Shown here in pieces: positions 1 to 48,701 of a stretch of 48,701 bases of DNA. Location: positions 1 to 48,701 of the forward strand of contig CALVAY010000013.1 in NCBI GenBank assembly GCA_944325665.1, in the 5' to 3' direction. Numbering within the stretch: position 1 is the first letter of the stretch; every line of letters starts with the position of its first letter. Under the pieces are notes generated by a model. That model was not told the DNA's origin and made no database searches. It saw only the letters and a list, made by a program, of their open reading frames with translations. Source of the stretch: Candidatus Gastranaerophilales bacterium. Its GTDB lineage: Bacteria > Cyanobacteriota > Vampirovibrionia > Gastranaerophilales > Gastranaerophilaceae. The position numbers were made by a program, and so were the translations under genes.

Positions 1-1583
1 ATTATCTGAATTGGGCAAACACCGACATAGTCAACTTTTTTAGATTCGCCCATTGTAAATTCTGATCTGTAACGAACGGGAACATATTCGTCTTTTATGC
101 TTCTGTCAGGGTTTAATTGAATATCGGCAGGAGCTACACGGTAGTTTTCATCTTCATCTGCTGTTAAGTAGTGAACTTCATCGGTTACAACACCGTCTTT
201 TACAACAAAGAAAGGTGTTTCAATGAAACCGTAGTCGTTAACTTTAGCGTGAGTAGCAAGTGAACCGATTAGACCTGCGTTAGGACCTTCAGGTGTTTCA
301 ACAGGACAAATACGTCCGTAGTGAGAAGGGTGAATATCACGAACCGCAAAACCTGCACGTTCTCTCATCAAACCACCGGGGCCAAGAGCTGAAATACGTC
401 TTTTGTGAGTAAGTTCAGCCAACGGGTTTGTTTGGTCCATAAACTGTGATAACTGTGAAGAACCAAAGAACTCTTTTAAAGATGCCACAAGGGGTTTTGT
501 GTTTAAAAGGTTCAAAGGTGTTAGAGTTTCACTGTCTTGCAGTGTCATTCTTTCCTTAACAATTCTTTCGATACGGCTTAAACCAACTCTGAATTGGTTT
601 TGTAGCAATTCACCGACTGAGCGAATACGACGATTGCCCAAGTGGTCAATGTCATCCAATACGCCTTCGTCGTATGTTAAGTTAATCAAATATTCAATAC
701 CTGCAACGATATCTTGAACAGTAATTGTTCTTTGTGTTTCAGGTAAGTTAAGACCTAATTTTTTGTTTAATTTATAACGACCTACTTTACCGATGTCATA
801 TTTTTTCTCATCAAAGAAACGAGCTTCTAAGATAGAGCGTCCGCCGGCAGCTGATGCAGGATCACCGGGGCGAAGTTTTTTATAAACTTCGATAAGTGCT
901 TCATCGGTTGAGTTTGTAGTATCTTTTTCTAAAGTTTTCTTTAAGAACTCAAAGTGAGTAAATAAAGTTTCCATTTCAACAGGTGTAATACCCAATGCTT
1001 TAAGTAATGTTGTAGCAAGGATTTTTCTGTTTTTATCGATTTTTACGTAAACAAGGTCATTAGAATCTGTTTCAATCTTCATCCATGCGCCACGGTTAGG
1101 GATTAAAGTGGCATTATACAAACGTTTACCTGTGGGGGAAACTTCTTTTTTATAGTAAATACCGGGAGAACGTACGATTTGAGAAACGATAACACGTTCC
1201 GCACCGTTTACAATGAATGTACCTTTGTCAGTCATTGTAGGAATATCACCGATATAAACTTCTTGTTCTTTAATTTCACCGCTATCACGGTTAACAAGTC
1301 TCATCATAACGCGTAATTGCTTAGCGTAAGTAGCGTCATGGATACGTGCTTCTTCGATTGTATATTTGGGGTTATCGAATGTATAATTCGGCAAGAAATG
1401 CAATTCTAATCTGCCTGTGTAGTCTTTAATAGGCGAAAAAGAAAGGAATTCTTCCTTTAAACCTTCTTTTAAAAACCACTCAAACGACTTTTTCTGAATT
1501 TCAATCAAGTCGGGTAAATCCTTAAGGCGTGTTTCGGGTATGCCCATAGGAGTAACTCGGTTCGCATATTTTGTTGTTGACAT
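1..1583 (-). CDS. rpoB: DNA-directed RNA polymerase subunit beta, 5' part (runs off window)
   Basis: Catalytic beta subunit of RNA polymerase. About 527 N-terminal codons are present; the gene continues beyond base 1 and no stop is seen. The ATG at 1583 is preceded by AGAGGT. Recognisable beta segments include [20 protein letters not shown], the stretch [19 protein letters not shown] followed by [14 protein letters not shown] (rifampicin pocket, about 370-475), and [19 protein letters not shown]. The residues equivalent to E. coli D516, H526 and S531 are unchanged, so the pocket looks rifampicin-sensitive (inference). The gene faces away from its neighbour and is not preceded by rplL, so it begins its own transcription unit, as in cyanobacteria (known for that group). 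Identity is certain; only the 3' end is missing. Confidence 0.98.
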
Positions 1584-1800
1584 CTAAGTACCTCTAATAT
1601 ATGTAATTACAATTAAATTCTTAAAACAGCTGTTAATGGTTATTCTTTCTTAACTTATAAACTCTTGCAAGTAGATTTTATCCCATGTTGCAATTTTAGT
1701 CAGACTTATTCAATCATATTCGCTAAATACTGCCAGTCAAGAGTAAAATTTTACATTTCTTCACATTTTGTGGTAAAATTTTTAAGTAACGGAAAAAATT
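1584..1800. other. 217-base divergent intergenic region between rpoB and the secreted protein
   Basis: It must hold the rpoB promoter on the minus strand. Several TTAACA/TTGCAA-like and AT-rich -10-like words occur there, but no single pair stands out, so no rpoB promoter is called. A convincing plus-strand promoter for the secreted protein lies at 1750-1779. No RNA gene or repeat is visible. Confidence 0.5.
1750..1779 (+). promoter_or_regulatory. Sigma-70 promoter for secreted SH3-like protein
   Basis: TTTACA (1750-1755), 18-base spacer, TAAAAT (1774-1779), with TGG directly before the -10 box (extended -10). Start of transcription is expected near 1786, about 15 bases before the ATG at 1801. 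Confidence 0.6.
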
Positions 1801-2457
1801 ATGAAAAAGATTTTATTCACAATAATATTTTTATTTGTTTTATCCCTAAAATCAAATGCGGATATACTTCCGCAATATTTGAACTCTGTATATCATTGGG
1901 GGATAGGCGTTGCAAGCACTTCAAAACATATAAAAATATATGAAGAAAATAATTCGGACTCAAAAGTAAAAGCGGAAATTGTTTGGAACGAGCATGGTGC
2001 AATTAAATGCTCCAATACAAAAATGATTTGCGATTCAAAGGATATCTTCCTTGGTTTTTCGCCCTCGAATAACACTGCCTTATTAAGCGTTGAAGATGAA
2101 ACCGATAAGTGGATTTATGTTTGTTACAGCCAAAAACAAAGGCTTTTCGGGTGGATAAAGAAAAGTGAAAATACAACATTTTTAAACTGGAGTGATTTAT
2201 TTTTAACATACGGCAAAAAGTACGGTATGTACTTATTTAGAGATACCCCCAAAGAGCAAAAACGCCTTTTTGCGGGCCCGTCAGTTGAGAGCGGAAGCGT
2301 TGACAGCTTCTTTTACCCGACTTTTATAAGCCCTTGGTTTGTAAGCGGCAACTGGGTTTTAGTTAAAATTGAAGATTTTGACGACAAACAAAAAACCGGC
2401 TGGTTGCGCTTTAGGGGCGATGACGGCCGGCTTAATGCTTTTGTTAATTTAAAATAA
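1801..2457 (+). CDS. Secreted protein of unknown function, SH3-like domains
   Basis: 218 residues. The N-terminus MKKILFTIIFLFVLSLKSNA is a signal peptide with probable cleavage after SNA, so the mature protein is exported. Two stretches look like bacterial SH3 beta-barrels: WIYVCYSQKQRLFGWIKK (about 101-118) and NWVLVKIEDFDDKQKTGWLR (near the C-terminus), each with the W...GW pattern seen when such domains cover extracytoplasmic polymers. No catalytic motif is seen. A role in cell-wall or glycan binding is inference from the fold-like pattern only. The gene ends one base before the stop of the convergent GH13 gene, without a terminator between them. Confidence 0.7.
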   Translation: MKKILFTIIFLFVLSLKSNADILPQYLNSVYHWGIGVASTSKHIKIYEENNSDSKVKAEIVWNEHGAIKCSNTKMICDSKDIFLGFSPSNNTALLSVEDETDKWIYVCYSQKQRLFGWIKKSENTTFLNWSDLFLTYGKKYGMYLFRDTPKEQKRLFAGPSVESGSVDSFFYPTFISPWFVSGNWVLVKIEDFDDKQKTGWLRFRGDDGRLNAFVNLK

Positions 2458-2458
2458 G

Positions 2459-5400
2459 TTAATTTCCGAAGAATCTTCTCATAATGCTATCATGAGAAAC
2501 CTTGCCAAGACCTGTGGATTTATAGAAAGTGCTTACGGTTTCATTTAACTTAATTGGCTTACCGTCTGCACGAACTAAGCTGTCTCCGACAACTGTATAT
2601 CTTATCGGATAACCGTTAGAATCAACTTCGTCTCTGAATTTTCCACTGTTTCTGTCATACACTTTTCTTTTGATGACTATATCTTTTGCACCTGGGGTAT
2701 GGAAATCATACTCGGCACCGTCTTCGCCTTTTAAGCTGATTGCCTTAACTTCTACGCTTTCTTTGTCTTTGTTAAGCGGTTCATTATAATCAGAAGTCAT
2801 GCCAACATTTGAGAATACCTGAATTACGGATGAACCTTTATCGTCATACTTCAGAAGTGCATAAATACCTTTATTTTCAGGCTGAGGAAGCGAAATAGGC
2901 GTACCGTCGGCAATTGCAGACAAACCGTATTCTTTGTAAAGATTAGCTCTTGCTTGCATTCTGTCATAATATTCTTTTATTTCAGGTTTAAATTCATCCG
3001 AATTGGGGTCAATCCATTCATGGCGAATTAAGTTTCTGTTTGCAACCGAAATATTTTTTGAGGCGTATTCGTAACCTGTTTGACCCAAATTTGTACCTGC
3101 ATAGAAGAAAGGTATGCCTGTAATTGAATTCAATACATCAGATATGCCAATCATTTTGCTTAAAGCAGGGGCCATCATTTCACGGTAAACCGCATCATTT
3201 AAATCTTTAATCTGTCTGTCGCTCAACCAGCTTTTGCCTTCTTTGCTTGCGATATATTGCGCTTGATCCAAGATGTCTTTTAAAGAGATGTCAAAAGGAT
3301 TTTGACCGAAAGATTCGGCTCTTAAGAAGTCTATGTCGGTTTTTCTTTTGAATTTACCGACAGCCAAGTCAGCAATGGCCCTGTTGATAATTTTTAAACT
3401 TTCTTTGTCATCAACTAAGACTTTTTCAAAAGTAGATTTGAACTTATCAGCCACTACAATCGCTTTTGAACTTATAGCATCATAGTTTTTATCACCTTTA
3501 CCCAAAACTCTGTCGCAAGCTTCTTTTGCGTGTTCAATGTCTTTTTGATTTGTTTTGGATGAAGAATTTATGCCAAATCTTGACAAATATGCACCCATAT
3601 CAAGTGCCAAACAATGAAGCGCACGAGGTTTATCGTGGTTATCCACAAACACATGGCTGTGAGTTAAGTATAGCATTGGACCTGATTTTAAATATTCTTG
3701 CATTTTGTGTTTAAATGCGTCCATGTTTGCATATTCGCCTGTAACATCACCGAATTCAAAGTTTTGACCAAATAAATTGGGAACAAGACCAAAGAAGGTA
3801 GAATAATTTGAACCTGTTGTTGCACCTGTTTTTTCATATAACATACGCTCTGCAACATTCGGGTCTGTGTATTTACCCCAGTCTTCTTTTCTGATTTTTT
3901 CTTCTAAATCTGAAACAGCACTTTCTGAAGCATCAGGTCCAAGAATTTGCCTTGCTTCTTTTCTGTATAAAGGAGTATTGTTATAGAACGACCACAAGTC
4001 GGTAACCTCAGCAACAACGTATGCCGAAGGGTTAATTTCTCTTACACGACTTACAAATTCGCCCCAGAATTCACATACATCATCCCAAGACTGTTCAAAT
4101 GTAGTTAAACCGTTACGGTTGCTGGTTAAATCACCAATATCTTTTGCAGCGTCAAAACGCCAGTTCAAACCGCCGCCTGATTTTTTAAGTAATAGTTCAG
4201 CTTGTTTGAAGGATTTTGGAGTGTATTTCATTACATCCAAATCAACAAGTTGGTCTGTAAGCTGCTGTTGTTGACCTTCCGTATATTCGGTGCGAGCAAG
4301 ATTTTTGCTTATTCTCTTTGCAAGTTGTTTTGCTTCGTCTTGAGGATCTTTAGTGCTTAGAACACCTGCTTCTCTTGCTGAGCGTTTTTTAACATCATCC
4401 GATACGGTTAACATACCTTTTGAGTCGATTTGTATTTTATCTTGCGGGAACATTGCTTTAAGTACCGCATAACCGATAATTTTAGGTGTATATAACTCTG
4501 CAAAGCTTTTACCGAAATCGGTAAATTTAACAGCATTATCCACAACATCGTAACCGTTTTGTTCTAAAGACAAAAGGTCGGTGATTTCACTTGAAGGCTC
4601 AATGATATTTTGCGTACTGCAAGCATCAAGCTTTCTTAGTGTTTCTATAACATAGTAGAATATTCTGTTTTTAACCTCAGGATTTTGCATGTATTTTTTA
4701 AACTGAGGATTATTTGTAATTGCTGCAAGACTTGGCGAAACATCAAGTGTTTCGTATCTGAAATCGTCAATGCACTTCTCAACAGTTTGTCTTACAGTCG
4801 CAGCAGCAGTGTTTGAGTCCAATTTTTCCTGATAAGAATAGTTTAATACGGCTTCTATATCTTCCGCACTTAAATCGTTAGCTTTAGCTATTTCTTTAAT
4901 GCCGTTAATATCGCCTCTGGAAAAATATCCTGCTAAATCTTCATAAATTGCGTCATGTGTAAACTGTGTCCAGTATTTAGCAACAGAATACAAATATTCT
5001 CTTGCCTGATCATACCCTTCAAGATCGCCTGCCGAGCTGTTCGGATTTGCAAGGTTCATTTTAACCAAGTCAACGTTACCGTCCCAAAAGTTAGCACCGC
5101 CGGATCTTCCTTTTCTTACTATGTCAAAATTTTCAAAAGAGAAGAAGGAATCTAAATTTTGCAAAATTGTTGTGCCTGAATTCCTTGGGTCTGCATCAGT
5201 AAGCATTTTGTGAGTATAACCGCTAAACTTTTTACGTACTTCTTTGTCTGAATAATCAATCTCAAAGAAGTAGGGCAAAATTGAATCCTGATGAGTTGTA
5301 ATGTCATAATGATCCTTAGGATTAGGATTTGCATAGCTTTCTATGAAATTCTTAGTATCTCTTTGCTGTTCTCTGCTTGCCAATCTGTCGTCAAAGAATT

Positions 5401-6439
5401 GAATATAGCTTGGCTTTTTAGGGTCATAATCCTTAGTGCCCAATGGGTTTATGATTTTATAACCCACATGTTCCATTACTTTAGGGCGATTCGGGTTAAG
5501 AGCGGAAACTTCATCGGGGAAAACACCCAATTTTATTCTTCCGTTGATTTTAAACCAGTGATAATAAGGGGAATTTTTTCCGTATTTTAATACGTTTTGG
5601 AATAATGGGCTTTGGATACTTTGTGAAGTAATTGCACCGTCTGCAATATAACCTTTGCCTTCTCTAAAAAGACCAACTACCGTGTCTTTAAATTTTGAAA
5701 CGGAAGGCATTTGGAAAAATTCTTCACCCCAGTATTTATGAGAAGACTTTGTATCTCTTCCCATATAAGGGTTTGTCATTATGTATCTGTACGGTTCAAT
5801 TTCATCTTTATATTTTAAAATACCGTCAATATCACCGCCCGCTTTATTAAAGTGGTTTCTTACAAAGCTTTTACGATCAATATTTGGCGCACTGTCATAA
5901 GCATCATAAAAAATGTGCAATGCAGGGCCAGTCTTGGGTGTCATACCCATATTATTTGAAAGTACCGTAAATTTTCCGTATTTAGGGTCTTCTACAACAC
6001 TTCCCGGATCGTAACGATAAGCTTGCGTTTTTAGATCATCAAAGGGGCTTATATCGCTTTCTAAATCAATTTTATTAAAAGCTTTATTTGCTTCTAATTT
6101 ATCAACCAATCTAAATCTGTACCCGATGTATTCATATTCTTTCGGGTCGCAAATAATAATATCTCTGGGATAATCGGTAAAGCCGTGTTCTCTTATTTCC
6201 TTAAAAGAATTATCATAGGTAAAGGGTTTGGTAAGCTCTGTATCAACTTCAAAGCCGCCTTTGCCGTCAGGTTTTAGGACGCAAAGCTGTAAAAGAGCGG
6301 TATATTTGCTCTTGTCATAAGGAGGAACATAGAATCTATATACATCCTGTTGATCTTTATCATAAGTCCTTTTTAAACCTTGAAAGGAGGTTTTATTTAA
6401 CTTATCGACTTTTTGTATTTCCGTTGCCGAAATTTTCAC
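2459..6439 (-). CDS. Very large GH13 (alpha-amylase family) protein with F-x-G leader
   Basis: About 1326 residues from a GTG at 6439. That start is preferred because AAGGG lies eight bases upstream and it gives the leader MKISATEI...TSFQG found on other proteins here; an in-frame TTG at 6475 would add 12 residues without a good site. GH13 signatures counted from 6475: region I-like IADGAITSQ (about 278), region II NWRFDAAKD (nucleophile Asp about 774), region III YVVAEVTDLW (acid Glu about 822) and region IV FVDNHDKPRA (Asp about 945). All three catalytic carboxylates are therefore present. The protein is two to three times the usual GH13 length; the roughly 490 residues between regions I and II look like an inserted module with no recognised match. 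Substrate and linkage cannot be told. Last gene of a four-gene minus-strand run, with its own promoter at 6502-6530. Confidence 0.8.
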   Translation of the reverse strand: MKISATEIQKVDKLNKTSFQGLKRTYDKDQQDVYRFYVPPYDKSKYTALLQLCVLKPDGKGGFEVDTELTKPFTYDNSFKEIREHGFTDYPRDIIICDPKEYEYIGYRFRLVDKLEANKAFNKIDLESDISPFDDLKTQAYRYDPGSVVEDPKYGKFTVLSNNMGMTPKTGPALHIFYDAYDSAPNIDRKSFVRNHFNKAGGDIDGILKYKDEIEPYRYIMTNPYMGRDTKSSHKYWGEEFFQMPSVSKFKDTVVGLFREGKGYIADGAITSQSIQSPLFQNVLKYGKNSPYYHWFKINGRIKLGVFPDEVSALNPNRPKVMEHVGYKIINPLGTKDYDPKKPSYIQFFDDRLASREQQRDTKNFIESYANPNPKDHYDITTHQDSILPYFFEIDYSDKEVRKKFSGYTHKMLTDADPRNSGTTILQNLDSFFSFENFDIVRKGRSGGANFWDGNVDLVKMNLANPNSSAGDLEGYDQAREYLYSVAKYWTQFTHDAIYEDLAGYFSRGDINGIKEIAKANDLSAEDIEAVLNYSYQEKLDSNTAAATVRQTVEKCIDDFRYETLDVSPSLAAITNNPQFKKYMQNPEVKNRIFYYVIETLRKLDACSTQNIIEPSSEITDLLSLEQNGYDVVDNAVKFTDFGKSFAELYTPKIIGYAVLKAMFPQDKIQIDSKGMLTVSDDVKKRSAREAGVLSTKDPQDEAKQLAKRISKNLARTEYTEGQQQQLTDQLVDLDVMKYTPKSFKQAELLLKKSGGGLNWRFDAAKDIGDLTSNRNGLTTFEQSWDDVCEFWGEFVSRVREINPSAYVVAEVTDLWSFYNNTPLYRKEARQILGPDASESAVSDLEEKIRKEDWGKYTDPNVAERMLYEKTGATTGSNYSTFFGLVPNLFGQNFEFGDVTGEYANMDAFKHKMQEYLKSGPMLYLTHSHVFVDNHDKPRALHCLALDMGAYLSRFGINSSSKTNQKDIEHAKEACDRVLGKGDKNYDAISSKAIVVADKFKSTFEKVLVDDKESLKIINRAIADLAVGKFKRKTDIDFLRAESFGQNPFDISLKDILDQAQYIASKEGKSWLSDRQIKDLNDAVYREMMAPALSKMIGISDVLNSITGIPFFYAGTNLGQTGYEYASKNISVANRNLIRHEWIDPNSDEFKPEIKEYYDRMQARANLYKEYGLSAIADGTPISLPQPENKGIYALLKYDDKGSSVIQVFSNVGMTSDYNEPLNKDKESVEVKAISLKGEDGAEYDFHTPGAKDIVIKRKVYDRNSGKFRDEVDSNGYPIRYTVVGDSLVRADGKPIKLNETVSTFYKSTGLGKVSHDSIMRRFFGN

Positions 6440-6501
6440 AATGTTTACCCTTATTATTCCCTTTAACTTTATCAAAACATCTAAATCAATAAAATTGCTT
6501 A

Positions 6502-6530
6502 AATATACAACTTATTTTTACAGATGTTAA
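6502..6530 (-). promoter_or_regulatory. Sigma-70 promoter for the large GH13 gene
   Basis: On the minus strand TTAACA (6530-6525), exactly 17 bases, TATATT (6507-6502). Each box matches consensus at five of six positions. Predicted transcription start near 6495, leaving a leader of about 55 bases before the GTG at 6439. It would let the last gene be expressed separately from the upstream three. Confidence 0.65.
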
Positions 6531-6554
6531 AAATTTAAACGAAAACTAACGCAA

Positions 6555-8333
6555 TTAAAATTGTTGCTGCATTACATTTTCAGACTTAGAATATTTTTCT
6601 AAATCAGGTGTGTTAATCTCAAATATGTGAGCTCTTAATGGTCCCAAATCAACCGTTAATACATCATTATCTTTTTGGAAGTAACTTGGCTGAGAATATT
6701 CGGGAACCAAATTTTCTAATTTTTGTTCGGCATCAAACCCGGGAATTTGAATTTTAGCGCTTGATCTTACGTTTGCATTTCTGTTTGCAACAACAAGGAG
6801 AGTTTTACCGTCTTTGTGTCTTGCGTAAGAGATAATATCAGGGTTATTATTTTCAAGTTTTATGAAAGAACCGTGAGTTAATATATCCTTATATTCAGGT
6901 TTTACATCGCCGCTTTTAAGTGCAAGAGAAGATTTAATAAACTCTTGAATTTGCGGGAAATTACCGCCGGGTTTTCTTGAATAGTTGAAAATATCAAGTC
7001 TGCCTGTGTGAACAGTACATTCGTCATTATCAGTTTGAGTTTGTGCTACTTTAGCGTGGTCATAAGGATATAAGAAATAATCACCTGTTTGAACACCGTC
7101 AATAAAGTAAGTGTTTACCATTGGCAATGTTGACTGAATTGCAGTTGTAAACATAACCCAAGGAGCACCGCCAAAATACATCGGGCTTTGGTCGTCATGG
7201 GTTGTCATTGAACCGATTAAAGACTTAGGACCTTCCATTCTGTTAGACATGTCAATATTTTCTTTCATATATTTGAACAGGTCATCTGCCTTTGTCCATT
7301 GGTTGAAAATGTGGAATTGTCCGTAATATGAATCAAAACCGCCTCTTAATTGGTCTTCAGGTCTGTCAAAATTCATATTGAGCTGAGGTGAAGCATCTTC
7401 ATAAGTGTATGATTCTGCTAACCAGCCAAATTGAGGGTCTTTGGAGTGAGAATAAGGAATAATTACATTCCAAAATTCAATCGGTTTCGCACGGGACACA
7501 TCGGCTCTGATACCGTCAATTCCAAGCTCCATACATGCATCAACATATTTTTTGTGCATATCTAAAAGTTTCGGATTCAACTTTCTTTTTGCTTCGTCAT
7601 CCCACACTCTAAACATTCTGATGTCTTGCCAACCTTGAGGAGTTTTATCATCCCCTGTCTTTTCTTTAGCCATTAAATCAGGGTTTTTTCTTGCAAAGTC
7701 TAAACTTGCACAAGAAGGAAGGTCAAGCATAACTGAAATATTACGCTTGTGGCATTCATCGATAAACATTTTAAAGTGATCCCAAGCACTACCTTCGGTA
7801 TTAGGATCTTTTAAGTTTGGGTCAACGGCTAATTTGCCGTCTTCTTCAATAAATCTGTCAGGGGCGTACAATGAACCTGCTGTACCCATTGCAAGAGTTT
7901 TACCTGCCGGATGAATAGGCAAGATGTGCAATGTATTTATGCCCATGTCTTTAATTTCATCAAGTCTTTCAATGGCATTTATAAAATTGCCGGATTCTTC
8001 GCCAATTTGGATTAATCCGTTGCCATCAAGATCTTTTGCATTCATAGTTCTTGGAATAACACCCAAGATATTTGCTCTGTTGTTTACAAACATATCTTTT
8101 AAGTGGTTATTCCAAACACCGTTTTGCATAGCGCCGACATCTGAAATTGGCTGCATAGCATTTGGTTTCAATATTTGGCTTGATTGTTTAATTATATATT
8201 TTGATAAAAGCGGATTAAAAGGAGCTTTCTCTTCCGCACTTTGTTGTACTTCAGGTGCGCTTTGAGCTTTTGGAGCCGCTGTTTTATTTTGGTACATAAG
8301 GTAAGGGTTTTGTGAAATATTATTTAACTGCAT
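6555..8333 (-). CDS. GH13 (alpha-amylase family) glycoside hydrolase or transglycosylase
   Basis: 592 residues. After a low-complexity, Gln/Ala/Pro-rich start (about 1-45) comes a TIM barrel with region I VMLDLPSCAS (about 202), region II GIDGIRADVSRAK (nucleophile Asp about 276), region III WLAESYTY (acid Glu about 307) and region IV TTHDDQSP (Asp about 379). A C-terminal beta domain follows (HKDGKTLLVVANRN). All catalytic residues are present, so an active alpha-glucan enzyme is likely; hydrolase or transferase cannot be decided. No signal peptide, so probably cytoplasmic. AGGAGGGG lies five bases before the ATG, inside the end of the upstream membrane-protein gene, with a 14-base overlap that suggests coupled translation. 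Confidence 0.88.
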   Translation of the reverse strand: MQLNNISQNPYLMYQNKTAAPKAQSAPEVQQSAEEKAPFNPLLSKYIIKQSSQILKPNAMQPISDVGAMQNGVWNNHLKDMFVNNRANILGVIPRTMNAKDLDGNGLIQIGEESGNFINAIERLDEIKDMGINTLHILPIHPAGKTLAMGTAGSLYAPDRFIEEDGKLAVDPNLKDPNTEGSAWDHFKMFIDECHKRNISVMLDLPSCASLDFARKNPDLMAKEKTGDDKTPQGWQDIRMFRVWDDEAKRKLNPKLLDMHKKYVDACMELGIDGIRADVSRAKPIEFWNVIIPYSHSKDPQFGWLAESYTYEDASPQLNMNFDRPEDQLRGGFDSYYGQFHIFNQWTKADDLFKYMKENIDMSNRMEGPKSLIGSMTTHDDQSPMYFGGAPWVMFTTAIQSTLPMVNTYFIDGVQTGDYFLYPYDHAKVAQTQTDNDECTVHTGRLDIFNYSRKPGGNFPQIQEFIKSSLALKSGDVKPEYKDILTHGSFIKLENNNPDIISYARHKDGKTLLVVANRNANVRSSAKIQIPGFDAEQKLENLVPEYSQPSYFQKDNDVLTVDLGPLRAHIFEINTPDLEKYSKSENVMQQQF

Positions 8334-10809
8334 TGTCCCCTCCTTTTTGCTCTTTATGTTTTAGGTATAAATGTTCGTTTTTGGCTTTTCCAAAGAACAT
8401 TTGAGACAGCAAAGTAATGCCGACCACACCGATTGCAAATCCGCCGAACATTCTCATCCAGTGTCTGTCATTGAATTTTTGGCTTGCTGTTTCCATAAAT
8501 AACTCGTTTAGAGATTTACCTATCATTGAATATTGAGTTTTTTGCGAAACATCTACCTTACCTTGAAGTGTATGTCCTTGTCTTGCTAAGTCAACAATCT
8601 GACTGTAAATACGGTAGATATTTTCTCTTGTTTTAAGCAATGAATCATATAATGCAGGGTTGCAATGTTTAAGTGTATCAGCATCAAGAGTTGATACAAG
8701 TTCATTTGCTTCATTTTTGTATTGACCGAACAACAATTCAAGAACTTTTGTAGAGTCAACACCGTTACCGCTTAAGTAACATTTATTAGCTATATCATTC
8801 ATTGTTGAATCATATAGAACTTTACGGCAAGTTTGAATTACATCTTTAATGGCATTTTTATCACCGCCAAGACTTTCCCATTGTTTTGCTAAAGTACCGT
8901 CAGCAATTCTCTTTTCTAAGTCAGCTGCAAGAATGTATCTGTGTCCTGTTGATTTTATACCGGCAGTTTTTTCTTCGATAAACAAATCAACAACTCTTCT
9001 GTATAATGGAGTTCTGCCTGATTTTCCGTTTTGTACACTTTGTTTTAAGAAGCCAAGCAAATTGTCATTTTCAACATCTTCAACCCCTTTGAATGCATCA
9101 TCGGCAGCCCTTCTGATTTTATCCAAAATCTTACCCAATGTTTTAGATTCAAATTTAACTTGTTTTTCACTCAAAGTTGAAATGTACTCGCCGTAACGAC
9201 CTTCATTTCCTGCAATTTTAGAAAGCGAGCTTACAAGATATTTTTGAGATTGCTCTGCTGAATTTCTTGCTTGTTTTAAATCTTTAGTTTTTGGTTTAAG
9301 TTGAGCCATAAATGCATTCAACGAATCCAAGTGGATGCCTGTATGAACAGATTCATATTTTTGTCCTACAAGTCCGTTTATAAAGTCTGAAATAACGCTC
9401 AATCTTGCAGCAATCGGTCTTGTTTGCTTTTGATAAACATCTCCGAAAGAAGCGCAGTAATCGCTGACTACTTTACCATCTATCGTACCTTCAATCTTGT
9501 AGCCTTCAATTAAGCGTGCAAATTTATCTCTTAAAGCTGCTTTAGTCATAGCGCCTTCGGTAGAATCAAGAGCTTCAAGAAGTTCGCCCAAAGGTACAAC
9601 TCTTTCGGTTTCAGGTAATTTGTCGATATGAGCAAATTTTTGACGAAGTGCCATGTAAACTTTTCTGTCAGCAGAATTATCTCTTCCCTGAAGGCTTCTT
9701 ACGATAAGTTTCTTGTCTCCTTGTTCTGCAAAAAGCTTATCCATTTCCTCAACAAGCTTACCGTAGTTAACCATGGTAGTGCCTTTTTTAGCTTCCCTTA
9801 GGTCAGAATATGTTCTCATCATATTATCTCTTATTTGTAGAGCCGTACTTCTTAGCTCAAAAATAAGATTTGAATCATCAATGTCTTTTTTATCGTTTAT
9901 TACTCTAAACGGATCCAAAATATGAGAAACGTTGTTGAAAAATACTTTATCAGGTTCTTTTGTTCTTCTTGTTGTAATAACCGCCAAATCTCTTGCCGCT
10001 TGAGAGTCAAAATTTGCATCTTTCATTTTGGCTTGAATCATGCTTGGCAATTTATCGACATCAGCGGTAATTTTGTTGTATTGATGATTAATCAAGCCTT
10101 TTGTAATGCCTCTTTCGGCAACGTTACACATCATTGAAGTTAAAAGCGGGCTGAAACCTGCCGTTAACATCCACAAAGTATTACCTTGAAGAGCAATGGT
10201 ACGCATTTTTTCTTTGATTAGCTCTTCTCTGTCTTTTACATCTTTCGGTACACCCAGTTTGTCGCCAATTTTGTTTAATTCATCATTTGACCACAAATCC
10301 CAAGGTTGATATTGGTTATCTTGGAAGAAGTATTTTTTTCTGCCTTGAGAATCGACATATTTTTGACGGAAATCAAAACCGAAACGGTGTTTCATAGGTT
10401 CAGAAATAAGAACTTTCGGCCACATAGCCATTGAAGCAAAAAATGCACCAAAGCCTAAAAATTCCATTAAACCTTTCGTACCTGTTCCACGTCTTGTGAA
10501 AAGATAAGAAGCAATGCCAAGACCGCCTAACTTCATACCAAGGTCGTTAAATCTTCCCAATTGATTATCGTTAGATTCGCCTTTAGTAAGCGCTTTGCCT
10601 AATTCAACAATGTCTTTGCCTGTATCTGCGGCAGATATGACCAATGAAGAAAGAGGGTTGCGACTTTTTAGTAAAAATCCTCTTGGAGTTTGGGGTGCAA
10701 CAGAATTAGCATTCTGAACAAAAGCTCTATAAACGTCTTGCTCTGCAATTTCTTTGCGAAGCTGTGCGTATTGATTATTTAGAAATGAGGAGTTAACGTT
10801 GTTATTCAT
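8320..10809 (-). CDS. Large membrane protein of unknown function, operon partner of GH13
   Basis: 829 residues, not recognised. Hydrophobic segments lie near 98-112 (LGGLGIASYLF), 118-135 (FGAFFASMAMWPKVL), 212-230 (LWMLTAGFSPLLTSMM) and 790-810 (FGGFAIGVVGITLLSQMFFG). The roughly 550 residues between the third and fourth are polar, helical and charge-rich. The last 20 residues are charged (KHKEQKGGDNAVK). The plan of two helices, a loop containing WDLW and NKIGDKLG, one helix, long insert, one helix repeats that of the upstream 352-residue protein, so the two are probably distant paralogues. Start and stop codons of the pair overlap as TAATG; the downstream GH13 gene overlaps its end by 14 bases. 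A role as membrane scaffold or anchor for the glucan enzymes is a guess from context. Confidence 0.75.
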   Translation of the reverse strand: MNNNVNSSFLNNQYAQLRKEIAEQDVYRAFVQNANSVAPQTPRGFLLKSRNPLSSLVISAADTGKDIVELGKALTKGESNDNQLGRFNDLGMKLGGLGIASYLFTRRGTGTKGLMEFLGFGAFFASMAMWPKVLISEPMKHRFGFDFRQKYVDSQGRKKYFFQDNQYQPWDLWSNDELNKIGDKLGVPKDVKDREELIKEKMRTIALQGNTLWMLTAGFSPLLTSMMCNVAERGITKGLINHQYNKITADVDKLPSMIQAKMKDANFDSQAARDLAVITTRRTKEPDKVFFNNVSHILDPFRVINDKKDIDDSNLIFELRSTALQIRDNMMRTYSDLREAKKGTTMVNYGKLVEEMDKLFAEQGDKKLIVRSLQGRDNSADRKVYMALRQKFAHIDKLPETERVVPLGELLEALDSTEGAMTKAALRDKFARLIEGYKIEGTIDGKVVSDYCASFGDVYQKQTRPIAARLSVISDFINGLVGQKYESVHTGIHLDSLNAFMAQLKPKTKDLKQARNSAEQSQKYLVSSLSKIAGNEGRYGEYISTLSEKQVKFESKTLGKILDKIRRAADDAFKGVEDVENDNLLGFLKQSVQNGKSGRTPLYRRVVDLFIEEKTAGIKSTGHRYILAADLEKRIADGTLAKQWESLGGDKNAIKDVIQTCRKVLYDSTMNDIANKCYLSGNGVDSTKVLELLFGQYKNEANELVSTLDADTLKHCNPALYDSLLKTRENIYRIYSQIVDLARQGHTLQGKVDVSQKTQYSMIGKSLNELFMETASQKFNDRHWMRMFGGFAIGVVGITLLSQMFFGKAKNEHLYLKHKEQKGGDNAVK

Positions 10810-11867
10810 TAGTGCACCTCATATTCTTTATTTGTGTCAATTTGTGTATCCGGCAAGTTTTTACCCACTTTAAAGCCTTTTGTAGCGTTCATAATACCTA
10901 AAATTGTTGAAGCCAAAGCACCAAAGATAAGAACTCTGCCAACAACCTTTGAGCTGCGTGTAAATCTCTTACTGTTTCCGTTGTATAAATCAACAAAACT
11001 GTCTTTTAATTTAGAGCCTAAACCGGTAGCAAAAGCTGTTACTTTCTTGGTAAATTTAGCATCTCTCGGGATTGCAATTTTTGTTTCGAAAGGTTCTTGA
11101 GCAGCAAGTGCAACACCAAGACCTGCCCAAATAAATGAGCTGATTGACTTAGCAGCATTTGATTTTACAATTAATTCTTTAACTTTGGGTTGAACTGTTT
11201 GATCAGGTGAGTTAAGAGGCTCTTTGAAGCCCATTTTTTTGGCAATTTTATCATACCAAATGTATCTGTTGCCTTGTTTTTCACCTTGTTTGTTAATTAA
11301 GTCCCAACGTGGGAAATCGGCACTTTCAAATACCCTGTGGTATTCGATTGCCGTTAAGTCTCTATCACCCTTGTGCTCAGGGAATTCGGTAACAACTTTT
11401 TGATAAGGCATCTCAAGGTCAACACCTGTTTTTAGCTCGATACCTTTATTCATTAATTTTGGGCCTAACCATTTGCCAACGGCATACATAACAACACCTG
11501 CCGCCATTTTTCTTCCCGAAATACCGGCAAAAGCTCTGTCAGGCATTCTAAAACCTTTGTTTGCAGCATTAAATAGGGCTATTAACATGCCTGAACCGAC
11601 AAGATTAGGCACAAGCCCCAAAGACAAAAATTCGTAAAAATTGGAGTTGCGAGAACCGTTCATTCCTTTAGGTGCGTAAGTAAAAACGTCTTTTACAAGT
11701 TTATCCGCAACAATTCTTGCCCCTGTGATAGGAGTTTTTTTGATAATTTGATCACTTGTACTGGATAACTCCTTGTCAGCATGCGATTTCTTGTAGAAAG
11801 CGTTTTGTGGAATTTCAATTTTACTGTTACCTGTTTGCACCTTTTTGTTAGACTCCAAAACTAACAC
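10809..11867 (-). CDS. Membrane protein of unknown function, first gene of GH13 operon
   Basis: 352 residues from a GTG at 11867; no ribosome site precedes that codon. A second in-frame GTG ten codons in (near 11840) has GGAG twelve bases upstream and is an alternative start. Four hydrophobic segments: about 82-103 (LVPNLVGSGMLIALFNAA), 115-135 (KMAAGVVMYAVGKWLGPKLM), 243-260 (SISSFIWAGLGVALAA) and 313-335 (VLIFGALASTILGIM). The loop between the second and third carries DFPRWDL and WYDKIAKKMGF, matching QPWDLW and NKIGDKLGV in the next gene. No enzyme motif is seen. It heads a run with one membrane paralogue and two GH13 proteins, with end-to-start contacts that suggest one mRNA. Function unknown. 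Confidence 0.72.
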   Translation of the reverse strand: MLVLESNKKVQTGNSKIEIPQNAFYKKSHADKELSSTSDQIIKKTPITGARIVADKLVKDVFTYAPKGMNGSRNSNFYEFLSLGLVPNLVGSGMLIALFNAANKGFRMPDRAFAGISGRKMAAGVVMYAVGKWLGPKLMNKGIELKTGVDLEMPYQKVVTEFPEHKGDRDLTAIEYHRVFESADFPRWDLINKQGEKQGNRYIWYDKIAKKMGFKEPLNSPDQTVQPKVKELIVKSNAAKSISSFIWAGLGVALAAQEPFETKIAIPRDAKFTKKVTAFATGLGSKLKDSFVDLYNGNSKRFTRSSKVVGRVLIFGALASTILGIMNATKGFKVGKNLPDTQIDTNKEYEVH

Positions 11868-11995
11868 ACAAATAAATGAAAAAGTCTAAAAGAAAATATT
11901 TGATATATTCTTAAAGAAAATTTACATACTTTAACAAATAAATTTATATTTATTGCTAACAACATCAAATTGTAGATAATTGAACAAAATTTATG

Positions 11996-12001
11996 TAAAA
12001 T
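11996..12001 (+). promoter_or_regulatory. -10 box placed for a leaderless mRNA
   Basis: TAAAAT, then six bases, then the ATG at 12008. No Shine-Dalgarno sequence lies upstream. Transcription is expected to start at or within a base of the A of the ATG. Confidence 0.5.
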
Positions 12002-12007
12002 AAATAT

Positions 12008-14353
12008 ATGGACACATTTAATCTTCAATTTAGTAATGAGATTATAAATAAAATAATAAATTTTTACAACTCGACAAATGAGCTACTACTTCTGTGTGGT
12101 TTTTCAGGTTGCTCAAAAAGTGAAATTTTAAACAAATCTCTTGAAAATTTGGACGAAAATACGCTTGTATTCAAGCATTTATGTTTTGAGCACACTACAA
12201 TTGACGACTTTTTACTCAACTTTTACGACTCTTTTCGAAAATTTTCACTTGAAAGAAAAGTAAGCCTTAAAAAGAGCATGGGCGAAACTTTTGCAAATAA
12301 AGTCAGCTTTTATTTTAAAAATATAGATAAAAAATGTGTTATTGTGGTTGACAATTACGAGCTTGTATCGGACAACATAGAAATTTTAAACCTTTTGGCT
12401 CACATCGCAAGCTTTGAAAATACAAAACTTGTGCTTGTTTCAACAGAAAAAAACATAGACTTTTTCATTCGTCAAAATTTATCTAATGAAATAATCGAAA
12501 TTCAACCAAACAGCTACGAAGATTTTTGCTCAAAAGTTAACCTTGAGATTATCGACGCCGATGAAAATACCCTAAAAGAGCTTTACGAAGTTACACAAGG
12601 GCATGAACTGTATCTCAGGATGTTATTAAGATACGCAAAAACAACGGGCGTGAGCCTTTTTGACTTTCTTGAAGAATTTAAAAAAAGAAAGATGGAATTT
12701 GGCGATTTCATTATCTCAAAAGTAATTTCCCTTGTCCCGAGCGCATATTTTAGTTTCTTGAAAAATTTATGCGTTTACAACCATGCCATAAGTATCGATT
12801 TTATAAGAAACTATTCGCTTGGCGATGTTTCTCAAATTGAATACCTTGAAAAAAATCTTTTAATTTCAAAAGTTGATAATGAAATAATTCTGAAGAAATT
12901 TTTCAAACAACATTTTATAAACACTCTATCCGTACAGGAAAAATTTAAAATCTATAACAAGCTTATTGAAATATATGAAGAAGAGCTTTCAAAAAGCCCT
13001 AAGGACAGACTTTTGAGATTATCTCGAGAAAGTATTCGAAAACAAATCGAAATGTTTGAAAGAAATATCCCGAAAATAAAAAATCAAACCGTAATCGGGC
13101 AAAATAACTTCTCTTACATCTCGCTTGCTCAAGGAAGCTCAAATCCTTGGTTTGACAAAAAAGAAACGGACAGAAAAAAACGCTTTTTGGAAAAGAAAAA
13201 AGAATTTTCAAAAGAAGAAAAGGTAAATTTCATAAGCGAAGAAGACCAATTAATGCTTAAGGAATTCAGACGAAGAAAATTTGAAAGCGAAGCTAAAAAA
13301 CAGCAGGAAAACAAAGAATTTGGCTTTATAGAAAACCTTAAGTTGGCTTATGAATATGAAAGAGATTACAAATACCCTCAAGCGCTTGAACTTTTGGCAA
13401 AATTAAAACCTCAAGCACCTGATGATATTGTTAAAACAGATATTTTAGAACATCTTGCCCACATAAGCGAAAAATTAAACAACTTTGAAATTGCGCTTGA
13501 ATACTATACTCAAATGGGCAGCTTGTGCATTATAAATAAAGAATTTGAAAAATATTACGAAGTCATTCTTCAAATGGCAAATTTATACAAACATTTGTAC
13601 AGATTTCAAAGTGCAAAAGAAGAATATCTGAAAATAATTAACGCAAAAAATCCTCTCAAGCTTTCGACAAAAACCTCTGCCTATCTTGGCTTAGGGGATA
13701 TTTTTGAAAGCGAAAACAATATTGAAGAGGCTCTAAAATACTACACGCTTGCAAAAGAGTTAATACCGGATGATGATGTTGTTCAAAGCTGTGAAGTAAG
13801 CTTTAAAACTGCGGTTTTATACGACGATATGCAAGATTTTGAACATGCAATCGAATTTTATCAAAAAAACATTGAAACAAGTCAAAATTCAAAAGAAAAT
13901 AAATACCTTTCACAAAGCTATGTTAACCTTGGTTTAATATACTCTTACGAAGGTGATTTTGAAAATGCCGCAAAATATCTTAAACTGGCATACGACAAAG
14001 ATTTAGAACAAAAAAATCTTACAGGGGTATATTTTAGTGCAAGAGAACTTTCAAAACTGTATGAAGGCGACAACATCGAGCTTGCAATTGAATATTTAAA
14101 AGAAGCCCTAAATTGTGCCAAAGAAATGCAAGACGGTTTTAAACTTGCCTACGCATATTTAGAACTTGGAGATTTATACTATAATTTCTCTCAAAATGAC
14201 GCAGCGCTTGAGTGTTACTTTGAAGCAAGGCAGGCGCTTGGCGAAAATATTCTTGATGAAAACAAAGAAATTATCGAGCGAAGAATTAAAGATATGAAAA
14301 TAAAAATGTTTGAAGAAAATTTCAGAAAAATTGAGGAAAGATATGTTCAGTAA
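12008..14353 (+). CDS. STAND-like P-loop NTPase with TPR C-terminus
   Basis: 781 residues. Residues 1-330 look like an AAA/STAND NTPase: a Walker A-like GFSGCSKSE (about 32-40; Cys-Ser in place of the usual Gly) and a Walker B-like CVIVVDNYE (about 115). A charged linker (about 370-440) leads to a run of tetratricopeptide-type helical pairs (about 440-765; for example YPQALELLAKLKP, EEALKYYTLAKEL, ENAAKYLKLAYDK). Such proteins usually act as nucleotide-dependent switches with a TPR protein-binding platform; the partner is unknown. No effector domain precedes the NTPase, so a defence role is not supported. The start overlaps no ribosome site and sits six bases after a -10 box. It overlaps rsmG by 11 bases. 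Confidence 0.75.
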   Translation: MDTFNLQFSNEIINKIINFYNSTNELLLLCGFSGCSKSEILNKSLENLDENTLVFKHLCFEHTTIDDFLLNFYDSFRKFSLERKVSLKKSMGETFANKVSFYFKNIDKKCVIVVDNYELVSDNIEILNLLAHIASFENTKLVLVSTEKNIDFFIRQNLSNEIIEIQPNSYEDFCSKVNLEIIDADENTLKELYEVTQGHELYLRMLLRYAKTTGVSLFDFLEEFKKRKMEFGDFIISKVISLVPSAYFSFLKNLCVYNHAISIDFIRNYSLGDVSQIEYLEKNLLISKVDNEIILKKFFKQHFINTLSVQEKFKIYNKLIEIYEEELSKSPKDRLLRLSRESIRKQIEMFERNIPKIKNQTVIGQNNFSYISLAQGSSNPWFDKKETDRKKRFLEKKKEFSKEEKVNFISEEDQLMLKEFRRRKFESEAKKQQENKEFGFIENLKLAYEYERDYKYPQALELLAKLKPQAPDDIVKTDILEHLAHISEKLNNFEIALEYYTQMGSLCIINKEFEKYYEVILQMANLYKHLYRFQSAKEEYLKIINAKNPLKLSTKTSAYLGLGDIFESENNIEEALKYYTLAKELIPDDDVVQSCEVSFKTAVLYDDMQDFEHAIEFYQKNIETSQNSKENKYLSQSYVNLGLIYSYEGDFENAAKYLKLAYDKDLEQKNLTGVYFSARELSKLYEGDNIELAIEYLKEALNCAKEMQDGFKLAYAYLELGDLYYNFSQNDAALECYFEARQALGENILDENKEIIERRIKDMKIKMFEENFRKIEERYVQ

Positions 14354-14972
14354 GGAACAAAGAGAGATTTTAAAAGAAAATTTTAACTTGGAAACAGATA
14401 AGACAACACTTGAAAAATTTGAAAAATGGCACGAGCTGTTTCTTGATTATAATTCTCATACTAATCTGATGAGCAAAAATGACACCAAATTGCTTTTTGA
14501 AAAGCATATTTTTGACTCACTTGCAATTTTAAAGTGGGAAGAATTTGACCCGACAAAAAAACAAAAAATTTTAGATGTAGGTACAGGCGGCGGCTTCCCC
14601 TCGGTTATTCTTGCGCTTTTTTTCCCGAACTTGGAAATTGTTGCAAATGATTCTCGAATGAAAAAAATAAATTTTATAATCGAGGCAAAAGACAAGCTTG
14701 ATATAGAAAATTTAAAAATCTCATACGCAAGAGCAGAGGATTTAGAACCTCTTAACTGCGATATAGTGATTTCTCGTGCAGTCGGAACAATAAAAGATGT
14801 TTTAAGACTTTCAAAAAAACACATAAAGCAAGGCGGATATTTTGTTATATACAAAGCAAAAACTCTAAAAGACGAGCTTTTAGAGGCAAAAATTGAAAAT
14901 GCAAAAATTGTTGACTACACACTTCCTCTAAAAGAAGATTACACAAGGCATTTAGCGATTATTAAAACTTAA
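14343..14972 (+). CDS. rsmG: 16S rRNA (guanine-N7)-methyltransferase RsmG
   Basis: Methylates N7 of G527 of 16S rRNA using S-adenosylmethionine. The ATG at 14343 is chosen because GAGG lies seven bases upstream, inside the previous gene; a TTG at 14310 would add eleven residues that read MKKISEKLRKD and lacks support. From this start the protein is 209 residues, normal for the family. SAM-binding motif ILDVGTGGGFPSVILALFFP at about 70-88, then DSRMKKINFI and ISRAVGTIKDVL, both typical of RsmG. The gene overlaps the NTPase-TPR gene by 11 bases, which suggests coupled translation, and its 3' end overlaps the convergent small gene by 11 bases. Confidence 0.95.
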   Translation: MFSKEQREILKENFNLETDKTTLEKFEKWHELFLDYNSHTNLMSKNDTKLLFEKHIFDSLAILKWEEFDPTKKQKILDVGTGGGFPSVILALFFPNLEIVANDSRMKKINFIIEAKDKLDIENLKISYARAEDLEPLNCDIVISRAVGTIKDVLRLSKKHIKQGGYFVIYKAKTLKDELLEAKIENAKIVDYTLPLKEDYTRHLAIIKT

Positions 14973-15342
14973 AACGCTTTGCTTCCTTGCTTCTATCTAC
15001 ATAGCAACCGCCGCCGCCCATCATGGCATCGGCCCAATCCTCTCCTTCTTCATATTCTACATATGCTTTCTTGCAGGCTTCCAAAAGTAAATAGTCCTGA
15101 GCCTGAGCAAATTCCTTCCCTACGCATCTAACGTCATAAAGGACGCTATGTAATTTGTCTTGGGGTGAAGGAAAACTTTTGCCTGTTTTTTCATCATAAA
15201 TTGAACTTACATATTCTGAAGTGCCGGGTTCAATTTCTTGAAGCATTTCTAACACTTCTTGTGCATTTTTTCTAAATTCTTCTCTTTCCTTAACCCCTGT
15301 AAAATATGTTTTATTTGTACTTGAAATATTCGCTATTTGCAT
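14962..15342 (-). CDS. Small protein of unknown function with F-x-G leader
   Basis: 126 residues, not recognised. The leader MQIANISSTNKTYFTGVKER has the same layout as several other proteins in this window (hydrophilic start, Phe-x-Gly near residue 14-16, then basic residues). The rest is acidic and helical with a Gly run GGGG near residue 110 and no transmembrane helix or signal peptide. AAGGAG lies seven bases before the ATG. Convergent with rsmG, with an 11-base overlap of the coding ends. A cytoplasmic accessory role is only a guess. Confidence 0.75.
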   Translation of the reverse strand: MQIANISSTNKTYFTGVKEREEFRKNAQEVLEMLQEIEPGTSEYVSSIYDEKTGKSFPSPQDKLHSVLYDVRCVGKEFAQAQDYLLLEACKKAYVEYEEGEDWADAMMGGGGCYVDRSKEAKRFKF

Positions 15343-15459
15343 TGTTTTCTCCTTTTTATACCTTAAAAACCCATAACAAACTTTTTTTGCTATGGAACTA
15401 ATCCGAAAGTCTTACGTCATCTAATCCATAAATACTACAAAAGGTGGAGGATTATCATT

Positions 15460-16413
15460 TTGGGTATTAACAGTATTTACGAGGAAAAAGAAAATTTAAT
15501 ACTAGACAGCGTACTTATTGAAAATGACTGCGAGGAAGAAAAAGAGGATATAAAAACTTTCTCCAGCATTGCAAACAAAGACGAAATTTTACAAATGTAT
15601 TTAAAGGATATAGGAAGAGTAAAGCTTTTGAACAGAAACTCTGAACTTTCACTTGGGAAAAAAATTAAAGAAGGAAATAAAAAAGAAGCCTTAATTGCAC
15701 AAAAAAAGCTTATTCAGGCAAATTTAAGACTTGTGGTATCAATAGCAAAAAAATACACGGGACAAGGCATTTTATTTATGGACCTTGTGCAAGAAGGATC
15801 TTTGGGCTTAATTAAAGCGGCTCAAAAATTTGACTATACAAAAGGTTTTAAGTTCTCAACTTATGCAACCTGGTGGATTAAACAAACAATTATAAGAGCC
15901 GTTGCAAACTCATCTCGCTCGATTAGAATTCCCGTTCATATGAGCGATAAGATTAGAACTCTTAAAAAAGCAATGGTTAAATTAAGCGTAAAACTGGGTA
16001 GAGAACCGCAGGATGAAGAGCTGGGGCAATATCTTAATATGGATGTTAAAAAAATAAAAACTATTAAAAAAGCCATGATAAAAGAGCCTATTAGCCTCTA
16101 TACACCTGTTGCACAAGACTTGTGCCTTGAGGATTACATTGCCGACACGGAAGATAAAAAACCTGAATTAAGCTGCGAAAAAGAGTTTTTAAACAAAGAC
16201 ATAATGACAATTTTAGATATATTAAATCAGAAGGAGAGATTTATCATAATAAACCGTTTCGGTTTAGGCGGGCGTAAAGTAAAAACACTGGAAGAGTTGG
16301 GGAAAATTTTAGGCTTTTCAAAAGAGAGGATAAGGCAAATAGAAAATGATGCCATTCACAAACTAAAACGCTCCGAGCGTTCAAAAGCCCTAAAGGATTA
16401 CTTAATTCAGTGA
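15460..16413 (+). CDS. Sigma-70 family RNA polymerase sigma factor (group 1/2)
   Basis: 317 residues from a TTG at 15460 that has GGTGGAGG nine bases upstream. Sigma regions in order: 1.2 ([17 protein letters not shown], about 45-61), 2.1-2.4 ([11 protein letters not shown], then [19 protein letters not shown] and [17 protein letters not shown], about 90-150), 3 ([16 protein letters not shown]) and 4 ([11 protein letters not shown], then [15 protein letters not shown], about 262-305). Regions 2.4 and 4.2 are of the housekeeping type, so it should read TTGACA/TATAAT promoters like those seen in this window. There is no region 1.1 and it is shorter than most primary factors, so it may be a group 2 paralogue. 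No anti-sigma gene is adjacent. Confidence 0.9.
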
Positions 16414-16436
16414 TGTTATAAGGGCGCAAAATATGC

Positions 16437-16442
16437 TAGAAT
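16437..16442 (+). promoter_or_regulatory. Extended -10 box placed for a leaderless mRNA
   Basis: TGC-TAGAAT, then six bases, then the GTG start at 16449. No Shine-Dalgarno site. Lies in the 35-base gap after the sigma factor gene. Confidence 0.55.
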
Positions 16443-16448
16443 AATTTT

Positions 16449-17240
16449 GTGGAAAATTTAATTGAAGTAAAAAATTTATATAAAACTTATCAGGAAAACA
16501 GAGGTTTCTTATCCCCAAAAACAGAGCCTACAAAAGCTCTTGAGGGGATAAACCTTGAAATTAAAAAGGGTGAAATTTTAGCCCTTGTAGGTGAATCCGG
16601 CTGCGGTAAGTCAACTTTGGGAAATTGCATATTAAAACTGATTGAAACAACCTCAGGGGAAATTTTATTTAAAGGGGAAAATATTCTAAAATTCGACAAA
16701 AAACAAACAAAGGAATTTAGAAAAAAAGCTCAGATGATTTTTCAAAACCCTTATTCAAGCTTAAATCCTAAAATGAAAATAGGTGAAATTCTTGAAGAAC
16801 CGCTCATAATCCACGGTTTTAGGGACAGAAAAAAAAGAAAACAAGATGTTATTGAAAGCGCACAGTTGTGCGGCTTGAGCGAAGGAGATTTAAAAAAATA
16901 CCCTCATGAGTTTTCGGGCGGTCAAAGACAAAGGGTAGCAATAGCAAGGGCTTTGGTATTAAAACCTGAATTTATCGTTGCGGATGAGCCTATCTCGGCA
17001 CTTGATGTCAGTATTGCGGCACAAATAATAAATTTGCTTTGCGAACTGAAGGACAAGCTTAATTTAACATTTTTGTTTATTTCGCACGATTTAAACATTG
17101 TAAGATACATAAGCCAAAGGGTTGCCATTTTAAACAAAGGCAAAATAGTCGAAATCGGCGAAACTCAAGAGGTTTTTGACAATCCCAAAGACAATTACAC
17201 AAAACTTTTAATAAGTTCAATCCCTAAAATTAACATTTAG
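16449..17240 (+). CDS. Oligopeptide/dipeptide-type ABC transporter ATP-binding protein (OppF/DppF-like)
   Basis: 263 residues from GTG. Walker A GESGCGKST (about 50-58), Q-loop MIFQNPYSSLNPKM (about 97-110), signature FSGGQRQRVAIARAL (about 154-168), Walker B FIVADEPISALDVS and switch His in FLFISHDLN. The segment NPYSSLNP and the C-terminal NPKDNYTKLLISSIP are typical of the peptide-transport OppF/DppF subfamily. The usual partners (permeases, OppD, binding protein) are not beside it, so it is an orphan ATPase within this window. It probably starts as a leaderless mRNA. The last four bases overlap the convergent queE. Confidence 0.9.
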   Translation: MENLIEVKNLYKTYQENRGFLSPKTEPTKALEGINLEIKKGEILALVGESGCGKSTLGNCILKLIETTSGEILFKGENILKFDKKQTKEFRKKAQMIFQNPYSSLNPKMKIGEILEEPLIIHGFRDRKKRKQDVIESAQLCGLSEGDLKKYPHEFSGGQRQRVAIARALVLKPEFIVADEPISALDVSIAAQIINLLCELKDKLNLTFLFISHDLNIVRYISQRVAILNKGKIVEIGETQEVFDNPKDNYTKLLISSIPKINI

Positions 17241-17905
17241 CGTATATTTAAAAACTTGTGCATTTGAGGGATAAGACGAATATTTTTATATTTTGAGTAA
17301 AATTTATCAAAAACTTCTTCATTTGAAAAACCCTCATCCTGAGGCATTTTTGGCTGTAAGACAAGGAGTACCCCGTATTTTTTTGCAAGCTCCGTACAGC
17401 TTGTAATTTCGCTGTCCAAAATATTTTTATCAAAAACTATTTTTGCAAAAACCTCTTTTTTTGACGCAACTTTTAAAAAGTTCTCAAATACGCCGAAATT
17501 ATGCTCCTGAGAAGTTGTACTTTTAAGTTTAATGTCCATTGAAACAATATCGACAAATTCTATAATTTTAAGCAATTCAGAAGGCATTGTGCCGTTTGTT
17601 TCAAGATAAATTTTCTTATTAAGTCTGTTTTTGTACTTTTTAAAAAATTCCAAAAGAAAATCTGCCTCGATAAGCGGCTCTCCGCCTGTCAAACTAAGTG
17701 TTTGGGCATCACTTTTCTTGATTATTTCAAAAAACTCATCATAATTGAACGCTCTTGAATTTTCGTCAAATTCGAAATCCGTATCGCAATATTTACATTT
17801 AAGATTACATTTTGTTGTTCTTACAAACAGGTGTTTTTCGCCAATGTAAGGGCCTTCGCCTTGAATTGATTCAAAAATTTCTTTTATTTTAATTTTATTA
17901 TCCAT
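17237..17905 (-). CDS. queE: 7-carboxy-7-deazaguanine synthase (radical SAM)
   Basis: Converts 6-carboxy-tetrahydropterin to 7-carboxy-7-deazaguanine in queuosine/preQ0 synthesis. The ATG at 17905 (MDNKIKIKEIFESIQGEG) is the natural start and gives 223 residues, a normal length; reading further upstream runs into the dnaJ-like gene. Motifs: FESIQGEGPYIGEKHLFVR, the cluster CNLKCKYCDTDF (C-x3-C-x2-C, about 35-42), SLTGGEPLIE, YLETNGTMP and the C-terminal LIPQMHKFLNIR. Its start overlaps the end of the dnaJ-like gene by eight bases, so the two are co-transcribed. No other queuosine genes are nearby. Confidence 0.93.
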   Translation of the reverse strand: MDNKIKIKEIFESIQGEGPYIGEKHLFVRTTKCNLKCKYCDTDFEFDENSRAFNYDEFFEIIKKSDAQTLSLTGGEPLIEADFLLEFFKKYKNRLNKKIYLETNGTMPSELLKIIEFVDIVSMDIKLKSTTSQEHNFGVFENFLKVASKKEVFAKIVFDKNILDSEITSCTELAKKYGVLLVLQPKMPQDEGFSNEEVFDKFYSKYKNIRLIPQMHKFLNIR

Positions 17906-18911
17906 AATTTTTATAAAATTCTTCTCGTATTTGAGTTTTATTTTCAATTAAAATTTCACGATAAAGCTCAATTTCTTTATCGCTCAAGTTGGGCAAAATG
18001 TCAATTATAACTTTGACCATTAAATCATCCCTTTGGTTTGTCTGTGCGTTTAAAAATCCGCAGGAGGAAAGTCGAAAAGTCGTGTTAGTCCTTGTCTTTG
18101 GCGGAATTGTGAACATTTTTGACCCGTTATCGGGAACAGGAATTTTAATTTGCGCACCCAAAACCGCTTCAAAAGGGGATATGGGGACTTCCAGGAGTGC
18201 AAGCCCGTCAAAGGTTTTAAAAGCAGCATTTTTTTCAATTGCCAAAATAAGGTACAAATCGCCGTTTTTACCGCCAAATTTACCCTGTTCACCCTCGTTT
18301 CTTACTCTAATTTTAGAGCCGTCTCTAACGTTGGGCGGAATTTTGACATTAATTTTCTTATAGCTTGTTTTTGAACCCTTGCCGTCGCAGAATGAGCACT
18401 TTGACCCGTTTATAAACTTTGCACCAAAGCACTTGGGACATTTTTCACTCTCAAGCACATTAACTTTTCTTGTCGTACCTAAAACAGCTTCTTGCTTTGT
18501 TATTACAACATTTACGACAATGTCTTTTCCGTCAATTTTTCTGATTTTCTGCTCTTTTTTGGCTTTTTGCTGTTCGTAGGCATTAAAAAATTCTCTGAAA
18601 TTTTTTGCAAAATCACTTTGCTTCTTGTACTCTTCGCTTGCTTTTTTGTACGTTTCTCTTGCGCTTTGCGCCTCTTGGTTCATTTTAGTATAACTTTTTT
18701 GATTAAAACCGTAAGCAAAATCGTACTGTGAGCGCAAATTATCGTCCAAAAGCGTTTTTGCGGCAAGATTTACCTGTTTAAAAATCATCTCCGCTTCAAA
18801 GCTGTGATTAATATCAGGGTGAAATTGACGCGCTTTTGACCTAAAGGCAGATTTTATTTCTTCCTTTGTGGCAGTTGGGGGAATATCTAAAATATCATAG
18901 TAACTTTTCAT
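17898..18911 (-). CDS. DnaJ-type co-chaperone with a half-size zinc finger
   Basis: 337 residues. J domain at 1-68 with the HPD tripeptide (FHPDINHS) that stimulates Hsp70. A charged Lys/Gln linker (about 85-130) replaces the Gly/Phe region. The Cys-rich part has only two zinc-binding repeats (CPKCFGAK and CSFCDGKG, about 160-180) where full DnaJ has four. Two C-terminal beta domains follow (VKIPPNVRDGSKIRVRNEG, PISPFEAVLGAQIKIPVPD). It is therefore between DnaJ and CbpA in design, a probable partner of DnaK. No dnaK or grpE is adjacent. The sequence TAAAAT lies eight bases before the ATG and there is no Shine-Dalgarno site. Confidence 0.9.
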   Translation of the reverse strand: MKSYYDILDIPPTATKEEIKSAFRSKARQFHPDINHSFEAEMIFKQVNLAAKTLLDDNLRSQYDFAYGFNQKSYTKMNQEAQSARETYKKASEEYKKQSDFAKNFREFFNAYEQQKAKKEQKIRKIDGKDIVVNVVITKQEAVLGTTRKVNVLESEKCPKCFGAKFINGSKCSFCDGKGSKTSYKKINVKIPPNVRDGSKIRVRNEGEQGKFGGKNGDLYLILAIEKNAAFKTFDGLALLEVPISPFEAVLGAQIKIPVPDNGSKMFTIPPKTRTNTTFRLSSCGFLNAQTNQRDDLMVKVIIDILPNLSDKEIELYREILIENKTQIREEFYKNYG

Positions 18912-18962
18912 TTGCTATGATTTTAATGAAGTTTTAAAAAAAATCCAATTATACAACTTATT

Positions 18963-18992
18963 AAAAAACGGTCGGATTAAAAAACCCGACCG
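18963..18992 (-). terminator. Rho-independent terminator of the nucleotidyltransferase gene
   Basis: Stem CGGTCGG (18969-18975) / CCGACCG (18986-18992), ten-base loop; on the minus strand it is followed by TTTTTT. Confidence 0.85.
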
Positions 18993-19014
18993 CTTAAATT
19001 GCTTTGTTTGTATA

Positions 19015-20859
19015 TTAATGACCTGCAACGAAAATGTTACCGCGAACGCTTTGTACATCGTATTTTTCGCTGAAAGAATCAAGAGCTTCTCTTGCACGAG
19101 GAGAATCATATACAATACCTGTTTCAAGGTCTGTATTTTTTGCGAAATCTTCCAATACAAACTCGGGCATACCGTAGTATTTGTTGTCAGGTGTTGTACC
19201 GTGCAATCTAACTTCGTTTGCAACGTCTTTGATTAATTTCAAGTATGCTTCTGCTGTACCGATATCATCCCATACGGCAGGTTTTCCGCCTTTTGCTTCA
19301 AGAGGTACTGTATAGACTTTCATTTTTCTGCCGTTTTCATCAAGCAATTTACCTTCATTTGCAAGTTGAACTATCTTAGGCATAACGTTTCCGCCTAAAC
19401 CTGTATCTTCAGGTGTTAAGATACCTTGAGCCATAAGAACTTTTTGTGCTTGTTTAGATAAGAAATACAAACCGGGGTTAGCTAAGAATCTGCTTTCATC
19501 AGAAGGATCAAGGGCAGTTTGAACTTTTCTGAATTCATCCATAGCTTTGTCATAGTCGCCGCGTTGAGTAAAGTCGTTAGGCATTGGAGCATCTGAAGTA
19601 TATTTTGGTTTTTCCAAGAATTCTCTGATTTGAAGATTGCCTTCGTCGTCTTGTTTAATACCCAACAAACCGAAAGATTTAGCTCTTTCAGGGCTTACAG
19701 GATAGTAAGGAATAACAAGAGCTGCATCAGGCAATGTTTTTAGTGCGTTATAAACACGGCTTACATCTGCGTTTGTGAAAATATCAGCGTTTAAGATGAT
19801 AGAATCACGGTCGTTTCTTACTAAATCACGTTTCAAACCTTCGCTTATTGCGCCGCCGTCTGTTTTATATCTTGAAACATAGTAAACGCCGTCGCCTTCA
19901 GGGATTTCATGGTTTTGGCTTAGGTAGATAACATCATCAGATTCATCGCCTCTCAAAACGCCTGCTGAAGCAGCAAGGTTAAGAGTTGTACCGATAATTC
20001 TGTATCTGTCATCTGTCGGAAGTTTACCTGACGGTTTATTTTCATGTTCTCTTGTAATGTTGAAAAATCTTTCGCCGAAACCGCCTGCGGGGATAATAAC
20101 TGTCGGGTCATTTGCTTCAACAACATCAGCATAGTCGCCTCTGATTGCTTCTCTTTGAAGACCTGAAGCCATATATGAATCAACAGCGTTAATTGTTCTG
20201 GGTTCTTTGTTTAAAGTTGTGATAACTGTTCTACCTGTGAATGAAATATCTTTATGGCCTTGACCTGGTGTCGGTTCGTATGAGCCGGGCATTTTAAATT
20301 CAAAACCATCACCAACAAGTTCTGAACCTGCAAACATTTTAATAGCTTTACCGTTTAAAGATTCATCTTTCACGGTAATTTCAGGCATAAATTTACCTTG
20401 TTTGTATGTAACAACAGGCATTTCTGCTCTACCGCGTTCTACACGACCAACAAAGATTGTGTTTCCTTTGTCGTTTGTTATGGTAAATTTATCTCTGTCG
20501 CCTTCAATTTCTTTTGTAACGTTCAAGCCGGCAGCGTTCAATTTTTCTGAACCTTGAGGCATTTTCTTTAAAGGTAAGTCAATATCTTCAGTAAGTGATA
20601 GTAAATTTTGAATTCTTATTTCTTTAGGTGTAATAATTGATTTTTCCAAATCACTTAATTCAACATTGCCTGCAAAATTAACTGTTTTTGCAGTTTGGAT
20701 ACCGTTTAGCGCTTGATAAGCACTTGCTAATTTTGCAGCTTGAGTTTTTGAACCTTCAAAATTAACATTTGATTGAGCTTTAATCGGCATTGATGTACCG
20801 TTTGTTTTTTGTGCCTGATTTTTAACATTTACAGGGCTTAGAGTTACTTTTTGTATCAT
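19015..20859 (-). CDS. Sugar-1-phosphate nucleotidyltransferase (GlgC-like) with long N-terminal extension
   Basis: 614 residues. The C-terminal part (about 250-560) is a nucleotidyltransferase of the ADP-glucose/mannose-1-P type: VIIPAGGFGERF (about 254-265, a variant of the GGxGTRL nucleotide loop), LNADIF (about 355), FLEKPKY, NPGLYFLSKQ and WDDIGTAEAYL (about 530). The first 240 residues are extra. They carry two F-x-G motifs (NVNFEGSK near 33 and TVNFAGN near 60) and a beta-rich region with no family I recognise. With the neighbouring GH13 and GH57 genes a role in glycogen-like polymer synthesis is likely but the nucleotide and sugar are unproven. AAAGGAAA precedes the ATG; a strong terminator follows. 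Confidence 0.82.
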   Translation of the reverse strand: MIQKVTLSPVNVKNQAQKTNGTSMPIKAQSNVNFEGSKTQAAKLASAYQALNGIQTAKTVNFAGNVELSDLEKSIITPKEIRIQNLLSLTEDIDLPLKKMPQGSEKLNAAGLNVTKEIEGDRDKFTITNDKGNTIFVGRVERGRAEMPVVTYKQGKFMPEITVKDESLNGKAIKMFAGSELVGDGFEFKMPGSYEPTPGQGHKDISFTGRTVITTLNKEPRTINAVDSYMASGLQREAIRGDYADVVEANDPTVIIPAGGFGERFFNITREHENKPSGKLPTDDRYRIIGTTLNLAASAGVLRGDESDDVIYLSQNHEIPEGDGVYYVSRYKTDGGAISEGLKRDLVRNDRDSIILNADIFTNADVSRVYNALKTLPDAALVIPYYPVSPERAKSFGLLGIKQDDEGNLQIREFLEKPKYTSDAPMPNDFTQRGDYDKAMDEFRKVQTALDPSDESRFLANPGLYFLSKQAQKVLMAQGILTPEDTGLGGNVMPKIVQLANEGKLLDENGRKMKVYTVPLEAKGGKPAVWDDIGTAEAYLKLIKDVANEVRLHGTTPDNKYYGMPEFVLEDFAKNTDLETGIVYDSPRAREALDSFSEKYDVQSVRGNIFVAGH

Positions 20860-20999
20860 TGGGGATTTCCTTTCGCTACCCTCTCACACTAACTAACAAC
20901 AATTTTTATTTACTTGCGTCCTAAGACGCGCATGCGTTTAACAACCGTAAATTAATTTTTTTTTGCTTTTTTGTTTTTTATTTACAATTCTTTACAAAA
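20860..20999 (-). promoter_or_regulatory. Leader region of the nucleotidyltransferase gene, with a small hairpin
   Basis: 140-base gap between two minus-strand genes. It is AT-rich with one GC-rich inverted repeat, GCGTC-ctaa-GACGC (about 20916-20929), followed on the minus strand by no T-run, so not a terminator. It may be an operator or leader stem; no promoter pair is clear. Confidence 0.3.
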
Positions 21000-21665
21000 T
21001 TATTCAACAACACCCGTACTTAGGACTTTTTTCAATTCGCTCTTAATTATTTCATGAATTTCCATTTTGTCCTTCATACCGTCAATTTCAATAAATCCAT
21101 ATTCTTTTTGAAGTTTTTTATACTCTTCAAGACATCTTTTTTGATAAATTTCAAAACTCTTGTAAATATCCGTCGAAAGACCTATATCTCTGCCTGACTC
21201 AAAATAATCAAGCCCGCCTGAGGCTATAAGTCTTTTAATTAACTTATCGGGCGGCATTTTAAGGTAGAAAACCAAATCCGGCTCTGGGGCAAATTCGTAT
21301 AATTTTTTAACCCAGTTAATATCGTGTCCTCGAACCGAATCTCGAACATAGGCAGTATAGACATATCTGTCTAAAAGCACCACAAAACCTGCCTTTAGAG
21401 CAGGGATTATGACATTTTCCAATCTGTCGGCATAATCTGCCGCATAAAGAAGGGAAAAAGTCGTTGTATTTAACAAATTTTTCTCTTTTGCCTCGTTAAT
21501 TAAACCTGAAATAAGCCTTGAGGTTTTCCACTCTGACACAACGCAGCCAAAGCATTCGCCCTGTACAAAGTCTTTTAGCATATTTACCTGTGTAGATTTT
21601 CCTGCACCGTCCGTGCCTTCAATTACAACCAAAAGCCCGTCATAGCCGTGTTTTTTATATGCCAT
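21000..21665 (-). CDS. Thymidylate-kinase-like P-loop kinase (second of tandem pair)
   Basis: About 221 residues from the ATG at 21665 (MAYKKHG), which has GAGG seven bases upstream inside the preceding gene; a start five codons earlier is possible. P-loop VIEGTDGAGKSTQ (about 14-26), Tmk-type DRYVYTAYVRD (about 115-125) and a lid region GLDYFESGRDIGLS. The fold and motif order are those of dTMP kinase, but the usual AYQ after the DR motif is replaced by a T-A-x-x-R-D pattern, so the true phosphate acceptor is uncertain. It overlaps its upstream paralogue by 11 bases; the two are surely co-translated. Confidence 0.8.
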   Translation of the reverse strand: MAYKKHGYDGLLVVIEGTDGAGKSTQVNMLKDFVQGECFGCVVSEWKTSRLISGLINEAKEKNLLNTTTFSLLYAADYADRLENVIIPALKAGFVVLLDRYVYTAYVRDSVRGHDINWVKKLYEFAPEPDLVFYLKMPPDKLIKRLIASGGLDYFESGRDIGLSTDIYKSFEIYQKRCLEEYKKLQKEYGFIEIDGMKDKMEIHEIIKSELKKVLSTGVVE

Positions 21666-22374
21666 TTTGTGCCTCATCAATTTCTATACCGCGTTTTTTC
21701 AAAACATCGGTTACAATTTTTCTGAAATATTCCTGTTTTTTATGAATAGACTCGGTCGCGTCAATTTTTACAAGATTATACTCATCAACCATATTGTTAT
21801 ACTGCTCAATTACGCGGTTTTGAAACAGTACATAACTTTTGTAAGGGTTATTTGACAGTTTTAAATCCATACCCGCTTCGTAAAATTTCGGCTGACGGTT
21901 TGTGCAAATTCTCTCCAGCGACAACTTTGCACTTACATCAAAATAAACTGCCAAATCGGGTTTAATTGCAAAACCGTACATATTTCTAACCCACTTTGGA
22001 TCAACCTCACGAGCAACATCACGAGCAAAAGCGGTATAGACATATCTGTCCGCAAGGACTATAAAACCGGCTTTAAGAGCAGGAATGATAGTTCTTTCCA
22101 ACCTGTCGGCAAAGTCAACAGCATGCAAAAGAGAAAAAGTTCTGCCCGATAAAAGATTTTTCTTTTTGGCACGTTTTGTGGTTTGCGAAATCAACTCCGA
22201 GGAATTCCAAGTTGTCAAAATAACATCTAACTTTTTAGATTTTAGCCAACTGTACAATAAGTCAAGCTGGGTACTTTTACCCGAACCGTCAATTCCTTCA
22301 ACACAAATCAGCACGCCTTGCAGTTTATGGTCTTTTGAAAATCTTAACATTTTCTGCCTTGTTTTTTTTGTCAT
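21655..22374 (-). CDS. Thymidylate-kinase-like P-loop kinase (first of tandem pair)
   Basis: 239 residues. P-loop CVEGIDGSGKSTQ (about 22-34), DRYVYTAFARD (about 123-133), and a lid with RQPKFYEAGMDLKLSNNPY. It shares the whole domain with the next gene, including the DRYVYTA-x-x-RD motif and the Y-F/E-x-G-x-D-x-x-LS lid, so the pair arose by duplication. Canonical dTMP kinase lies at about 205-215 residues. Both copies keep the P-loop lysine and the DR pair, so both may be active, or they may form a heterodimer. Whether either is the cell's Tmk cannot be decided here. Confidence 0.8.
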   Translation of the reverse strand: MTKKTRQKMLRFSKDHKLQGVLICVEGIDGSGKSTQLDLLYSWLKSKKLDVILTTWNSSELISQTTKRAKKKNLLSGRTFSLLHAVDFADRLERTIIPALKAGFIVLADRYVYTAFARDVAREVDPKWVRNMYGFAIKPDLAVYFDVSAKLSLERICTNRQPKFYEAGMDLKLSNNPYKSYVLFQNRVIEQYNNMVDEYNLVKIDATESIHKKQEYFRKIVTDVLKKRGIEIDEAQNGI

Positions 22375-22426
22375 TTAAAACTAATATTTTTATAGTAAAT
22401 CATAAATTTAAAAAGAGAGCAAATAG

Positions 22427-23305
22427 ATGTTTAAGGCAATAAAAAAATCATTTTCCATAATCATTGAAAACCCCGTGTTAACAATGAGTTTTGTACTATA
22501 TTTAATATTTTTATCACTCATTCTGCCAAGACTTTTTATGGGTCTGAATATTATACTTTTTGCACTTGTGCTGATTTTACTTTTTACAATGACGGCAGCT
22601 TTTTTTGCAGGCTGGCTTCAGATGGTCAAAGTTGCAATTAATAACTCAAAAAAAGTCGATAAAACAGAAGAAGAAAAACTAAAAGAATTTACCCAAATGA
22701 AAGATGAGTTCTTTGGAGCCGTTCCAAAGTATATTTTGCCGCTTTTAGGCGGAATTATCCTGTACATCGTTATGTTTTTCTTATTAATTGCCTTTAATAT
22801 AAAATTTGCCAATCATTTTATCGGAAGATTAGATTTTTTGGTTGAAAAAATTAATTCGCTTCCTCAAGATGCTCAGGCGCTGCACAACTTTTTAACTTCT
22901 CTGCCTCAAGAAAAGTTAATGATTTTGTGGAGTTGGCAGTTTTTATTTGTAATTACAACGGGAATTTTTAACTTCCTTATGATGTTTTGGGCGTCAGCTC
23001 TTTATTATCCCGAAAAGGAAACTTCAAACCCGCTTGTGGCACTTAAAAATTCTCTTATAGTAATTTTTAAGCACCCTATACGCTCGGCGGCACTTTACAG
23101 TTTCATCCTTATTTTGGGAGTGATATTTAAAACTTTTGACTATTTACTCTCCACAAATATAGTTCTTTACTTTGTATTTATGATTTTAGGAATATATTTC
23201 TGGGTATTTGTATTTGTGTTAATATTTGACTACTATGAGTCAAGATTTTACAATCACTGTGATAACGGGGGCAACCTCATCGGGCAAGACAGCTCTTGCA
23301 ATTGA
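22427..23305 (+). CDS. Multi-spanning membrane protein of unknown function
   Basis: 292 residues with about six hydrophobic helices (near 20-35, 38-65, 103-125, 165-190, 218-240 and 245-272) and a charged cytoplasmic-looking loop KKVDKTEEEKLKEF. The pattern of two N-terminal helices, a long loop and paired helices resembles bacterial DUF-type integral proteins of the YciC/glycerophosphoryl-linked kind, but no motif allows a name. GAGAG lies about eight bases before the ATG. Its final 71 bases overlap miaA in another frame, an unusually long overlap; a shorter protein ending is not possible because the frame stays open to 23305. Confidence 0.75.
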   Translation: MFKAIKKSFSIIIENPVLTMSFVLYLIFLSLILPRLFMGLNIILFALVLILLFTMTAAFFAGWLQMVKVAINNSKKVDKTEEEKLKEFTQMKDEFFGAVPKYILPLLGGIILYIVMFFLLIAFNIKFANHFIGRLDFLVEKINSLPQDAQALHNFLTSLPQEKLMILWSWQFLFVITTGIFNFLMMFWASALYYPEKETSNPLVALKNSLIVIFKHPIRSAALYSFILILGVIFKTFDYLLSTNIVLYFVFMILGIYFWVFVFVLIFDYYESRFYNHCDNGGNLIGQDSSCN

Positions 23306-24107
23306 GCTTGCAAAAAAAATTGATGCCGAAATTATCTGTGCTGATTCAAGAAGTGTATATAAAAATCTTGATATAGTAAGTGCTAAGCCTAAAAAAGAAG
23401 AAATGCAAGGGGTTAGGCACCATCTTTTAGACATATTAGAGCCCACTTTGGAATTTAGTGCGGGCGATTTTGTCAAATATGCACAAGAAGCGCTTGATGA
23501 TATTAAAAGCAGAGGTAAAAACGTCATAATTGCGGGCGGAACTTGGTTTTATATAAAGTCCTTTTTGGACGACGAACATCTGCCAAAAATAGGCATAAAT
23601 AAAGAATTAAGGGAAGAGTTAAATAAATGCAACCCCGATGAACTTTGGGAAAAGCTCAACACGCTTGACCCCAAAAGAGCCTCAATTGTGCATAAAAACA
23701 ACAAAGACAAGGTTATTCGCTCGATTGAAATGTGCATTGGGCTTAATATGCCAATTTCCGAGTATAAACGTGAAAGAAAAACCCAAAATATAAAAGCAAA
23801 TTGGTTTATGCCAAAAATACAAAGAGAAGAGCTTTATGAAAGAATTAACAAAAGAGTTGATTTAATGCTTGAAATGGGGCTTTATGAGGAGTGGCGGAAA
23901 AATAAAAATCTGTATCCGAATTCAAAAATTTTAGAAAATACTATCGGATATAAAGAATTTTTTGAGCTAAAGAACGGCATTTGGCAAGACTTTGACCAAG
24001 CAGTTGAGAAAATTAAACAAAGGACAAGAAACTTTGCAAAACGCCAGCTTACATATTTTCGCTCAAATCCTGATATTGTAAGCATTTCCGACATTGACGA
24101 GATTTAA
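23235..24107 (+). CDS. miaA: tRNA dimethylallyltransferase
   Basis: Transfers a dimethylallyl group to N6 of A37 in tRNAs reading UNN codons. The ATG at 23235 (MSQDFTITVITGATSSGKT) is preferred to a TTG at 23226; neither has a clear ribosome site, so translation may be coupled to the overlapping membrane gene. About 290 residues. P-loop GATSSGKTALA (about 11-21), ADSRSVYKNLDIVSAKP, HHLLDILEPTLEFSAGDF, AGGTWFYIKSF and ILENTIGYKEFFE, all family signatures. A terminator shared with hpf follows. Confidence 0.95.
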   Translation: MSQDFTITVITGATSSGKTALAIELAKKIDAEIICADSRSVYKNLDIVSAKPKKEEMQGVRHHLLDILEPTLEFSAGDFVKYAQEALDDIKSRGKNVIIAGGTWFYIKSFLDDEHLPKIGINKELREELNKCNPDELWEKLNTLDPKRASIVHKNNKDKVIRSIEMCIGLNMPISEYKRERKTQNIKANWFMPKIQREELYERINKRVDLMLEMGLYEEWRKNKNLYPNSKILENTIGYKEFFELKNGIWQDFDQAVEKIKQRTRNFAKRQLTYFRSNPDIVSISDIDEI

Positions 24108-24138
24108 AAAAGCCCCTCTTAAACAAGAAGGGCTTTTA
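24106..24138. terminator. Bidirectional terminator between miaA and hpf
   Basis: Inverted repeat AAAAGCCC.TCTT / AAGA.GGGCTTTT with flanking A and T runs, between convergent genes. Confidence 0.85.
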
Positions 24139-24155
24139 AGTGTTAATTATTTAAT

Positions 24156-24512
24156 TTATTTTACTGCTTCTTCATCTACAACATCAGTTCTGATTGAAGG
24201 TGAGCCTCCTTTTGCCTTTAAGTGCTTTTCTTTGTACTTTCTCACTTGACGATCCAATTTGTCGCAAACAAGGTCTATTGAAGCATACATTGATTCAGCC
24301 TTTTCTTCAACTCTTACCGTGTCTCCCAAAACCTTGCAGTTGATTTCCGCAACGTGAGAATCTGCAACGGACGGATTTTTGATAACTGTTAAAACAACGT
24401 CAATAGCCTGAATTTGGTCATAATGAGCAGCAACTTTTCCTGCTTTTTCTTTTACATAGGCTTTAATAGCGTCTGTAATTTCGACATTACGTCCGTTTAC
24501 ATGAATGTGCAT
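24156..24512 (-). CDS. hpf: Ribosome hibernation promoting factor, short form
   Basis: 118 residues. Binds the 30S decoding region and inactivates or dimerises ribosomes in slow growth. Family features: MHIHVNGRNVEITDAIKAYV start, VLTVIKNPSVADSHVAEINC and the basic helix LDRQVRKYKEKHLKAKGG. It lacks the C-terminal dimerisation domain of long HPF, so it belongs to the short HPF/YfiA type, unlike the long form usual in cyanobacteria. GGAG precedes the ATG. A TATAAT on the minus strand (24559-24554) gives a leader of about 35 bases. Confidence 0.93.
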   Translation of the reverse strand: MHIHVNGRNVEITDAIKAYVKEKAGKVAAHYDQIQAIDVVLTVIKNPSVADSHVAEINCKVLGDTVRVEEKAESMYASIDLVCDKLDRQVRKYKEKHLKAKGGSPSIRTDVVDEEAVK

Positions 24513-24553
24513 GGTGTCTCCGTTTCTAGCTGCACTGTTACAGCAACTTTTTA

Positions 24554-24559
24554 ATTATA
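24554..24559 (-). promoter_or_regulatory. -10 box of hpf
   Basis: TATAAT on the minus strand; predicted start near 24547, then a short leader with CTGTAACAG self-complementarity and GGAG before the hpf ATG. No good -35 box. Confidence 0.5.
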
Positions 24560-24613
24560 CACTATCGATTTACATTTTTAAAGACACATAAGACAAATTT
24601 TAAACTTTTGTAG

Positions 24614-24619
24614 TATAAT
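24614..24619 (+). promoter_or_regulatory. -10 box of the aminotransferase/hisH pair
   Basis: TATAAT with a weak -35 (AAGACA, 18-base spacer). Start near 24626 gives a 32-base leader containing AGAGGT before the ATG at 24658, an ordinary leadered layout. Confidence 0.55.
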
Positions 24620-24657
24620 AAATTTCAGACACTCAAAAAATAGCAAAGAGGTATGAA

Positions 24658-25893
24658 ATGCAGAACTTTAACAACTACACAGGTCTTCTTGACACTTACA
24701 TCATGTTTCAAATTAAAGCGAAAATGATTCAAATGACCGAAGAATTAACCAAGAAGGGCCGAAAGCCAATATCTCTTTCAATGGGTGCTCCTGTGGATAT
24801 GGTGCCAAATTATGTTATAGAAAGGGTAAATTATTACTTACAAGACCCTAAAAACCATACTTACTCAACCCCCAAGGGCGAAGTAAAATTCCTTGAAGCA
24901 GTAGCTCAAAGAATGAAAAACCGCTTTGGTGTTGAACTTGACCCTAAAACGGAAATTTTCTCTTTAATCGGTTCAAAAGAAGGTATAGCAAACTTTATAA
25001 GGGCTTTAATTAACCCTGCTATGAACAAAGAAGAGCAGGAAATAATACTAATTCCTGACCCCGGGTACGCTTCTTACACGGAAATGATTAAAGTTTCGGG
25101 CGGAAGAGCTTACGGTGTACCGCTTACAAAAGAAAACAACTACATGCCAAACTTGGATGAAGTTTGGGAAAAATTCTTAAAAGAAGGTAATGACCCTAAA
25201 AAAGTAAGGGCGTTAATTATAAACTATCCAAACAACCCGCTTGGTGCAACTTGCACAAAAGAATATATGCAACACTGCGTTGATTTCTGCAAAAAGCATA
25301 ATATTATTCTTATTTCAGACAACGCATATTGTGATATTTATTTTGATGAAGAGGATAAACCGACCTCAATTCTTGAATACAAAGGTGCAAGAGACATTGC
25401 CGTTGAATTTTTCAGCTTATCTAAATCATACGCTATGACAGGCTGGAGATTAGGCTGGGTTTGCGGTAACAAAGATATGATTTCAAGATTCGGTAAATTA
25501 AAATCAAGTCTTGATACAGGTATATTCAAAGTCTTGCAGCTTGCAAGCGCAGACCTTATGACCTCTAATGAGGGCGATGAATATATTAGAGAAGCAAACA
25601 AAAAATTCAAAGAAAAAATTTCGCATTTTGTACAAGGACTAAACGAATTAGGCTGGAGCGTTAAAGTACCAAAAGCTACGTTCTACTTGTGGATTGACCT
25701 TCCTGAAAGATACAAAACAGCAAAAGAATTTTGCGATGAATTGCTTGAAAAATCAGGAATAGTTGCAGTCCCCGGGGATGCTTTCGGCAAAGAAGGCTCT
25801 CGCTCGCTTCGTTTATCAATTGTAGCCGATGAAGATGAACTAAAAGAAGTAATACGACGCATGAAAGAGGACGGGCATACTTTTGTCAAATAA
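24658..25893 (+). CDS. Class I/II aminotransferase, LL-diaminopimelate aminotransferase-like
   Basis: 411 residues, a PLP enzyme. Motifs: SMGAPVDMVPNYVIERV and HTYSTPKGEVKFLEAVA near the start, IIPDPGYASYTEM-like substrate segment, NYPNNPLGATC (about 188-198), DNAYCDIYFD, and the PLP lysine in FSLSKSYAMTGWRLGWVCGN (about 258-277). The SLSKxYxMTGWR segment and overall length fit the DapL/LL-DAP aminotransferase group used for lysine and cell-wall synthesis in cyanobacteria and relatives; other aspartate-type aminotransferases share it, so the substrate is not settled. It overlaps hisH by 11 bases. Confidence 0.85.
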   Translation: MQNFNNYTGLLDTYIMFQIKAKMIQMTEELTKKGRKPISLSMGAPVDMVPNYVIERVNYYLQDPKNHTYSTPKGEVKFLEAVAQRMKNRFGVELDPKTEIFSLIGSKEGIANFIRALINPAMNKEEQEIILIPDPGYASYTEMIKVSGGRAYGVPLTKENNYMPNLDEVWEKFLKEGNDPKKVRALIINYPNNPLGATCTKEYMQHCVDFCKKHNIILISDNAYCDIYFDEEDKPTSILEYKGARDIAVEFFSLSKSYAMTGWRLGWVCGNKDMISRFGKLKSSLDTGIFKVLQLASADLMTSNEGDEYIREANKKFKEKISHFVQGLNELGWSVKVPKATFYLWIDLPERYKTAKEFCDELLEKSGIVAVPGDAFGKEGSRSLRLSIVADEDELKEVIRRMKEDGHTFVK

Positions 25894-26479
25894 CGTTATA
25901 ATAATTGACTACGGAGCAGGAAACGTCAAGAGTTTAGGCAACATGCTTGAGTTTTTGGGCTGCGAGTACGAGATAACTTCAAATAAAGATAAAATCCTTT
26001 CTGCGGGGAAAATAATTTTCCCCGGGCAAGGGCATTTTGAGCAAGCTATGAAAAAGCTCAGAGAAAATAACATGCCAAAAATCATAAACCAAGCTATTAG
26101 CGGCGGGGCAGATTTTTTGGGTATTTGCTTAGGCTTACAGGTGCTTTTTGAAAAAAGCGAAGAAGCACCTGATGTAGAAGGGCTTGGAGTTTTTAGCGGC
26201 GAGGTAAGAAAATTTAAAGAAGGAAAAACCCCTCAAATCGGCTGGAACAGCATCAAAACAACAAAAGCCAACACATATCTTGAGGATGATTTTTTCTACT
26301 TTGTAAACTCATATTACGTTGTCCCAAAGGATGAAAAAATTGTAAGTTCAATTACAAATTATCACATCGACTTTTGTTCATCCGTTCAAAAAGACAACGT
26401 TCTTGCAGTACAATTTCACCCTGAAAAAAGCTCAAATGCGGGAATAAACTTCTTTAAAAAGTGGCTTAATTTAAGATAG
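25883..26479 (+). CDS. hisH: Imidazole glycerol phosphate synthase glutaminase subunit
   Basis: 198 residues from a TTG at 25883 that overlaps the aminotransferase end. Supplies ammonia from glutamine to HisF in histidine synthesis. Class I glutaminase features: IDYGAGNVKSLGNMLE start, FPGQGHFEQAM, nucleophile Cys in FLGICLGLQVLFEKSEE (about 82), GWNS, YFVNSYYVVP and the His/Glu pair in AVQFHPEKSS (about 178-182). Complete and apparently functional. No other his gene lies in the window. Nine bases of its end overlap the convergent GGDEF gene. Confidence 0.94.
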   Translation: MSNNVIIIDYGAGNVKSLGNMLEFLGCEYEITSNKDKILSAGKIIFPGQGHFEQAMKKLRENNMPKIINQAISGGADFLGICLGLQVLFEKSEEAPDVEGLGVFSGEVRKFKEGKTPQIGWNSIKTTKANTYLEDDFFYFVNSYYVVPKDEKIVSSITNYHIDFCSSVQKDNVLAVQFHPEKSSNAGINFFKKWLNLR

Positions 26480-28387
26480 ATTATAAAATTCGTCTAATGA
26501 AGAAATAAACTCGTTTGTAAGCTCTTCAGAGTATTTTTTACCGGCCTGACGTTTAATTTCTTCAATCGCCTCTTCAGGAGTATAAGCGCGTCTGTATGGC
26601 CTGTCTGAAATCATGGCAAAGTACGAGTCAACAATTAGAATTATTTGAGAAGTTATAGGTATTTCTTCACCTTTAATTTTATTGGGATAACCACTGCCGT
26701 CCCAGTTTTCGTGGTGATGTTCGATAATCGGGATAATATCTGAAATATCCGTTATCGGTTTAAGAATTTCTCTTGCAGCCAAAAGCGGGTGTTTAACAAC
26801 TTTTTCTTTTTCCTCTTCCGTAAGCGGAGCAGGCTTTTTCAAGATTTCGTCAGGTAAAAGAGTATTGCCAATATCGTACAATAAAATAGCTATTTTTAAC
26901 TTATCAATTTCACCTTTTGAGAGTTTAAATTTCTTTGCAACAATAGTTGCCAAGTGCATTTTAGCCTTTGTAATGCCCTCTTGATGAGTTGGCGCATAAG
27001 TTTGCGAAATTGTATCAACAACAGAGTACAAAAGCTCTTGAGCAGAGTTACCTTTTGAATTCTCCTGTCTTGTTTGCAACTTGGCACTCAATTCACTTGC
27101 AAGTTTAGAGCTAAATGGAATTCTGTGCTTATCAAGTATTTCGACAAAAGCGTTAACTGCAACATCTTGCCAAGAAATATTTTGCTGAGGCTGAGCCAAG
27201 CAAACCTGATTTCTGCCGTTTTCTTTAGCGTCATACATTGCCTTATCGGACATTTCAATCAAGTCATCCAAATCAAGCGTATGCTCAATAAAAGTCGCAA
27301 CACCGATACTTGCACTAACGTGCCCTAAGCCCTCAACAGGCTCTTTTTCAATAGAGGCTCTAAGCCTTTCTGCTGCTGCCATACCGCCTTGTGCGTCAAT
27401 ACCCGGTAAAATTATTGAGAATTCTTCACCGCCGATTCTTGCAGCAATATCGACAGAACGGGCATTTCTTAAAATTACTCTTGCAACCGTTGAAATAGCT
27501 CTATCGCCCATAGAGTGCCCGTAAGTGTCGTTTATTTCTTTTAAGTGGTCTAAGTCCAGCCCGATTAAAGTAAAGGGCTGATTTAAACGCAAAGCACGAG
27601 CGGCTTCTCTTTCGATTGCATCATCAAAAAATCTTCTGTTAAACAACTCTGTAAGTGGGTCTGTAACAGCCTGTTTTTTAACCGTTTCAAAAAGATTTGC
27701 AATTGTTATTGCAAGCTCAATTTGACGGGCAAAAAGGTTCAAGAAATTTAGCTCATCATCCTTTGCCTCACTTCTTGGAGAAAATACCGCCAAAAAGCCC
27801 GTAAATTCTTTTGAAGCTATAAGAGGAAGGATGATAACCGACTTTGTGAAAGTCTTTTTGACTATATCTCTTGTAAGGTCTTCCTCAAGCTCAGGGAAAA
27901 CTTCGGTTAAAATTTCATATAAATCGGTATAGTGAACAGCGGTCTTATTTTCAATTGCCTCTTGAATTCTGCCGTTCTTTTTAATTTTTAATTTAACGTC
28001 AAATATTGATTTACCAAGGAATTTTTCCAATCTTTCGGAAAATTCATTTTTTAAATATGTTCTAAGGGAGTAAAAAACACCGTCTTTGTCCAGTTGTTTT
28101 TGAACAATACAGCTGTATAGATAGCCAAATTCACCGTGCAAAGATGATACAATCGCCTCAAGTACGTTAGACAAAGGGCGAGAGGAGTTCATCATATCCC
28201 AAACGTGCTCTAAAGTAAGCAAAGTCTGATTTGCTTTGTGCAACTCTTCGGTACGCTGAGCAATTTCACGCTCCAGCGCTTGGTTTCTTTGATATACTTC
28301 AAGATAATCTTTTTTGTGTTGATATATTTGACTCTCAACACGTTTCAGATTTTCATTTGATGCTTTAATCCAGTCGAAAAAACCCAT
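26471..28387 (-). CDS. GGDEF - degenerate HD-GYP signalling protein
   Basis: 638 residues. Coiled coil (about 20-60), a GAF-like sensor (about 70-215), a GGDEF domain with the active-site GGEEF (about 320) and an RxxD inhibitory site five residues before it (RSVDIAARIGGEEF), then an HD-GYP-like domain. The HD-GYP part keeps HHENWDGSGYP (about 560) and RPYR, but the first metal motif HDIGK reads YDIGN (about 506), losing the histidine ligand. The protein should make c-di-GMP; hydrolysis is doubtful. No membrane helix. Its start is six bases from a TATAAT box without a ribosome site. Confidence 0.88.
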   Translation of the reverse strand: MGFFDWIKASNENLKRVESQIYQHKKDYLEVYQRNQALEREIAQRTEELHKANQTLLTLEHVWDMMNSSRPLSNVLEAIVSSLHGEFGYLYSCIVQKQLDKDGVFYSLRTYLKNEFSERLEKFLGKSIFDVKLKIKKNGRIQEAIENKTAVHYTDLYEILTEVFPELEEDLTRDIVKKTFTKSVIILPLIASKEFTGFLAVFSPRSEAKDDELNFLNLFARQIELAITIANLFETVKKQAVTDPLTELFNRRFFDDAIEREAARALRLNQPFTLIGLDLDHLKEINDTYGHSMGDRAISTVARVILRNARSVDIAARIGGEEFSIILPGIDAQGGMAAAERLRASIEKEPVEGLGHVSASIGVATFIEHTLDLDDLIEMSDKAMYDAKENGRNQVCLAQPQQNISWQDVAVNAFVEILDKHRIPFSSKLASELSAKLQTRQENSKGNSAQELLYSVVDTISQTYAPTHQEGITKAKMHLATIVAKKFKLSKGEIDKLKIAILLYDIGNTLLPDEILKKPAPLTEEEKEKVVKHPLLAAREILKPITDISDIIPIIEHHHENWDGSGYPNKIKGEEIPITSQIILIVDSYFAMISDRPYRRAYTPEEAIEEIKRQAGKKYSEELTNEFISSLDEFYNLS

Positions 28388-28393
28388 GTTTCA

Positions 28394-28399
28394 ATTATA
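28394..28399 (-). promoter_or_regulatory. -10 box placed for a leaderless mRNA
   Basis: TATAAT on the minus strand (28399-28394), then TGAAAC, then the ATG at 28387. No Shine-Dalgarno site. Confidence 0.6.
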
Positions 28400-28470
28400 C
28401 AACTATGTACATATATTTTACAATACCACGTTTTTAGGATGTGTAATCTAAACACTAAAAAAAGTTTACA

Positions 28471-29202
28471 TTAGACATCTTTTACCCAGTATTTATCAAG
28501 CCATTTTGTCGGCTTTATATATCTAAAGCCAAACTTGCCAAAATAGCCCTTGTACGCTTGTTTCGGGTTTGGTTTACCATGGAAAATAACGATTTTAGCC
28601 TCATTCGGGTCTCTTGGGACTTTAAACCAGCAGATTGGAAACTTGTGCAAACAGCATCTTTTAAAGCTTACGCACCAGTCTTTATGCCAATACTTTAAAA
28701 CACCTCTTTCAAACATTTCATAAGTCAAAAATGCCTGTTCGTTTTTAAAATGTTTTCTGATTGCCTTGCCAAGACCGTAAAAATGGTCCAAAACTTCGGG
28801 ATATTTGCCTATTTCAAAACGAAATACCGAAGAATTACCTATAATATCATCCGGAAAATCCCAATCTTTTATGATTAAAAAGTCGCCTTCTTCCTTAAAA
28901 AAGTCGTCTATATTTTGTCTTATGATAATATCTAAATCCAAAAATAAAGCAGTGCCTTTAAGATCATAAAGCTCTTTATTAAATACGGTAAGCTTTTTCC
29001 ACATCCTATCCGGTATTCCTTCTTCATTTAAAGGCGGAATAGGAAAAGTTTCGATATTTGGATTTATGCCCTCATTATTGTCCGTAAAACATATAAAGCG
29101 ATGGGGAATTGTTATATTTTTTTCTACCATCTCATACAAGCGATTAACATAGCCTGCATCAAACTTATCGCCCCATTTCATGCATATTATATTTTTATCC
29201 AT
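28471..29202 (-). CDS. Glycosyltransferase (GT8-like, DxD motif)
   Basis: 243 residues. The core GTALFLDLDIIIRQNIDDFF (about 80-99) holds the D-L-D metal motif of retaining GT-A enzymes, followed by IIGNSSVFRFEIGKYPEVL and a late His in IVIFHGKPNP that fits the third metal ligand of such enzymes. Cys-rich CCLHKFPICW near residue 180 is unusual. Donor and acceptor unknown; a surface glycan role is a guess. GGAGAG precedes the ATG. A likely terminator of the upstream gene separates it from its neighbour. Confidence 0.75.
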   Translation of the reverse strand: MDKNIICMKWGDKFDAGYVNRLYEMVEKNITIPHRFICFTDNNEGINPNIETFPIPPLNEEGIPDRMWKKLTVFNKELYDLKGTALFLDLDIIIRQNIDDFFKEEGDFLIIKDWDFPDDIIGNSSVFRFEIGKYPEVLDHFYGLGKAIRKHFKNEQAFLTYEMFERGVLKYWHKDWCVSFKRCCLHKFPICWFKVPRDPNEAKIVIFHGKPNPKQAYKGYFGKFGFRYIKPTKWLDKYWVKDV

Positions 29203-29214
29203 TAATTAACTCTC

Positions 29215-29261
29215 CAAAAAAATAATATCCTCATCGCCAACAGACTCTCTATTGGCGAGGT
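29215..29261 (-). terminator. Probable terminator after the small unknown gene
   Basis: TCGCCAA / TTGGCGA inverted repeat (29234-29258) with flanking CC/GG, followed on the minus strand by ATATTATTTTTTT. Confidence 0.55.
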
Positions 29262-29288
29262 TACAACTTTATTTACCGAAAACTTAAG

Positions 29289-29597
29289 CTATTGTTCTTC
29301 AATGTCGCCCATAGCTTCAAGCTGTTTTTTCTTAAGATTGTGAACAACAGCGTCAACTAAAAGCTCATAAGATTTTGCATCTTTAATTTTCGGAGAAAAT
29401 TCCTTGGCAAGAGTTTCTCTTACCATTTTTTCCAATTTATCGTTATCATAATTGGGAGTTTTTTGTTCATCAGGAATAAGATAGTCTATATATTTAGAGC
29501 CGATTTTGTAGTCTTGCAGGCTCTTAAACATAAACCACTTTAACTTAGGGCTTAAGCTTCCCAATTTTCTAACGATTTTGAAATTTTTGAAATTCAT
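29289..29597 (-). CDS. Small basic protein of unknown function
   Basis: About 103 residues from the ATG at 29597 (MNFKNFKIVRKLG), which has GAGG just upstream; the frame is open 20 codons further but that part lacks a ribosome site and reads like non-coding sequence. Helical and charged (KLEKMVRETLAKEF; KSYELLVDAVVHNLKKKQ), no signal peptide or membrane helix, and no family I recognise. It stands alone, followed by a probable terminator. Confidence 0.6.
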   Translation of the reverse strand: MNFKNFKIVRKLGSLSPKLKWFMFKSLQDYKIGSKYIDYLIPDEQKTPNYDNDKLEKMVRETLAKEFSPKIKDAKSYELLVDAVVHNLKKKQLEAMGDIEEQ

Positions 29598-29832
29598 CCT
29601 AACCTCAGATGTTGTGCCTTCTCTTTTTTTAAGTACCCTAAATAAAAAAAATGACAATTTTTAAAATTTTATTAACAAAAGTTTACTTAATTGTATAACA
29701 TTTTACAGCGTTTGAAAAGACCCAATTTCTTTGTAAATTTTTTTTACAAACGAAAAAAAATCATTAAAGTTTTTATATAAAATTTCGATACCATAACTAC
29801 AAGGAAAACTCTTATAAGGAGACAGTAAAACT

Positions 29833-30090
29833 ATGTCAACGAACTTTAACGTAAAGTCATTTGGCTTAAATGTAATACCTGATTTAAGACAAGGTAAACA
29901 AGCGGCGCACACGGTTGAAAAAGCACTGGGTGATATGTGGGAGCCTGTTTTAGATTATCTTGCAACAAATGACAATGTTTTTAGCGGTGATGTAGCAAAA
30001 GAAATAAATAAAATTAACTTGCAAACTATGCAGTTGGGCACAATTGTAAACGGTAACAAGGAAGTAAGAAATTTAGACACTCAATTCTAA
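29833..30090 (+). CDS. Small protein of unknown function
   Basis: 85 residues, not recognised. Starts MSTNFNVKSFGLNVIP; the early Phe-Gly is a weak version of the F-x-G leader seen elsewhere. The middle is helical (HTVEKALGDMWEPVLDYL). AAGGAG lies eleven bases before the ATG. Its own strong terminator follows at 30136-30166, so it is a single-gene unit. Size and composition would fit a small structural or filament-like protein, but nothing in the sequence proves this. Confidence 0.65.
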   Translation: MSTNFNVKSFGLNVIPDLRQGKQAAHTVEKALGDMWEPVLDYLATNDNVFSGDVAKEINKINLQTMQLGTIVNGNKEVRNLDTQF

Positions 30091-30135
30091 CCCCATTGCC
30101 GAAGTATAACGACAACGAACATAACAACCAAAACA

Positions 30136-30166
30136 ACGGAAGTATTTATAATGCTTCCGTTTTTTC
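30136..30166 (+). terminator. Rho-independent terminator of the 85-residue gene
   Basis: Eleven-base stem ACGGAAGTATT / AATGCTTCCGT with a three-base loop and a T run. The stop codon of the convergent diguanylate cyclase gene lies inside the hairpin. Confidence 0.9.
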
Positions 30167-31756
30167 AACCAAAGTACAACCTTCTTTTGAAAATACCGAA
30201 ACGACGTCTTTACCGTTTCTTTTTGAGTTATAAAGAGCAATGTCGGCAGCACTTATTAAGCTTTTGGGGTCAACACCGTCATAAGGATATTGAGCTACAC
30301 CAATACTTGCACTTGGAGAAACTTTTGTTGAATCATTCGCATCGACAGAAATTTTTGCAATATTTTTTCTTAATCGCTCAGCAATAATTATTGCGTCTTC
30401 TTTTGCTGTTTCAGGAAGAATAATAACAAATTCTTCTCCGCCGTAGCGTGCCGGAATATCAATTTTCCTTATTGTATCTGTTATTACTCTTGAAATTTCC
30501 CTTAAAATCTGGTCGCCTATTAAGTGCCCGTACGTATCGTTCACATTTTTAAAATCGTCAATATCGAGCATCAAAATTGACATATCTCTTTTGTATCTTG
30601 CGCAACGGCGAATTTCGTTTTCCAAAAGCGTATAGAAGTGTCTGTATATATACAATTTTGTCAAACCGTCTTTTGTTGCAAGTTCATAGAGCTTAGCATT
30701 GTCTATTGCAATCGCTGCCTGATTTGCCAGAGATGTCATAAACTCTAAATCCTTTTGATTAAAGAGTTTGCCTTGTTTTTTGTTTGTAATATTAATTACA
30801 CCGATTGCTTCACCCTTTGCAATTAAGGGGACGCATAAAAGCGAATGGGTGTTGGTTAGAATATCCTTTACAATGAAACGAGGGTCAGATGAACCAAGGT
30901 TTGTAATTATGGGTTTTCTTTCAAGGAAAACCGTTCCTGCTACACCTTCGCCGGCTTTAATTTTTGAACACTGAATTATTCCGTTATTTATGCCTTCTTC
31001 AACCTTTTTATCCTGCAAACCGTAAACCACTCTCACTTGCAAAGAATTTTGCGAATAATCATAAAGCATAAGTGAGCCTTTTTCGGCTTCAAGTGTGTCA
31101 ATTGCTTTAGATAAAATAACCTGCAAAAGACGTTTTAAATCATCAATAAAGTTAACTGCTTGAGAGATATTATAAAGAATTGAGATGTTATACAAAGACT
31201 TTTGTAAATCTGCAATTTCGTACTCTCGTTTTAATTCTGCCAAATACTTTGCAATAATAGGCTCAACATAATCAAAAGTAGAATTTAAAACCTCTCTTTG
31301 ATTAGGCGCAAGTGTAGAAAAAGTATCACTTTCGCCTATAAAGCAAAAGCAAACGGGGACACCGTTTGAAAAAAACGCCCTTAAATATCTTGTTTTTAAC
31401 TTTTCAAGCCCGTTTTTCTCCCAAAAAGAACCGTAGAGAATATCTCCGTACTGGTTTTTGGCGTCAATAATTTTGCCTTCATTTATCGCAGATAAAAACG
31501 CCTCATTATCCTGTTCAGACTCAAAACACTCGTCCGCACGTGAATTTTCGGCACTGACTACACATTTGAAAATTTGCCCTTCAAGCACATAAAAAGAAAT
31601 ATTTTTATTATCAATATATTTTGTAATATATCCTGCAAGCTTTTTAAGCAGATCATTAATACCATTTGCTTGATTTGCAATGGTACTTATATCAAACATT
31701 CTGCTCAAATGTGCTACATTTGTTTCTATGTTTAAAAATTCTTTATTGCTTGACAT
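30146..31756 (-). CDS. GAF-GGDEF diguanylate cyclase
   Basis: 536 residues. A first variable sensor region (about 1-170), a clear GAF domain (about 190-355; GEGVAGTVFLERKPI, LLCVPLIAKGEAIGVINI), then GGDEF (about 370-530) with DGLTKLYIYRHF, DIDDFKNVNDTYGH, the active GGEEF (about 440) and an RxxD product-inhibition site (RKIDIPARYGGEEF). All catalytic residues are present, so it should make c-di-GMP in answer to a cytoplasmic ligand. No membrane helix. TATAAT (minus strand, 31789-31784) gives a leader of about 20 bases, with the divergent methyltransferase promoter right beside it. Confidence 0.92.
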   Translation of the reverse strand: MSSNKEFLNIETNVAHLSRMFDISTIANQANGINDLLKKLAGYITKYIDNKNISFYVLEGQIFKCVVSAENSRADECFESEQDNEAFLSAINEGKIIDAKNQYGDILYGSFWEKNGLEKLKTRYLRAFFSNGVPVCFCFIGESDTFSTLAPNQREVLNSTFDYVEPIIAKYLAELKREYEIADLQKSLYNISILYNISQAVNFIDDLKRLLQVILSKAIDTLEAEKGSLMLYDYSQNSLQVRVVYGLQDKKVEEGINNGIIQCSKIKAGEGVAGTVFLERKPIITNLGSSDPRFIVKDILTNTHSLLCVPLIAKGEAIGVINITNKKQGKLFNQKDLEFMTSLANQAAIAIDNAKLYELATKDGLTKLYIYRHFYTLLENEIRRCARYKRDMSILMLDIDDFKNVNDTYGHLIGDQILREISRVITDTIRKIDIPARYGGEEFVIILPETAKEDAIIIAERLRKNIAKISVDANDSTKVSPSASIGVAQYPYDGVDPKSLISAADIALYNSKRNGKDVVSVFSKEGCTLVEKTEAL

Positions 31757-31783
31757 TGTTGCCTAAATATACACTTTGGTAAT

Positions 31784-31808
31784 ATTATAAGATAATATGT
31801 GCTAAAAT
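31784..31808. promoter_or_regulatory. Back-to-back promoters for diguanylate cyclase and methyltransferase
   Basis: Minus strand TATAAT at 31789-31784 for the cyclase; plus strand extended -10 TGC-TAAAAT at 31800-31808 for the methyltransferase, 36 bases before a GGAGG-supported TTG start. Confidence 0.5.
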
Positions 31809-31850
31809 ACAATTTTACGGACACCTAAAATACATAAAACGGAGGATAAT

Positions 31851-32717
31851 TTGAGCGACATTTGCAAAAACTGGACACAGTGGTTAAGTGAAACAAGATT
31901 TTCGCATATGGACGAAATTCAAAAAGAGCAAACATTTAGGTGGCTTTTTGCACTAAGAGATGTTGTAATTTCAAATGCAGGAATAAAAAACAATGATAAA
32001 ATAATTGACATTGGTTGCGGCACAGGGCTTTTAAGCTTCGGAGTTTTAGAAAAATTCCAAGATAATGTTGAGCTTATATTCTCCGATAAATTTGAAGATT
32101 GTCTTGTAGAATGCGAAAAAATACTTAAAGAAAGTAACATTAAAAACAGGGCAAGTTTTCTTCAAAGCGACTGCTTAGATATTAAACTTCCCGATAATGC
32201 CGTTGATGTGGCGCTTACCCGCTCAGTTTTAGTGCATATTGCAGATAAACAAAAAGCAATAAATGAAATTTACAGAATTTTAAAACAAGGCGGCACATAC
32301 AGTGCTTTTGAACCCATTATCCGCTCTAATACCAGATACCACGAGCTTTGCGACCCAAGCTCAATAACTGATTGGGAAGAGTTTAAAAAGGCTGAGGATG
32401 ACTTTATGTCAGATGATTGCGACCCCTTGACCAACTTTGACGCACAAACGATTGCGCAAAACCTCGACGCCGCAGGTTTTTCAGACGGCAACATTAATGT
32501 AGAAGACACACCTTCAACCTATGTTGCCAAAAAAGAAGCAATAGACAAGTGGTTTGACAGCGCACCGAGTCCCGACAGACCGACAACAAGACAAAGATTT
32601 TTAAAATATTTTGATGAAAAAAAAGTAAATAATTACATTGAAGAAGTTAAGTTGGCACTGGACAATAAAATGATAACGGTAACTTCAAAAACAATGTTTA
32701 TAAGAGCAACAAAATGA
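31851..32717 (+). CDS. Class I SAM-dependent methyltransferase
   Basis: 288 residues from TTG with GGAGG five bases upstream. SAM-binding motif I IIDIGCGTGLLSFG (about 46-59), an acidic loop FSDKFEDC, motif LQSDCLDIKLPDNAVD and motif post-II LTRSVLVHIADKQKAINEIY, the usual order of the ubiE/arsM-like group. Substrate unknown; it lacks the multiple Cys of arsenite methylases. The stop codon overlaps the start of the YlxR-like gene (ATGA), so the two are translated together. Confidence 0.85.
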   Translation: MSDICKNWTQWLSETRFSHMDEIQKEQTFRWLFALRDVVISNAGIKNNDKIIDIGCGTGLLSFGVLEKFQDNVELIFSDKFEDCLVECEKILKESNIKNRASFLQSDCLDIKLPDNAVDVALTRSVLVHIADKQKAINEIYRILKQGGTYSAFEPIIRSNTRYHELCDPSSITDWEEFKKAEDDFMSDDCDPLTNFDAQTIAQNLDAAGFSDGNINVEDTPSTYVAKKEAIDKWFDSAPSPDRPTTRQRFLKYFDEKKVNNYIEEVKLALDNKMITVTSKTMFIRATK

Positions 32718-32959
32718 ACAAAAAAAGAAAATGCCAAGCCTGCAAGGCAATTAAAGATGCAGATTTAATGCATAAAATAACAAAAGAGGCAAAAACAAAT
32801 AAACTCTTTTTAAACCCTGATTCAAAAATTTTGGGAAGAAGTGCTTATGTGTGCAAGAATCCCGAATGCATAAAAATTTTGCTCAAAAAGAAACTGCTTA
32901 AAGGCGCACTCAAAGTTCAAGACACAACTGAAATCGAAGATATTTTAAGAACCGTTTAA
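32714..32959 (+). CDS. YlxR (DUF448)-family RNA-binding protein
   Basis: 81 residues. Matches the YlxR pattern: KCQACKAIKDADLMHKI at the start (Cys-x-x-Cys in the R-x-C-x-x-C region), a central GRSAYVCKNPECI and a Lys-rich end KKKLLKGALKV. In most bacteria this gene lies between nusA and infB; in Bacillus the protein (RnpM) is reported to bind RNase P RNA. Here it sits behind a methyltransferase, overlapping it by four bases, away from the usual operon. Its 3' end overlaps the convergent GH57 gene by 15 bases. Confidence 0.85.
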   Translation: MNKKRKCQACKAIKDADLMHKITKEAKTNKLFLNPDSKILGRSAYVCKNPECIKILLKKKLLKGALKVQDTTEIEDILRTV

Positions 32960-35209
32960 AGACAAAAGCACATCCTGCGGATAAACTTCGTTTACTATTT
33001 CATTTGTCGCACTGACCACGCAAAATTCAACAGGAGTATTTTCTTCAAGTCCTAAATCTTTGTATGAAATTTTAAGCTCAATTACATCTTTATAAGCATA
33101 CTCGTCATGCTTTGTTAAAACCATTTTCCACAATCCGCCGGGCATTGCAACGCTTGTGATAGGCGGAAGAAGGTCGTCTTTGTTAAATGCAAACATAATT
33201 TCATAAGAAAACCCGTTCTTTAAGGTTGGGAAAATATTATTCGTTCTTGATATTGCCCTGACAGGCGAAAGGGTGTTTTGAAAAGCACTTCTTATGTATA
33301 TATGTATTTGGTTTTTTAAGAAATGATTACTTTTTGAAACGGTTTGTTGATTAACTTCAAATCTAAAATAAAGATTATCACTATCCGAACCGTAGTAAAT
33401 TCCCTTAATTGACTTCATTTTAGAAAAAGTAGGTGAATCAGGCAAAAAGATATAACCTGCATTATCCCATTCGCCGTACTCTTCTTTTATGATACCGTCA
33501 ATTGTGGGGCTAATATGCCCTTGAGCCTCTTTTATAGGCTTTCCTACCATTGAAATTAAAGGAATGTTTAAATAATCGGGAATTGGAGCGTAAAAGGCGC
33601 GATAGACATTTCTCAATCTTTCTCTGAACAAATAGTCAAAGATTATGTCGCTGCCTGACTCGTTTGGCTCTCCATACCACCAAAACCAGTCAGAACCTTC
33701 CGCCACAAAGATTTCTTCTTTTGCGTCAAAAATTGTTTTATTTGCCTGAGCCTTTTCGATATTTGTTTTAGCTTTTGACAAAAGCTCTTTTGACATCTTT
33801 TCAAAATCTTCTTTTGTTTGATTTAAATATCTCCAAGCAACGTTTTTTGTAGGCTCACCTATCCACAATTCAAAATTTCTGTTAATCCAAGAACCTGAGG
33901 CGATTTTATTTAATTCGTCGGGTTCTGATTTGTCTATAAAGTCGCTTACAAGAACGGTTTCAAGAGTGTCATCCTGCTCTATTAGGCTATATAGAGTGCT
34001 TAAGAACTCTTCTCCGTCGTTTTGATAACTTTCCCAGCAGTTTTCACCATCCATAGCTATTGTAAGCAAGTGGTAATCTTTTGGAGAATTTTGCAATTTA
34101 TTTTGTATGGTTTTAATTTTTTCATAAAGGTCATTTGCCGCAACTTCGCCGTCATAGCTGCCATAACCAAAGCCGACTAAGTTTGCAAAAAATGAATCCG
34201 CAAAGATTAAATTTGTTCTGTTTTTATCTTTTTTAAGTTTATAGTTCACACAAAGTGCAAAGGGGTCTTCCAAGTTTCCTTCAAAATCTCTTGAAAAATC
34301 TTTGCCTATACTGCTGGATAAAATTCCCTCATCCAAAACAGTCCAATCAACATCAACTCCGGAGAGCAATTCAAGAGTTTTTTTGCTTACACACTGTTCA
34401 GACAACCACATACCGCGAGGACGACGACCAAATATCTTTTCAAATTTATCAAGTGCTTTTTCGACCTGTTCCTTAGCATCTTTTAAACCGCCTTGGAAGT
34501 TTTTGGGTAAATTTTCCAAATACGGATAATTATCCTCATTAATATTAATTAAAAGCGGCAAAATCGGGTGATAATAAGGATTTGTCGAAATTTCAATTCT
34601 ACCTTCATCCTGAAACTTTTTATAGGTCGGAATTAAATCTCTTATAATTTGAAGTTGAATTTCATAAATCTTCTTTCTCTCATCAAGAGTGAAGTCCTTT
34701 TCTTTGTCCAAAAGGTAATCAAGACCTTCATAGCGGTATCTGAACCTTTTATCAATCCAACACAGCGTAAAATTTGCCATAATATCGGCATATTCTTGAT
34801 TTGTAAAACTATCTATCAAAGAGGTTTTTGACGCACTGTGCGTTCTTTTTTCATAAAGCTCGGCAAAATATTTCCGAGACAAAAGCATATTTGAATAGTT
34901 AACATCAAAAAAGTTTTCAAGTATAAAAAGTTTGTCATCTCTGTCTAATTCTTCAACATCGCAAAGTAAAAGCTTAAGATGTATATCTTTTATTCCTTGC
35001 ATATATTTTTCAACAGAGTCTAAAAGAACGGGTGAAATGTTGAAATTAAGTTTAATATTTTTAAAATCTTCAAGTCTTAAAAGCATATCAAGATAGTCTT
35101 TTGTTGCATGCAAACGCACCCAAGGCATTAAAAAATCACCTTTAGCATTCTCCTGATAGGAAGGCTGATGAAAGTGCCAAACAAAAGCTATGTTCAACTT
35201 TTTAGTCAT
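32945..35209 (-). CDS. GH57 family alpha-glucan enzyme
   Basis: 754 residues. GH57 signatures in order: FVWHFHQPSYQ at the start, RPRGMWLSEQCVS with the nucleophile Glu at about 268, IAMDGENCWE with the acid Asp at about 387, and a WYGEPNES segment (about 515). The last 200 residues form a beta-rich C-terminal domain (ITPTIDG-like, DNLYFRFEVN) of the type attached to GH57 amylase/amylopullulanase proteins. Members act on alpha-1,4/1,6 glucans, as hydrolases or as glucanotransferases; the sequence does not say which. No signal peptide, so probably intracellular, in keeping with the GH13 and nucleotidyltransferase genes. Confidence 0.88.
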   Translation of the reverse strand: MTKKLNIAFVWHFHQPSYQENAKGDFLMPWVRLHATKDYLDMLLRLEDFKNIKLNFNISPVLLDSVEKYMQGIKDIHLKLLLCDVEELDRDDKLFILENFFDVNYSNMLLSRKYFAELYEKRTHSASKTSLIDSFTNQEYADIMANFTLCWIDKRFRYRYEGLDYLLDKEKDFTLDERKKIYEIQLQIIRDLIPTYKKFQDEGRIEISTNPYYHPILPLLININEDNYPYLENLPKNFQGGLKDAKEQVEKALDKFEKIFGRRPRGMWLSEQCVSKKTLELLSGVDVDWTVLDEGILSSSIGKDFSRDFEGNLEDPFALCVNYKLKKDKNRTNLIFADSFFANLVGFGYGSYDGEVAANDLYEKIKTIQNKLQNSPKDYHLLTIAMDGENCWESYQNDGEEFLSTLYSLIEQDDTLETVLVSDFIDKSEPDELNKIASGSWINRNFELWIGEPTKNVAWRYLNQTKEDFEKMSKELLSKAKTNIEKAQANKTIFDAKEEIFVAEGSDWFWWYGEPNESGSDIIFDYLFRERLRNVYRAFYAPIPDYLNIPLISMVGKPIKEAQGHISPTIDGIIKEEYGEWDNAGYIFLPDSPTFSKMKSIKGIYYGSDSDNLYFRFEVNQQTVSKSNHFLKNQIHIYIRSAFQNTLSPVRAISRTNNIFPTLKNGFSYEIMFAFNKDDLLPPITSVAMPGGLWKMVLTKHDEYAYKDVIELKISYKDLGLEENTPVEFCVVSATNEIVNEVYPQDVLLSLNGS

Positions 35210-35250
35210 AATTCACTTTTAAACCCGTAATATCTCTCGATTATTATACT

Positions 35251-35285
35251 AACTAAAAAGCCCACAAGTAATGGGCTTTTTAGTT
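35251..35285 (-). terminator. Rho-independent terminator
   Basis: Perfect 14-base stem AACTAAAAAGCCCA / TGGGCTTTTTAGTT, seven-base loop. Closes the two-gene unit 36297-35305 and separates it from the GH57 gene. Confidence 0.88.
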
Positions 35286-35304
35286 GATTTATTTATAATA
35301 AAAA

Positions 35305-35616
35305 TTATTTTTTATTTGAATCTGTCGCAATATCGTGCATTTCTTTAACTGCAAAACCGCCTGCAACTACTGCTGTAAGTGCGGTTGCTGCAATCTTAAC
35401 ACCTCTTGCACCTTTGTTATTTTTAACAAAATTATCTATTGCAACTTTTGCATTTCTAAAGAAATTTACAATTCCGTTTTTTGCTCTTCCGCCTGTTCTT
35501 TTAACTGTTTCACCGGCATTATGAAGAACTTCTTTTCTGCCTGAGAAAGAAACATTATTTCTTGGAACTTGAGGGCGTCCCAATGTTGAACTTGCATTTA
35601 TTGCTGAAATATTCAT
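35305..35616 (-). CDS. Small membrane-associated protein with F-x-G leader
   Basis: 103 residues, not recognised. Leader MNISAINASSTLGRP then NNVSFSGRKE (Phe-x-Gly at about 24-26 followed by basic residues). A Lys/Arg/Asn-rich middle (KRTGGRAKNGIVNFFRNAK) leads to one hydrophobic helix (IAATALTAVVAGGFAVKEM, about 75-93) at the end. The tail-anchored plan suggests a peripheral or single-pass membrane protein. GGAAAGGA precedes the ATG. Lies 21 bases after the next gene in the same direction. Confidence 0.7.
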   Translation of the reverse strand: MNISAINASSTLGRPQVPRNNVSFSGRKEVLHNAGETVKRTGGRAKNGIVNFFRNAKVAIDNFVKNNKGARGVKIAATALTAVVAGGFAVKEMHDIATDSNKK

Positions 35617-35637
35617 TTACTCGTTCCTTTCCTTACC

Positions 35638-36297
35638 TTAGACATCCAACATCACTTCAGCACCCGCGCCTGTTATAGCAGAAGCAACTTTAGCTAAATC
35701 TTTGATTGCTCCTTTAAGTGCCATTTCTTCTGTTTTATCATCTGCGATGTCGCCTGCTTCGCGGCCTGCTAATGTGGCAGCACCAATTGCAACAGCAGTA
35801 TCAGCAACATCCCCGCCTGTTTTTATACCGACTTTCTCAAGTGCACCTGAGAATTTTTCACCTGTTTGTTCACCCAATACTCTTTTTACACCCCTTTGGA
35901 AACCGGAAGTAGTCCCGCCTGAAGCTATAACTTCTGTTTGTTGTGCCATTGTTTGAGTAATTTCGCCAATGTTTTTATTGCCTTTACCAAGCAACTTACC
36001 GGCTTTTTGTGCAATATTTTTAGTTGCGGCAGCAATACCTGTTCTTAATTTCGGAGCAACTCTTTTAAAGGAAAGAGCAGCTGCTGCAAAACCTGCTGCT
36101 GAAACAACAAATCCTATAACTTTTCTGCCTGCTTCAGATTTTTGCAATTTTTTATCAATAGCATCTACAAAAACATCTGCGCCTTCTTGGGCTTTTAAAT
36201 CAAAATCTGTATTTTGCAGTGCTTCTGCACGAGCTTCCAAAACTTCCGGGGTAAGTCTGGATTTAAAATTAACACCATTTACACTTGATACTTGCAT
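35638..36297 (-). CDS. Unknown Ala/Gly-rich membrane-associated protein, F-x-x leader
   Basis: 219 residues, not recognised. Starts MQVSSVNGVNFKSRLTPEV, the same layout as the F-x-G leaders though Gly is replaced. A hydrophobic helix at about 62-80 (VIGFVVSAAGFAAAALSF) and a Gly/Ala-rich C-terminal half (ADTAVAIGAATLAGREAGDI) that could form weak membrane or packing helices. AGGAGC lies before the ATG; TATACT on the minus strand (36334-36329) gives a leader of about 25 bases. Co-transcribed with the 103-residue gene. Confidence 0.7.
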   Translation of the reverse strand: MQVSSVNGVNFKSRLTPEVLEARAEALQNTDFDLKAQEGADVFVDAIDKKLQKSEAGRKVIGFVVSAAGFAAAALSFKRVAPKLRTGIAAATKNIAQKAGKLLGKGNKNIGEITQTMAQQTEVIASGGTTSGFQRGVKRVLGEQTGEKFSGALEKVGIKTGGDVADTAVAIGAATLAGREAGDIADDKTEEMALKGAIKDLAKVASAITGAGAEVMLDV

Positions 36298-36328
36298 TTT
36301 TTATGCTCCTAACCTTGCACCCATGTAA

Positions 36329-36334
36329 AGTATA
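36329..36334 (-). promoter_or_regulatory. -10 box of the two-gene F-x-G unit
   Basis: TATACT on the minus strand, start near 36322; no clear -35. Confidence 0.4.
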
Positions 36335-36434
36335 AAAATACTTTTTTTTGCCTTTTTTCATGCATTTTGTTAAGAAATATTTACAAAAAACTCAAAACAA
36401 AACCCGAGTAAGTAAATTATACACAATTTTTTAA

Positions 36435-37655
36435 TTATGTGAAATACTTTTTGTCCTTAATCTCATCGGGCAAAAATTGCTGATAAGCATCAGGATTATC
36501 ATGCGTGTATATGTAATCTACTCCAAAACCGTACTTGGCGGCATCTTTGTAGTGAGCATCCCTTAAGTGCAAAGGCGGCTTGTAATCTTGTCCGTTTTTA
36601 ATATCAGAAATTGCTCTATCTATCGCACAAATTGCTCTGTTTGATTTTTTAGCCCTCGCAACAAACTCTGTTGCCTGAGCAAGTGCAATTCTGCCCTCTG
36701 GCATACCCAGATGTTCAACAGCTCTAAGTGCAGCTTCTGCCACAAGTAAGGCTCTAAAATCCGCATTACCGACATCCTCTGACGCTACAACAAGCAGCCT
36801 TCTTGCGATAAACCTCGGGTCTTCGCCCGATACAATCATTTTTGCAAGGTAATATATCGCAGCATCAGGGTCAGAGCCTCTTAGTGATTTTTGATAAGCC
36901 GAAGCTAAGTCATAGTGCTCATCTATGCCATATTTTGCCGTTCTTTTTTGTAATAAATTTTCAATTAAATCCTTTGTAATTTCGCCTTTTGCTGCAAAAT
37001 AAGAGTTTTCTACCGTGTTAAGGGCAAAGCGGGCATCACCTCTTGATAATTTTACTATTGTTTCAACCGCCTCTTGAGCAAGTTTGACTTTTATTTCGGG
37101 GTAATTTTTAAAAAGATAGTCATACCCTTTGTTTATAATTTTTTCAATACTGGTATCGTCAATAGGATTAAGCACAACAACCTGAGCACGGGATAAAAGC
37201 GCAGGTATAACCTGAAAAGAAGGGTTTTCTGTGGTAGAGCCTATAAGATGTATCGTTCCGTTTTCAATATGGGGCAAAAGTGCGTCCTGCTGGGTTTTTG
37301 AGTATCGATGTATTTCATCTATAAAAACAATTGTTTTAATTCCCGAGCGCAAACTTTCTTTTGCGGATGAAACAGCGTCTTTGACATCCTTAACACCTGA
37401 TGTTACGGCGGAAAGTTCAATAAATTCCGCATTGTGATATGTAGCTAAAAGCCTTGCCAAAGTTGTTTTACCGCACCCCGGAGGCCCCCAAAGAATAAAC
37501 GAAAAAAGCCTTTTTGCTTTGATTAAATTAAATATCGGAGAGTTTTCGCTTATAACATTTGTTTGCCCTAAATACTCATCAAGACTTTTGGGACGCAAAA
37601 TCTCCGCCAAAGGCACTTGTTTATTGTTATTTTCTAGCGCATCAAATAAATTCAT
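36435..37655 (-). CDS. rarA: Replication-associated recombination ATPase RarA
   Basis: 406 residues. AAA+ clamp-loader-like protein acting at stalled forks. PLAEILRPKSLDEYLGQ start, Walker A ILWGPPGCGKTTLARLLA (about 54-70), FIELSAVTSGVKDVK, Walker B IVFIDEIHRYSKTQQDALLP (about 110-130), sensor LIGSTTENPSFQVIPALLSR, and the C-terminal LRGSDPDAAIYYLAKM and EDVGNADF. Complete and typical. The start codon lies six bases from a TAAAAT box and only 14 bases from the divergent solute-binding gene. Confidence 0.96.
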   Translation of the reverse strand: MNLFDALENNNKQVPLAEILRPKSLDEYLGQTNVISENSPIFNLIKAKRLFSFILWGPPGCGKTTLARLLATYHNAEFIELSAVTSGVKDVKDAVSSAKESLRSGIKTIVFIDEIHRYSKTQQDALLPHIENGTIHLIGSTTENPSFQVIPALLSRAQVVVLNPIDDTSIEKIINKGYDYLFKNYPEIKVKLAQEAVETIVKLSRGDARFALNTVENSYFAAKGEITKDLIENLLQKRTAKYGIDEHYDLASAYQKSLRGSDPDAAIYYLAKMIVSGEDPRFIARRLLVVASEDVGNADFRALLVAEAALRAVEHLGMPEGRIALAQATEFVARAKKSNRAICAIDRAISDIKNGQDYKPPLHLRDAHYKDAAKYGFGVDYIYTHDNPDAYQQFLPDEIKDKKYFT

Positions 37656-37669
37656 AGTATAATTTTAAC
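37656..37669. promoter_or_regulatory. 14-base divergent gap with two overlapping -10 boxes
   Basis: Plus strand TATAAT at 37658-37663, six bases, ATG at 37670. Minus strand TGT-TAAAAT at 37667-37662, six bases, ATG at 37655. The two boxes overlap, so only one polymerase can be bound at a time. Confidence 0.65.
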
Positions 37670-38908
37670 ATGATAAAAAAATTTTTTATTTTAGCGGTCA
37701 TAATCGGCATAATATTTGGTTTTTCGAAGTTGAATATACAGCAGACATCACAAAAAAAAGAGTTTGTTCTCTGGACAATTCAACTTAAACCTGTTGCACA
37801 GGAAATTATTGAAGAAAATATTGAAAAATTTGAAAAAAAACACCCTGATTATAAAGTTGTTTGGGTTGATATACCAATTGCAGAAGCTCAAAAAAGAACT
37901 CTTGCGGCAATTTTAGGCGGCAATCCGCCTGATTTGGTTAATTTAAACCCAGATTTTTCGGTTATCTTGGCTCAAAAGGGGGCTTTAGAATATTTTAGCG
38001 AACAAGAGGGAGAAAAATTTGAACCCTCAAGCATAGACTTACTCAAGTACGAAGACAAAATATATGCTCTTCCTTTCTATGCAACAAGCTCAATCACTCT
38101 GTATAACAAAGAATTATACAACTCGTGCGGATATAATAACCCGCCTAAAACATATGATGAACTGAGTGAAATTGCACAAAACTTAAAAGCTTGCAGCAAA
38201 ATTTACCCATTTGCAATTAACTTAAACGAAAACGATTCCCTTGCAAAAATCCTTAACAAGTACGATGTAAGTGCATTTTCAGATGAAAAAGACTTTAAAA
38301 ATACGCTTTTTGTTTACAAAATGTTCGATGAAATGTACAAGAATAATTTAATTTCAAAAGACACTCTTACCATAAATCACAGAGAAATGGCAGAAAAATA
38401 TATGTCCGAAAATGCTCTGTTTGTGGTTTTGGGGTCTAATTTTATAAACATGGTTAAAGAAAACGCACCTGAGGTTTACAAAAAGTCAGATGTAAGCGAG
38501 CAGCTTTTGGGTAAAAGCGGAAAGTACGATATTTCTCTTATGAATTTTATTATCCCAAAACGCTCTAAAAATAAAGCCTTGGCCCATGAATTTGCAGATT
38601 TAATCACAGATGAAGCTTCTCAAATTAAACTTGCAAAATTAACAAACGTAATCCCGCTTAATTCAAAAGCCCTTGAGGATGAATACTTCGGCCAATGCGA
38701 ATACGACCTTATGTCAAAGGCAAAATGCATAAGCATAAAACAGCTTAAAAGCTCGGGAAATAAAGACTTTGGCGTTCAAAACAAAAAGGAAATAAACGAA
38801 AACATTAACAAAACGGCAGAGTTGATTTTGTTAAACAACCTCGATGAAAAAACAATCGAAGCCAAAATAACAAAACTTGCTCAAAAAATTAACGAACTTA
38901 AACAGTAG
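37670..38908 (+). CDS. Extracellular solute-binding protein (sugar-type, family 1)
   Basis: 412 residues. N-terminal hydrophobic helix (FFILAVIIGIIFGFSKL) without a lipobox cysteine, so it is either a membrane-anchored or a signal-peptidase-I substrate. The body follows the family 1 pattern: FEKKHPDYKVVWVDIP, LAAILGGNPPDLVNLNPDF, LPFYATSSITLYNKELY and MSENALFVVLGSNF. The family delivers sugars or oligosaccharides to ABC permeases; none lies beside it. The end shares bases with the convergent 38898-39602 gene. Predicted leaderless, from a promoter overlapping that of rarA. Confidence 0.85.
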   Translation: MIKKFFILAVIIGIIFGFSKLNIQQTSQKKEFVLWTIQLKPVAQEIIEENIEKFEKKHPDYKVVWVDIPIAEAQKRTLAAILGGNPPDLVNLNPDFSVILAQKGALEYFSEQEGEKFEPSSIDLLKYEDKIYALPFYATSSITLYNKELYNSCGYNNPPKTYDELSEIAQNLKACSKIYPFAINLNENDSLAKILNKYDVSAFSDEKDFKNTLFVYKMFDEMYKNNLISKDTLTINHREMAEKYMSENALFVVLGSNFINMVKENAPEVYKKSDVSEQLLGKSGKYDISLMNFIIPKRSKNKALAHEFADLITDEASQIKLAKLTNVIPLNSKALEDEYFGQCEYDLMSKAKCISIKQLKSSGNKDFGVQNKKEINENINKTAELILLNNLDEKTIEAKITKLAQKINELKQ

Positions 38909-39602
38909 CGCTTTCGCCGTTTTTAATTTTTTCCAAGCCTTTTTGCGCACCTTCTTGTTCACGAGAAAGCTCAAGAACAAAGTCGATTGCGTCTAAATCT
39001 CGTCTTACCGCCTCTTTTAAAGACATAACATCAGCATAGCTTAAAGTTTTTACCTTTTGAGCGTCGGCAAATTCAAAAACTTTTTTAAAGTTTTCCTGAG
39101 TTTTTTCATCATATCCGGGTAATTTTAGTTTGTAAGCATACCATTTATGGAACTGATGGGACATAATATAAATATTTACGGGCAAATCCCTCAAAACAAA
39201 CATCTCTTTTGTATTAAACGAGAATTTTCCCATAAGTACTAAATTCAAATACAGTGCTTCAAATCCGCTCTTTGGCGTAATAAAGCCCTCTTGCTCACCG
39301 ACTAAAGCAAGAATTTTATCCGCATTAAATCTTTTAATTACCTTTGTACCTGACTTTTCAACATATTCAAGAAGTTTCTCGGGAGTTTTAATATTTTTCT
39401 TCACAATAGCTCTTACCGCACTTTTGAGCTTTAGCATTTTTTCTTTTGTCTTAATATCAAATGAAACAGTTGCAAAAGAAGTTATATGCGACGAGCTTGT
39501 CCCGTTTGAATACGAATACAAAGTTTTTGCAGGCATTTTTGGTGCATTTTTTTCCTGCATTTTAAAAATCTGATTTAAAATTAATCTTAATAATTTCCTC
39601 AT
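38898..39602 (-). CDS. Protein of unknown function
   Basis: About 234 residues from the ATG at 39602 (MRKLLRLILNQIFKM); an upstream in-frame TTG at 39623 would add seven residues, and GGAAAG lies 13 bases before the ATG. Starts with a basic, amphipathic helix, then a Thr/Ser-rich stretch SYSNGTSSSHITSFATVSF, and helical segments KKNIKTPEKLLEYVEKSG and LPGYDEKTQENFKKVFEFAD. No catalytic motif or clear membrane helix seen. Overlaps the solute-binding gene by 11 bases at the 3' ends. Confidence 0.65.
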   Translation of the reverse strand: MRKLLRLILNQIFKMQEKNAPKMPAKTLYSYSNGTSSSHITSFATVSFDIKTKEKMLKLKSAVRAIVKKNIKTPEKLLEYVEKSGTKVIKRFNADKILALVGEQEGFITPKSGFEALYLNLVLMGKFSFNTKEMFVLRDLPVNIYIMSHQFHKWYAYKLKLPGYDEKTQENFKKVFEFADAQKVKTLSYADVMSLKEAVRRDLDAIDFVLELSREQEGAQKGLEKIKNGESATV

Positions 39603-39709
39603 AATGTAATAAAAACTTTCCAATTGTAAAAATTGCGCAAAAAAATGATTTTCATGAGAAAATAAAATTCTTCATAGGTTTTATAAAGACCTAAAGAAAA
39701 GCCAAAGCC

Positions 39710-40477
39710 ATGAGAATTAACAAGCAGAATAACTTAAATTTTTCTTCAAATGCAAGCTTAATAAAAAATTTTAAAAGAGCCGCAGGGGAAGGTTTTGCCA
39801 AAATAGACGACATAGGCGAAGGGGTAAATATTACTCTGGATTTTTTGGGAAAAGCCGTTCTTGTTCCTGCAACGATTATGCTTGTCTCTAAAGAAGAAAA
39901 AGAAAAAAAAGAATATTCCGCACTTAAAAACCCTGTTGCAGCGACATTACAGCTTTTAATGGAAGTGCCGATTTTAATGTATGGCTCAAAATTAATTGAA
40001 AAGCTTGCAAACAAAGGAAAATTGGATAAAGAGGGCAGTAATTTTTCCTACAATGAAAAAGCGGCAAAAGAAGGCTTTACTACGGCTCTTCAAGAAGCAG
40101 CAAAAAAAGATGAAACACTAAAAACAAAAAGCGTTGAGCTTATTGAAAGACTAAATAAAAAAGGTTTAAACAGCAATTTAAAAGACGCTTTTCAAGACAG
40201 TTTCGAAAAACTGCCCGAGGAGACTTCAAAAGCTCTTAAAAAATCCTTAGAAAATTATGACACAACACACAAAAGGCTTTATCATCTTCAAAACCGTGTT
40301 TGCTTTGTGGCAGCAATAGTTTTAACCCCGCTTTTATGCGCTGCGGAAGACTTTTTATTCCCAAAAGTCATGAAGCTCTTAAAAGGTGAAAAAACCCCGC
40401 CAAAGGGACAATCAAGGGTGCAAATAAGCCTTCAAAATTTTAAATCTCAAGTTGCGAAGGGAGATTTAAAATGTTAA
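39710..40477 (+). CDS. Membrane protein of unknown function (first of three)
   Basis: 255 residues. Starts MRINKQNNLNFSSNASLIKN, a weak F-x-G-type leader. Hydrophobic segments at about 40-58 (ITLDFLGKAVLVPATIMLV), 74-95 (VAATLQLLMEVPILMYGSKLI) and 198-220 (VCFVAAIVLTPLLCAAEDFL), with a helical loop between the second and third. The plan and phrases such as LMYGSKLIEKLANKG and LTPLLCAAEDFLFPK resemble the operon membrane proteins at 8320-11867 (VVMYAVGKWLGPKLMNKG; AGFSPLLTSMMCNV), so these may form one loose family. It overlaps the next gene by seven bases. Function unknown. Confidence 0.7.
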   Translation: MRINKQNNLNFSSNASLIKNFKRAAGEGFAKIDDIGEGVNITLDFLGKAVLVPATIMLVSKEEKEKKEYSALKNPVAATLQLLMEVPILMYGSKLIEKLANKGKLDKEGSNFSYNEKAAKEGFTTALQEAAKKDETLKTKSVELIERLNKKGLNSNLKDAFQDSFEKLPEETSKALKKSLENYDTTHKRLYHLQNRVCFVAAIVLTPLLCAAEDFLFPKVMKLLKGEKTPPKGQSRVQISLQNFKSQVAKGDLKC

Positions 40478-40959
40478 AAATTGCGGAACAAAATATTAAA
40501 AACCTTGCAAATTCAACATTTGCAAAAAAACATATAACAAAATGCATTGAAAATCCTAAGTTTTTAACTGCAACACTGCTTGCAACCAGCGTTTCAAAGG
40601 ATGTATTTGCATACGCACTTAGGGTTCATAATACCGTAAAAAACAAAGAAATCCCTGAGGATAAAAAATCTTTCGTTGCAAAAATGGACGCCATAACAGG
40701 TGTTACAACGGCAGTAGTGCAACTCTCGACAGGTTTTATGCTTGCAAGCGATAAAGTCCAAAAAAACATCTGTAAACATTTATTCTCTGAGCTTGGTGAA
40801 GGAACAAAAAAATTCAAACAAGCAAGCAAAGGCTTTTCGGTTGTTTCAACCCTTGTCGGCGCAACTTTATTCGCAAAAAGAATTATTGTACCCTTGATTT
40901 CAAGCCCTATTGCAAGTTATCTTGAACATAAGCATAACCAAAAAGGCAATTCCAACTAA
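40471..40959 (+). CDS. Membrane protein of unknown function (second of three)
   Basis: 162 residues. Three hydrophobic helices: about 28-48 (FLTATLLATSVSKDVFAYAL), 72-92 (ITGVTTAVVQLSTGFMLAS) and 117-142 (VVSTLVGATLFAKRIIVPLI). The segment SKDVFAYALRVHN...PEDKKSFVAKMDAITG is the best-conserved-looking part; VKDVFTYA also occurs in the 352-residue operon protein at 10809-11867. Coupled to the preceding gene by a seven-base overlap and 20 bases before the third gene. Function unknown. Confidence 0.7.
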   Translation: MLKIAEQNIKNLANSTFAKKHITKCIENPKFLTATLLATSVSKDVFAYALRVHNTVKNKEIPEDKKSFVAKMDAITGVTTAVVQLSTGFMLASDKVQKNICKHLFSELGEGTKKFKQASKGFSVVSTLVGATLFAKRIIVPLISSPIASYLEHKHNQKGNSN

Positions 40960-40979
40960 GATTTTGTTTTATAAAGATT

Positions 40980-41243
40980 ATGGAAGTCAAACAAAGTACA
41001 ACTCCATCTATGACCTTTACTCCGCCTAAAATCGGAGTAGTTCCGACGCCTCCAAAGAGAAACGAAGGAATTTCAAGGGACACATTAGAAATTGCTTCCG
41101 CCCAAGCACCAAAAGAATTAAAAGAGGCAGGCGTTAAAAAGCCCAAAAGCCCGATTAACTTTATTAACTACCTTTGGCTTGGAGTAGGCGCAATATCAGC
41201 TACGATAAGCATTCAAGAATTAATAAAACTGATTAAAAAATAA
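40980..41243 (+). CDS. Small Pro-rich tail-anchored protein (third of three)
   Basis: 87 residues. A Pro/Thr-rich, disordered start (TPSMTFTPPKIGVVPTPPKR), a charged middle and one C-terminal hydrophobic helix (FINYLWLGVGAISATISIQEL, about 61-81) with a basic tail. No ribosome site is seen, so it may depend on the upstream genes. A hairpin follows that is also the terminator of the convergent dehydrogenase. Not recognised. Confidence 0.6.
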   Translation: MEVKQSTTPSMTFTPPKIGVVPTPPKRNEGISRDTLEIASAQAPKELKEAGVKKPKSPINFINYLWLGVGAISATISIQELIKLIKK

Positions 41244-41268
41244 GCCGCCCAAACGAGCGGCTTTAAAT
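41236..41268. terminator. Terminator between convergent genes
   Basis: AAGCCGC (41242-41248) / GCGGCTT (41257-41263), eight-base loop. The T run is better on the minus strand (TTTTTT), where it ends the alcohol dehydrogenase message. Confidence 0.8.
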
Positions 41269-41272
41269 TTGT

Positions 41273-42490
41273 TTAAGCAAGAGGCTTCATTGAATCTTTG
41301 TAGATTTTTTCTACTCTTTCTTTTGTAGCCTCATTTGGCGCTATTGCAAGCAATCCGTCAAGAGAAGGAGTTGTAAAAGCAAGATTTGTAAGCTTTTCAA
41401 CATCAGACATTGAATATCCCATATCCTCAAGCTTTTCTTTTACGCCAACTTCAAACAGCCATTTTTCAACAGCAACCGCAGCTTGTTTTGCCTCACTTGC
41501 TTCACCTTTAAGATTTGGCACAATGGGTTCCAAAATATCGGCTAATGTTGCTGCTTTATCAGGGTAAATTGTTTCAATTACCGACGGTAAAAGAATTGCA
41601 AGCCCTAAACCATGGGACAAATCGTGTTTTACAGCACTTAGAGGATGCTCAAGCGCGTGAGTGTAGTGTAAAAGTCCGTTATCAAAGCATATCCCGCCCA
41701 ATAAAGCTGCATACATCAAGAAATATCTTGCTTCAAGATCATCAGGATTTTTAGAAGCAAGAGGAAGATATTTTGCCACAAGTCTGATTGTTTCTTTTGC
41801 AAGTGAAATTGAATATGGCGAAGCAACTTTACTTGTTGCAGCCTCAACAACGTGGTTTATAGCATCAATTGAAGTGTAAAGAGTTTGTCTTGGGCTTAGT
41901 TTAGTACAAACTTTAGGGTCATCAATTGAATATGTAGGATAAATACAATCGTATGCAATCGCAGGTTTAAAGTCTTTTTTAACAACGGTTGCAACGGCAA
42001 AACGGTTTGCTTCACTGCCTGTACCGTGTGTCAAGTTAACTGCAATGATAGGAGCAGCGCTTGTCGGAGCAAATTTATACTCATATAATTCATCTGCTGT
42101 TTTATCCTGATATTTTTCATCCATCAAAATTGCAACACTTTTACCTGTGTCAATCGGAGAACCGCCACCAATTGCGATAACTGCTTTTGCACCAAAATCA
42201 AGTGCTATTTTTTTAGCCTCGTCAATACCGTCTGTTGTGGGGTTTGGAGTAACTTTATCATAATTTACATAACCTATTGAATTATCTTTCAATGCTTTTT
42301 CAATTACATCCCAAGCGCCTGTTGCCTTGTAAGCGTTTTTACCTGAGATTACAATAACTTTATCCACACCTTTTGTTTTAAGGTCGGACAAAATGTCGTT
42401 AATTTTATTTATTGCGCCAACCCCAAAAAATACTTTTGTACGTGAGATAATCTCTTTAACTTCCGAAATATTGATATCCTTTTCCCACAT
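41273..42490 (-). CDS. Iron-containing alcohol dehydrogenase
   Basis: 405 residues. NAD-linked group III dehydrogenase of the Fe-ADH family, reducing aldehydes to alcohols in fermentation. Family marks: IAIGGGSPIDTGKSVA (about 107-122, nucleotide loop GGGSxxD), NLTHGTGSEANRFAV (about 152-167), and metal ligands in SIDAINHVVEAATS, LHYTHALEHPLSAVKHDLSHG (about 262-285). The Asp and three His ligands are all present. AAGGAG lies before the ATG. Single-gene unit ended by the terminator at 41236-41268. Exact substrate not determinable. Confidence 0.93.
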   Translation of the reverse strand: MWEKDINISEVKEIISRTKVFFGVGAINKINDILSDLKTKGVDKVIVISGKNAYKATGAWDVIEKALKDNSIGYVNYDKVTPNPTTDGIDEAKKIALDFGAKAVIAIGGGSPIDTGKSVAILMDEKYQDKTADELYEYKFAPTSAAPIIAVNLTHGTGSEANRFAVATVVKKDFKPAIAYDCIYPTYSIDDPKVCTKLSPRQTLYTSIDAINHVVEAATSKVASPYSISLAKETIRLVAKYLPLASKNPDDLEARYFLMYAALLGGICFDNGLLHYTHALEHPLSAVKHDLSHGLGLAILLPSVIETIYPDKAATLADILEPIVPNLKGEASEAKQAAVAVEKWLFEVGVKEKLEDMGYSMSDVEKLTNLAFTTPSLDGLLAIAPNEATKERVEKIYKDSMKPLA

Positions 42491-42631
42491 AAAAAACTCC
42501 TTTCTTTAAAACATAAGATTAGTATAGCATTTTTTTGAAGTTATGTAACAAAAATTTTAATTTTATGTGTCCCGCTAGCGAAAAAAAAGTTTTACAAGCA
42601 TAATATTAACAATAGTTTTTGGGAAGTAAAA

Positions 42632-45298
42632 ATGAGAATAACGAGCATTAACAAGTATTCGCACAAAGCGTTTTTAGGCAGCAAAAAAGACAAGGCTGAC
42701 TCCGAGAAAAAATTTGACCCTTCAAGGATAAAGCTAAAAGGCATTGACCCAAGGCCGATTTATTCACCTTATGTACCAAGCAGTCTTGGCACCTTCCTTC
42801 CTCAAATAAGTCCCGAAATAATTGCGGCCAACAGAAAAATGCAAGCGTTAACAAATGACCCCATTCTAAGAAACAGAATGAAAATAGACAGGCAAAGAGA
42901 AGCAAGAAAAAACGACCCGTTCATTAAAAAAGTTGCACAACTCAAAAGAAACCCCGCTCGTGCTTTAGATATGGAAAAAATCCAATCAATAATTCTTCCC
43001 CCGATGCAAATGTCGAAATTGCGCTCTTTTGAAGATTCGGATAAAAAATTTATCTTGGATAAATACCAAAAAGAAGCAGTAGATGCATTTATTTCAGGCA
43101 AAAATACGGTTGTAACCGCACCGACAGGAACAGGTAAAACACTAATTGCCGAATACGGTATCGAAGATGCGCTTAAAAAAGGCGAAAGAATAATTTATTT
43201 ATCTCCGCTTAAGGCCCTAAGTAACGAAAAATTTGTTAAGTTTTCAGAGCTGTTTGGAAAATATGACAAAGACGGAAATTACATAAGCTCCGAAAATGTC
43301 GGTATTATAACCGGAGATGTTGCAATTAACCCTGATGCTCAACTTTTGGTTATGACAACAGAAATTTACAGAAACATGGTTAACGCAGACGACGAAGAAA
43401 CAACTGCTGAAATATTTAAGGACTTTTCAGGCGTTATATATGATGAGTTTCACTATCTTAAAGACCCTGACAGAGGAACGGTTTGGGAAGAATCCGTTAT
43501 GCAAACTCCAAAGCATATGCGCCAGATGATGTTATCTGCAACCGCATCAAATGCAAAAGATATTGCAAGCTGGCTTAGACTTGTAAGCCCCAATAACCAA
43601 ACTCACCTTGTTGATGTCCCTGAAAACGAAAGATACGTGCCGCTTAAAGAGTACGCTTTCGGGTTTGATTCTAAATACGGATATACAATTAAACCTCTAT
43701 ACAAAAGAAAAATCGATTTAGAATATTTAAAAACCTTAAATACAGATAGGGCCATTGAAACAATAGAAGAATTAGAAGCCTTATTTGACGGCAAAGACTT
43801 TTCAGAAGTCTTAGAACCTTTTGCCGATGAAAACGGAATAATCGATGCCGATGAATTTAGCGAAATGCTTATTTCTCAAAAAGGTGTGAAAAAAGAAAAA
43901 GCTCAGCAAATAGCCTATGTTCTTTCTAATCCGAATAAAGCTCAAAGGACAGATATAAAATTAAACTTCGCACCGAAAAATCCGCCTTTAGTTCATTTGG
44001 TCAAGGTTTTACACGATAAAGACAAAACTCCTGCGCTATTTTTTATCTTCTCAAAGAAAAAATGTAAAAAAGAGCTGGATGAAGTTTCGCAAAAACTCGG
44101 CACTCTTTTAACACCTGAGGAATCAAAACGTGTATTAGATATAATTAACGATGCAAGAGAAAAAGACATCTACCTTGGAGATGATTTTGAAGAAGAATAC
44201 ATGCCAAAACTTTTAATGGGATACGCTGTTCACCATGCCGGAATGCTGCCCGCGTATAAAAGTTTGGTTGAAAAAATGTCCAGAGAAGGTTTAATCAAAG
44301 CTTGCTTTGCAACAGAAACACTTTTAGCCGGTATTAATATGCCTTTTAGGACAACTGTTTTCTCGTCGTTAGAAAAATTTGACGGAAGAAAAATGATTGA
44401 AATTCCGCCCACAACCTACAAACAAGGTGCAGGAAGAGCAGGCAGAAGAGGTATTGACGACCTTGGAAATGTTATCATTTGTCCTACATCAGACCGCGAA
44501 TTAAAAACATTCAGGACGATAATGGAGTCAACAGATACAAAAATCGACAGCGCGTTTAATTTATCCTATGCAACATTAATTCAGACAAGCGCTCTTGAAG
44601 ACCTCGACAGCTTCCTTGAAAACAGTTTCTACACATATCAATCAGGCTCAACTCAAAAAATTAAAAAAGAAGCCAGAAGAAAACTAAATTACCTAAAAGA
44701 CAAAGACTATTTGTACTGGGAAGACGGCAAATTCCACAGAACAAGAAAAGGTGATATGGCAAAAGATGTTTACGGAATAAACCAAGTTTTATTCTGCGAA
44801 CTGCTGGATGACCCAAAATACTATCAAGACCTTACACCGCAAGAACTTGCAGCGTTAATGGTAATGTTTGCCGATGTTAAAGATGATAAACCAAGAAGTA
44901 CATTTGAAGACGATATGGCAGATGTAGCTCAAAAGCTAAGTCCGGCAATAGATTTAGCAAAACAAATTTCTAAAGAACAGGCTGAGAAAAAAATCAATGA
45001 AGAAATTAAAATGAGCACAAATCTTACAGGTGCAATTTTAAAATTTGCAGACACCGAGCAAGATGACAAAGAACAGTGTCTAAACACTTGGAATGAAATA
45101 TTTGCCGAATTAAAAAGTAAATATATCATAATGCATGAGGGCGACTTACTAAGAGTATTTAACAGCGCAATAGACCTATTAAGAACGGTAACCGAAGTAA
45201 GTGATGATCCGATACTTGTACAAAAAGCTTCACTTGCAATAGATTACCTCAAAAAACCGCCTGTAACAGACATTTTAAAATACGAATTGGATATTTAA
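42632..45298 (+). CDS. Ski2-like DExH RNA helicase with F-x-G leader
   Basis: 888 residues. Leader MRITSINKYSHKAFLGSKKD has the Phe-x-Gly pattern at about 15-17, then an extra N-terminal region to about 140. Helicase motifs: Walker A TVVTAPTGTGKTLIAEYG (about 162-178), YLSPLKALSNEK, motif II VIYDEFHYL (about 268-276), motif III LSATASN (about 300), and motif VI QGAGRAGRRGID (about 598-609), the Ski2/Mtr4 order. The DEFH box and long C-terminal region agree with the Ski2-like enzymes of cyanobacteria and plastids. It probably unwinds structured RNA for decay; the sequence does not show partners. Followed by a strong terminator. Confidence 0.92.
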   Translation: MRITSINKYSHKAFLGSKKDKADSEKKFDPSRIKLKGIDPRPIYSPYVPSSLGTFLPQISPEIIAANRKMQALTNDPILRNRMKIDRQREARKNDPFIKKVAQLKRNPARALDMEKIQSIILPPMQMSKLRSFEDSDKKFILDKYQKEAVDAFISGKNTVVTAPTGTGKTLIAEYGIEDALKKGERIIYLSPLKALSNEKFVKFSELFGKYDKDGNYISSENVGIITGDVAINPDAQLLVMTTEIYRNMVNADDEETTAEIFKDFSGVIYDEFHYLKDPDRGTVWEESVMQTPKHMRQMMLSATASNAKDIASWLRLVSPNNQTHLVDVPENERYVPLKEYAFGFDSKYGYTIKPLYKRKIDLEYLKTLNTDRAIETIEELEALFDGKDFSEVLEPFADENGIIDADEFSEMLISQKGVKKEKAQQIAYVLSNPNKAQRTDIKLNFAPKNPPLVHLVKVLHDKDKTPALFFIFSKKKCKKELDEVSQKLGTLLTPEESKRVLDIINDAREKDIYLGDDFEEEYMPKLLMGYAVHHAGMLPAYKSLVEKMSREGLIKACFATETLLAGINMPFRTTVFSSLEKFDGRKMIEIPPTTYKQGAGRAGRRGIDDLGNVIICPTSDRELKTFRTIMESTDTKIDSAFNLSYATLIQTSALEDLDSFLENSFYTYQSGSTQKIKKEARRKLNYLKDKDYLYWEDGKFHRTRKGDMAKDVYGINQVLFCELLDDPKYYQDLTPQELAALMVMFADVKDDKPRSTFEDDMADVAQKLSPAIDLAKQISKEQAEKKINEEIKMSTNLTGAILKFADTEQDDKEQCLNTWNEIFAELKSKYIIMHEGDLLRVFNSAIDLLRTVTEVSDDPILVQKASLAIDYLKKPPVTDILKYELDI

Positions 45299-45326
45299 AA
45301 AAAGCCCCTTTAAAAGGGGCTTTTAA
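45298..45326. terminator. Bidirectional terminator between helicase and ferritin
   Basis: AAAAGCCCCTT (45300-45310) / AAGGGGCTTTT (45314-45324), three-base loop, A and T runs on the two sides. Confidence 0.9.
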
Positions 45327-45331
45327 ATTTA

Positions 45332-45841
45332 TTAACCGATAACGGGGGCAACAAACGTTCTTGTTGCAAGTTCTCTATCTAAAAGCAAAAGCGCTCTGGG
45401 GTCGTTTTGTGCAAGTCTTAAGTTGCCTAAAACATTTGCCACATTTGCTTCTTCTTCAACTTGTTCTTTAATGTACCAATCAAGCAAAGACATTGCGGCT
45501 CTATCGCGAACTTCTTCAGCAATAAAAGCCAAATCGTTAATTAAAGAAGTAACATATTCCTCATGCTCTAAAACTTTTTCAAAAACTTCAAGAGCCGAAT
45601 TGTATGTGCCTTCAGGTTTATCAATCGCCATTAACTCAACGCTTCCGCCACGTTCAAATACATAGTTATACATACCCATAGCGTGAGAAAGCTCTTCTTG
45701 CACCTGAACTGCCATCCAATTTGCAAAACCGTCTAAGTTTACTTCTTTAAAATAATTTTGCATAGATAAGTACAAATAAGCACTGTACAATTCTTTATTT
45801 ATTTGCACGCAAAAAGCTTTTTGCAATTTTTCATTCATCAT
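45332..45841 (-). CDS. Ferritin
   Basis: 169 residues. Four-helix iron store of the bacterial non-haem FtnA type. Ferroxidase residues appear in NKELYSAYLYLSMQNYF (Glu near 18), VQVQEELSHAMGMYNYVFER (Glu-Glu and His near 50-54), FIAEEVRDRAAMSLLDWYIKEQ (Glu near 108) and VEEEANV. No methionine haem-binding pattern of bacterioferritin. GGAG precedes the first of two adjacent ATG codons; either could be used. Confidence 0.95.
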   Translation of the reverse strand: MMNEKLQKAFCVQINKELYSAYLYLSMQNYFKEVNLDGFANWMAVQVQEELSHAMGMYNYVFERGGSVELMAIDKPEGTYNSALEVFEKVLEHEEYVTSLINDLAFIAEEVRDRAAMSLLDWYIKEQVEEEANVANVLGNLRLAQNDPRALLLLDRELATRTFVAPVIG

Positions 45842-45891
45842 ATACTGCTCCTTTTTACATTTAACGAGTATATTCTAACATAAATGAGAAA

Positions 45892-46950
45892 TTATAAAAT
45901 AAACTTGTTGACTATAAAGCCGAAACCGACAAGCCATACAAACATAATAAACGCAAGTAAGAGCGGCTTAATTCCAAGGTTTTTGATTTTTTCAAAGTTT
46001 GTTTCAATACCAAGCGCAAACATCGCCAATGTAAGCAAAAATACGTCAAACTCTACAATCCCTGATACAACTGTTTTCGGGATAATATTAAGAGAATTTA
46101 TACCGCACATAACAACAAAGAATATTGCAAAATAAGGAATTTGCACCTTTGACATTTTCTGATTTGATTTTTTTGCAAGATACATACTAAGCAAAAATAA
46201 ATAAGGTACAAGCATCATAACACGGGTTAATTTAACAATTACCGCAGTGTCCATAGCCTCGGGATTAACTGCCGCGCCTGCCGCAACAACTTGCGCTACC
46301 TCATGCACGGTTGAACCGATATAAATACCAAAAGCGTTAGGGTCTAAAAGCCCGATTTGATAAATTAAAGGGTATAAAAACATTGAGGCGGTACCAAAAA
46401 GCACAACCGTTGCAACCGCAAGAGAAACCTTGTGCGATTTTGCCTTTAAAACGCTGTCCGTACCTAAAACCGCAGCTGCACCGCAGACAGATGAGCCGAT
46501 TGCAGTTAGCATGCAAAGGTCTTTATCAAGTTTAAAAACTCTTGTTCCAAAGTAATAACCTAACAGGTAGGTAGTTGTAAGCATAATAACATCTGCCACA
46601 AAACCGCCCATACCGACGTTAAAAATTTGAGCAAAGGTTATTCTAAAGCCGTATAAAACAATGGCAAATCTTAAAACTTTTTTAGATGAAAAAGTAATGC
46701 CTTCCCTAAAATCTTCAGGAATAAAGCGATTTAAAGTGTTGCCCAAAATCATACCTATAACTATCGCGATAGTTAAAGAATTTAAGTTAAACTTTGTACA
46801 AAATCCCAATTTTGAAAGCATTAGGGCGCCTATGGCAAATATTGCACAAAAAACAATACCCTTTATTGGAGAGGGTTTTTTGCTGTGCGAAAATTCTGGT
46901 AAATTTTCGCTTAAATTAATTTGTTGTTTTTCTTCGACTAATGTTGGCAT
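45892..46950 (-). CDS. YeiH/UPF0324-family membrane transporter (putative sulfate exporter)
   Basis: 352 residues with about ten membrane helices. Family features: LTIAIVIGMILGNTLNRFIP, KKVLRFAIVLYGFRITFAQI, LTAIGSSVCGAAAVLGTDSVLKAK (about 150-173) and IGSTVHEVAQVVAAG (about 226-240). Members have been linked to sulfite/sulfate export, mostly by gene context; transport is not shown for this one. The start has no ribosome site; GATAAT with a preceding TGT lies eight bases upstream on the minus strand, so a leaderless or near-leaderless message is likely. Divergent from the uracil-DNA glycosylase gene. Confidence 0.88.
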   Translation of the reverse strand: MPTLVEEKQQINLSENLPEFSHSKKPSPIKGIVFCAIFAIGALMLSKLGFCTKFNLNSLTIAIVIGMILGNTLNRFIPEDFREGITFSSKKVLRFAIVLYGFRITFAQIFNVGMGGFVADVIMLTTTYLLGYYFGTRVFKLDKDLCMLTAIGSSVCGAAAVLGTDSVLKAKSHKVSLAVATVVLFGTASMFLYPLIYQIGLLDPNAFGIYIGSTVHEVAQVVAAGAAVNPEAMDTAVIVKLTRVMMLVPYLFLLSMYLAKKSNQKMSKVQIPYFAIFFVVMCGINSLNIIPKTVVSGIVEFDVFLLTLAMFALGIETNFEKIKNLGIKPLLLAFIMFVWLVGFGFIVNKFIL

Positions 46951-46991
46951 AGAGAAATATTATCACAAACATATTTTTAACAAATAAGTTG

Positions 46992-46997
46992 TATAAT
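46992..46997 (+). promoter_or_regulatory. -10 box placed for a leaderless mRNA
   Basis: TATAAT, six bases, ATG at 47004. An in-frame TTG at 46989 overlaps this box and so cannot be part of the message. Confidence 0.65.
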
Positions 46998-47003
46998 AAA
47001 GCT

Positions 47004-47579
47004 ATGTTTGAAACACTAAAAGAAGCTCAAGAAGCTTGTAAAAACTGCACAAAATGCAAACTAAGCAAAACAAGGACAAATACTGTTTTTGGCGAAGGTG
47101 TTGTGAATAATAAAATAATCCTAATCGGCGAAGCTCCGGGGTTTTATGAAGATAAGATGGGCAGACCCTTTGTAGGCAAAGCAGGTATGCTTTTAGATAA
47201 AATCCTTGCAAGCGTGGGCCTATCAAGAGATAAAAATATTTATATTTGCAATACCATAAAGTGCAGACCACCTGAAAACCGAGACCCCGAGCCTGATGAG
47301 AAGGAAGCATGCCGAGAATTTTTGGATACCCAGATAAATATTATGAAGCCGAAAATAATTTTAATCTGCGGCAGAGTAGCTCTTGAGAGTATGTTTAACA
47401 AAAAGATGAGCATAACAAAAGTAAGGGGGCAGTGGTTTAAAGGCCCACACGGGGCAAAAATGATGCCAATTTTTCACCCTTCTTATCTTTTAAGAAATGA
47501 TTCAAGGGAAAAGGGAAGCCCAAAATGGCTTATGTGGCAGGATATTCAAGAAGTTAAAAGGGTTTATGACAGCTTATAG
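47004..47579 (+). CDS. Family 4 uracil-DNA glycosylase (iron-sulfur type)
   Basis: About 191 residues from the ATG at 47004. Removes uracil from DNA in base-excision repair. Cluster cysteines in CKNCTKCKLSK (about 11-17), YICNTIKCRPPENRDPEPDE (about 84-91) and CREFL. Active-site segment LIGEAPGFYEDKMGRPFVGKAG (Glu near 45) and the late MPIFHPSYLLRN motif with the catalytic-pocket His. Length fits the family. Predicted leaderless; transcription starts at the ATG. Last ordinary gene before the repeat region. Confidence 0.93.
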   Translation: MFETLKEAQEACKNCTKCKLSKTRTNTVFGEGVVNNKIILIGEAPGFYEDKMGRPFVGKAGMLLDKILASVGLSRDKNIYICNTIKCRPPENRDPEPDEKEACREFLDTQINIMKPKIILICGRVALESMFNKKMSITKVRGQWFKGPHGAKMMPIFHPSYLLRNDSREKGSPKWLMWQDIQEVKRVYDSL

Positions 47580-48084
47580 GATTAATGCCACACTCTAAAT
47601 GACCACTTGTAACCCTCGACCACCTGTCACCCTCAACCACCCGTCACCCTGAACGAGTACCCGTCACCCTGAACTCGTTTCAGGGTCTTAGCAAGCCATA
47701 TTTCTCGCGTTTTTAATAGACGTTACCAAGATGCTGAAACAAGTTCAGCATGACGTTTATTTTGTATCCCCAAACTCGTTTCAGGGTCTTAGAATTCCAT
47801 ATTTCCCATGTTTTTAATTACCTATTGCTTAGATGCTGAAACAAGTTCAGCATGACGCTTGTTTTGTGGCCCTGAACAAACACCTGACGCACTGAACGAT
47901 TAGTTGTCACCCTGAACTCGTTTCAGGGTCTTAGCAAGCCATATTTCTTGTGTTTTTGATTACACATTACCAAGATGCTGAAACAAGTTCAGCATGACGT
48001 TTATTTTGTCGCCCTGAACGAGTACCTGCCTCTCTCGACCACCTGTCACCCTGAACTTGTTTCAGGGTCTTATAAATCCGCACT
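47580..48084. repeat. Array of alternating hairpin repeats A and B, left part
   Basis: Two 21-base imperfect palindromes alternate. Repeat A has arms ACCCTGAA / TTCAGGGT around a 5-base loop (47666-47686, 47909-47929, 48048-48068; a worn copy at 47768-47788 with the left arm CCCCAAA). Repeat B has arms ATGCTGAA / TTCAGCAT (47731-47751, 47833-47853, 47975-47995). A-to-B start spacing is 65-66 bases and B-to-A 37 bases in complete units. A 19-base direct repeat beginning CTCGACCACCTG occurs at 47615 and 48034. This sequence type is common in bacterial intergenic DNA. No gene is supported here. Confidence 0.85.
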
Positions 48085-48375
48085 CTACTCAAAATCTAAT
48101 GATAAATCCCTAAAATCAGGATTCATTTCTTTAATCAAGTTAATTTTCCATTCCCTATGCCAGCGTTTTAGCTGCTTTTCTCTATTAATAGCCGTTTCTA
48201 TGGAATCCGTTAATTCATAATATACTAATCTGTTAATATTGTATTTTTTTGTAAAACCTGCGACAACTTTATTTTTGTGCTCCCAAACCCTTTTTTGCAA
48301 ATTACTGGTAACGCCAATATATAAGGAGCTTTGGGAATAATTAGTCATTATATAAACTGCACAGGTTTTTTTCAT
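48085..48375 (-). CDS. GIY-YIG nuclease-family protein inside the repeat array
   Basis: 96 residues. The catalytic GIY-YIG parts are present: VYIMTNYSQSSLYIGVTSNL (about 7-26), Arg and His in KRVWEHKNK (about 28-36), and the metal-binding Glu in INREKQLKRWHREWK (about 65-80). This is the small single-domain type related to YhbQ/UvrC-N, not full UvrC. It begins after repeat A copy 48048-48068 and its start is 67 bases from repeat B at 48442, so it occupies the place of the normal 44-base A-to-B spacer. No ribosome site is clear. A role in moving or trimming the repeats is plausible but unproven. Confidence 0.85.
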   Translation of the reverse strand: MKKTCAVYIMTNYSQSSLYIGVTSNLQKRVWEHKNKVVAGFTKKYNINRLVYYELTDSIETAINREKQLKRWHREWKINLIKEMNPDFRDLSLDFE

Positions 48376-48701
48376 TGGCTCATTATAACATGTTTTTAAG
48401 ATGCTACCTAAGTAAGAATATTGTTGTTACATATTTTTTAGATGCTGAAACAAGTTCAGCATGACGTTTATTTTGTATCCCCAAACTCGTTTCAGGGTCA
48501 TATAAACCAATATTTCTTGTGTTTTTATTGCATGTTACCAAGACGCTGAAACAAGTTCAGCATGACGTTTATTTTGTATCCCCAAACTCGTTTCAGGGTC
48601 ATATAAACCAATATTTCTTGTGTTTTTATTGCATGTTACCAAGACGCTGAAACAAGTTCAGCATGACGTTTATTTTGTATCCCCAAACTCGTTTCAGGGT
48701 C
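48376..48701. repeat. 101-base tandem repeat, right part of the array
   Basis: Three near-identical units start at B copies 48442, 48543 and 48644, each exactly 101 bases apart, with A copies at 48479, 48580 and 48681. The last two units differ from the first mainly by ATGCTG to ACGCTG. The array continues past the window end. No gene is supported. Confidence 0.88.

Follow-up and report, generated by a model that had tools for sequence, protein, structure and literature searches.

Membrane-type proteins associated with divergent GH13 enzymes in gut bacteria related to the cyanobacteria

Introduction

What do two related membrane-type proteins do next to two GH13 enzymes? The question is raised by a locus in a stretch of 48,701 nucleotides from Candidatus Gastranaerophilales bacterium, which was analysed as a whole and is referred to here as the window. 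The hosts of such loci are animal-gut bacteria and close non-photosynthetic relatives of the cyanobacteria, and the organisation of their carbohydrate metabolism is little known. Earlier genome papers report generic amylases and glycoside hydrolases only (PMC3787301, PMC4451040), and the accessible part of a 2024 review on prokaryotic alpha-glucan enzymes mentions neither Melainabacteria nor the terms ‘transmembrane’ and ‘membrane-bound’ (PMC11046441). A first-pass annotation of the window did not recognise the locus as a known system, and the literature searched, with most subscription journals outside coverage, gave us no account of it either.

Results

Layout of the locus

The ORF listing contains the proposed run of four minus-strand genes at positions 2459-11867, named here mpS, mpL, GHa and GHb (Table 1). 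As described in the first-pass annotation, mpS and mpL are joined by TAATG, with the junction at 10809, and mpL and GHa overlap by 14 bases (8320-8333). The accompanying claim that all four genes touch or overlap holds for these three; GHb is set apart by a gap of about 115 bp after GHa. Its start, GTG 6439, was chosen by comparison with relatives (MKIS...). A search of the 1.65 Mb genome to which the window belongs, using mpS, led to a single place.

Table 1 Genes of the locus in the window, with positions, strand and description.
Gene	Positions	Strand	Description
mpS	10809..11867	-	ORF, 352 aa, small membrane-type protein; start at GTG 11867 or GTG 11840
mpL	8320..10809	-	ORF, 829 aa, larger mpS paralogue with helical insert
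GHa	6555..8333	-	divergent GH13 enzyme of 592 aa; no signal peptide
GHb	2459..6439	-	divergent GH13 protein of about 1326 aa; large barrel insertions; start by comparison

A further gene lies on either side of the run. The one beside mpS (12008-14353) is a divergent STAND-ATPase/TPR-like gene, retained in those genera in which GHb has likewise remained adjacent (L035, L036, L050, L069). On the other side, convergent with GHb, is the gene of a small, probably exported protein to which no family was assigned (1801-2457); besides the window's genus, one other has retained it (L036). Elsewhere in the window we observed a tandem, overlapping pair of thymidylate-kinase-like genes (21000-21680 and 21655-22374) and, about 21 kb from the operon, a GH57-type glucan enzyme (32945-35209).

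Three of the genes form a conserved unit

We compared 45 neighbourhoods, namely 40 fetched from many genera in four families, four named contigs and the window itself. In all of them mpS, mpL and GHa were adjacent, in constant order and on a single strand; as the neighbourhoods had been picked for the presence of mpS, this count measures linkage to mpS and not class-wide frequency. The gap between mpS and mpL was mostly -4 to +1, and mpL mostly overlapped GHa. The genes flanking the three vary between genera, so that the unit stays intact amid changing surroundings. Constant order and strand together with changing flanks outweigh operon-like spacing alone as support for a unit, and on the basis of order and strand the linkage exceeds chance. 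Conservation of the neighbourhood across the class had been proposed as a check at the outset, and the core genes passed it; of the original idea that all four genes form one unit, the three-gene core stands, while GHb adjoins it only in some genera.

Relatives of mpS were detected in 108 of 194 class genomes with a single-sequence search. A profile search of 386 genomes of the phylum found them in 173, none of which lies outside the class. The pair of mpS and mpL is carried by the window's group of gut bacteria and by another lineage within that class.

In three genomes, all of which belong to the second family, mpL and GHa are encoded in one open frame (G026, 1002 codons; G002, 1036; G014, 1090). 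The GHa parts of these fusions form one clade in the tree, which makes a single fusion, shared by the three genomes, the likely history. The fusion is the best evidence, and strong evidence, that mpL and GHa work together, and it also lends support to the earlier suggestion that the glucan enzymes may act at a membrane. G026 carries the mpS-mpL-GHa unit in two copies, one fused and one not, in addition to an intact GHb and a degenerate GHb copy.

mpS and mpL are related proteins of no recognised family

A profile-profile comparison over 173 columns (P 3.9e-12) bears out the relationship between mpS and mpL, and the shared motifs noted in the first pass are visible in both as PWDL/PRWDL followed by a KI..K.G segment. 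Among further conserved features are, for mpS, KGLxG..NFYEFL and GxVPY..GS. Those of mpL comprise ME..G...F..MA.WP, Y.DS.GR...F.D.QY.P.DL and a segment with K.GDRLGVP. The roughly 550 extra residues ascribed to mpL between hydrophobic segments 3 and 4 correspond to a helical insert at about residues 233-782; this is true of the window's family, and the mpL of distant relatives is far shorter, with 508-625 aa for the whole protein.

Four helices had been proposed for each protein. Helix 4 is clearly hydrophobic in both and is the one helix that most members (77% for mpS, 71% for mpL) have above the usual cut-off for hydropathy, whereas segment 1 of mpL and segment 2 of mpS are doubtful. Segments 1 and 4 of mpS and segments 2-4 of mpL had favourable octanol scores in 96-100% of members, while helix 1 of mpL failed this test in 79% of members. 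Hydropathy thus does not support four clear membrane helices, and the description as four-helix membrane proteins is weaker than first stated and no more than plausible. Lys and Arg are abundant throughout the stretches between the helices, so that no topology stands out and a positive-inside analysis is uninformative.

Sequence searches of mpS and mpL against Pfam, NCBIfam and the PDB returned no meaningful match, and the matches in one search were mostly designed helical proteins. AF2 models were mostly helical and of moderate confidence (mpS, pLDDT 77 and pTM 0.73; mpL, pLDDT 76 and pTM 0.61). Foldseek found no convincing fold for them in the PDB, with best E-values of 0.12 for mpS and 0.33 for mpL. 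The Z-scores obtained with VIA were 5.1 and 7.9, respectively, the top value being against designed helical proteins, and a viral library yielded nothing. Membership of the pair in a known unrelated family, which would have spoken against the initial proposal, was looked for by sequence in Pfam, NCBIfam and the PDB and by fold in the PDB and the viral library, and no family there matched convincingly. The absence of fold matches does not prove a new fold.

GHa, a putative glucan or maltosyl transferase

Profile searches and residue counts agree that GHa is a GH13 protein with its catalytic residues in place, as had been claimed. Its profile matches were 4gkl (E 6.6e-30), 1gju (E 2.4e-27) and the GlgE structure 3zss (E 1.5e-18), while the single sequence gave only a match below cut-off against Pfam. 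The Asp nucleophile, the Glu acid/base, the transition-state Asp and the Arg of region II that characterise GH13 are present as D278, E307, D380 and R276 in all 45 members, in which R276, D278, E307, H379, D380 and D381 are invariant. In region I, DxPSC takes the place of DxxxNH, with Ser-Cys for Asn-His and the Ser kept in 45/45. The aligned maltosyltransferase of T. maritima likewise has no Asn-His in region I; the motif is usual and not universal, and its replacement in GHa does not exclude a GH13 assignment. A putative activity as glucan or maltosyl transferase is more likely than that of a plain amylase.

By inspection, GHa and GHb show no signal peptide and have polar N-termini, in line with the first-pass annotation; that of GHa is a polar linker. 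Most genomes of the window's family encode a GHa paralogue at a separate locus. A signal-peptide-like start was seen by inspection in 9/9 of these relatives, which form one clade in the tree, and in the own-genome copy (L154:7945-9492). The missing signal peptide of GHa is meaningful because a paralogue that has one occurs elsewhere in the same genomes, and this supports the view that, in an inside/outside pair, GHa may be the enzyme that stays within the cell. The paralogues (L154:7945-9492, L141-L150) measure about 515 aa and sometimes lie beside a ROK-type sugar kinase.

GHb is a second divergent GH13 protein with variable position

GHb also matches GH13 structures in profile searches (1sma, E 4.1e-25; 1j0h, E 1.4e-22), whereas its single sequence had no match at all in Pfam. 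Its catalytic residues R763, D765, E813 and D938 are kept in 33 of 34 members, as expected from the initial description of GHb as a GH13 protein with full catalytic residues. Region I is DGAFTSQG, without His, and about 440-630 residues separate it from region II. GHb is probably a neopullulanase-like enzyme. The exception among the 34 is the second copy of G026 (L120:5655-9665), in which every catalytic residue is replaced and the length is kept; in its syntenic counterpart in G031 (L119) the catalytic residues are intact. A Pfam alpha-amylase scan of the window's genome found other GH13 genes and neither GHa nor GHb, so that standard annotation would miss or under-describe both.

All 34 members of GHb share an N-terminal F-x-[GA] motif with an invariant F. 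Polar starts ending in F-x-G also occur on unrelated proteins in the window (14962-15342, 19015-20859, 35305-35616 and 42632-45298). The idea that such starts are a genome-wide signal gained weak support, with slight enrichment over the genome sample (9/265 versus 4/265 and 1/265).

GHb was found in 102 of 105 class genomes with mpL and in none of 83 without it, a count over 188 genomes that ignores one mpL match (E 5e-5) and seven GHb matches (E about 1e-5 to 1e-3). The three mpL-bearing genomes without GHb are G088, G186 and G081, the last of which is 56% complete. A strong GHa match was present in the same 105 genomes. As presence follows a few deep lineages, the co-distribution of GHb and mpL amounts to few independent events. 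In the window's genus and two others, GHb adjoins the unit and runs in the same direction, and in much of the second family it is a neighbour in divergent orientation. Elsewhere it lies far from the unit, and in most genera it is not adjacent. The GHb tree separates the window's family from the other two families, which indicates that GHb came to adjoin the unit, or ceased to do so, on more than one occasion. A conserved operon around GHb in other genera was rejected, as its neighbours vary (for example AdoHcy hydrolase, Opp permease and alanine racemase).

Glucan and sugar context

Loci of the second family have an MFS carrier of the GPH_sucrose type (TIGR01301, E 2e-48) beside GHb in 8/8 cases in which that side of GHb is visible, and the window's genome has a 40% homologue of this carrier beside a GAPDH-like gene. 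The same genome encodes GlgA (E 7e-129), a GH57 branching enzyme, two GlgX-like proteins and one TreS-like protein. Given GlgA, the branching enzyme and the GlgX-like pair, alpha-glucan is probably made there, and the notion that GHa and GHb are the only glycogen enzymes of the genome was discarded in view of these genes. Strong GlgA matches occurred in all genomes of the window's family that were searched and in most system-bearing genomes of the other two families; families without the mpS-mpL-GHa system had weak matches only. In G002 and G014, the fused system is present and a strong GlgA match is absent, so that a strict need of the system for GlgA was rejected; in these two genomes it does not depend on glycogen from GlgA. 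Judging from this gene content, alpha-glucan is the likely substrate class, either as stored glycogen or as imported maltodextrin.

Discussion

The reading we prefer, and hold to be slightly likelier right than wrong, is that mpS and mpL constitute a scaffold in or on the membrane which holds GHa, and probably GHb, for the processing of alpha-glucan in the cytoplasm. Its basis is the gene order, the homology of mpS and mpL, the mpL-GHa fusion, the catalytic residues and the co-distribution. The two membrane-type proteins would assemble into a hetero-oligomer in or on the cytoplasmic membrane. This scaffold would hold GHa, and probably GHb, on its cytoplasmic side, as a complex of separate chains outside the fused lineage. 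The enzymes held there may remodel or break down alpha-1,4-glucans, which could derive from the cell's own glycogen or from maltodextrins entering via the sucrose/maltose-type carrier. Against this reading, three instead of four spanning helices in mpL would place the fused GHa outside; several hydrophobic segments are weak, and the scattered position of GHb in most genera also speaks against it, as do the even spread of Lys/Arg, the fused systems of G002 and G014 that lack a strong GlgA match and the small number of independent events behind the co-distribution.

The main rival is that mpS and mpL are the helical, partly hairpin-inserted coat of a glucan granule or of a membrane-bounded glucan body, with GHa and GHb as resident enzymes. 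The modest hydropathy and the positive charge in all segments would fit such a coat, as would the long helical insert of mpL, the strong GlgA matches throughout the window's family and the absence of signal peptides from both enzymes. The favourable octanol scores of most segments and the persistence of the fused system in G002 and G014 do not, and we regard a coat as unlikely. A bolder version, in which mpS and mpL build an intracellular membrane structure or granule coat that stores alpha-glucan for processing by GHa and GHb, and thus a class-specific glucan organelle, is distinctly doubtful.

A little less probable still is that maltodextrins or glucan are translocated through mpS and mpL, and that GHa and GHb trim the material that passes in or out, such as an alpha-glucan destined for export or for a capsule. 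Two homologous membrane-type subunits adjoining sugar enzymes, and a GHa paralogue that probably acts outside, would be consistent with transport; the helices are few and weak, however, no transporter family or fold was matched, and the second family already has a separate sugar carrier beside GHb. We give even less credence to GHb, and perhaps GHa, being glucan-binding or structural subunits instead of catalysts: the very large insertions of GHb and the degenerate copy of G026 point that way, whereas the catalytic residues are retained in nearly all GHb and in every GHa sequence. The broadly vertical trees would fit a cluster that is a mere neighbourhood passed on by descent, with no function shared by its genes. 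This is very improbable, since the three genes stay together while their flanks turn over between genera, and the fusion already disfavours it.

The association of mpS and mpL with GHa points to an undescribed glucose-polymer machine at a membrane. If the scaffold reading is true, it would represent a new arrangement of bacterial glucan metabolism, in which unknown membrane-type proteins are coupled to GH13 enzymes. The unit adds two protein families, two divergent GH13 groups and concrete genes for testing, and the natural mpL-GHa fusions offer a ready single-chain construct for biochemistry.

By sequence comparison, GHa and GHb appear as divergent GH13 groups that are neither GlgE nor neopullulanase as tested here. 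GHa shares with the GlgE/Thermotoga maltosyltransferase group its profile matches, the catalytic D, E and D and, with the T. maritima enzyme, the replaced Asn-His of region I. It gave no match to the GlgE N-terminal domain or a curated GlgE model (Pfam and NCBIfam, E<=1) and, in contrast to that group, is tied to two membrane-type proteins. GHb has its best profile matches in the neopullulanase/maltogenic amylase group, but lacks the compact A domain and the standard region I and matches no curated model. GH13 enzymes held at a membrane are also known from gut bacteria, in which SusG and the cell-surface amylases of Gram-positive species are exported and face outwards; GHa and GHb differ from these in having neither signal peptide nor lipobox, and their partners are unrelated. 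Finally, the SLC3 heavy chains rBAT and 4F2hc of animals join a GH13-like domain to a membrane segment, with one N-terminal helix and the domain facing outwards, whereas in the mpL-GHa fusions the GH13 domain comes after the last mpL helix.

Follow-up and report, generated by a model that had tools for sequence, protein, structure and literature searches.

Related Systems

The best-described relatives of the protein considered here are the ADP-glucose pyrophosphorylases (GlgC or AGPase; TIGR02091) of E. coli, A. tumefaciens and plants, together with the sugar nucleotidyltransferases of the RmlA and GalU kinds. With GlgC the protein shares the nucleotidyltransferase (NTase) fold and the KP, D, EKP and WxDxG stations, but it carries 245 extra N-terminal residues, has no C-terminal beta-helix and falls on the other side of a branch in the tree. 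The RmlA and GalU enzymes have a like fold, but their structural ranks are lower and their HMM scores weak. Two further precedents bear on the first part of the extension, referred to below as the leader. Chloroplast and microcompartment proteins have transit or encapsulation peptides, variable N-terminal segments borne by unrelated enzymes. The leader, too, is a variable N-terminal segment common to unrelated enzymes, but its hallmark is a motif like [VI]-[NS]-F-x-[GS], unlike the amphipathic helix of those peptides. In Chlamydia trachomatis, GlgA, GlgB, GlgX, GlgP and phosphoglucomutase work outside the cytosol of the bacterium; in the parts of that account used here, no common leader is described and GlgC was not found secreted (PMC11046441).

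The organism belongs to the Gastranaerophilales, non-photosynthetic gut relatives of cyanobacteria, and Gastranaerophilus is credited with glycogen storage in the portion of the source drawn upon (PMC5877343). Among open-licence PMC papers, screened by title or start of abstract, no description of the motif or of the protein family was found.

The Gene and Its Conservation

The gene lies in a window of 48,701 nucleotides, the whole stretch of DNA that was analysed, which is contig C13 of a 1.65 Mb genome in 30 contigs (97% complete). Its open reading frame (19015..20859, minus strand, as are all features of the gene given below) starts with ATG and encodes a protein of 614 aa, P0001; a likely ribosome-binding site, AAAGGA (20868..20873), lies 8 nt upstream of the ATG. 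The frame has 22 relatives in GTDB, with 54-84% identity over the best segment, and 16 of these carry names of the Gastranaerophilales or its genera. Twenty of the 22 are intact over their length; one (L011) runs off its contig, and in the RGIG2002 relative (L023:4001-5831) the frame is split into ORFs of 397 and 175 aa, either truly broken or an assembly error. Comparison with nine relatives by the Nei-Gojobori method, in which dS exceeded 1 in many pairs, gave dN/dS values of 0.05-0.14 for the nucleotidyltransferase part in eight of nine pairs (the ninth was saturated), 0.08-0.33 for the N-domain and 0.22-0.72 for the leader. The reading frame is real, and its codons are under purifying selection.

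No conserved operon was seen when ten neighbours were scanned in other clades; those with a family were housekeeping genes, namely RNA polymerase beta, DapB, FBP aldolase, a Na/H exchanger, a sensor kinase, an AMP-binding protein, SecD and DUF561. A tandem pair of P-loop kinase-like genes (21000-22374 of the window; thymidylate-kinase-like by eye) is kept in the syntenic relatives L002-L010. A defence-system reading of P0001 was dropped, PADLOC having given no match for P0001, P0002, P0004 and three related proteins.

The Catalytic Domain

A 23-row alignment and two AlphaFold2 models, one of the whole protein (mean pLDDT 69.7, a fair value, with residues 260-287 below 50) and one of residues 66-250, divide P0001 into four parts: a leader (residues 1-70; 20650..20859), a beta-rich N-domain (71-245; 20125..20649), a nucleotidyltransferase domain (246-545; 19225..20124) and a C-terminal tail (546-614; 19015..19224). 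This is a new architecture of a known enzyme kind. The Pfam NTP_transferase family (PF00483) matched residues 255-548 with 48-50.1 bits, above the gathering cut-off of 21.2, and since the match begins at residue 255, some 250 residues before it are left without a Pfam match. The initial annotation, which had proposed a GlgC-type nucleotidyltransferase with a long N-terminal region, was right in this respect.

In its predicted structure, the catalytic domain is closest in fold to ADP-glucose pyrophosphorylase. AGPases headed the structural comparison with VIA (Z 17.9, 225 residues, 3.4 A), the match covering residues 242-534 at 19-25% identity, and Foldseek returned an AGPase at E 2.8e-9. The GlgC equivalog model TIGR02091 scored 39.5 bits, far from its curated cut-off of 424.9, and the other NCBIfam scores were weak (GalU 15.9, RmlA 11.6 bits). 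The family warns against inferring ordinary GlgC function from partial matches. Catalytic-type residues are kept: R264, D359 (19783..19785; aligned with the D of GlgC GGDH), E416-K417 of EKP (19609..19614; aligned with the GlgC EKP) and D532 of WDDIGT (19264..19266; aligned with GlgC WRDVG) all line up with orthodox GlgCs of the same order, and their catalytic roles are presumably those established in GlgC work. The beta-helix of GlgC is absent from the model and from the aligned tails of 12 extended NTases, its place being taken by the tail, 70 residues after the core that are modelled as helices and short strands and end in GNIFVAGH.

The nucleotide loop GGFGERF was found at residues 259-265 (20065..20085), agreeing with the earlier placement at about 258. 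The same annotation had taken ER in place of TR as a hint of a different nucleotide, and this part did not survive an alignment of 25 NTases, including six orthodox GlgCs of the order, in which the position ahead of R in GG-x-G-x-R is occupied by E, T, S or K. It is E in P0001 and also in a protein of its own genome which, from its motif, we take to be IspD-like; T in the relatives L022 and L030; S in the 565-aa, the 700-aa and two of three 900-aa relatives; and K in all six orthodox GlgCs aligned, that of the same genome included. Because the position varies freely, the ER dipeptide is uninformative on the nucleotide, and a change of nucleotide read from it was rejected.

A different substrate could still be argued on other grounds. 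P0001 may use another sugar phosphate or nucleotide and serve surface or nucleotide-sugar metabolism rather than alpha-glucan, a reading that we hold to be doubtful, though it survives best among the rivals. A search of PDB sequences places RmlA-type chains first (E 0.011), the model matches structures of GalU and GMP-PP as well, and the extended paralogues described below are diverse, one kind being fused to a kinase-like domain (by eye), which suggests several substrates. On the other side, the top ranks belong to GlgC models in NCBIfam and to AGPase structures in Foldseek and VIA. The neighbourhood counts both ways, as GlgA-like neighbours of P0001 relatives were seen in one genome only (G214), where, however, the relative stands between two leader-bearing GlgA-like genes on one strand.

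The N-Terminal Domain and a Proposed Extended Family

Structure prediction, which the initial annotation had proposed for residues 1-240, was run on the whole protein and on residues 66-250, and it shows that the description of the extension as a beta-rich region of 240 residues fits only its larger part. Residues 71-245 are conserved and beta-rich, with nine strands between residues 112 and 216 in the whole-protein model; residues 1-70 are variable, predicted to be disordered (pLDDT below 50 for 1-65) and not beta-rich. Predicted apart (model m667fc0c4ae12), residues 66-250 reached a mean pLDDT of 73.3, with 130-133, 140-162 and 173-185 below 50. No known fold was found for the N-domain: none of 438 Foldseek matches reached E 0.001 or better, a profile search of PDB sequences gave a best E of 0.2, and the best VIA likeness, to a carbohydrate-binding beta-sandwich (laminin-G / galectin-like), had a Z of 4.7 over 86 residues at 3.8 A, too low to carry weight. 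Novelty of the fold is not implied by this. An alignment of the extension with a known GlgC or GalU architecture was likewise looked for in Pfam, NCBIfam, structure and PDB profile searches and was not found.

Two F-x-G motifs had been noted, and both lie in the leader: F34-E35-G36 (VNFEG; 20752..20760), which is lost in several relatives, and F62-A63-G64 (VNFAG; 20668..20676), whose F62 is identical in 23 of 23 rows, P0001 included. To these a third can be added within the N-domain, F207-T208-G209 (ISFTG; 20233..20241), with S206, F207 and G209 invariant in the 23 rows.

Weak matches led to larger relatives. These NTases measure about 560, 565, 700 or 900 aa, and all have similar tails and F-x-[GSA] in their leaders; the 900-aa kind also has a kinase-like C-terminal domain (by eye). 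By hhalign, the 614- and 900-aa kinds have homologous N-domains (prob 95, E 3.6e-8); the relation of the 565-aa kind's N-domain is weak and uncertain (prob 15.9, E 0.0016). An extended family is proposed on the basis of an F-x-[GSA] leader, a beta-rich N-domain, an NTase core and a GN-type tail, all four of which are found in P0001. In a tree from which L084 had been dropped beforehand and in which long branches were flagged, 14 extended NTases are split from 10 others by one branch (support 84/86; 80% of bootstrap trees), giving moderate support, as far as these sequences go, to a single origin of the 14. In three genomes (L069:7165-11701, L072:9339-13963 and L076:8587-13004) a PHP-like protein with a hydrophobic segment precedes the 900-aa NTase; it scores 35.7-40.2 bits with the RNase RNM model, below the cut-off.

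The sample of the taxonomic family comprised 191 genomes. Counted by hand among the matches listed for an all-kinds profile, extended members occur in at least 44 of them (E <= 2.1e-63, frames of 564-937 aa); the weaker matches listed include six frames of 482-519 aa with E 2e-30 to 1e-39, while most of the others have about 415 aa, which agrees with orthodox GlgC. Full-length members of the P0001 kind proper are present in 16/191, and in a sample of 292 genomes of the phylum full-length relatives were found in the same order only. By sequence, P0001 stands on a new branch within the GlgC-type fold, one whose known members all come from its order. It is no stand-in for a missing GlgC, a possibility rejected on finding an orthodox GlgC in the same genome (E 1.7e-144) and GlgC matches over the cut-off in 184 of the 191.

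A Leader Shared by Different Enzymes

The leader is found on different enzymes. In the congener G160, at the same place between a DnaJ-like gene and the kinase pair (synteny checked by eye, in this genome alone), stands a different NTase of 708 aa that is 51% identical to P0001 over residues 1-71. Eight genomes of the genus are in the family sample; five have the full P0001 kind, and the three that gave leader-only matches carry another extended NTase in the same frame. As different NTases of congeners share it, the leader can be regarded as a module. F-[RG]-[SA] keeps its position in four GlgA-like orthologues whose flanks differ, and F-x-[GSA] is found in the leaders of all 14 extended NTases, against 5.5 +- 1.7 (maximum 11) in 2000 shuffles of leaders whose ends were set by eye.

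The genome of P0001 has further leader-bearing proteins: a GlgA-like protein, P0004 (PF08323 24.6 and PF00534 38.4 bits, both above the Pfam cut-offs), an isoamylase-type GH13 with CBM48 (43.0 and 36.0 bits), a GH77 4-alpha-glucanotransferase (179.5 bits), an SLT transglycosylase and several proteins without a family. Genome G263, of another genus, has a leader-bearing phosphoglucomutase and GH13 as well as P0001-type and GlgA-like proteins. A leader-bearing phosphoglucomutase was not found in the genome of P0001, where both matches start without a leader. Untagged relatives also came up in homology searches within the samples (orthodox GlgA, phosphohexomutase), and the genome of P0001 encodes an untagged GlgA of 477 aa, named by its KVGGLADVVG motif. 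With tagged and untagged forms both found, GlgC and GlgA are each represented twice in this cell, by an ordinary form and by a divergent counterpart with a leader. Leader proteins were selected by motif and by eye, annotation drew on a third of a single genome and on samples from others, and since mainly leader proteins were sent to Pfam, the list of glucan enzymes is striking but is not a measured enrichment.

Strict partnership of P0001 with a GlgA-like protein was not found in the 191 genomes: searches with a single query sequence gave a GlgA-like match in 5/16 genomes with the full P0001 type and in 38/175 of the others, no association, and G345 and G366 of the genus have P0001 and no such match. 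Some GlgA-like proteins (L068:14136-17087, 9313-12072 and L092) have a hydrophobic segment behind the leader, followed in L068 by basic residues (by eye), and this sequence feature suggests a membrane anchor.

Two more candidates lie in the window itself. One is a protein of 1338 aa (2459..6475, minus strand) with an F-x-G leader (TSFQGLK) and GH13-like motifs seen by eye only, without Pfam support. The other is an alpha-amylase-like protein of 592 aa (6555..8333, minus strand) with a leader-like start lacking F-x-G; Malt_amylase_C gave 23.1 bits, below its cut-off of 27, and TreS (32.2) and TreZ (26.1 bits) fell far below theirs. Relatives of the latter, one in the same genome (weak, E 2e-7) and one in G263 (E 8e-111), begin, by eye, with Sec-like signal peptides (L108:17278-18819 and L054:5161-7266) where the window protein has its leader-like start.

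Proteins without an obvious part in glucan metabolism bear leaders as well, some of them recognised by eye only: SLT transglycosylase, helicases, an M16 peptidase, a CheR-like protein and a GAPDH-like protein of G088 (L075:5510-6697), whose leader starts MQVQKISFTG and through which leaders may reach glycolysis too.

A Proposed Second Alpha-Glucan Set

Starting from what is observed, namely the architecture, the fold of the catalytic domain, the conserved catalytic-type residues, purifying selection and a leader common to different enzymes, we propose a reading whose chances we judge to be about even. P0001 would be a GlgC-fold enzyme making NDP-glucose and pyrophosphate from glucose-1-phosphate and an NTP; the NDP-glucose would supply the cell's own leader-bearing GlgA-like synthase and GH13 and GH77 enzymes, which would form a second alpha-glucan set beside the orthodox, untagged GlgC and GlgA. 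The F-x-G leader (residues 1-70) would be the shared address or tether that brings the enzymes of the set to one place, and the conserved N-domain may take over the partner or regulatory role of the missing beta-helix. Tethering by the extension, suggested in the initial annotation, is a fair guess for the leader, which is probably an address or a tether. Because a nucleotidyltransferase needs NTP, a site free of it (lumen or periplasm) is unlikely for P0001, which leaves the host cytosol or, on the cytosolic side, a tether or a compartment.

A bolder form of the proposal, which we put forward only tentatively, is that a lineage-specific F-x-G/S leader sends a duplicated alpha-glucan pathway (GlgC-like, GlgA-like, GH13 and GH77 enzymes, in G263 also phosphoglucomutase, and other enzymes) to a single shared site away from the general cytosol. 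The leader would then act like a transit peptide with no known import system, the candidate destinations being some compartment, a glucan granule, the envelope or the host cell, and simple gut bacteria would have spatially separated carbon stores. We judge that a genome of 1.65 Mb leaves little space for redundant glycogen-type enzymes. Should the leader be an address, it would be a protein-sorting signal for which no description was found, in an animal-gut lineage related to cyanobacteria; should it not be, the family would still show a well-studied enzyme fold in a new domain architecture. It is the leader and the proposed second set of glucan enzymes that merit an experiment.

Possible Flagellar-Type Export

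The leader proteins could instead leave the cell through a type III apparatus of the flagellar kind and reach the gut lumen or a host cell, with P0001 making NDP-glucose in the host. This we consider unlikely. Leaders are N-terminal and disordered; FHIPEP (FlhA type), the transport component for which the genomes were searched, is present in 190 of 191 family genomes; in the P0001 genome, a FliE-FliF-FliG-FliH-FlhA-like cluster (names by eye) has a leader-bearing gene (L138:8222-9727) at its upstream end; the G263 homologue of the 6555-8333 protein has the Sec-like start mentioned above; and the Chlamydia enzymes offer a precedent for the export of a glycogen pathway, although the same account, in the parts used here, also reports a study that speaks against GlgA being exported by a type III route (PMC11046441). 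According to the part of PMC4040986 that was drawn upon, six of nine Gastranaerophilales genomes have a subset of flagella genes and three of nine have complete sets. Against export, a leader-type gene adjoins the FlhA gene only in G285 among 12 FHIPEP neighbourhoods in other genomes, G106, from another family of the class, has FHIPEP and no convincing leader protein, and helicases with leaders fit export poorly. Export is supported neither by neighbourhood nor by phyletic range and is retained as a rival to the shared address or tether.

The P0001 genome has two full-length FHIPEP forms and one partial match (C1:49790-51775, C16:21558-23534 and C5:59044-60078). The lower-scoring form, in the FliE-FliF-FliG-FliH-FlhA-like cluster (by eye), is also found in genomes that, by best score, seem to lack the other form.

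Statistics of the F-x-G Motif

Counts of the motif depend on the pattern used, and the patterns were chosen after a first look at the data. The strict motif, [VIL][NST]F[KTEARQSN]G within the first 80 residues, occurred in 10/458 ORFs of the P0001 genome (the sample being the ORFs of 30% of that genome), where shuffles gave 2.1 +- 1.4 (maximum 7 of 200). It occurred in 7/355 of G263, against 1.6 +- 1.3 (maximum 6), and in 0/394 of the control G291, from another family of the phylum, against 1.1. Some strict matches in the P0001 genome are false, among them a pentapeptide-repeat protein and an FlgC-like protein. A slightly wider strict motif gave 11/518 against 2.6 (maximum 8) in that genome, 7 against 2.1 (maximum 7) in G263, 2/260 against 1.4 in G106 and 0/246 against 0.5 in G001, and the loose pattern of the same test 15 against 4.5 (maximum 13), 7 against 3.5 +- 1.8 (maximum 10) in G263 and 7 against 2.3 +- 1.6 (maximum 6) in G106, the seven G106 matches resembling, by eye, signal or membrane segments or domain interiors. 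A looser pattern tried with the control gave 10 against 2.5 in the P0001 genome, 6 against 1.9 (maximum 6) in G263 and 4 against 1.1 (maximum 4) in G291, while bare F-x-G in the first 80 residues barely exceeded shuffles (105 against 86.4 +- 7.9, maximum 105). A metallophosphatase (L046:10478-12031) was dropped as a leader protein, its motif lying inside the domain.

That the leader is no more than a fast-evolving disordered linker, in which F-x-G has no function and arose by chance or was inherited, is the least probable of the readings: a dN/dS of up to 0.72, the loss of the first F-x-G in several relatives, the showing of bare F-x-G and the poor separation given by looser patterns in G291, G263 and G106 speak for it, but they are opposed by the excess of the strict motif in the first 80 residues in the P0001 genome and G263, by its absence from the control and by the constancy of F62. 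Elsewhere in the window (42632-45298), a Hel308-like helicase in a bacterium (NCBIfam, below the cut-off) has a leader-like N-terminus by eye.
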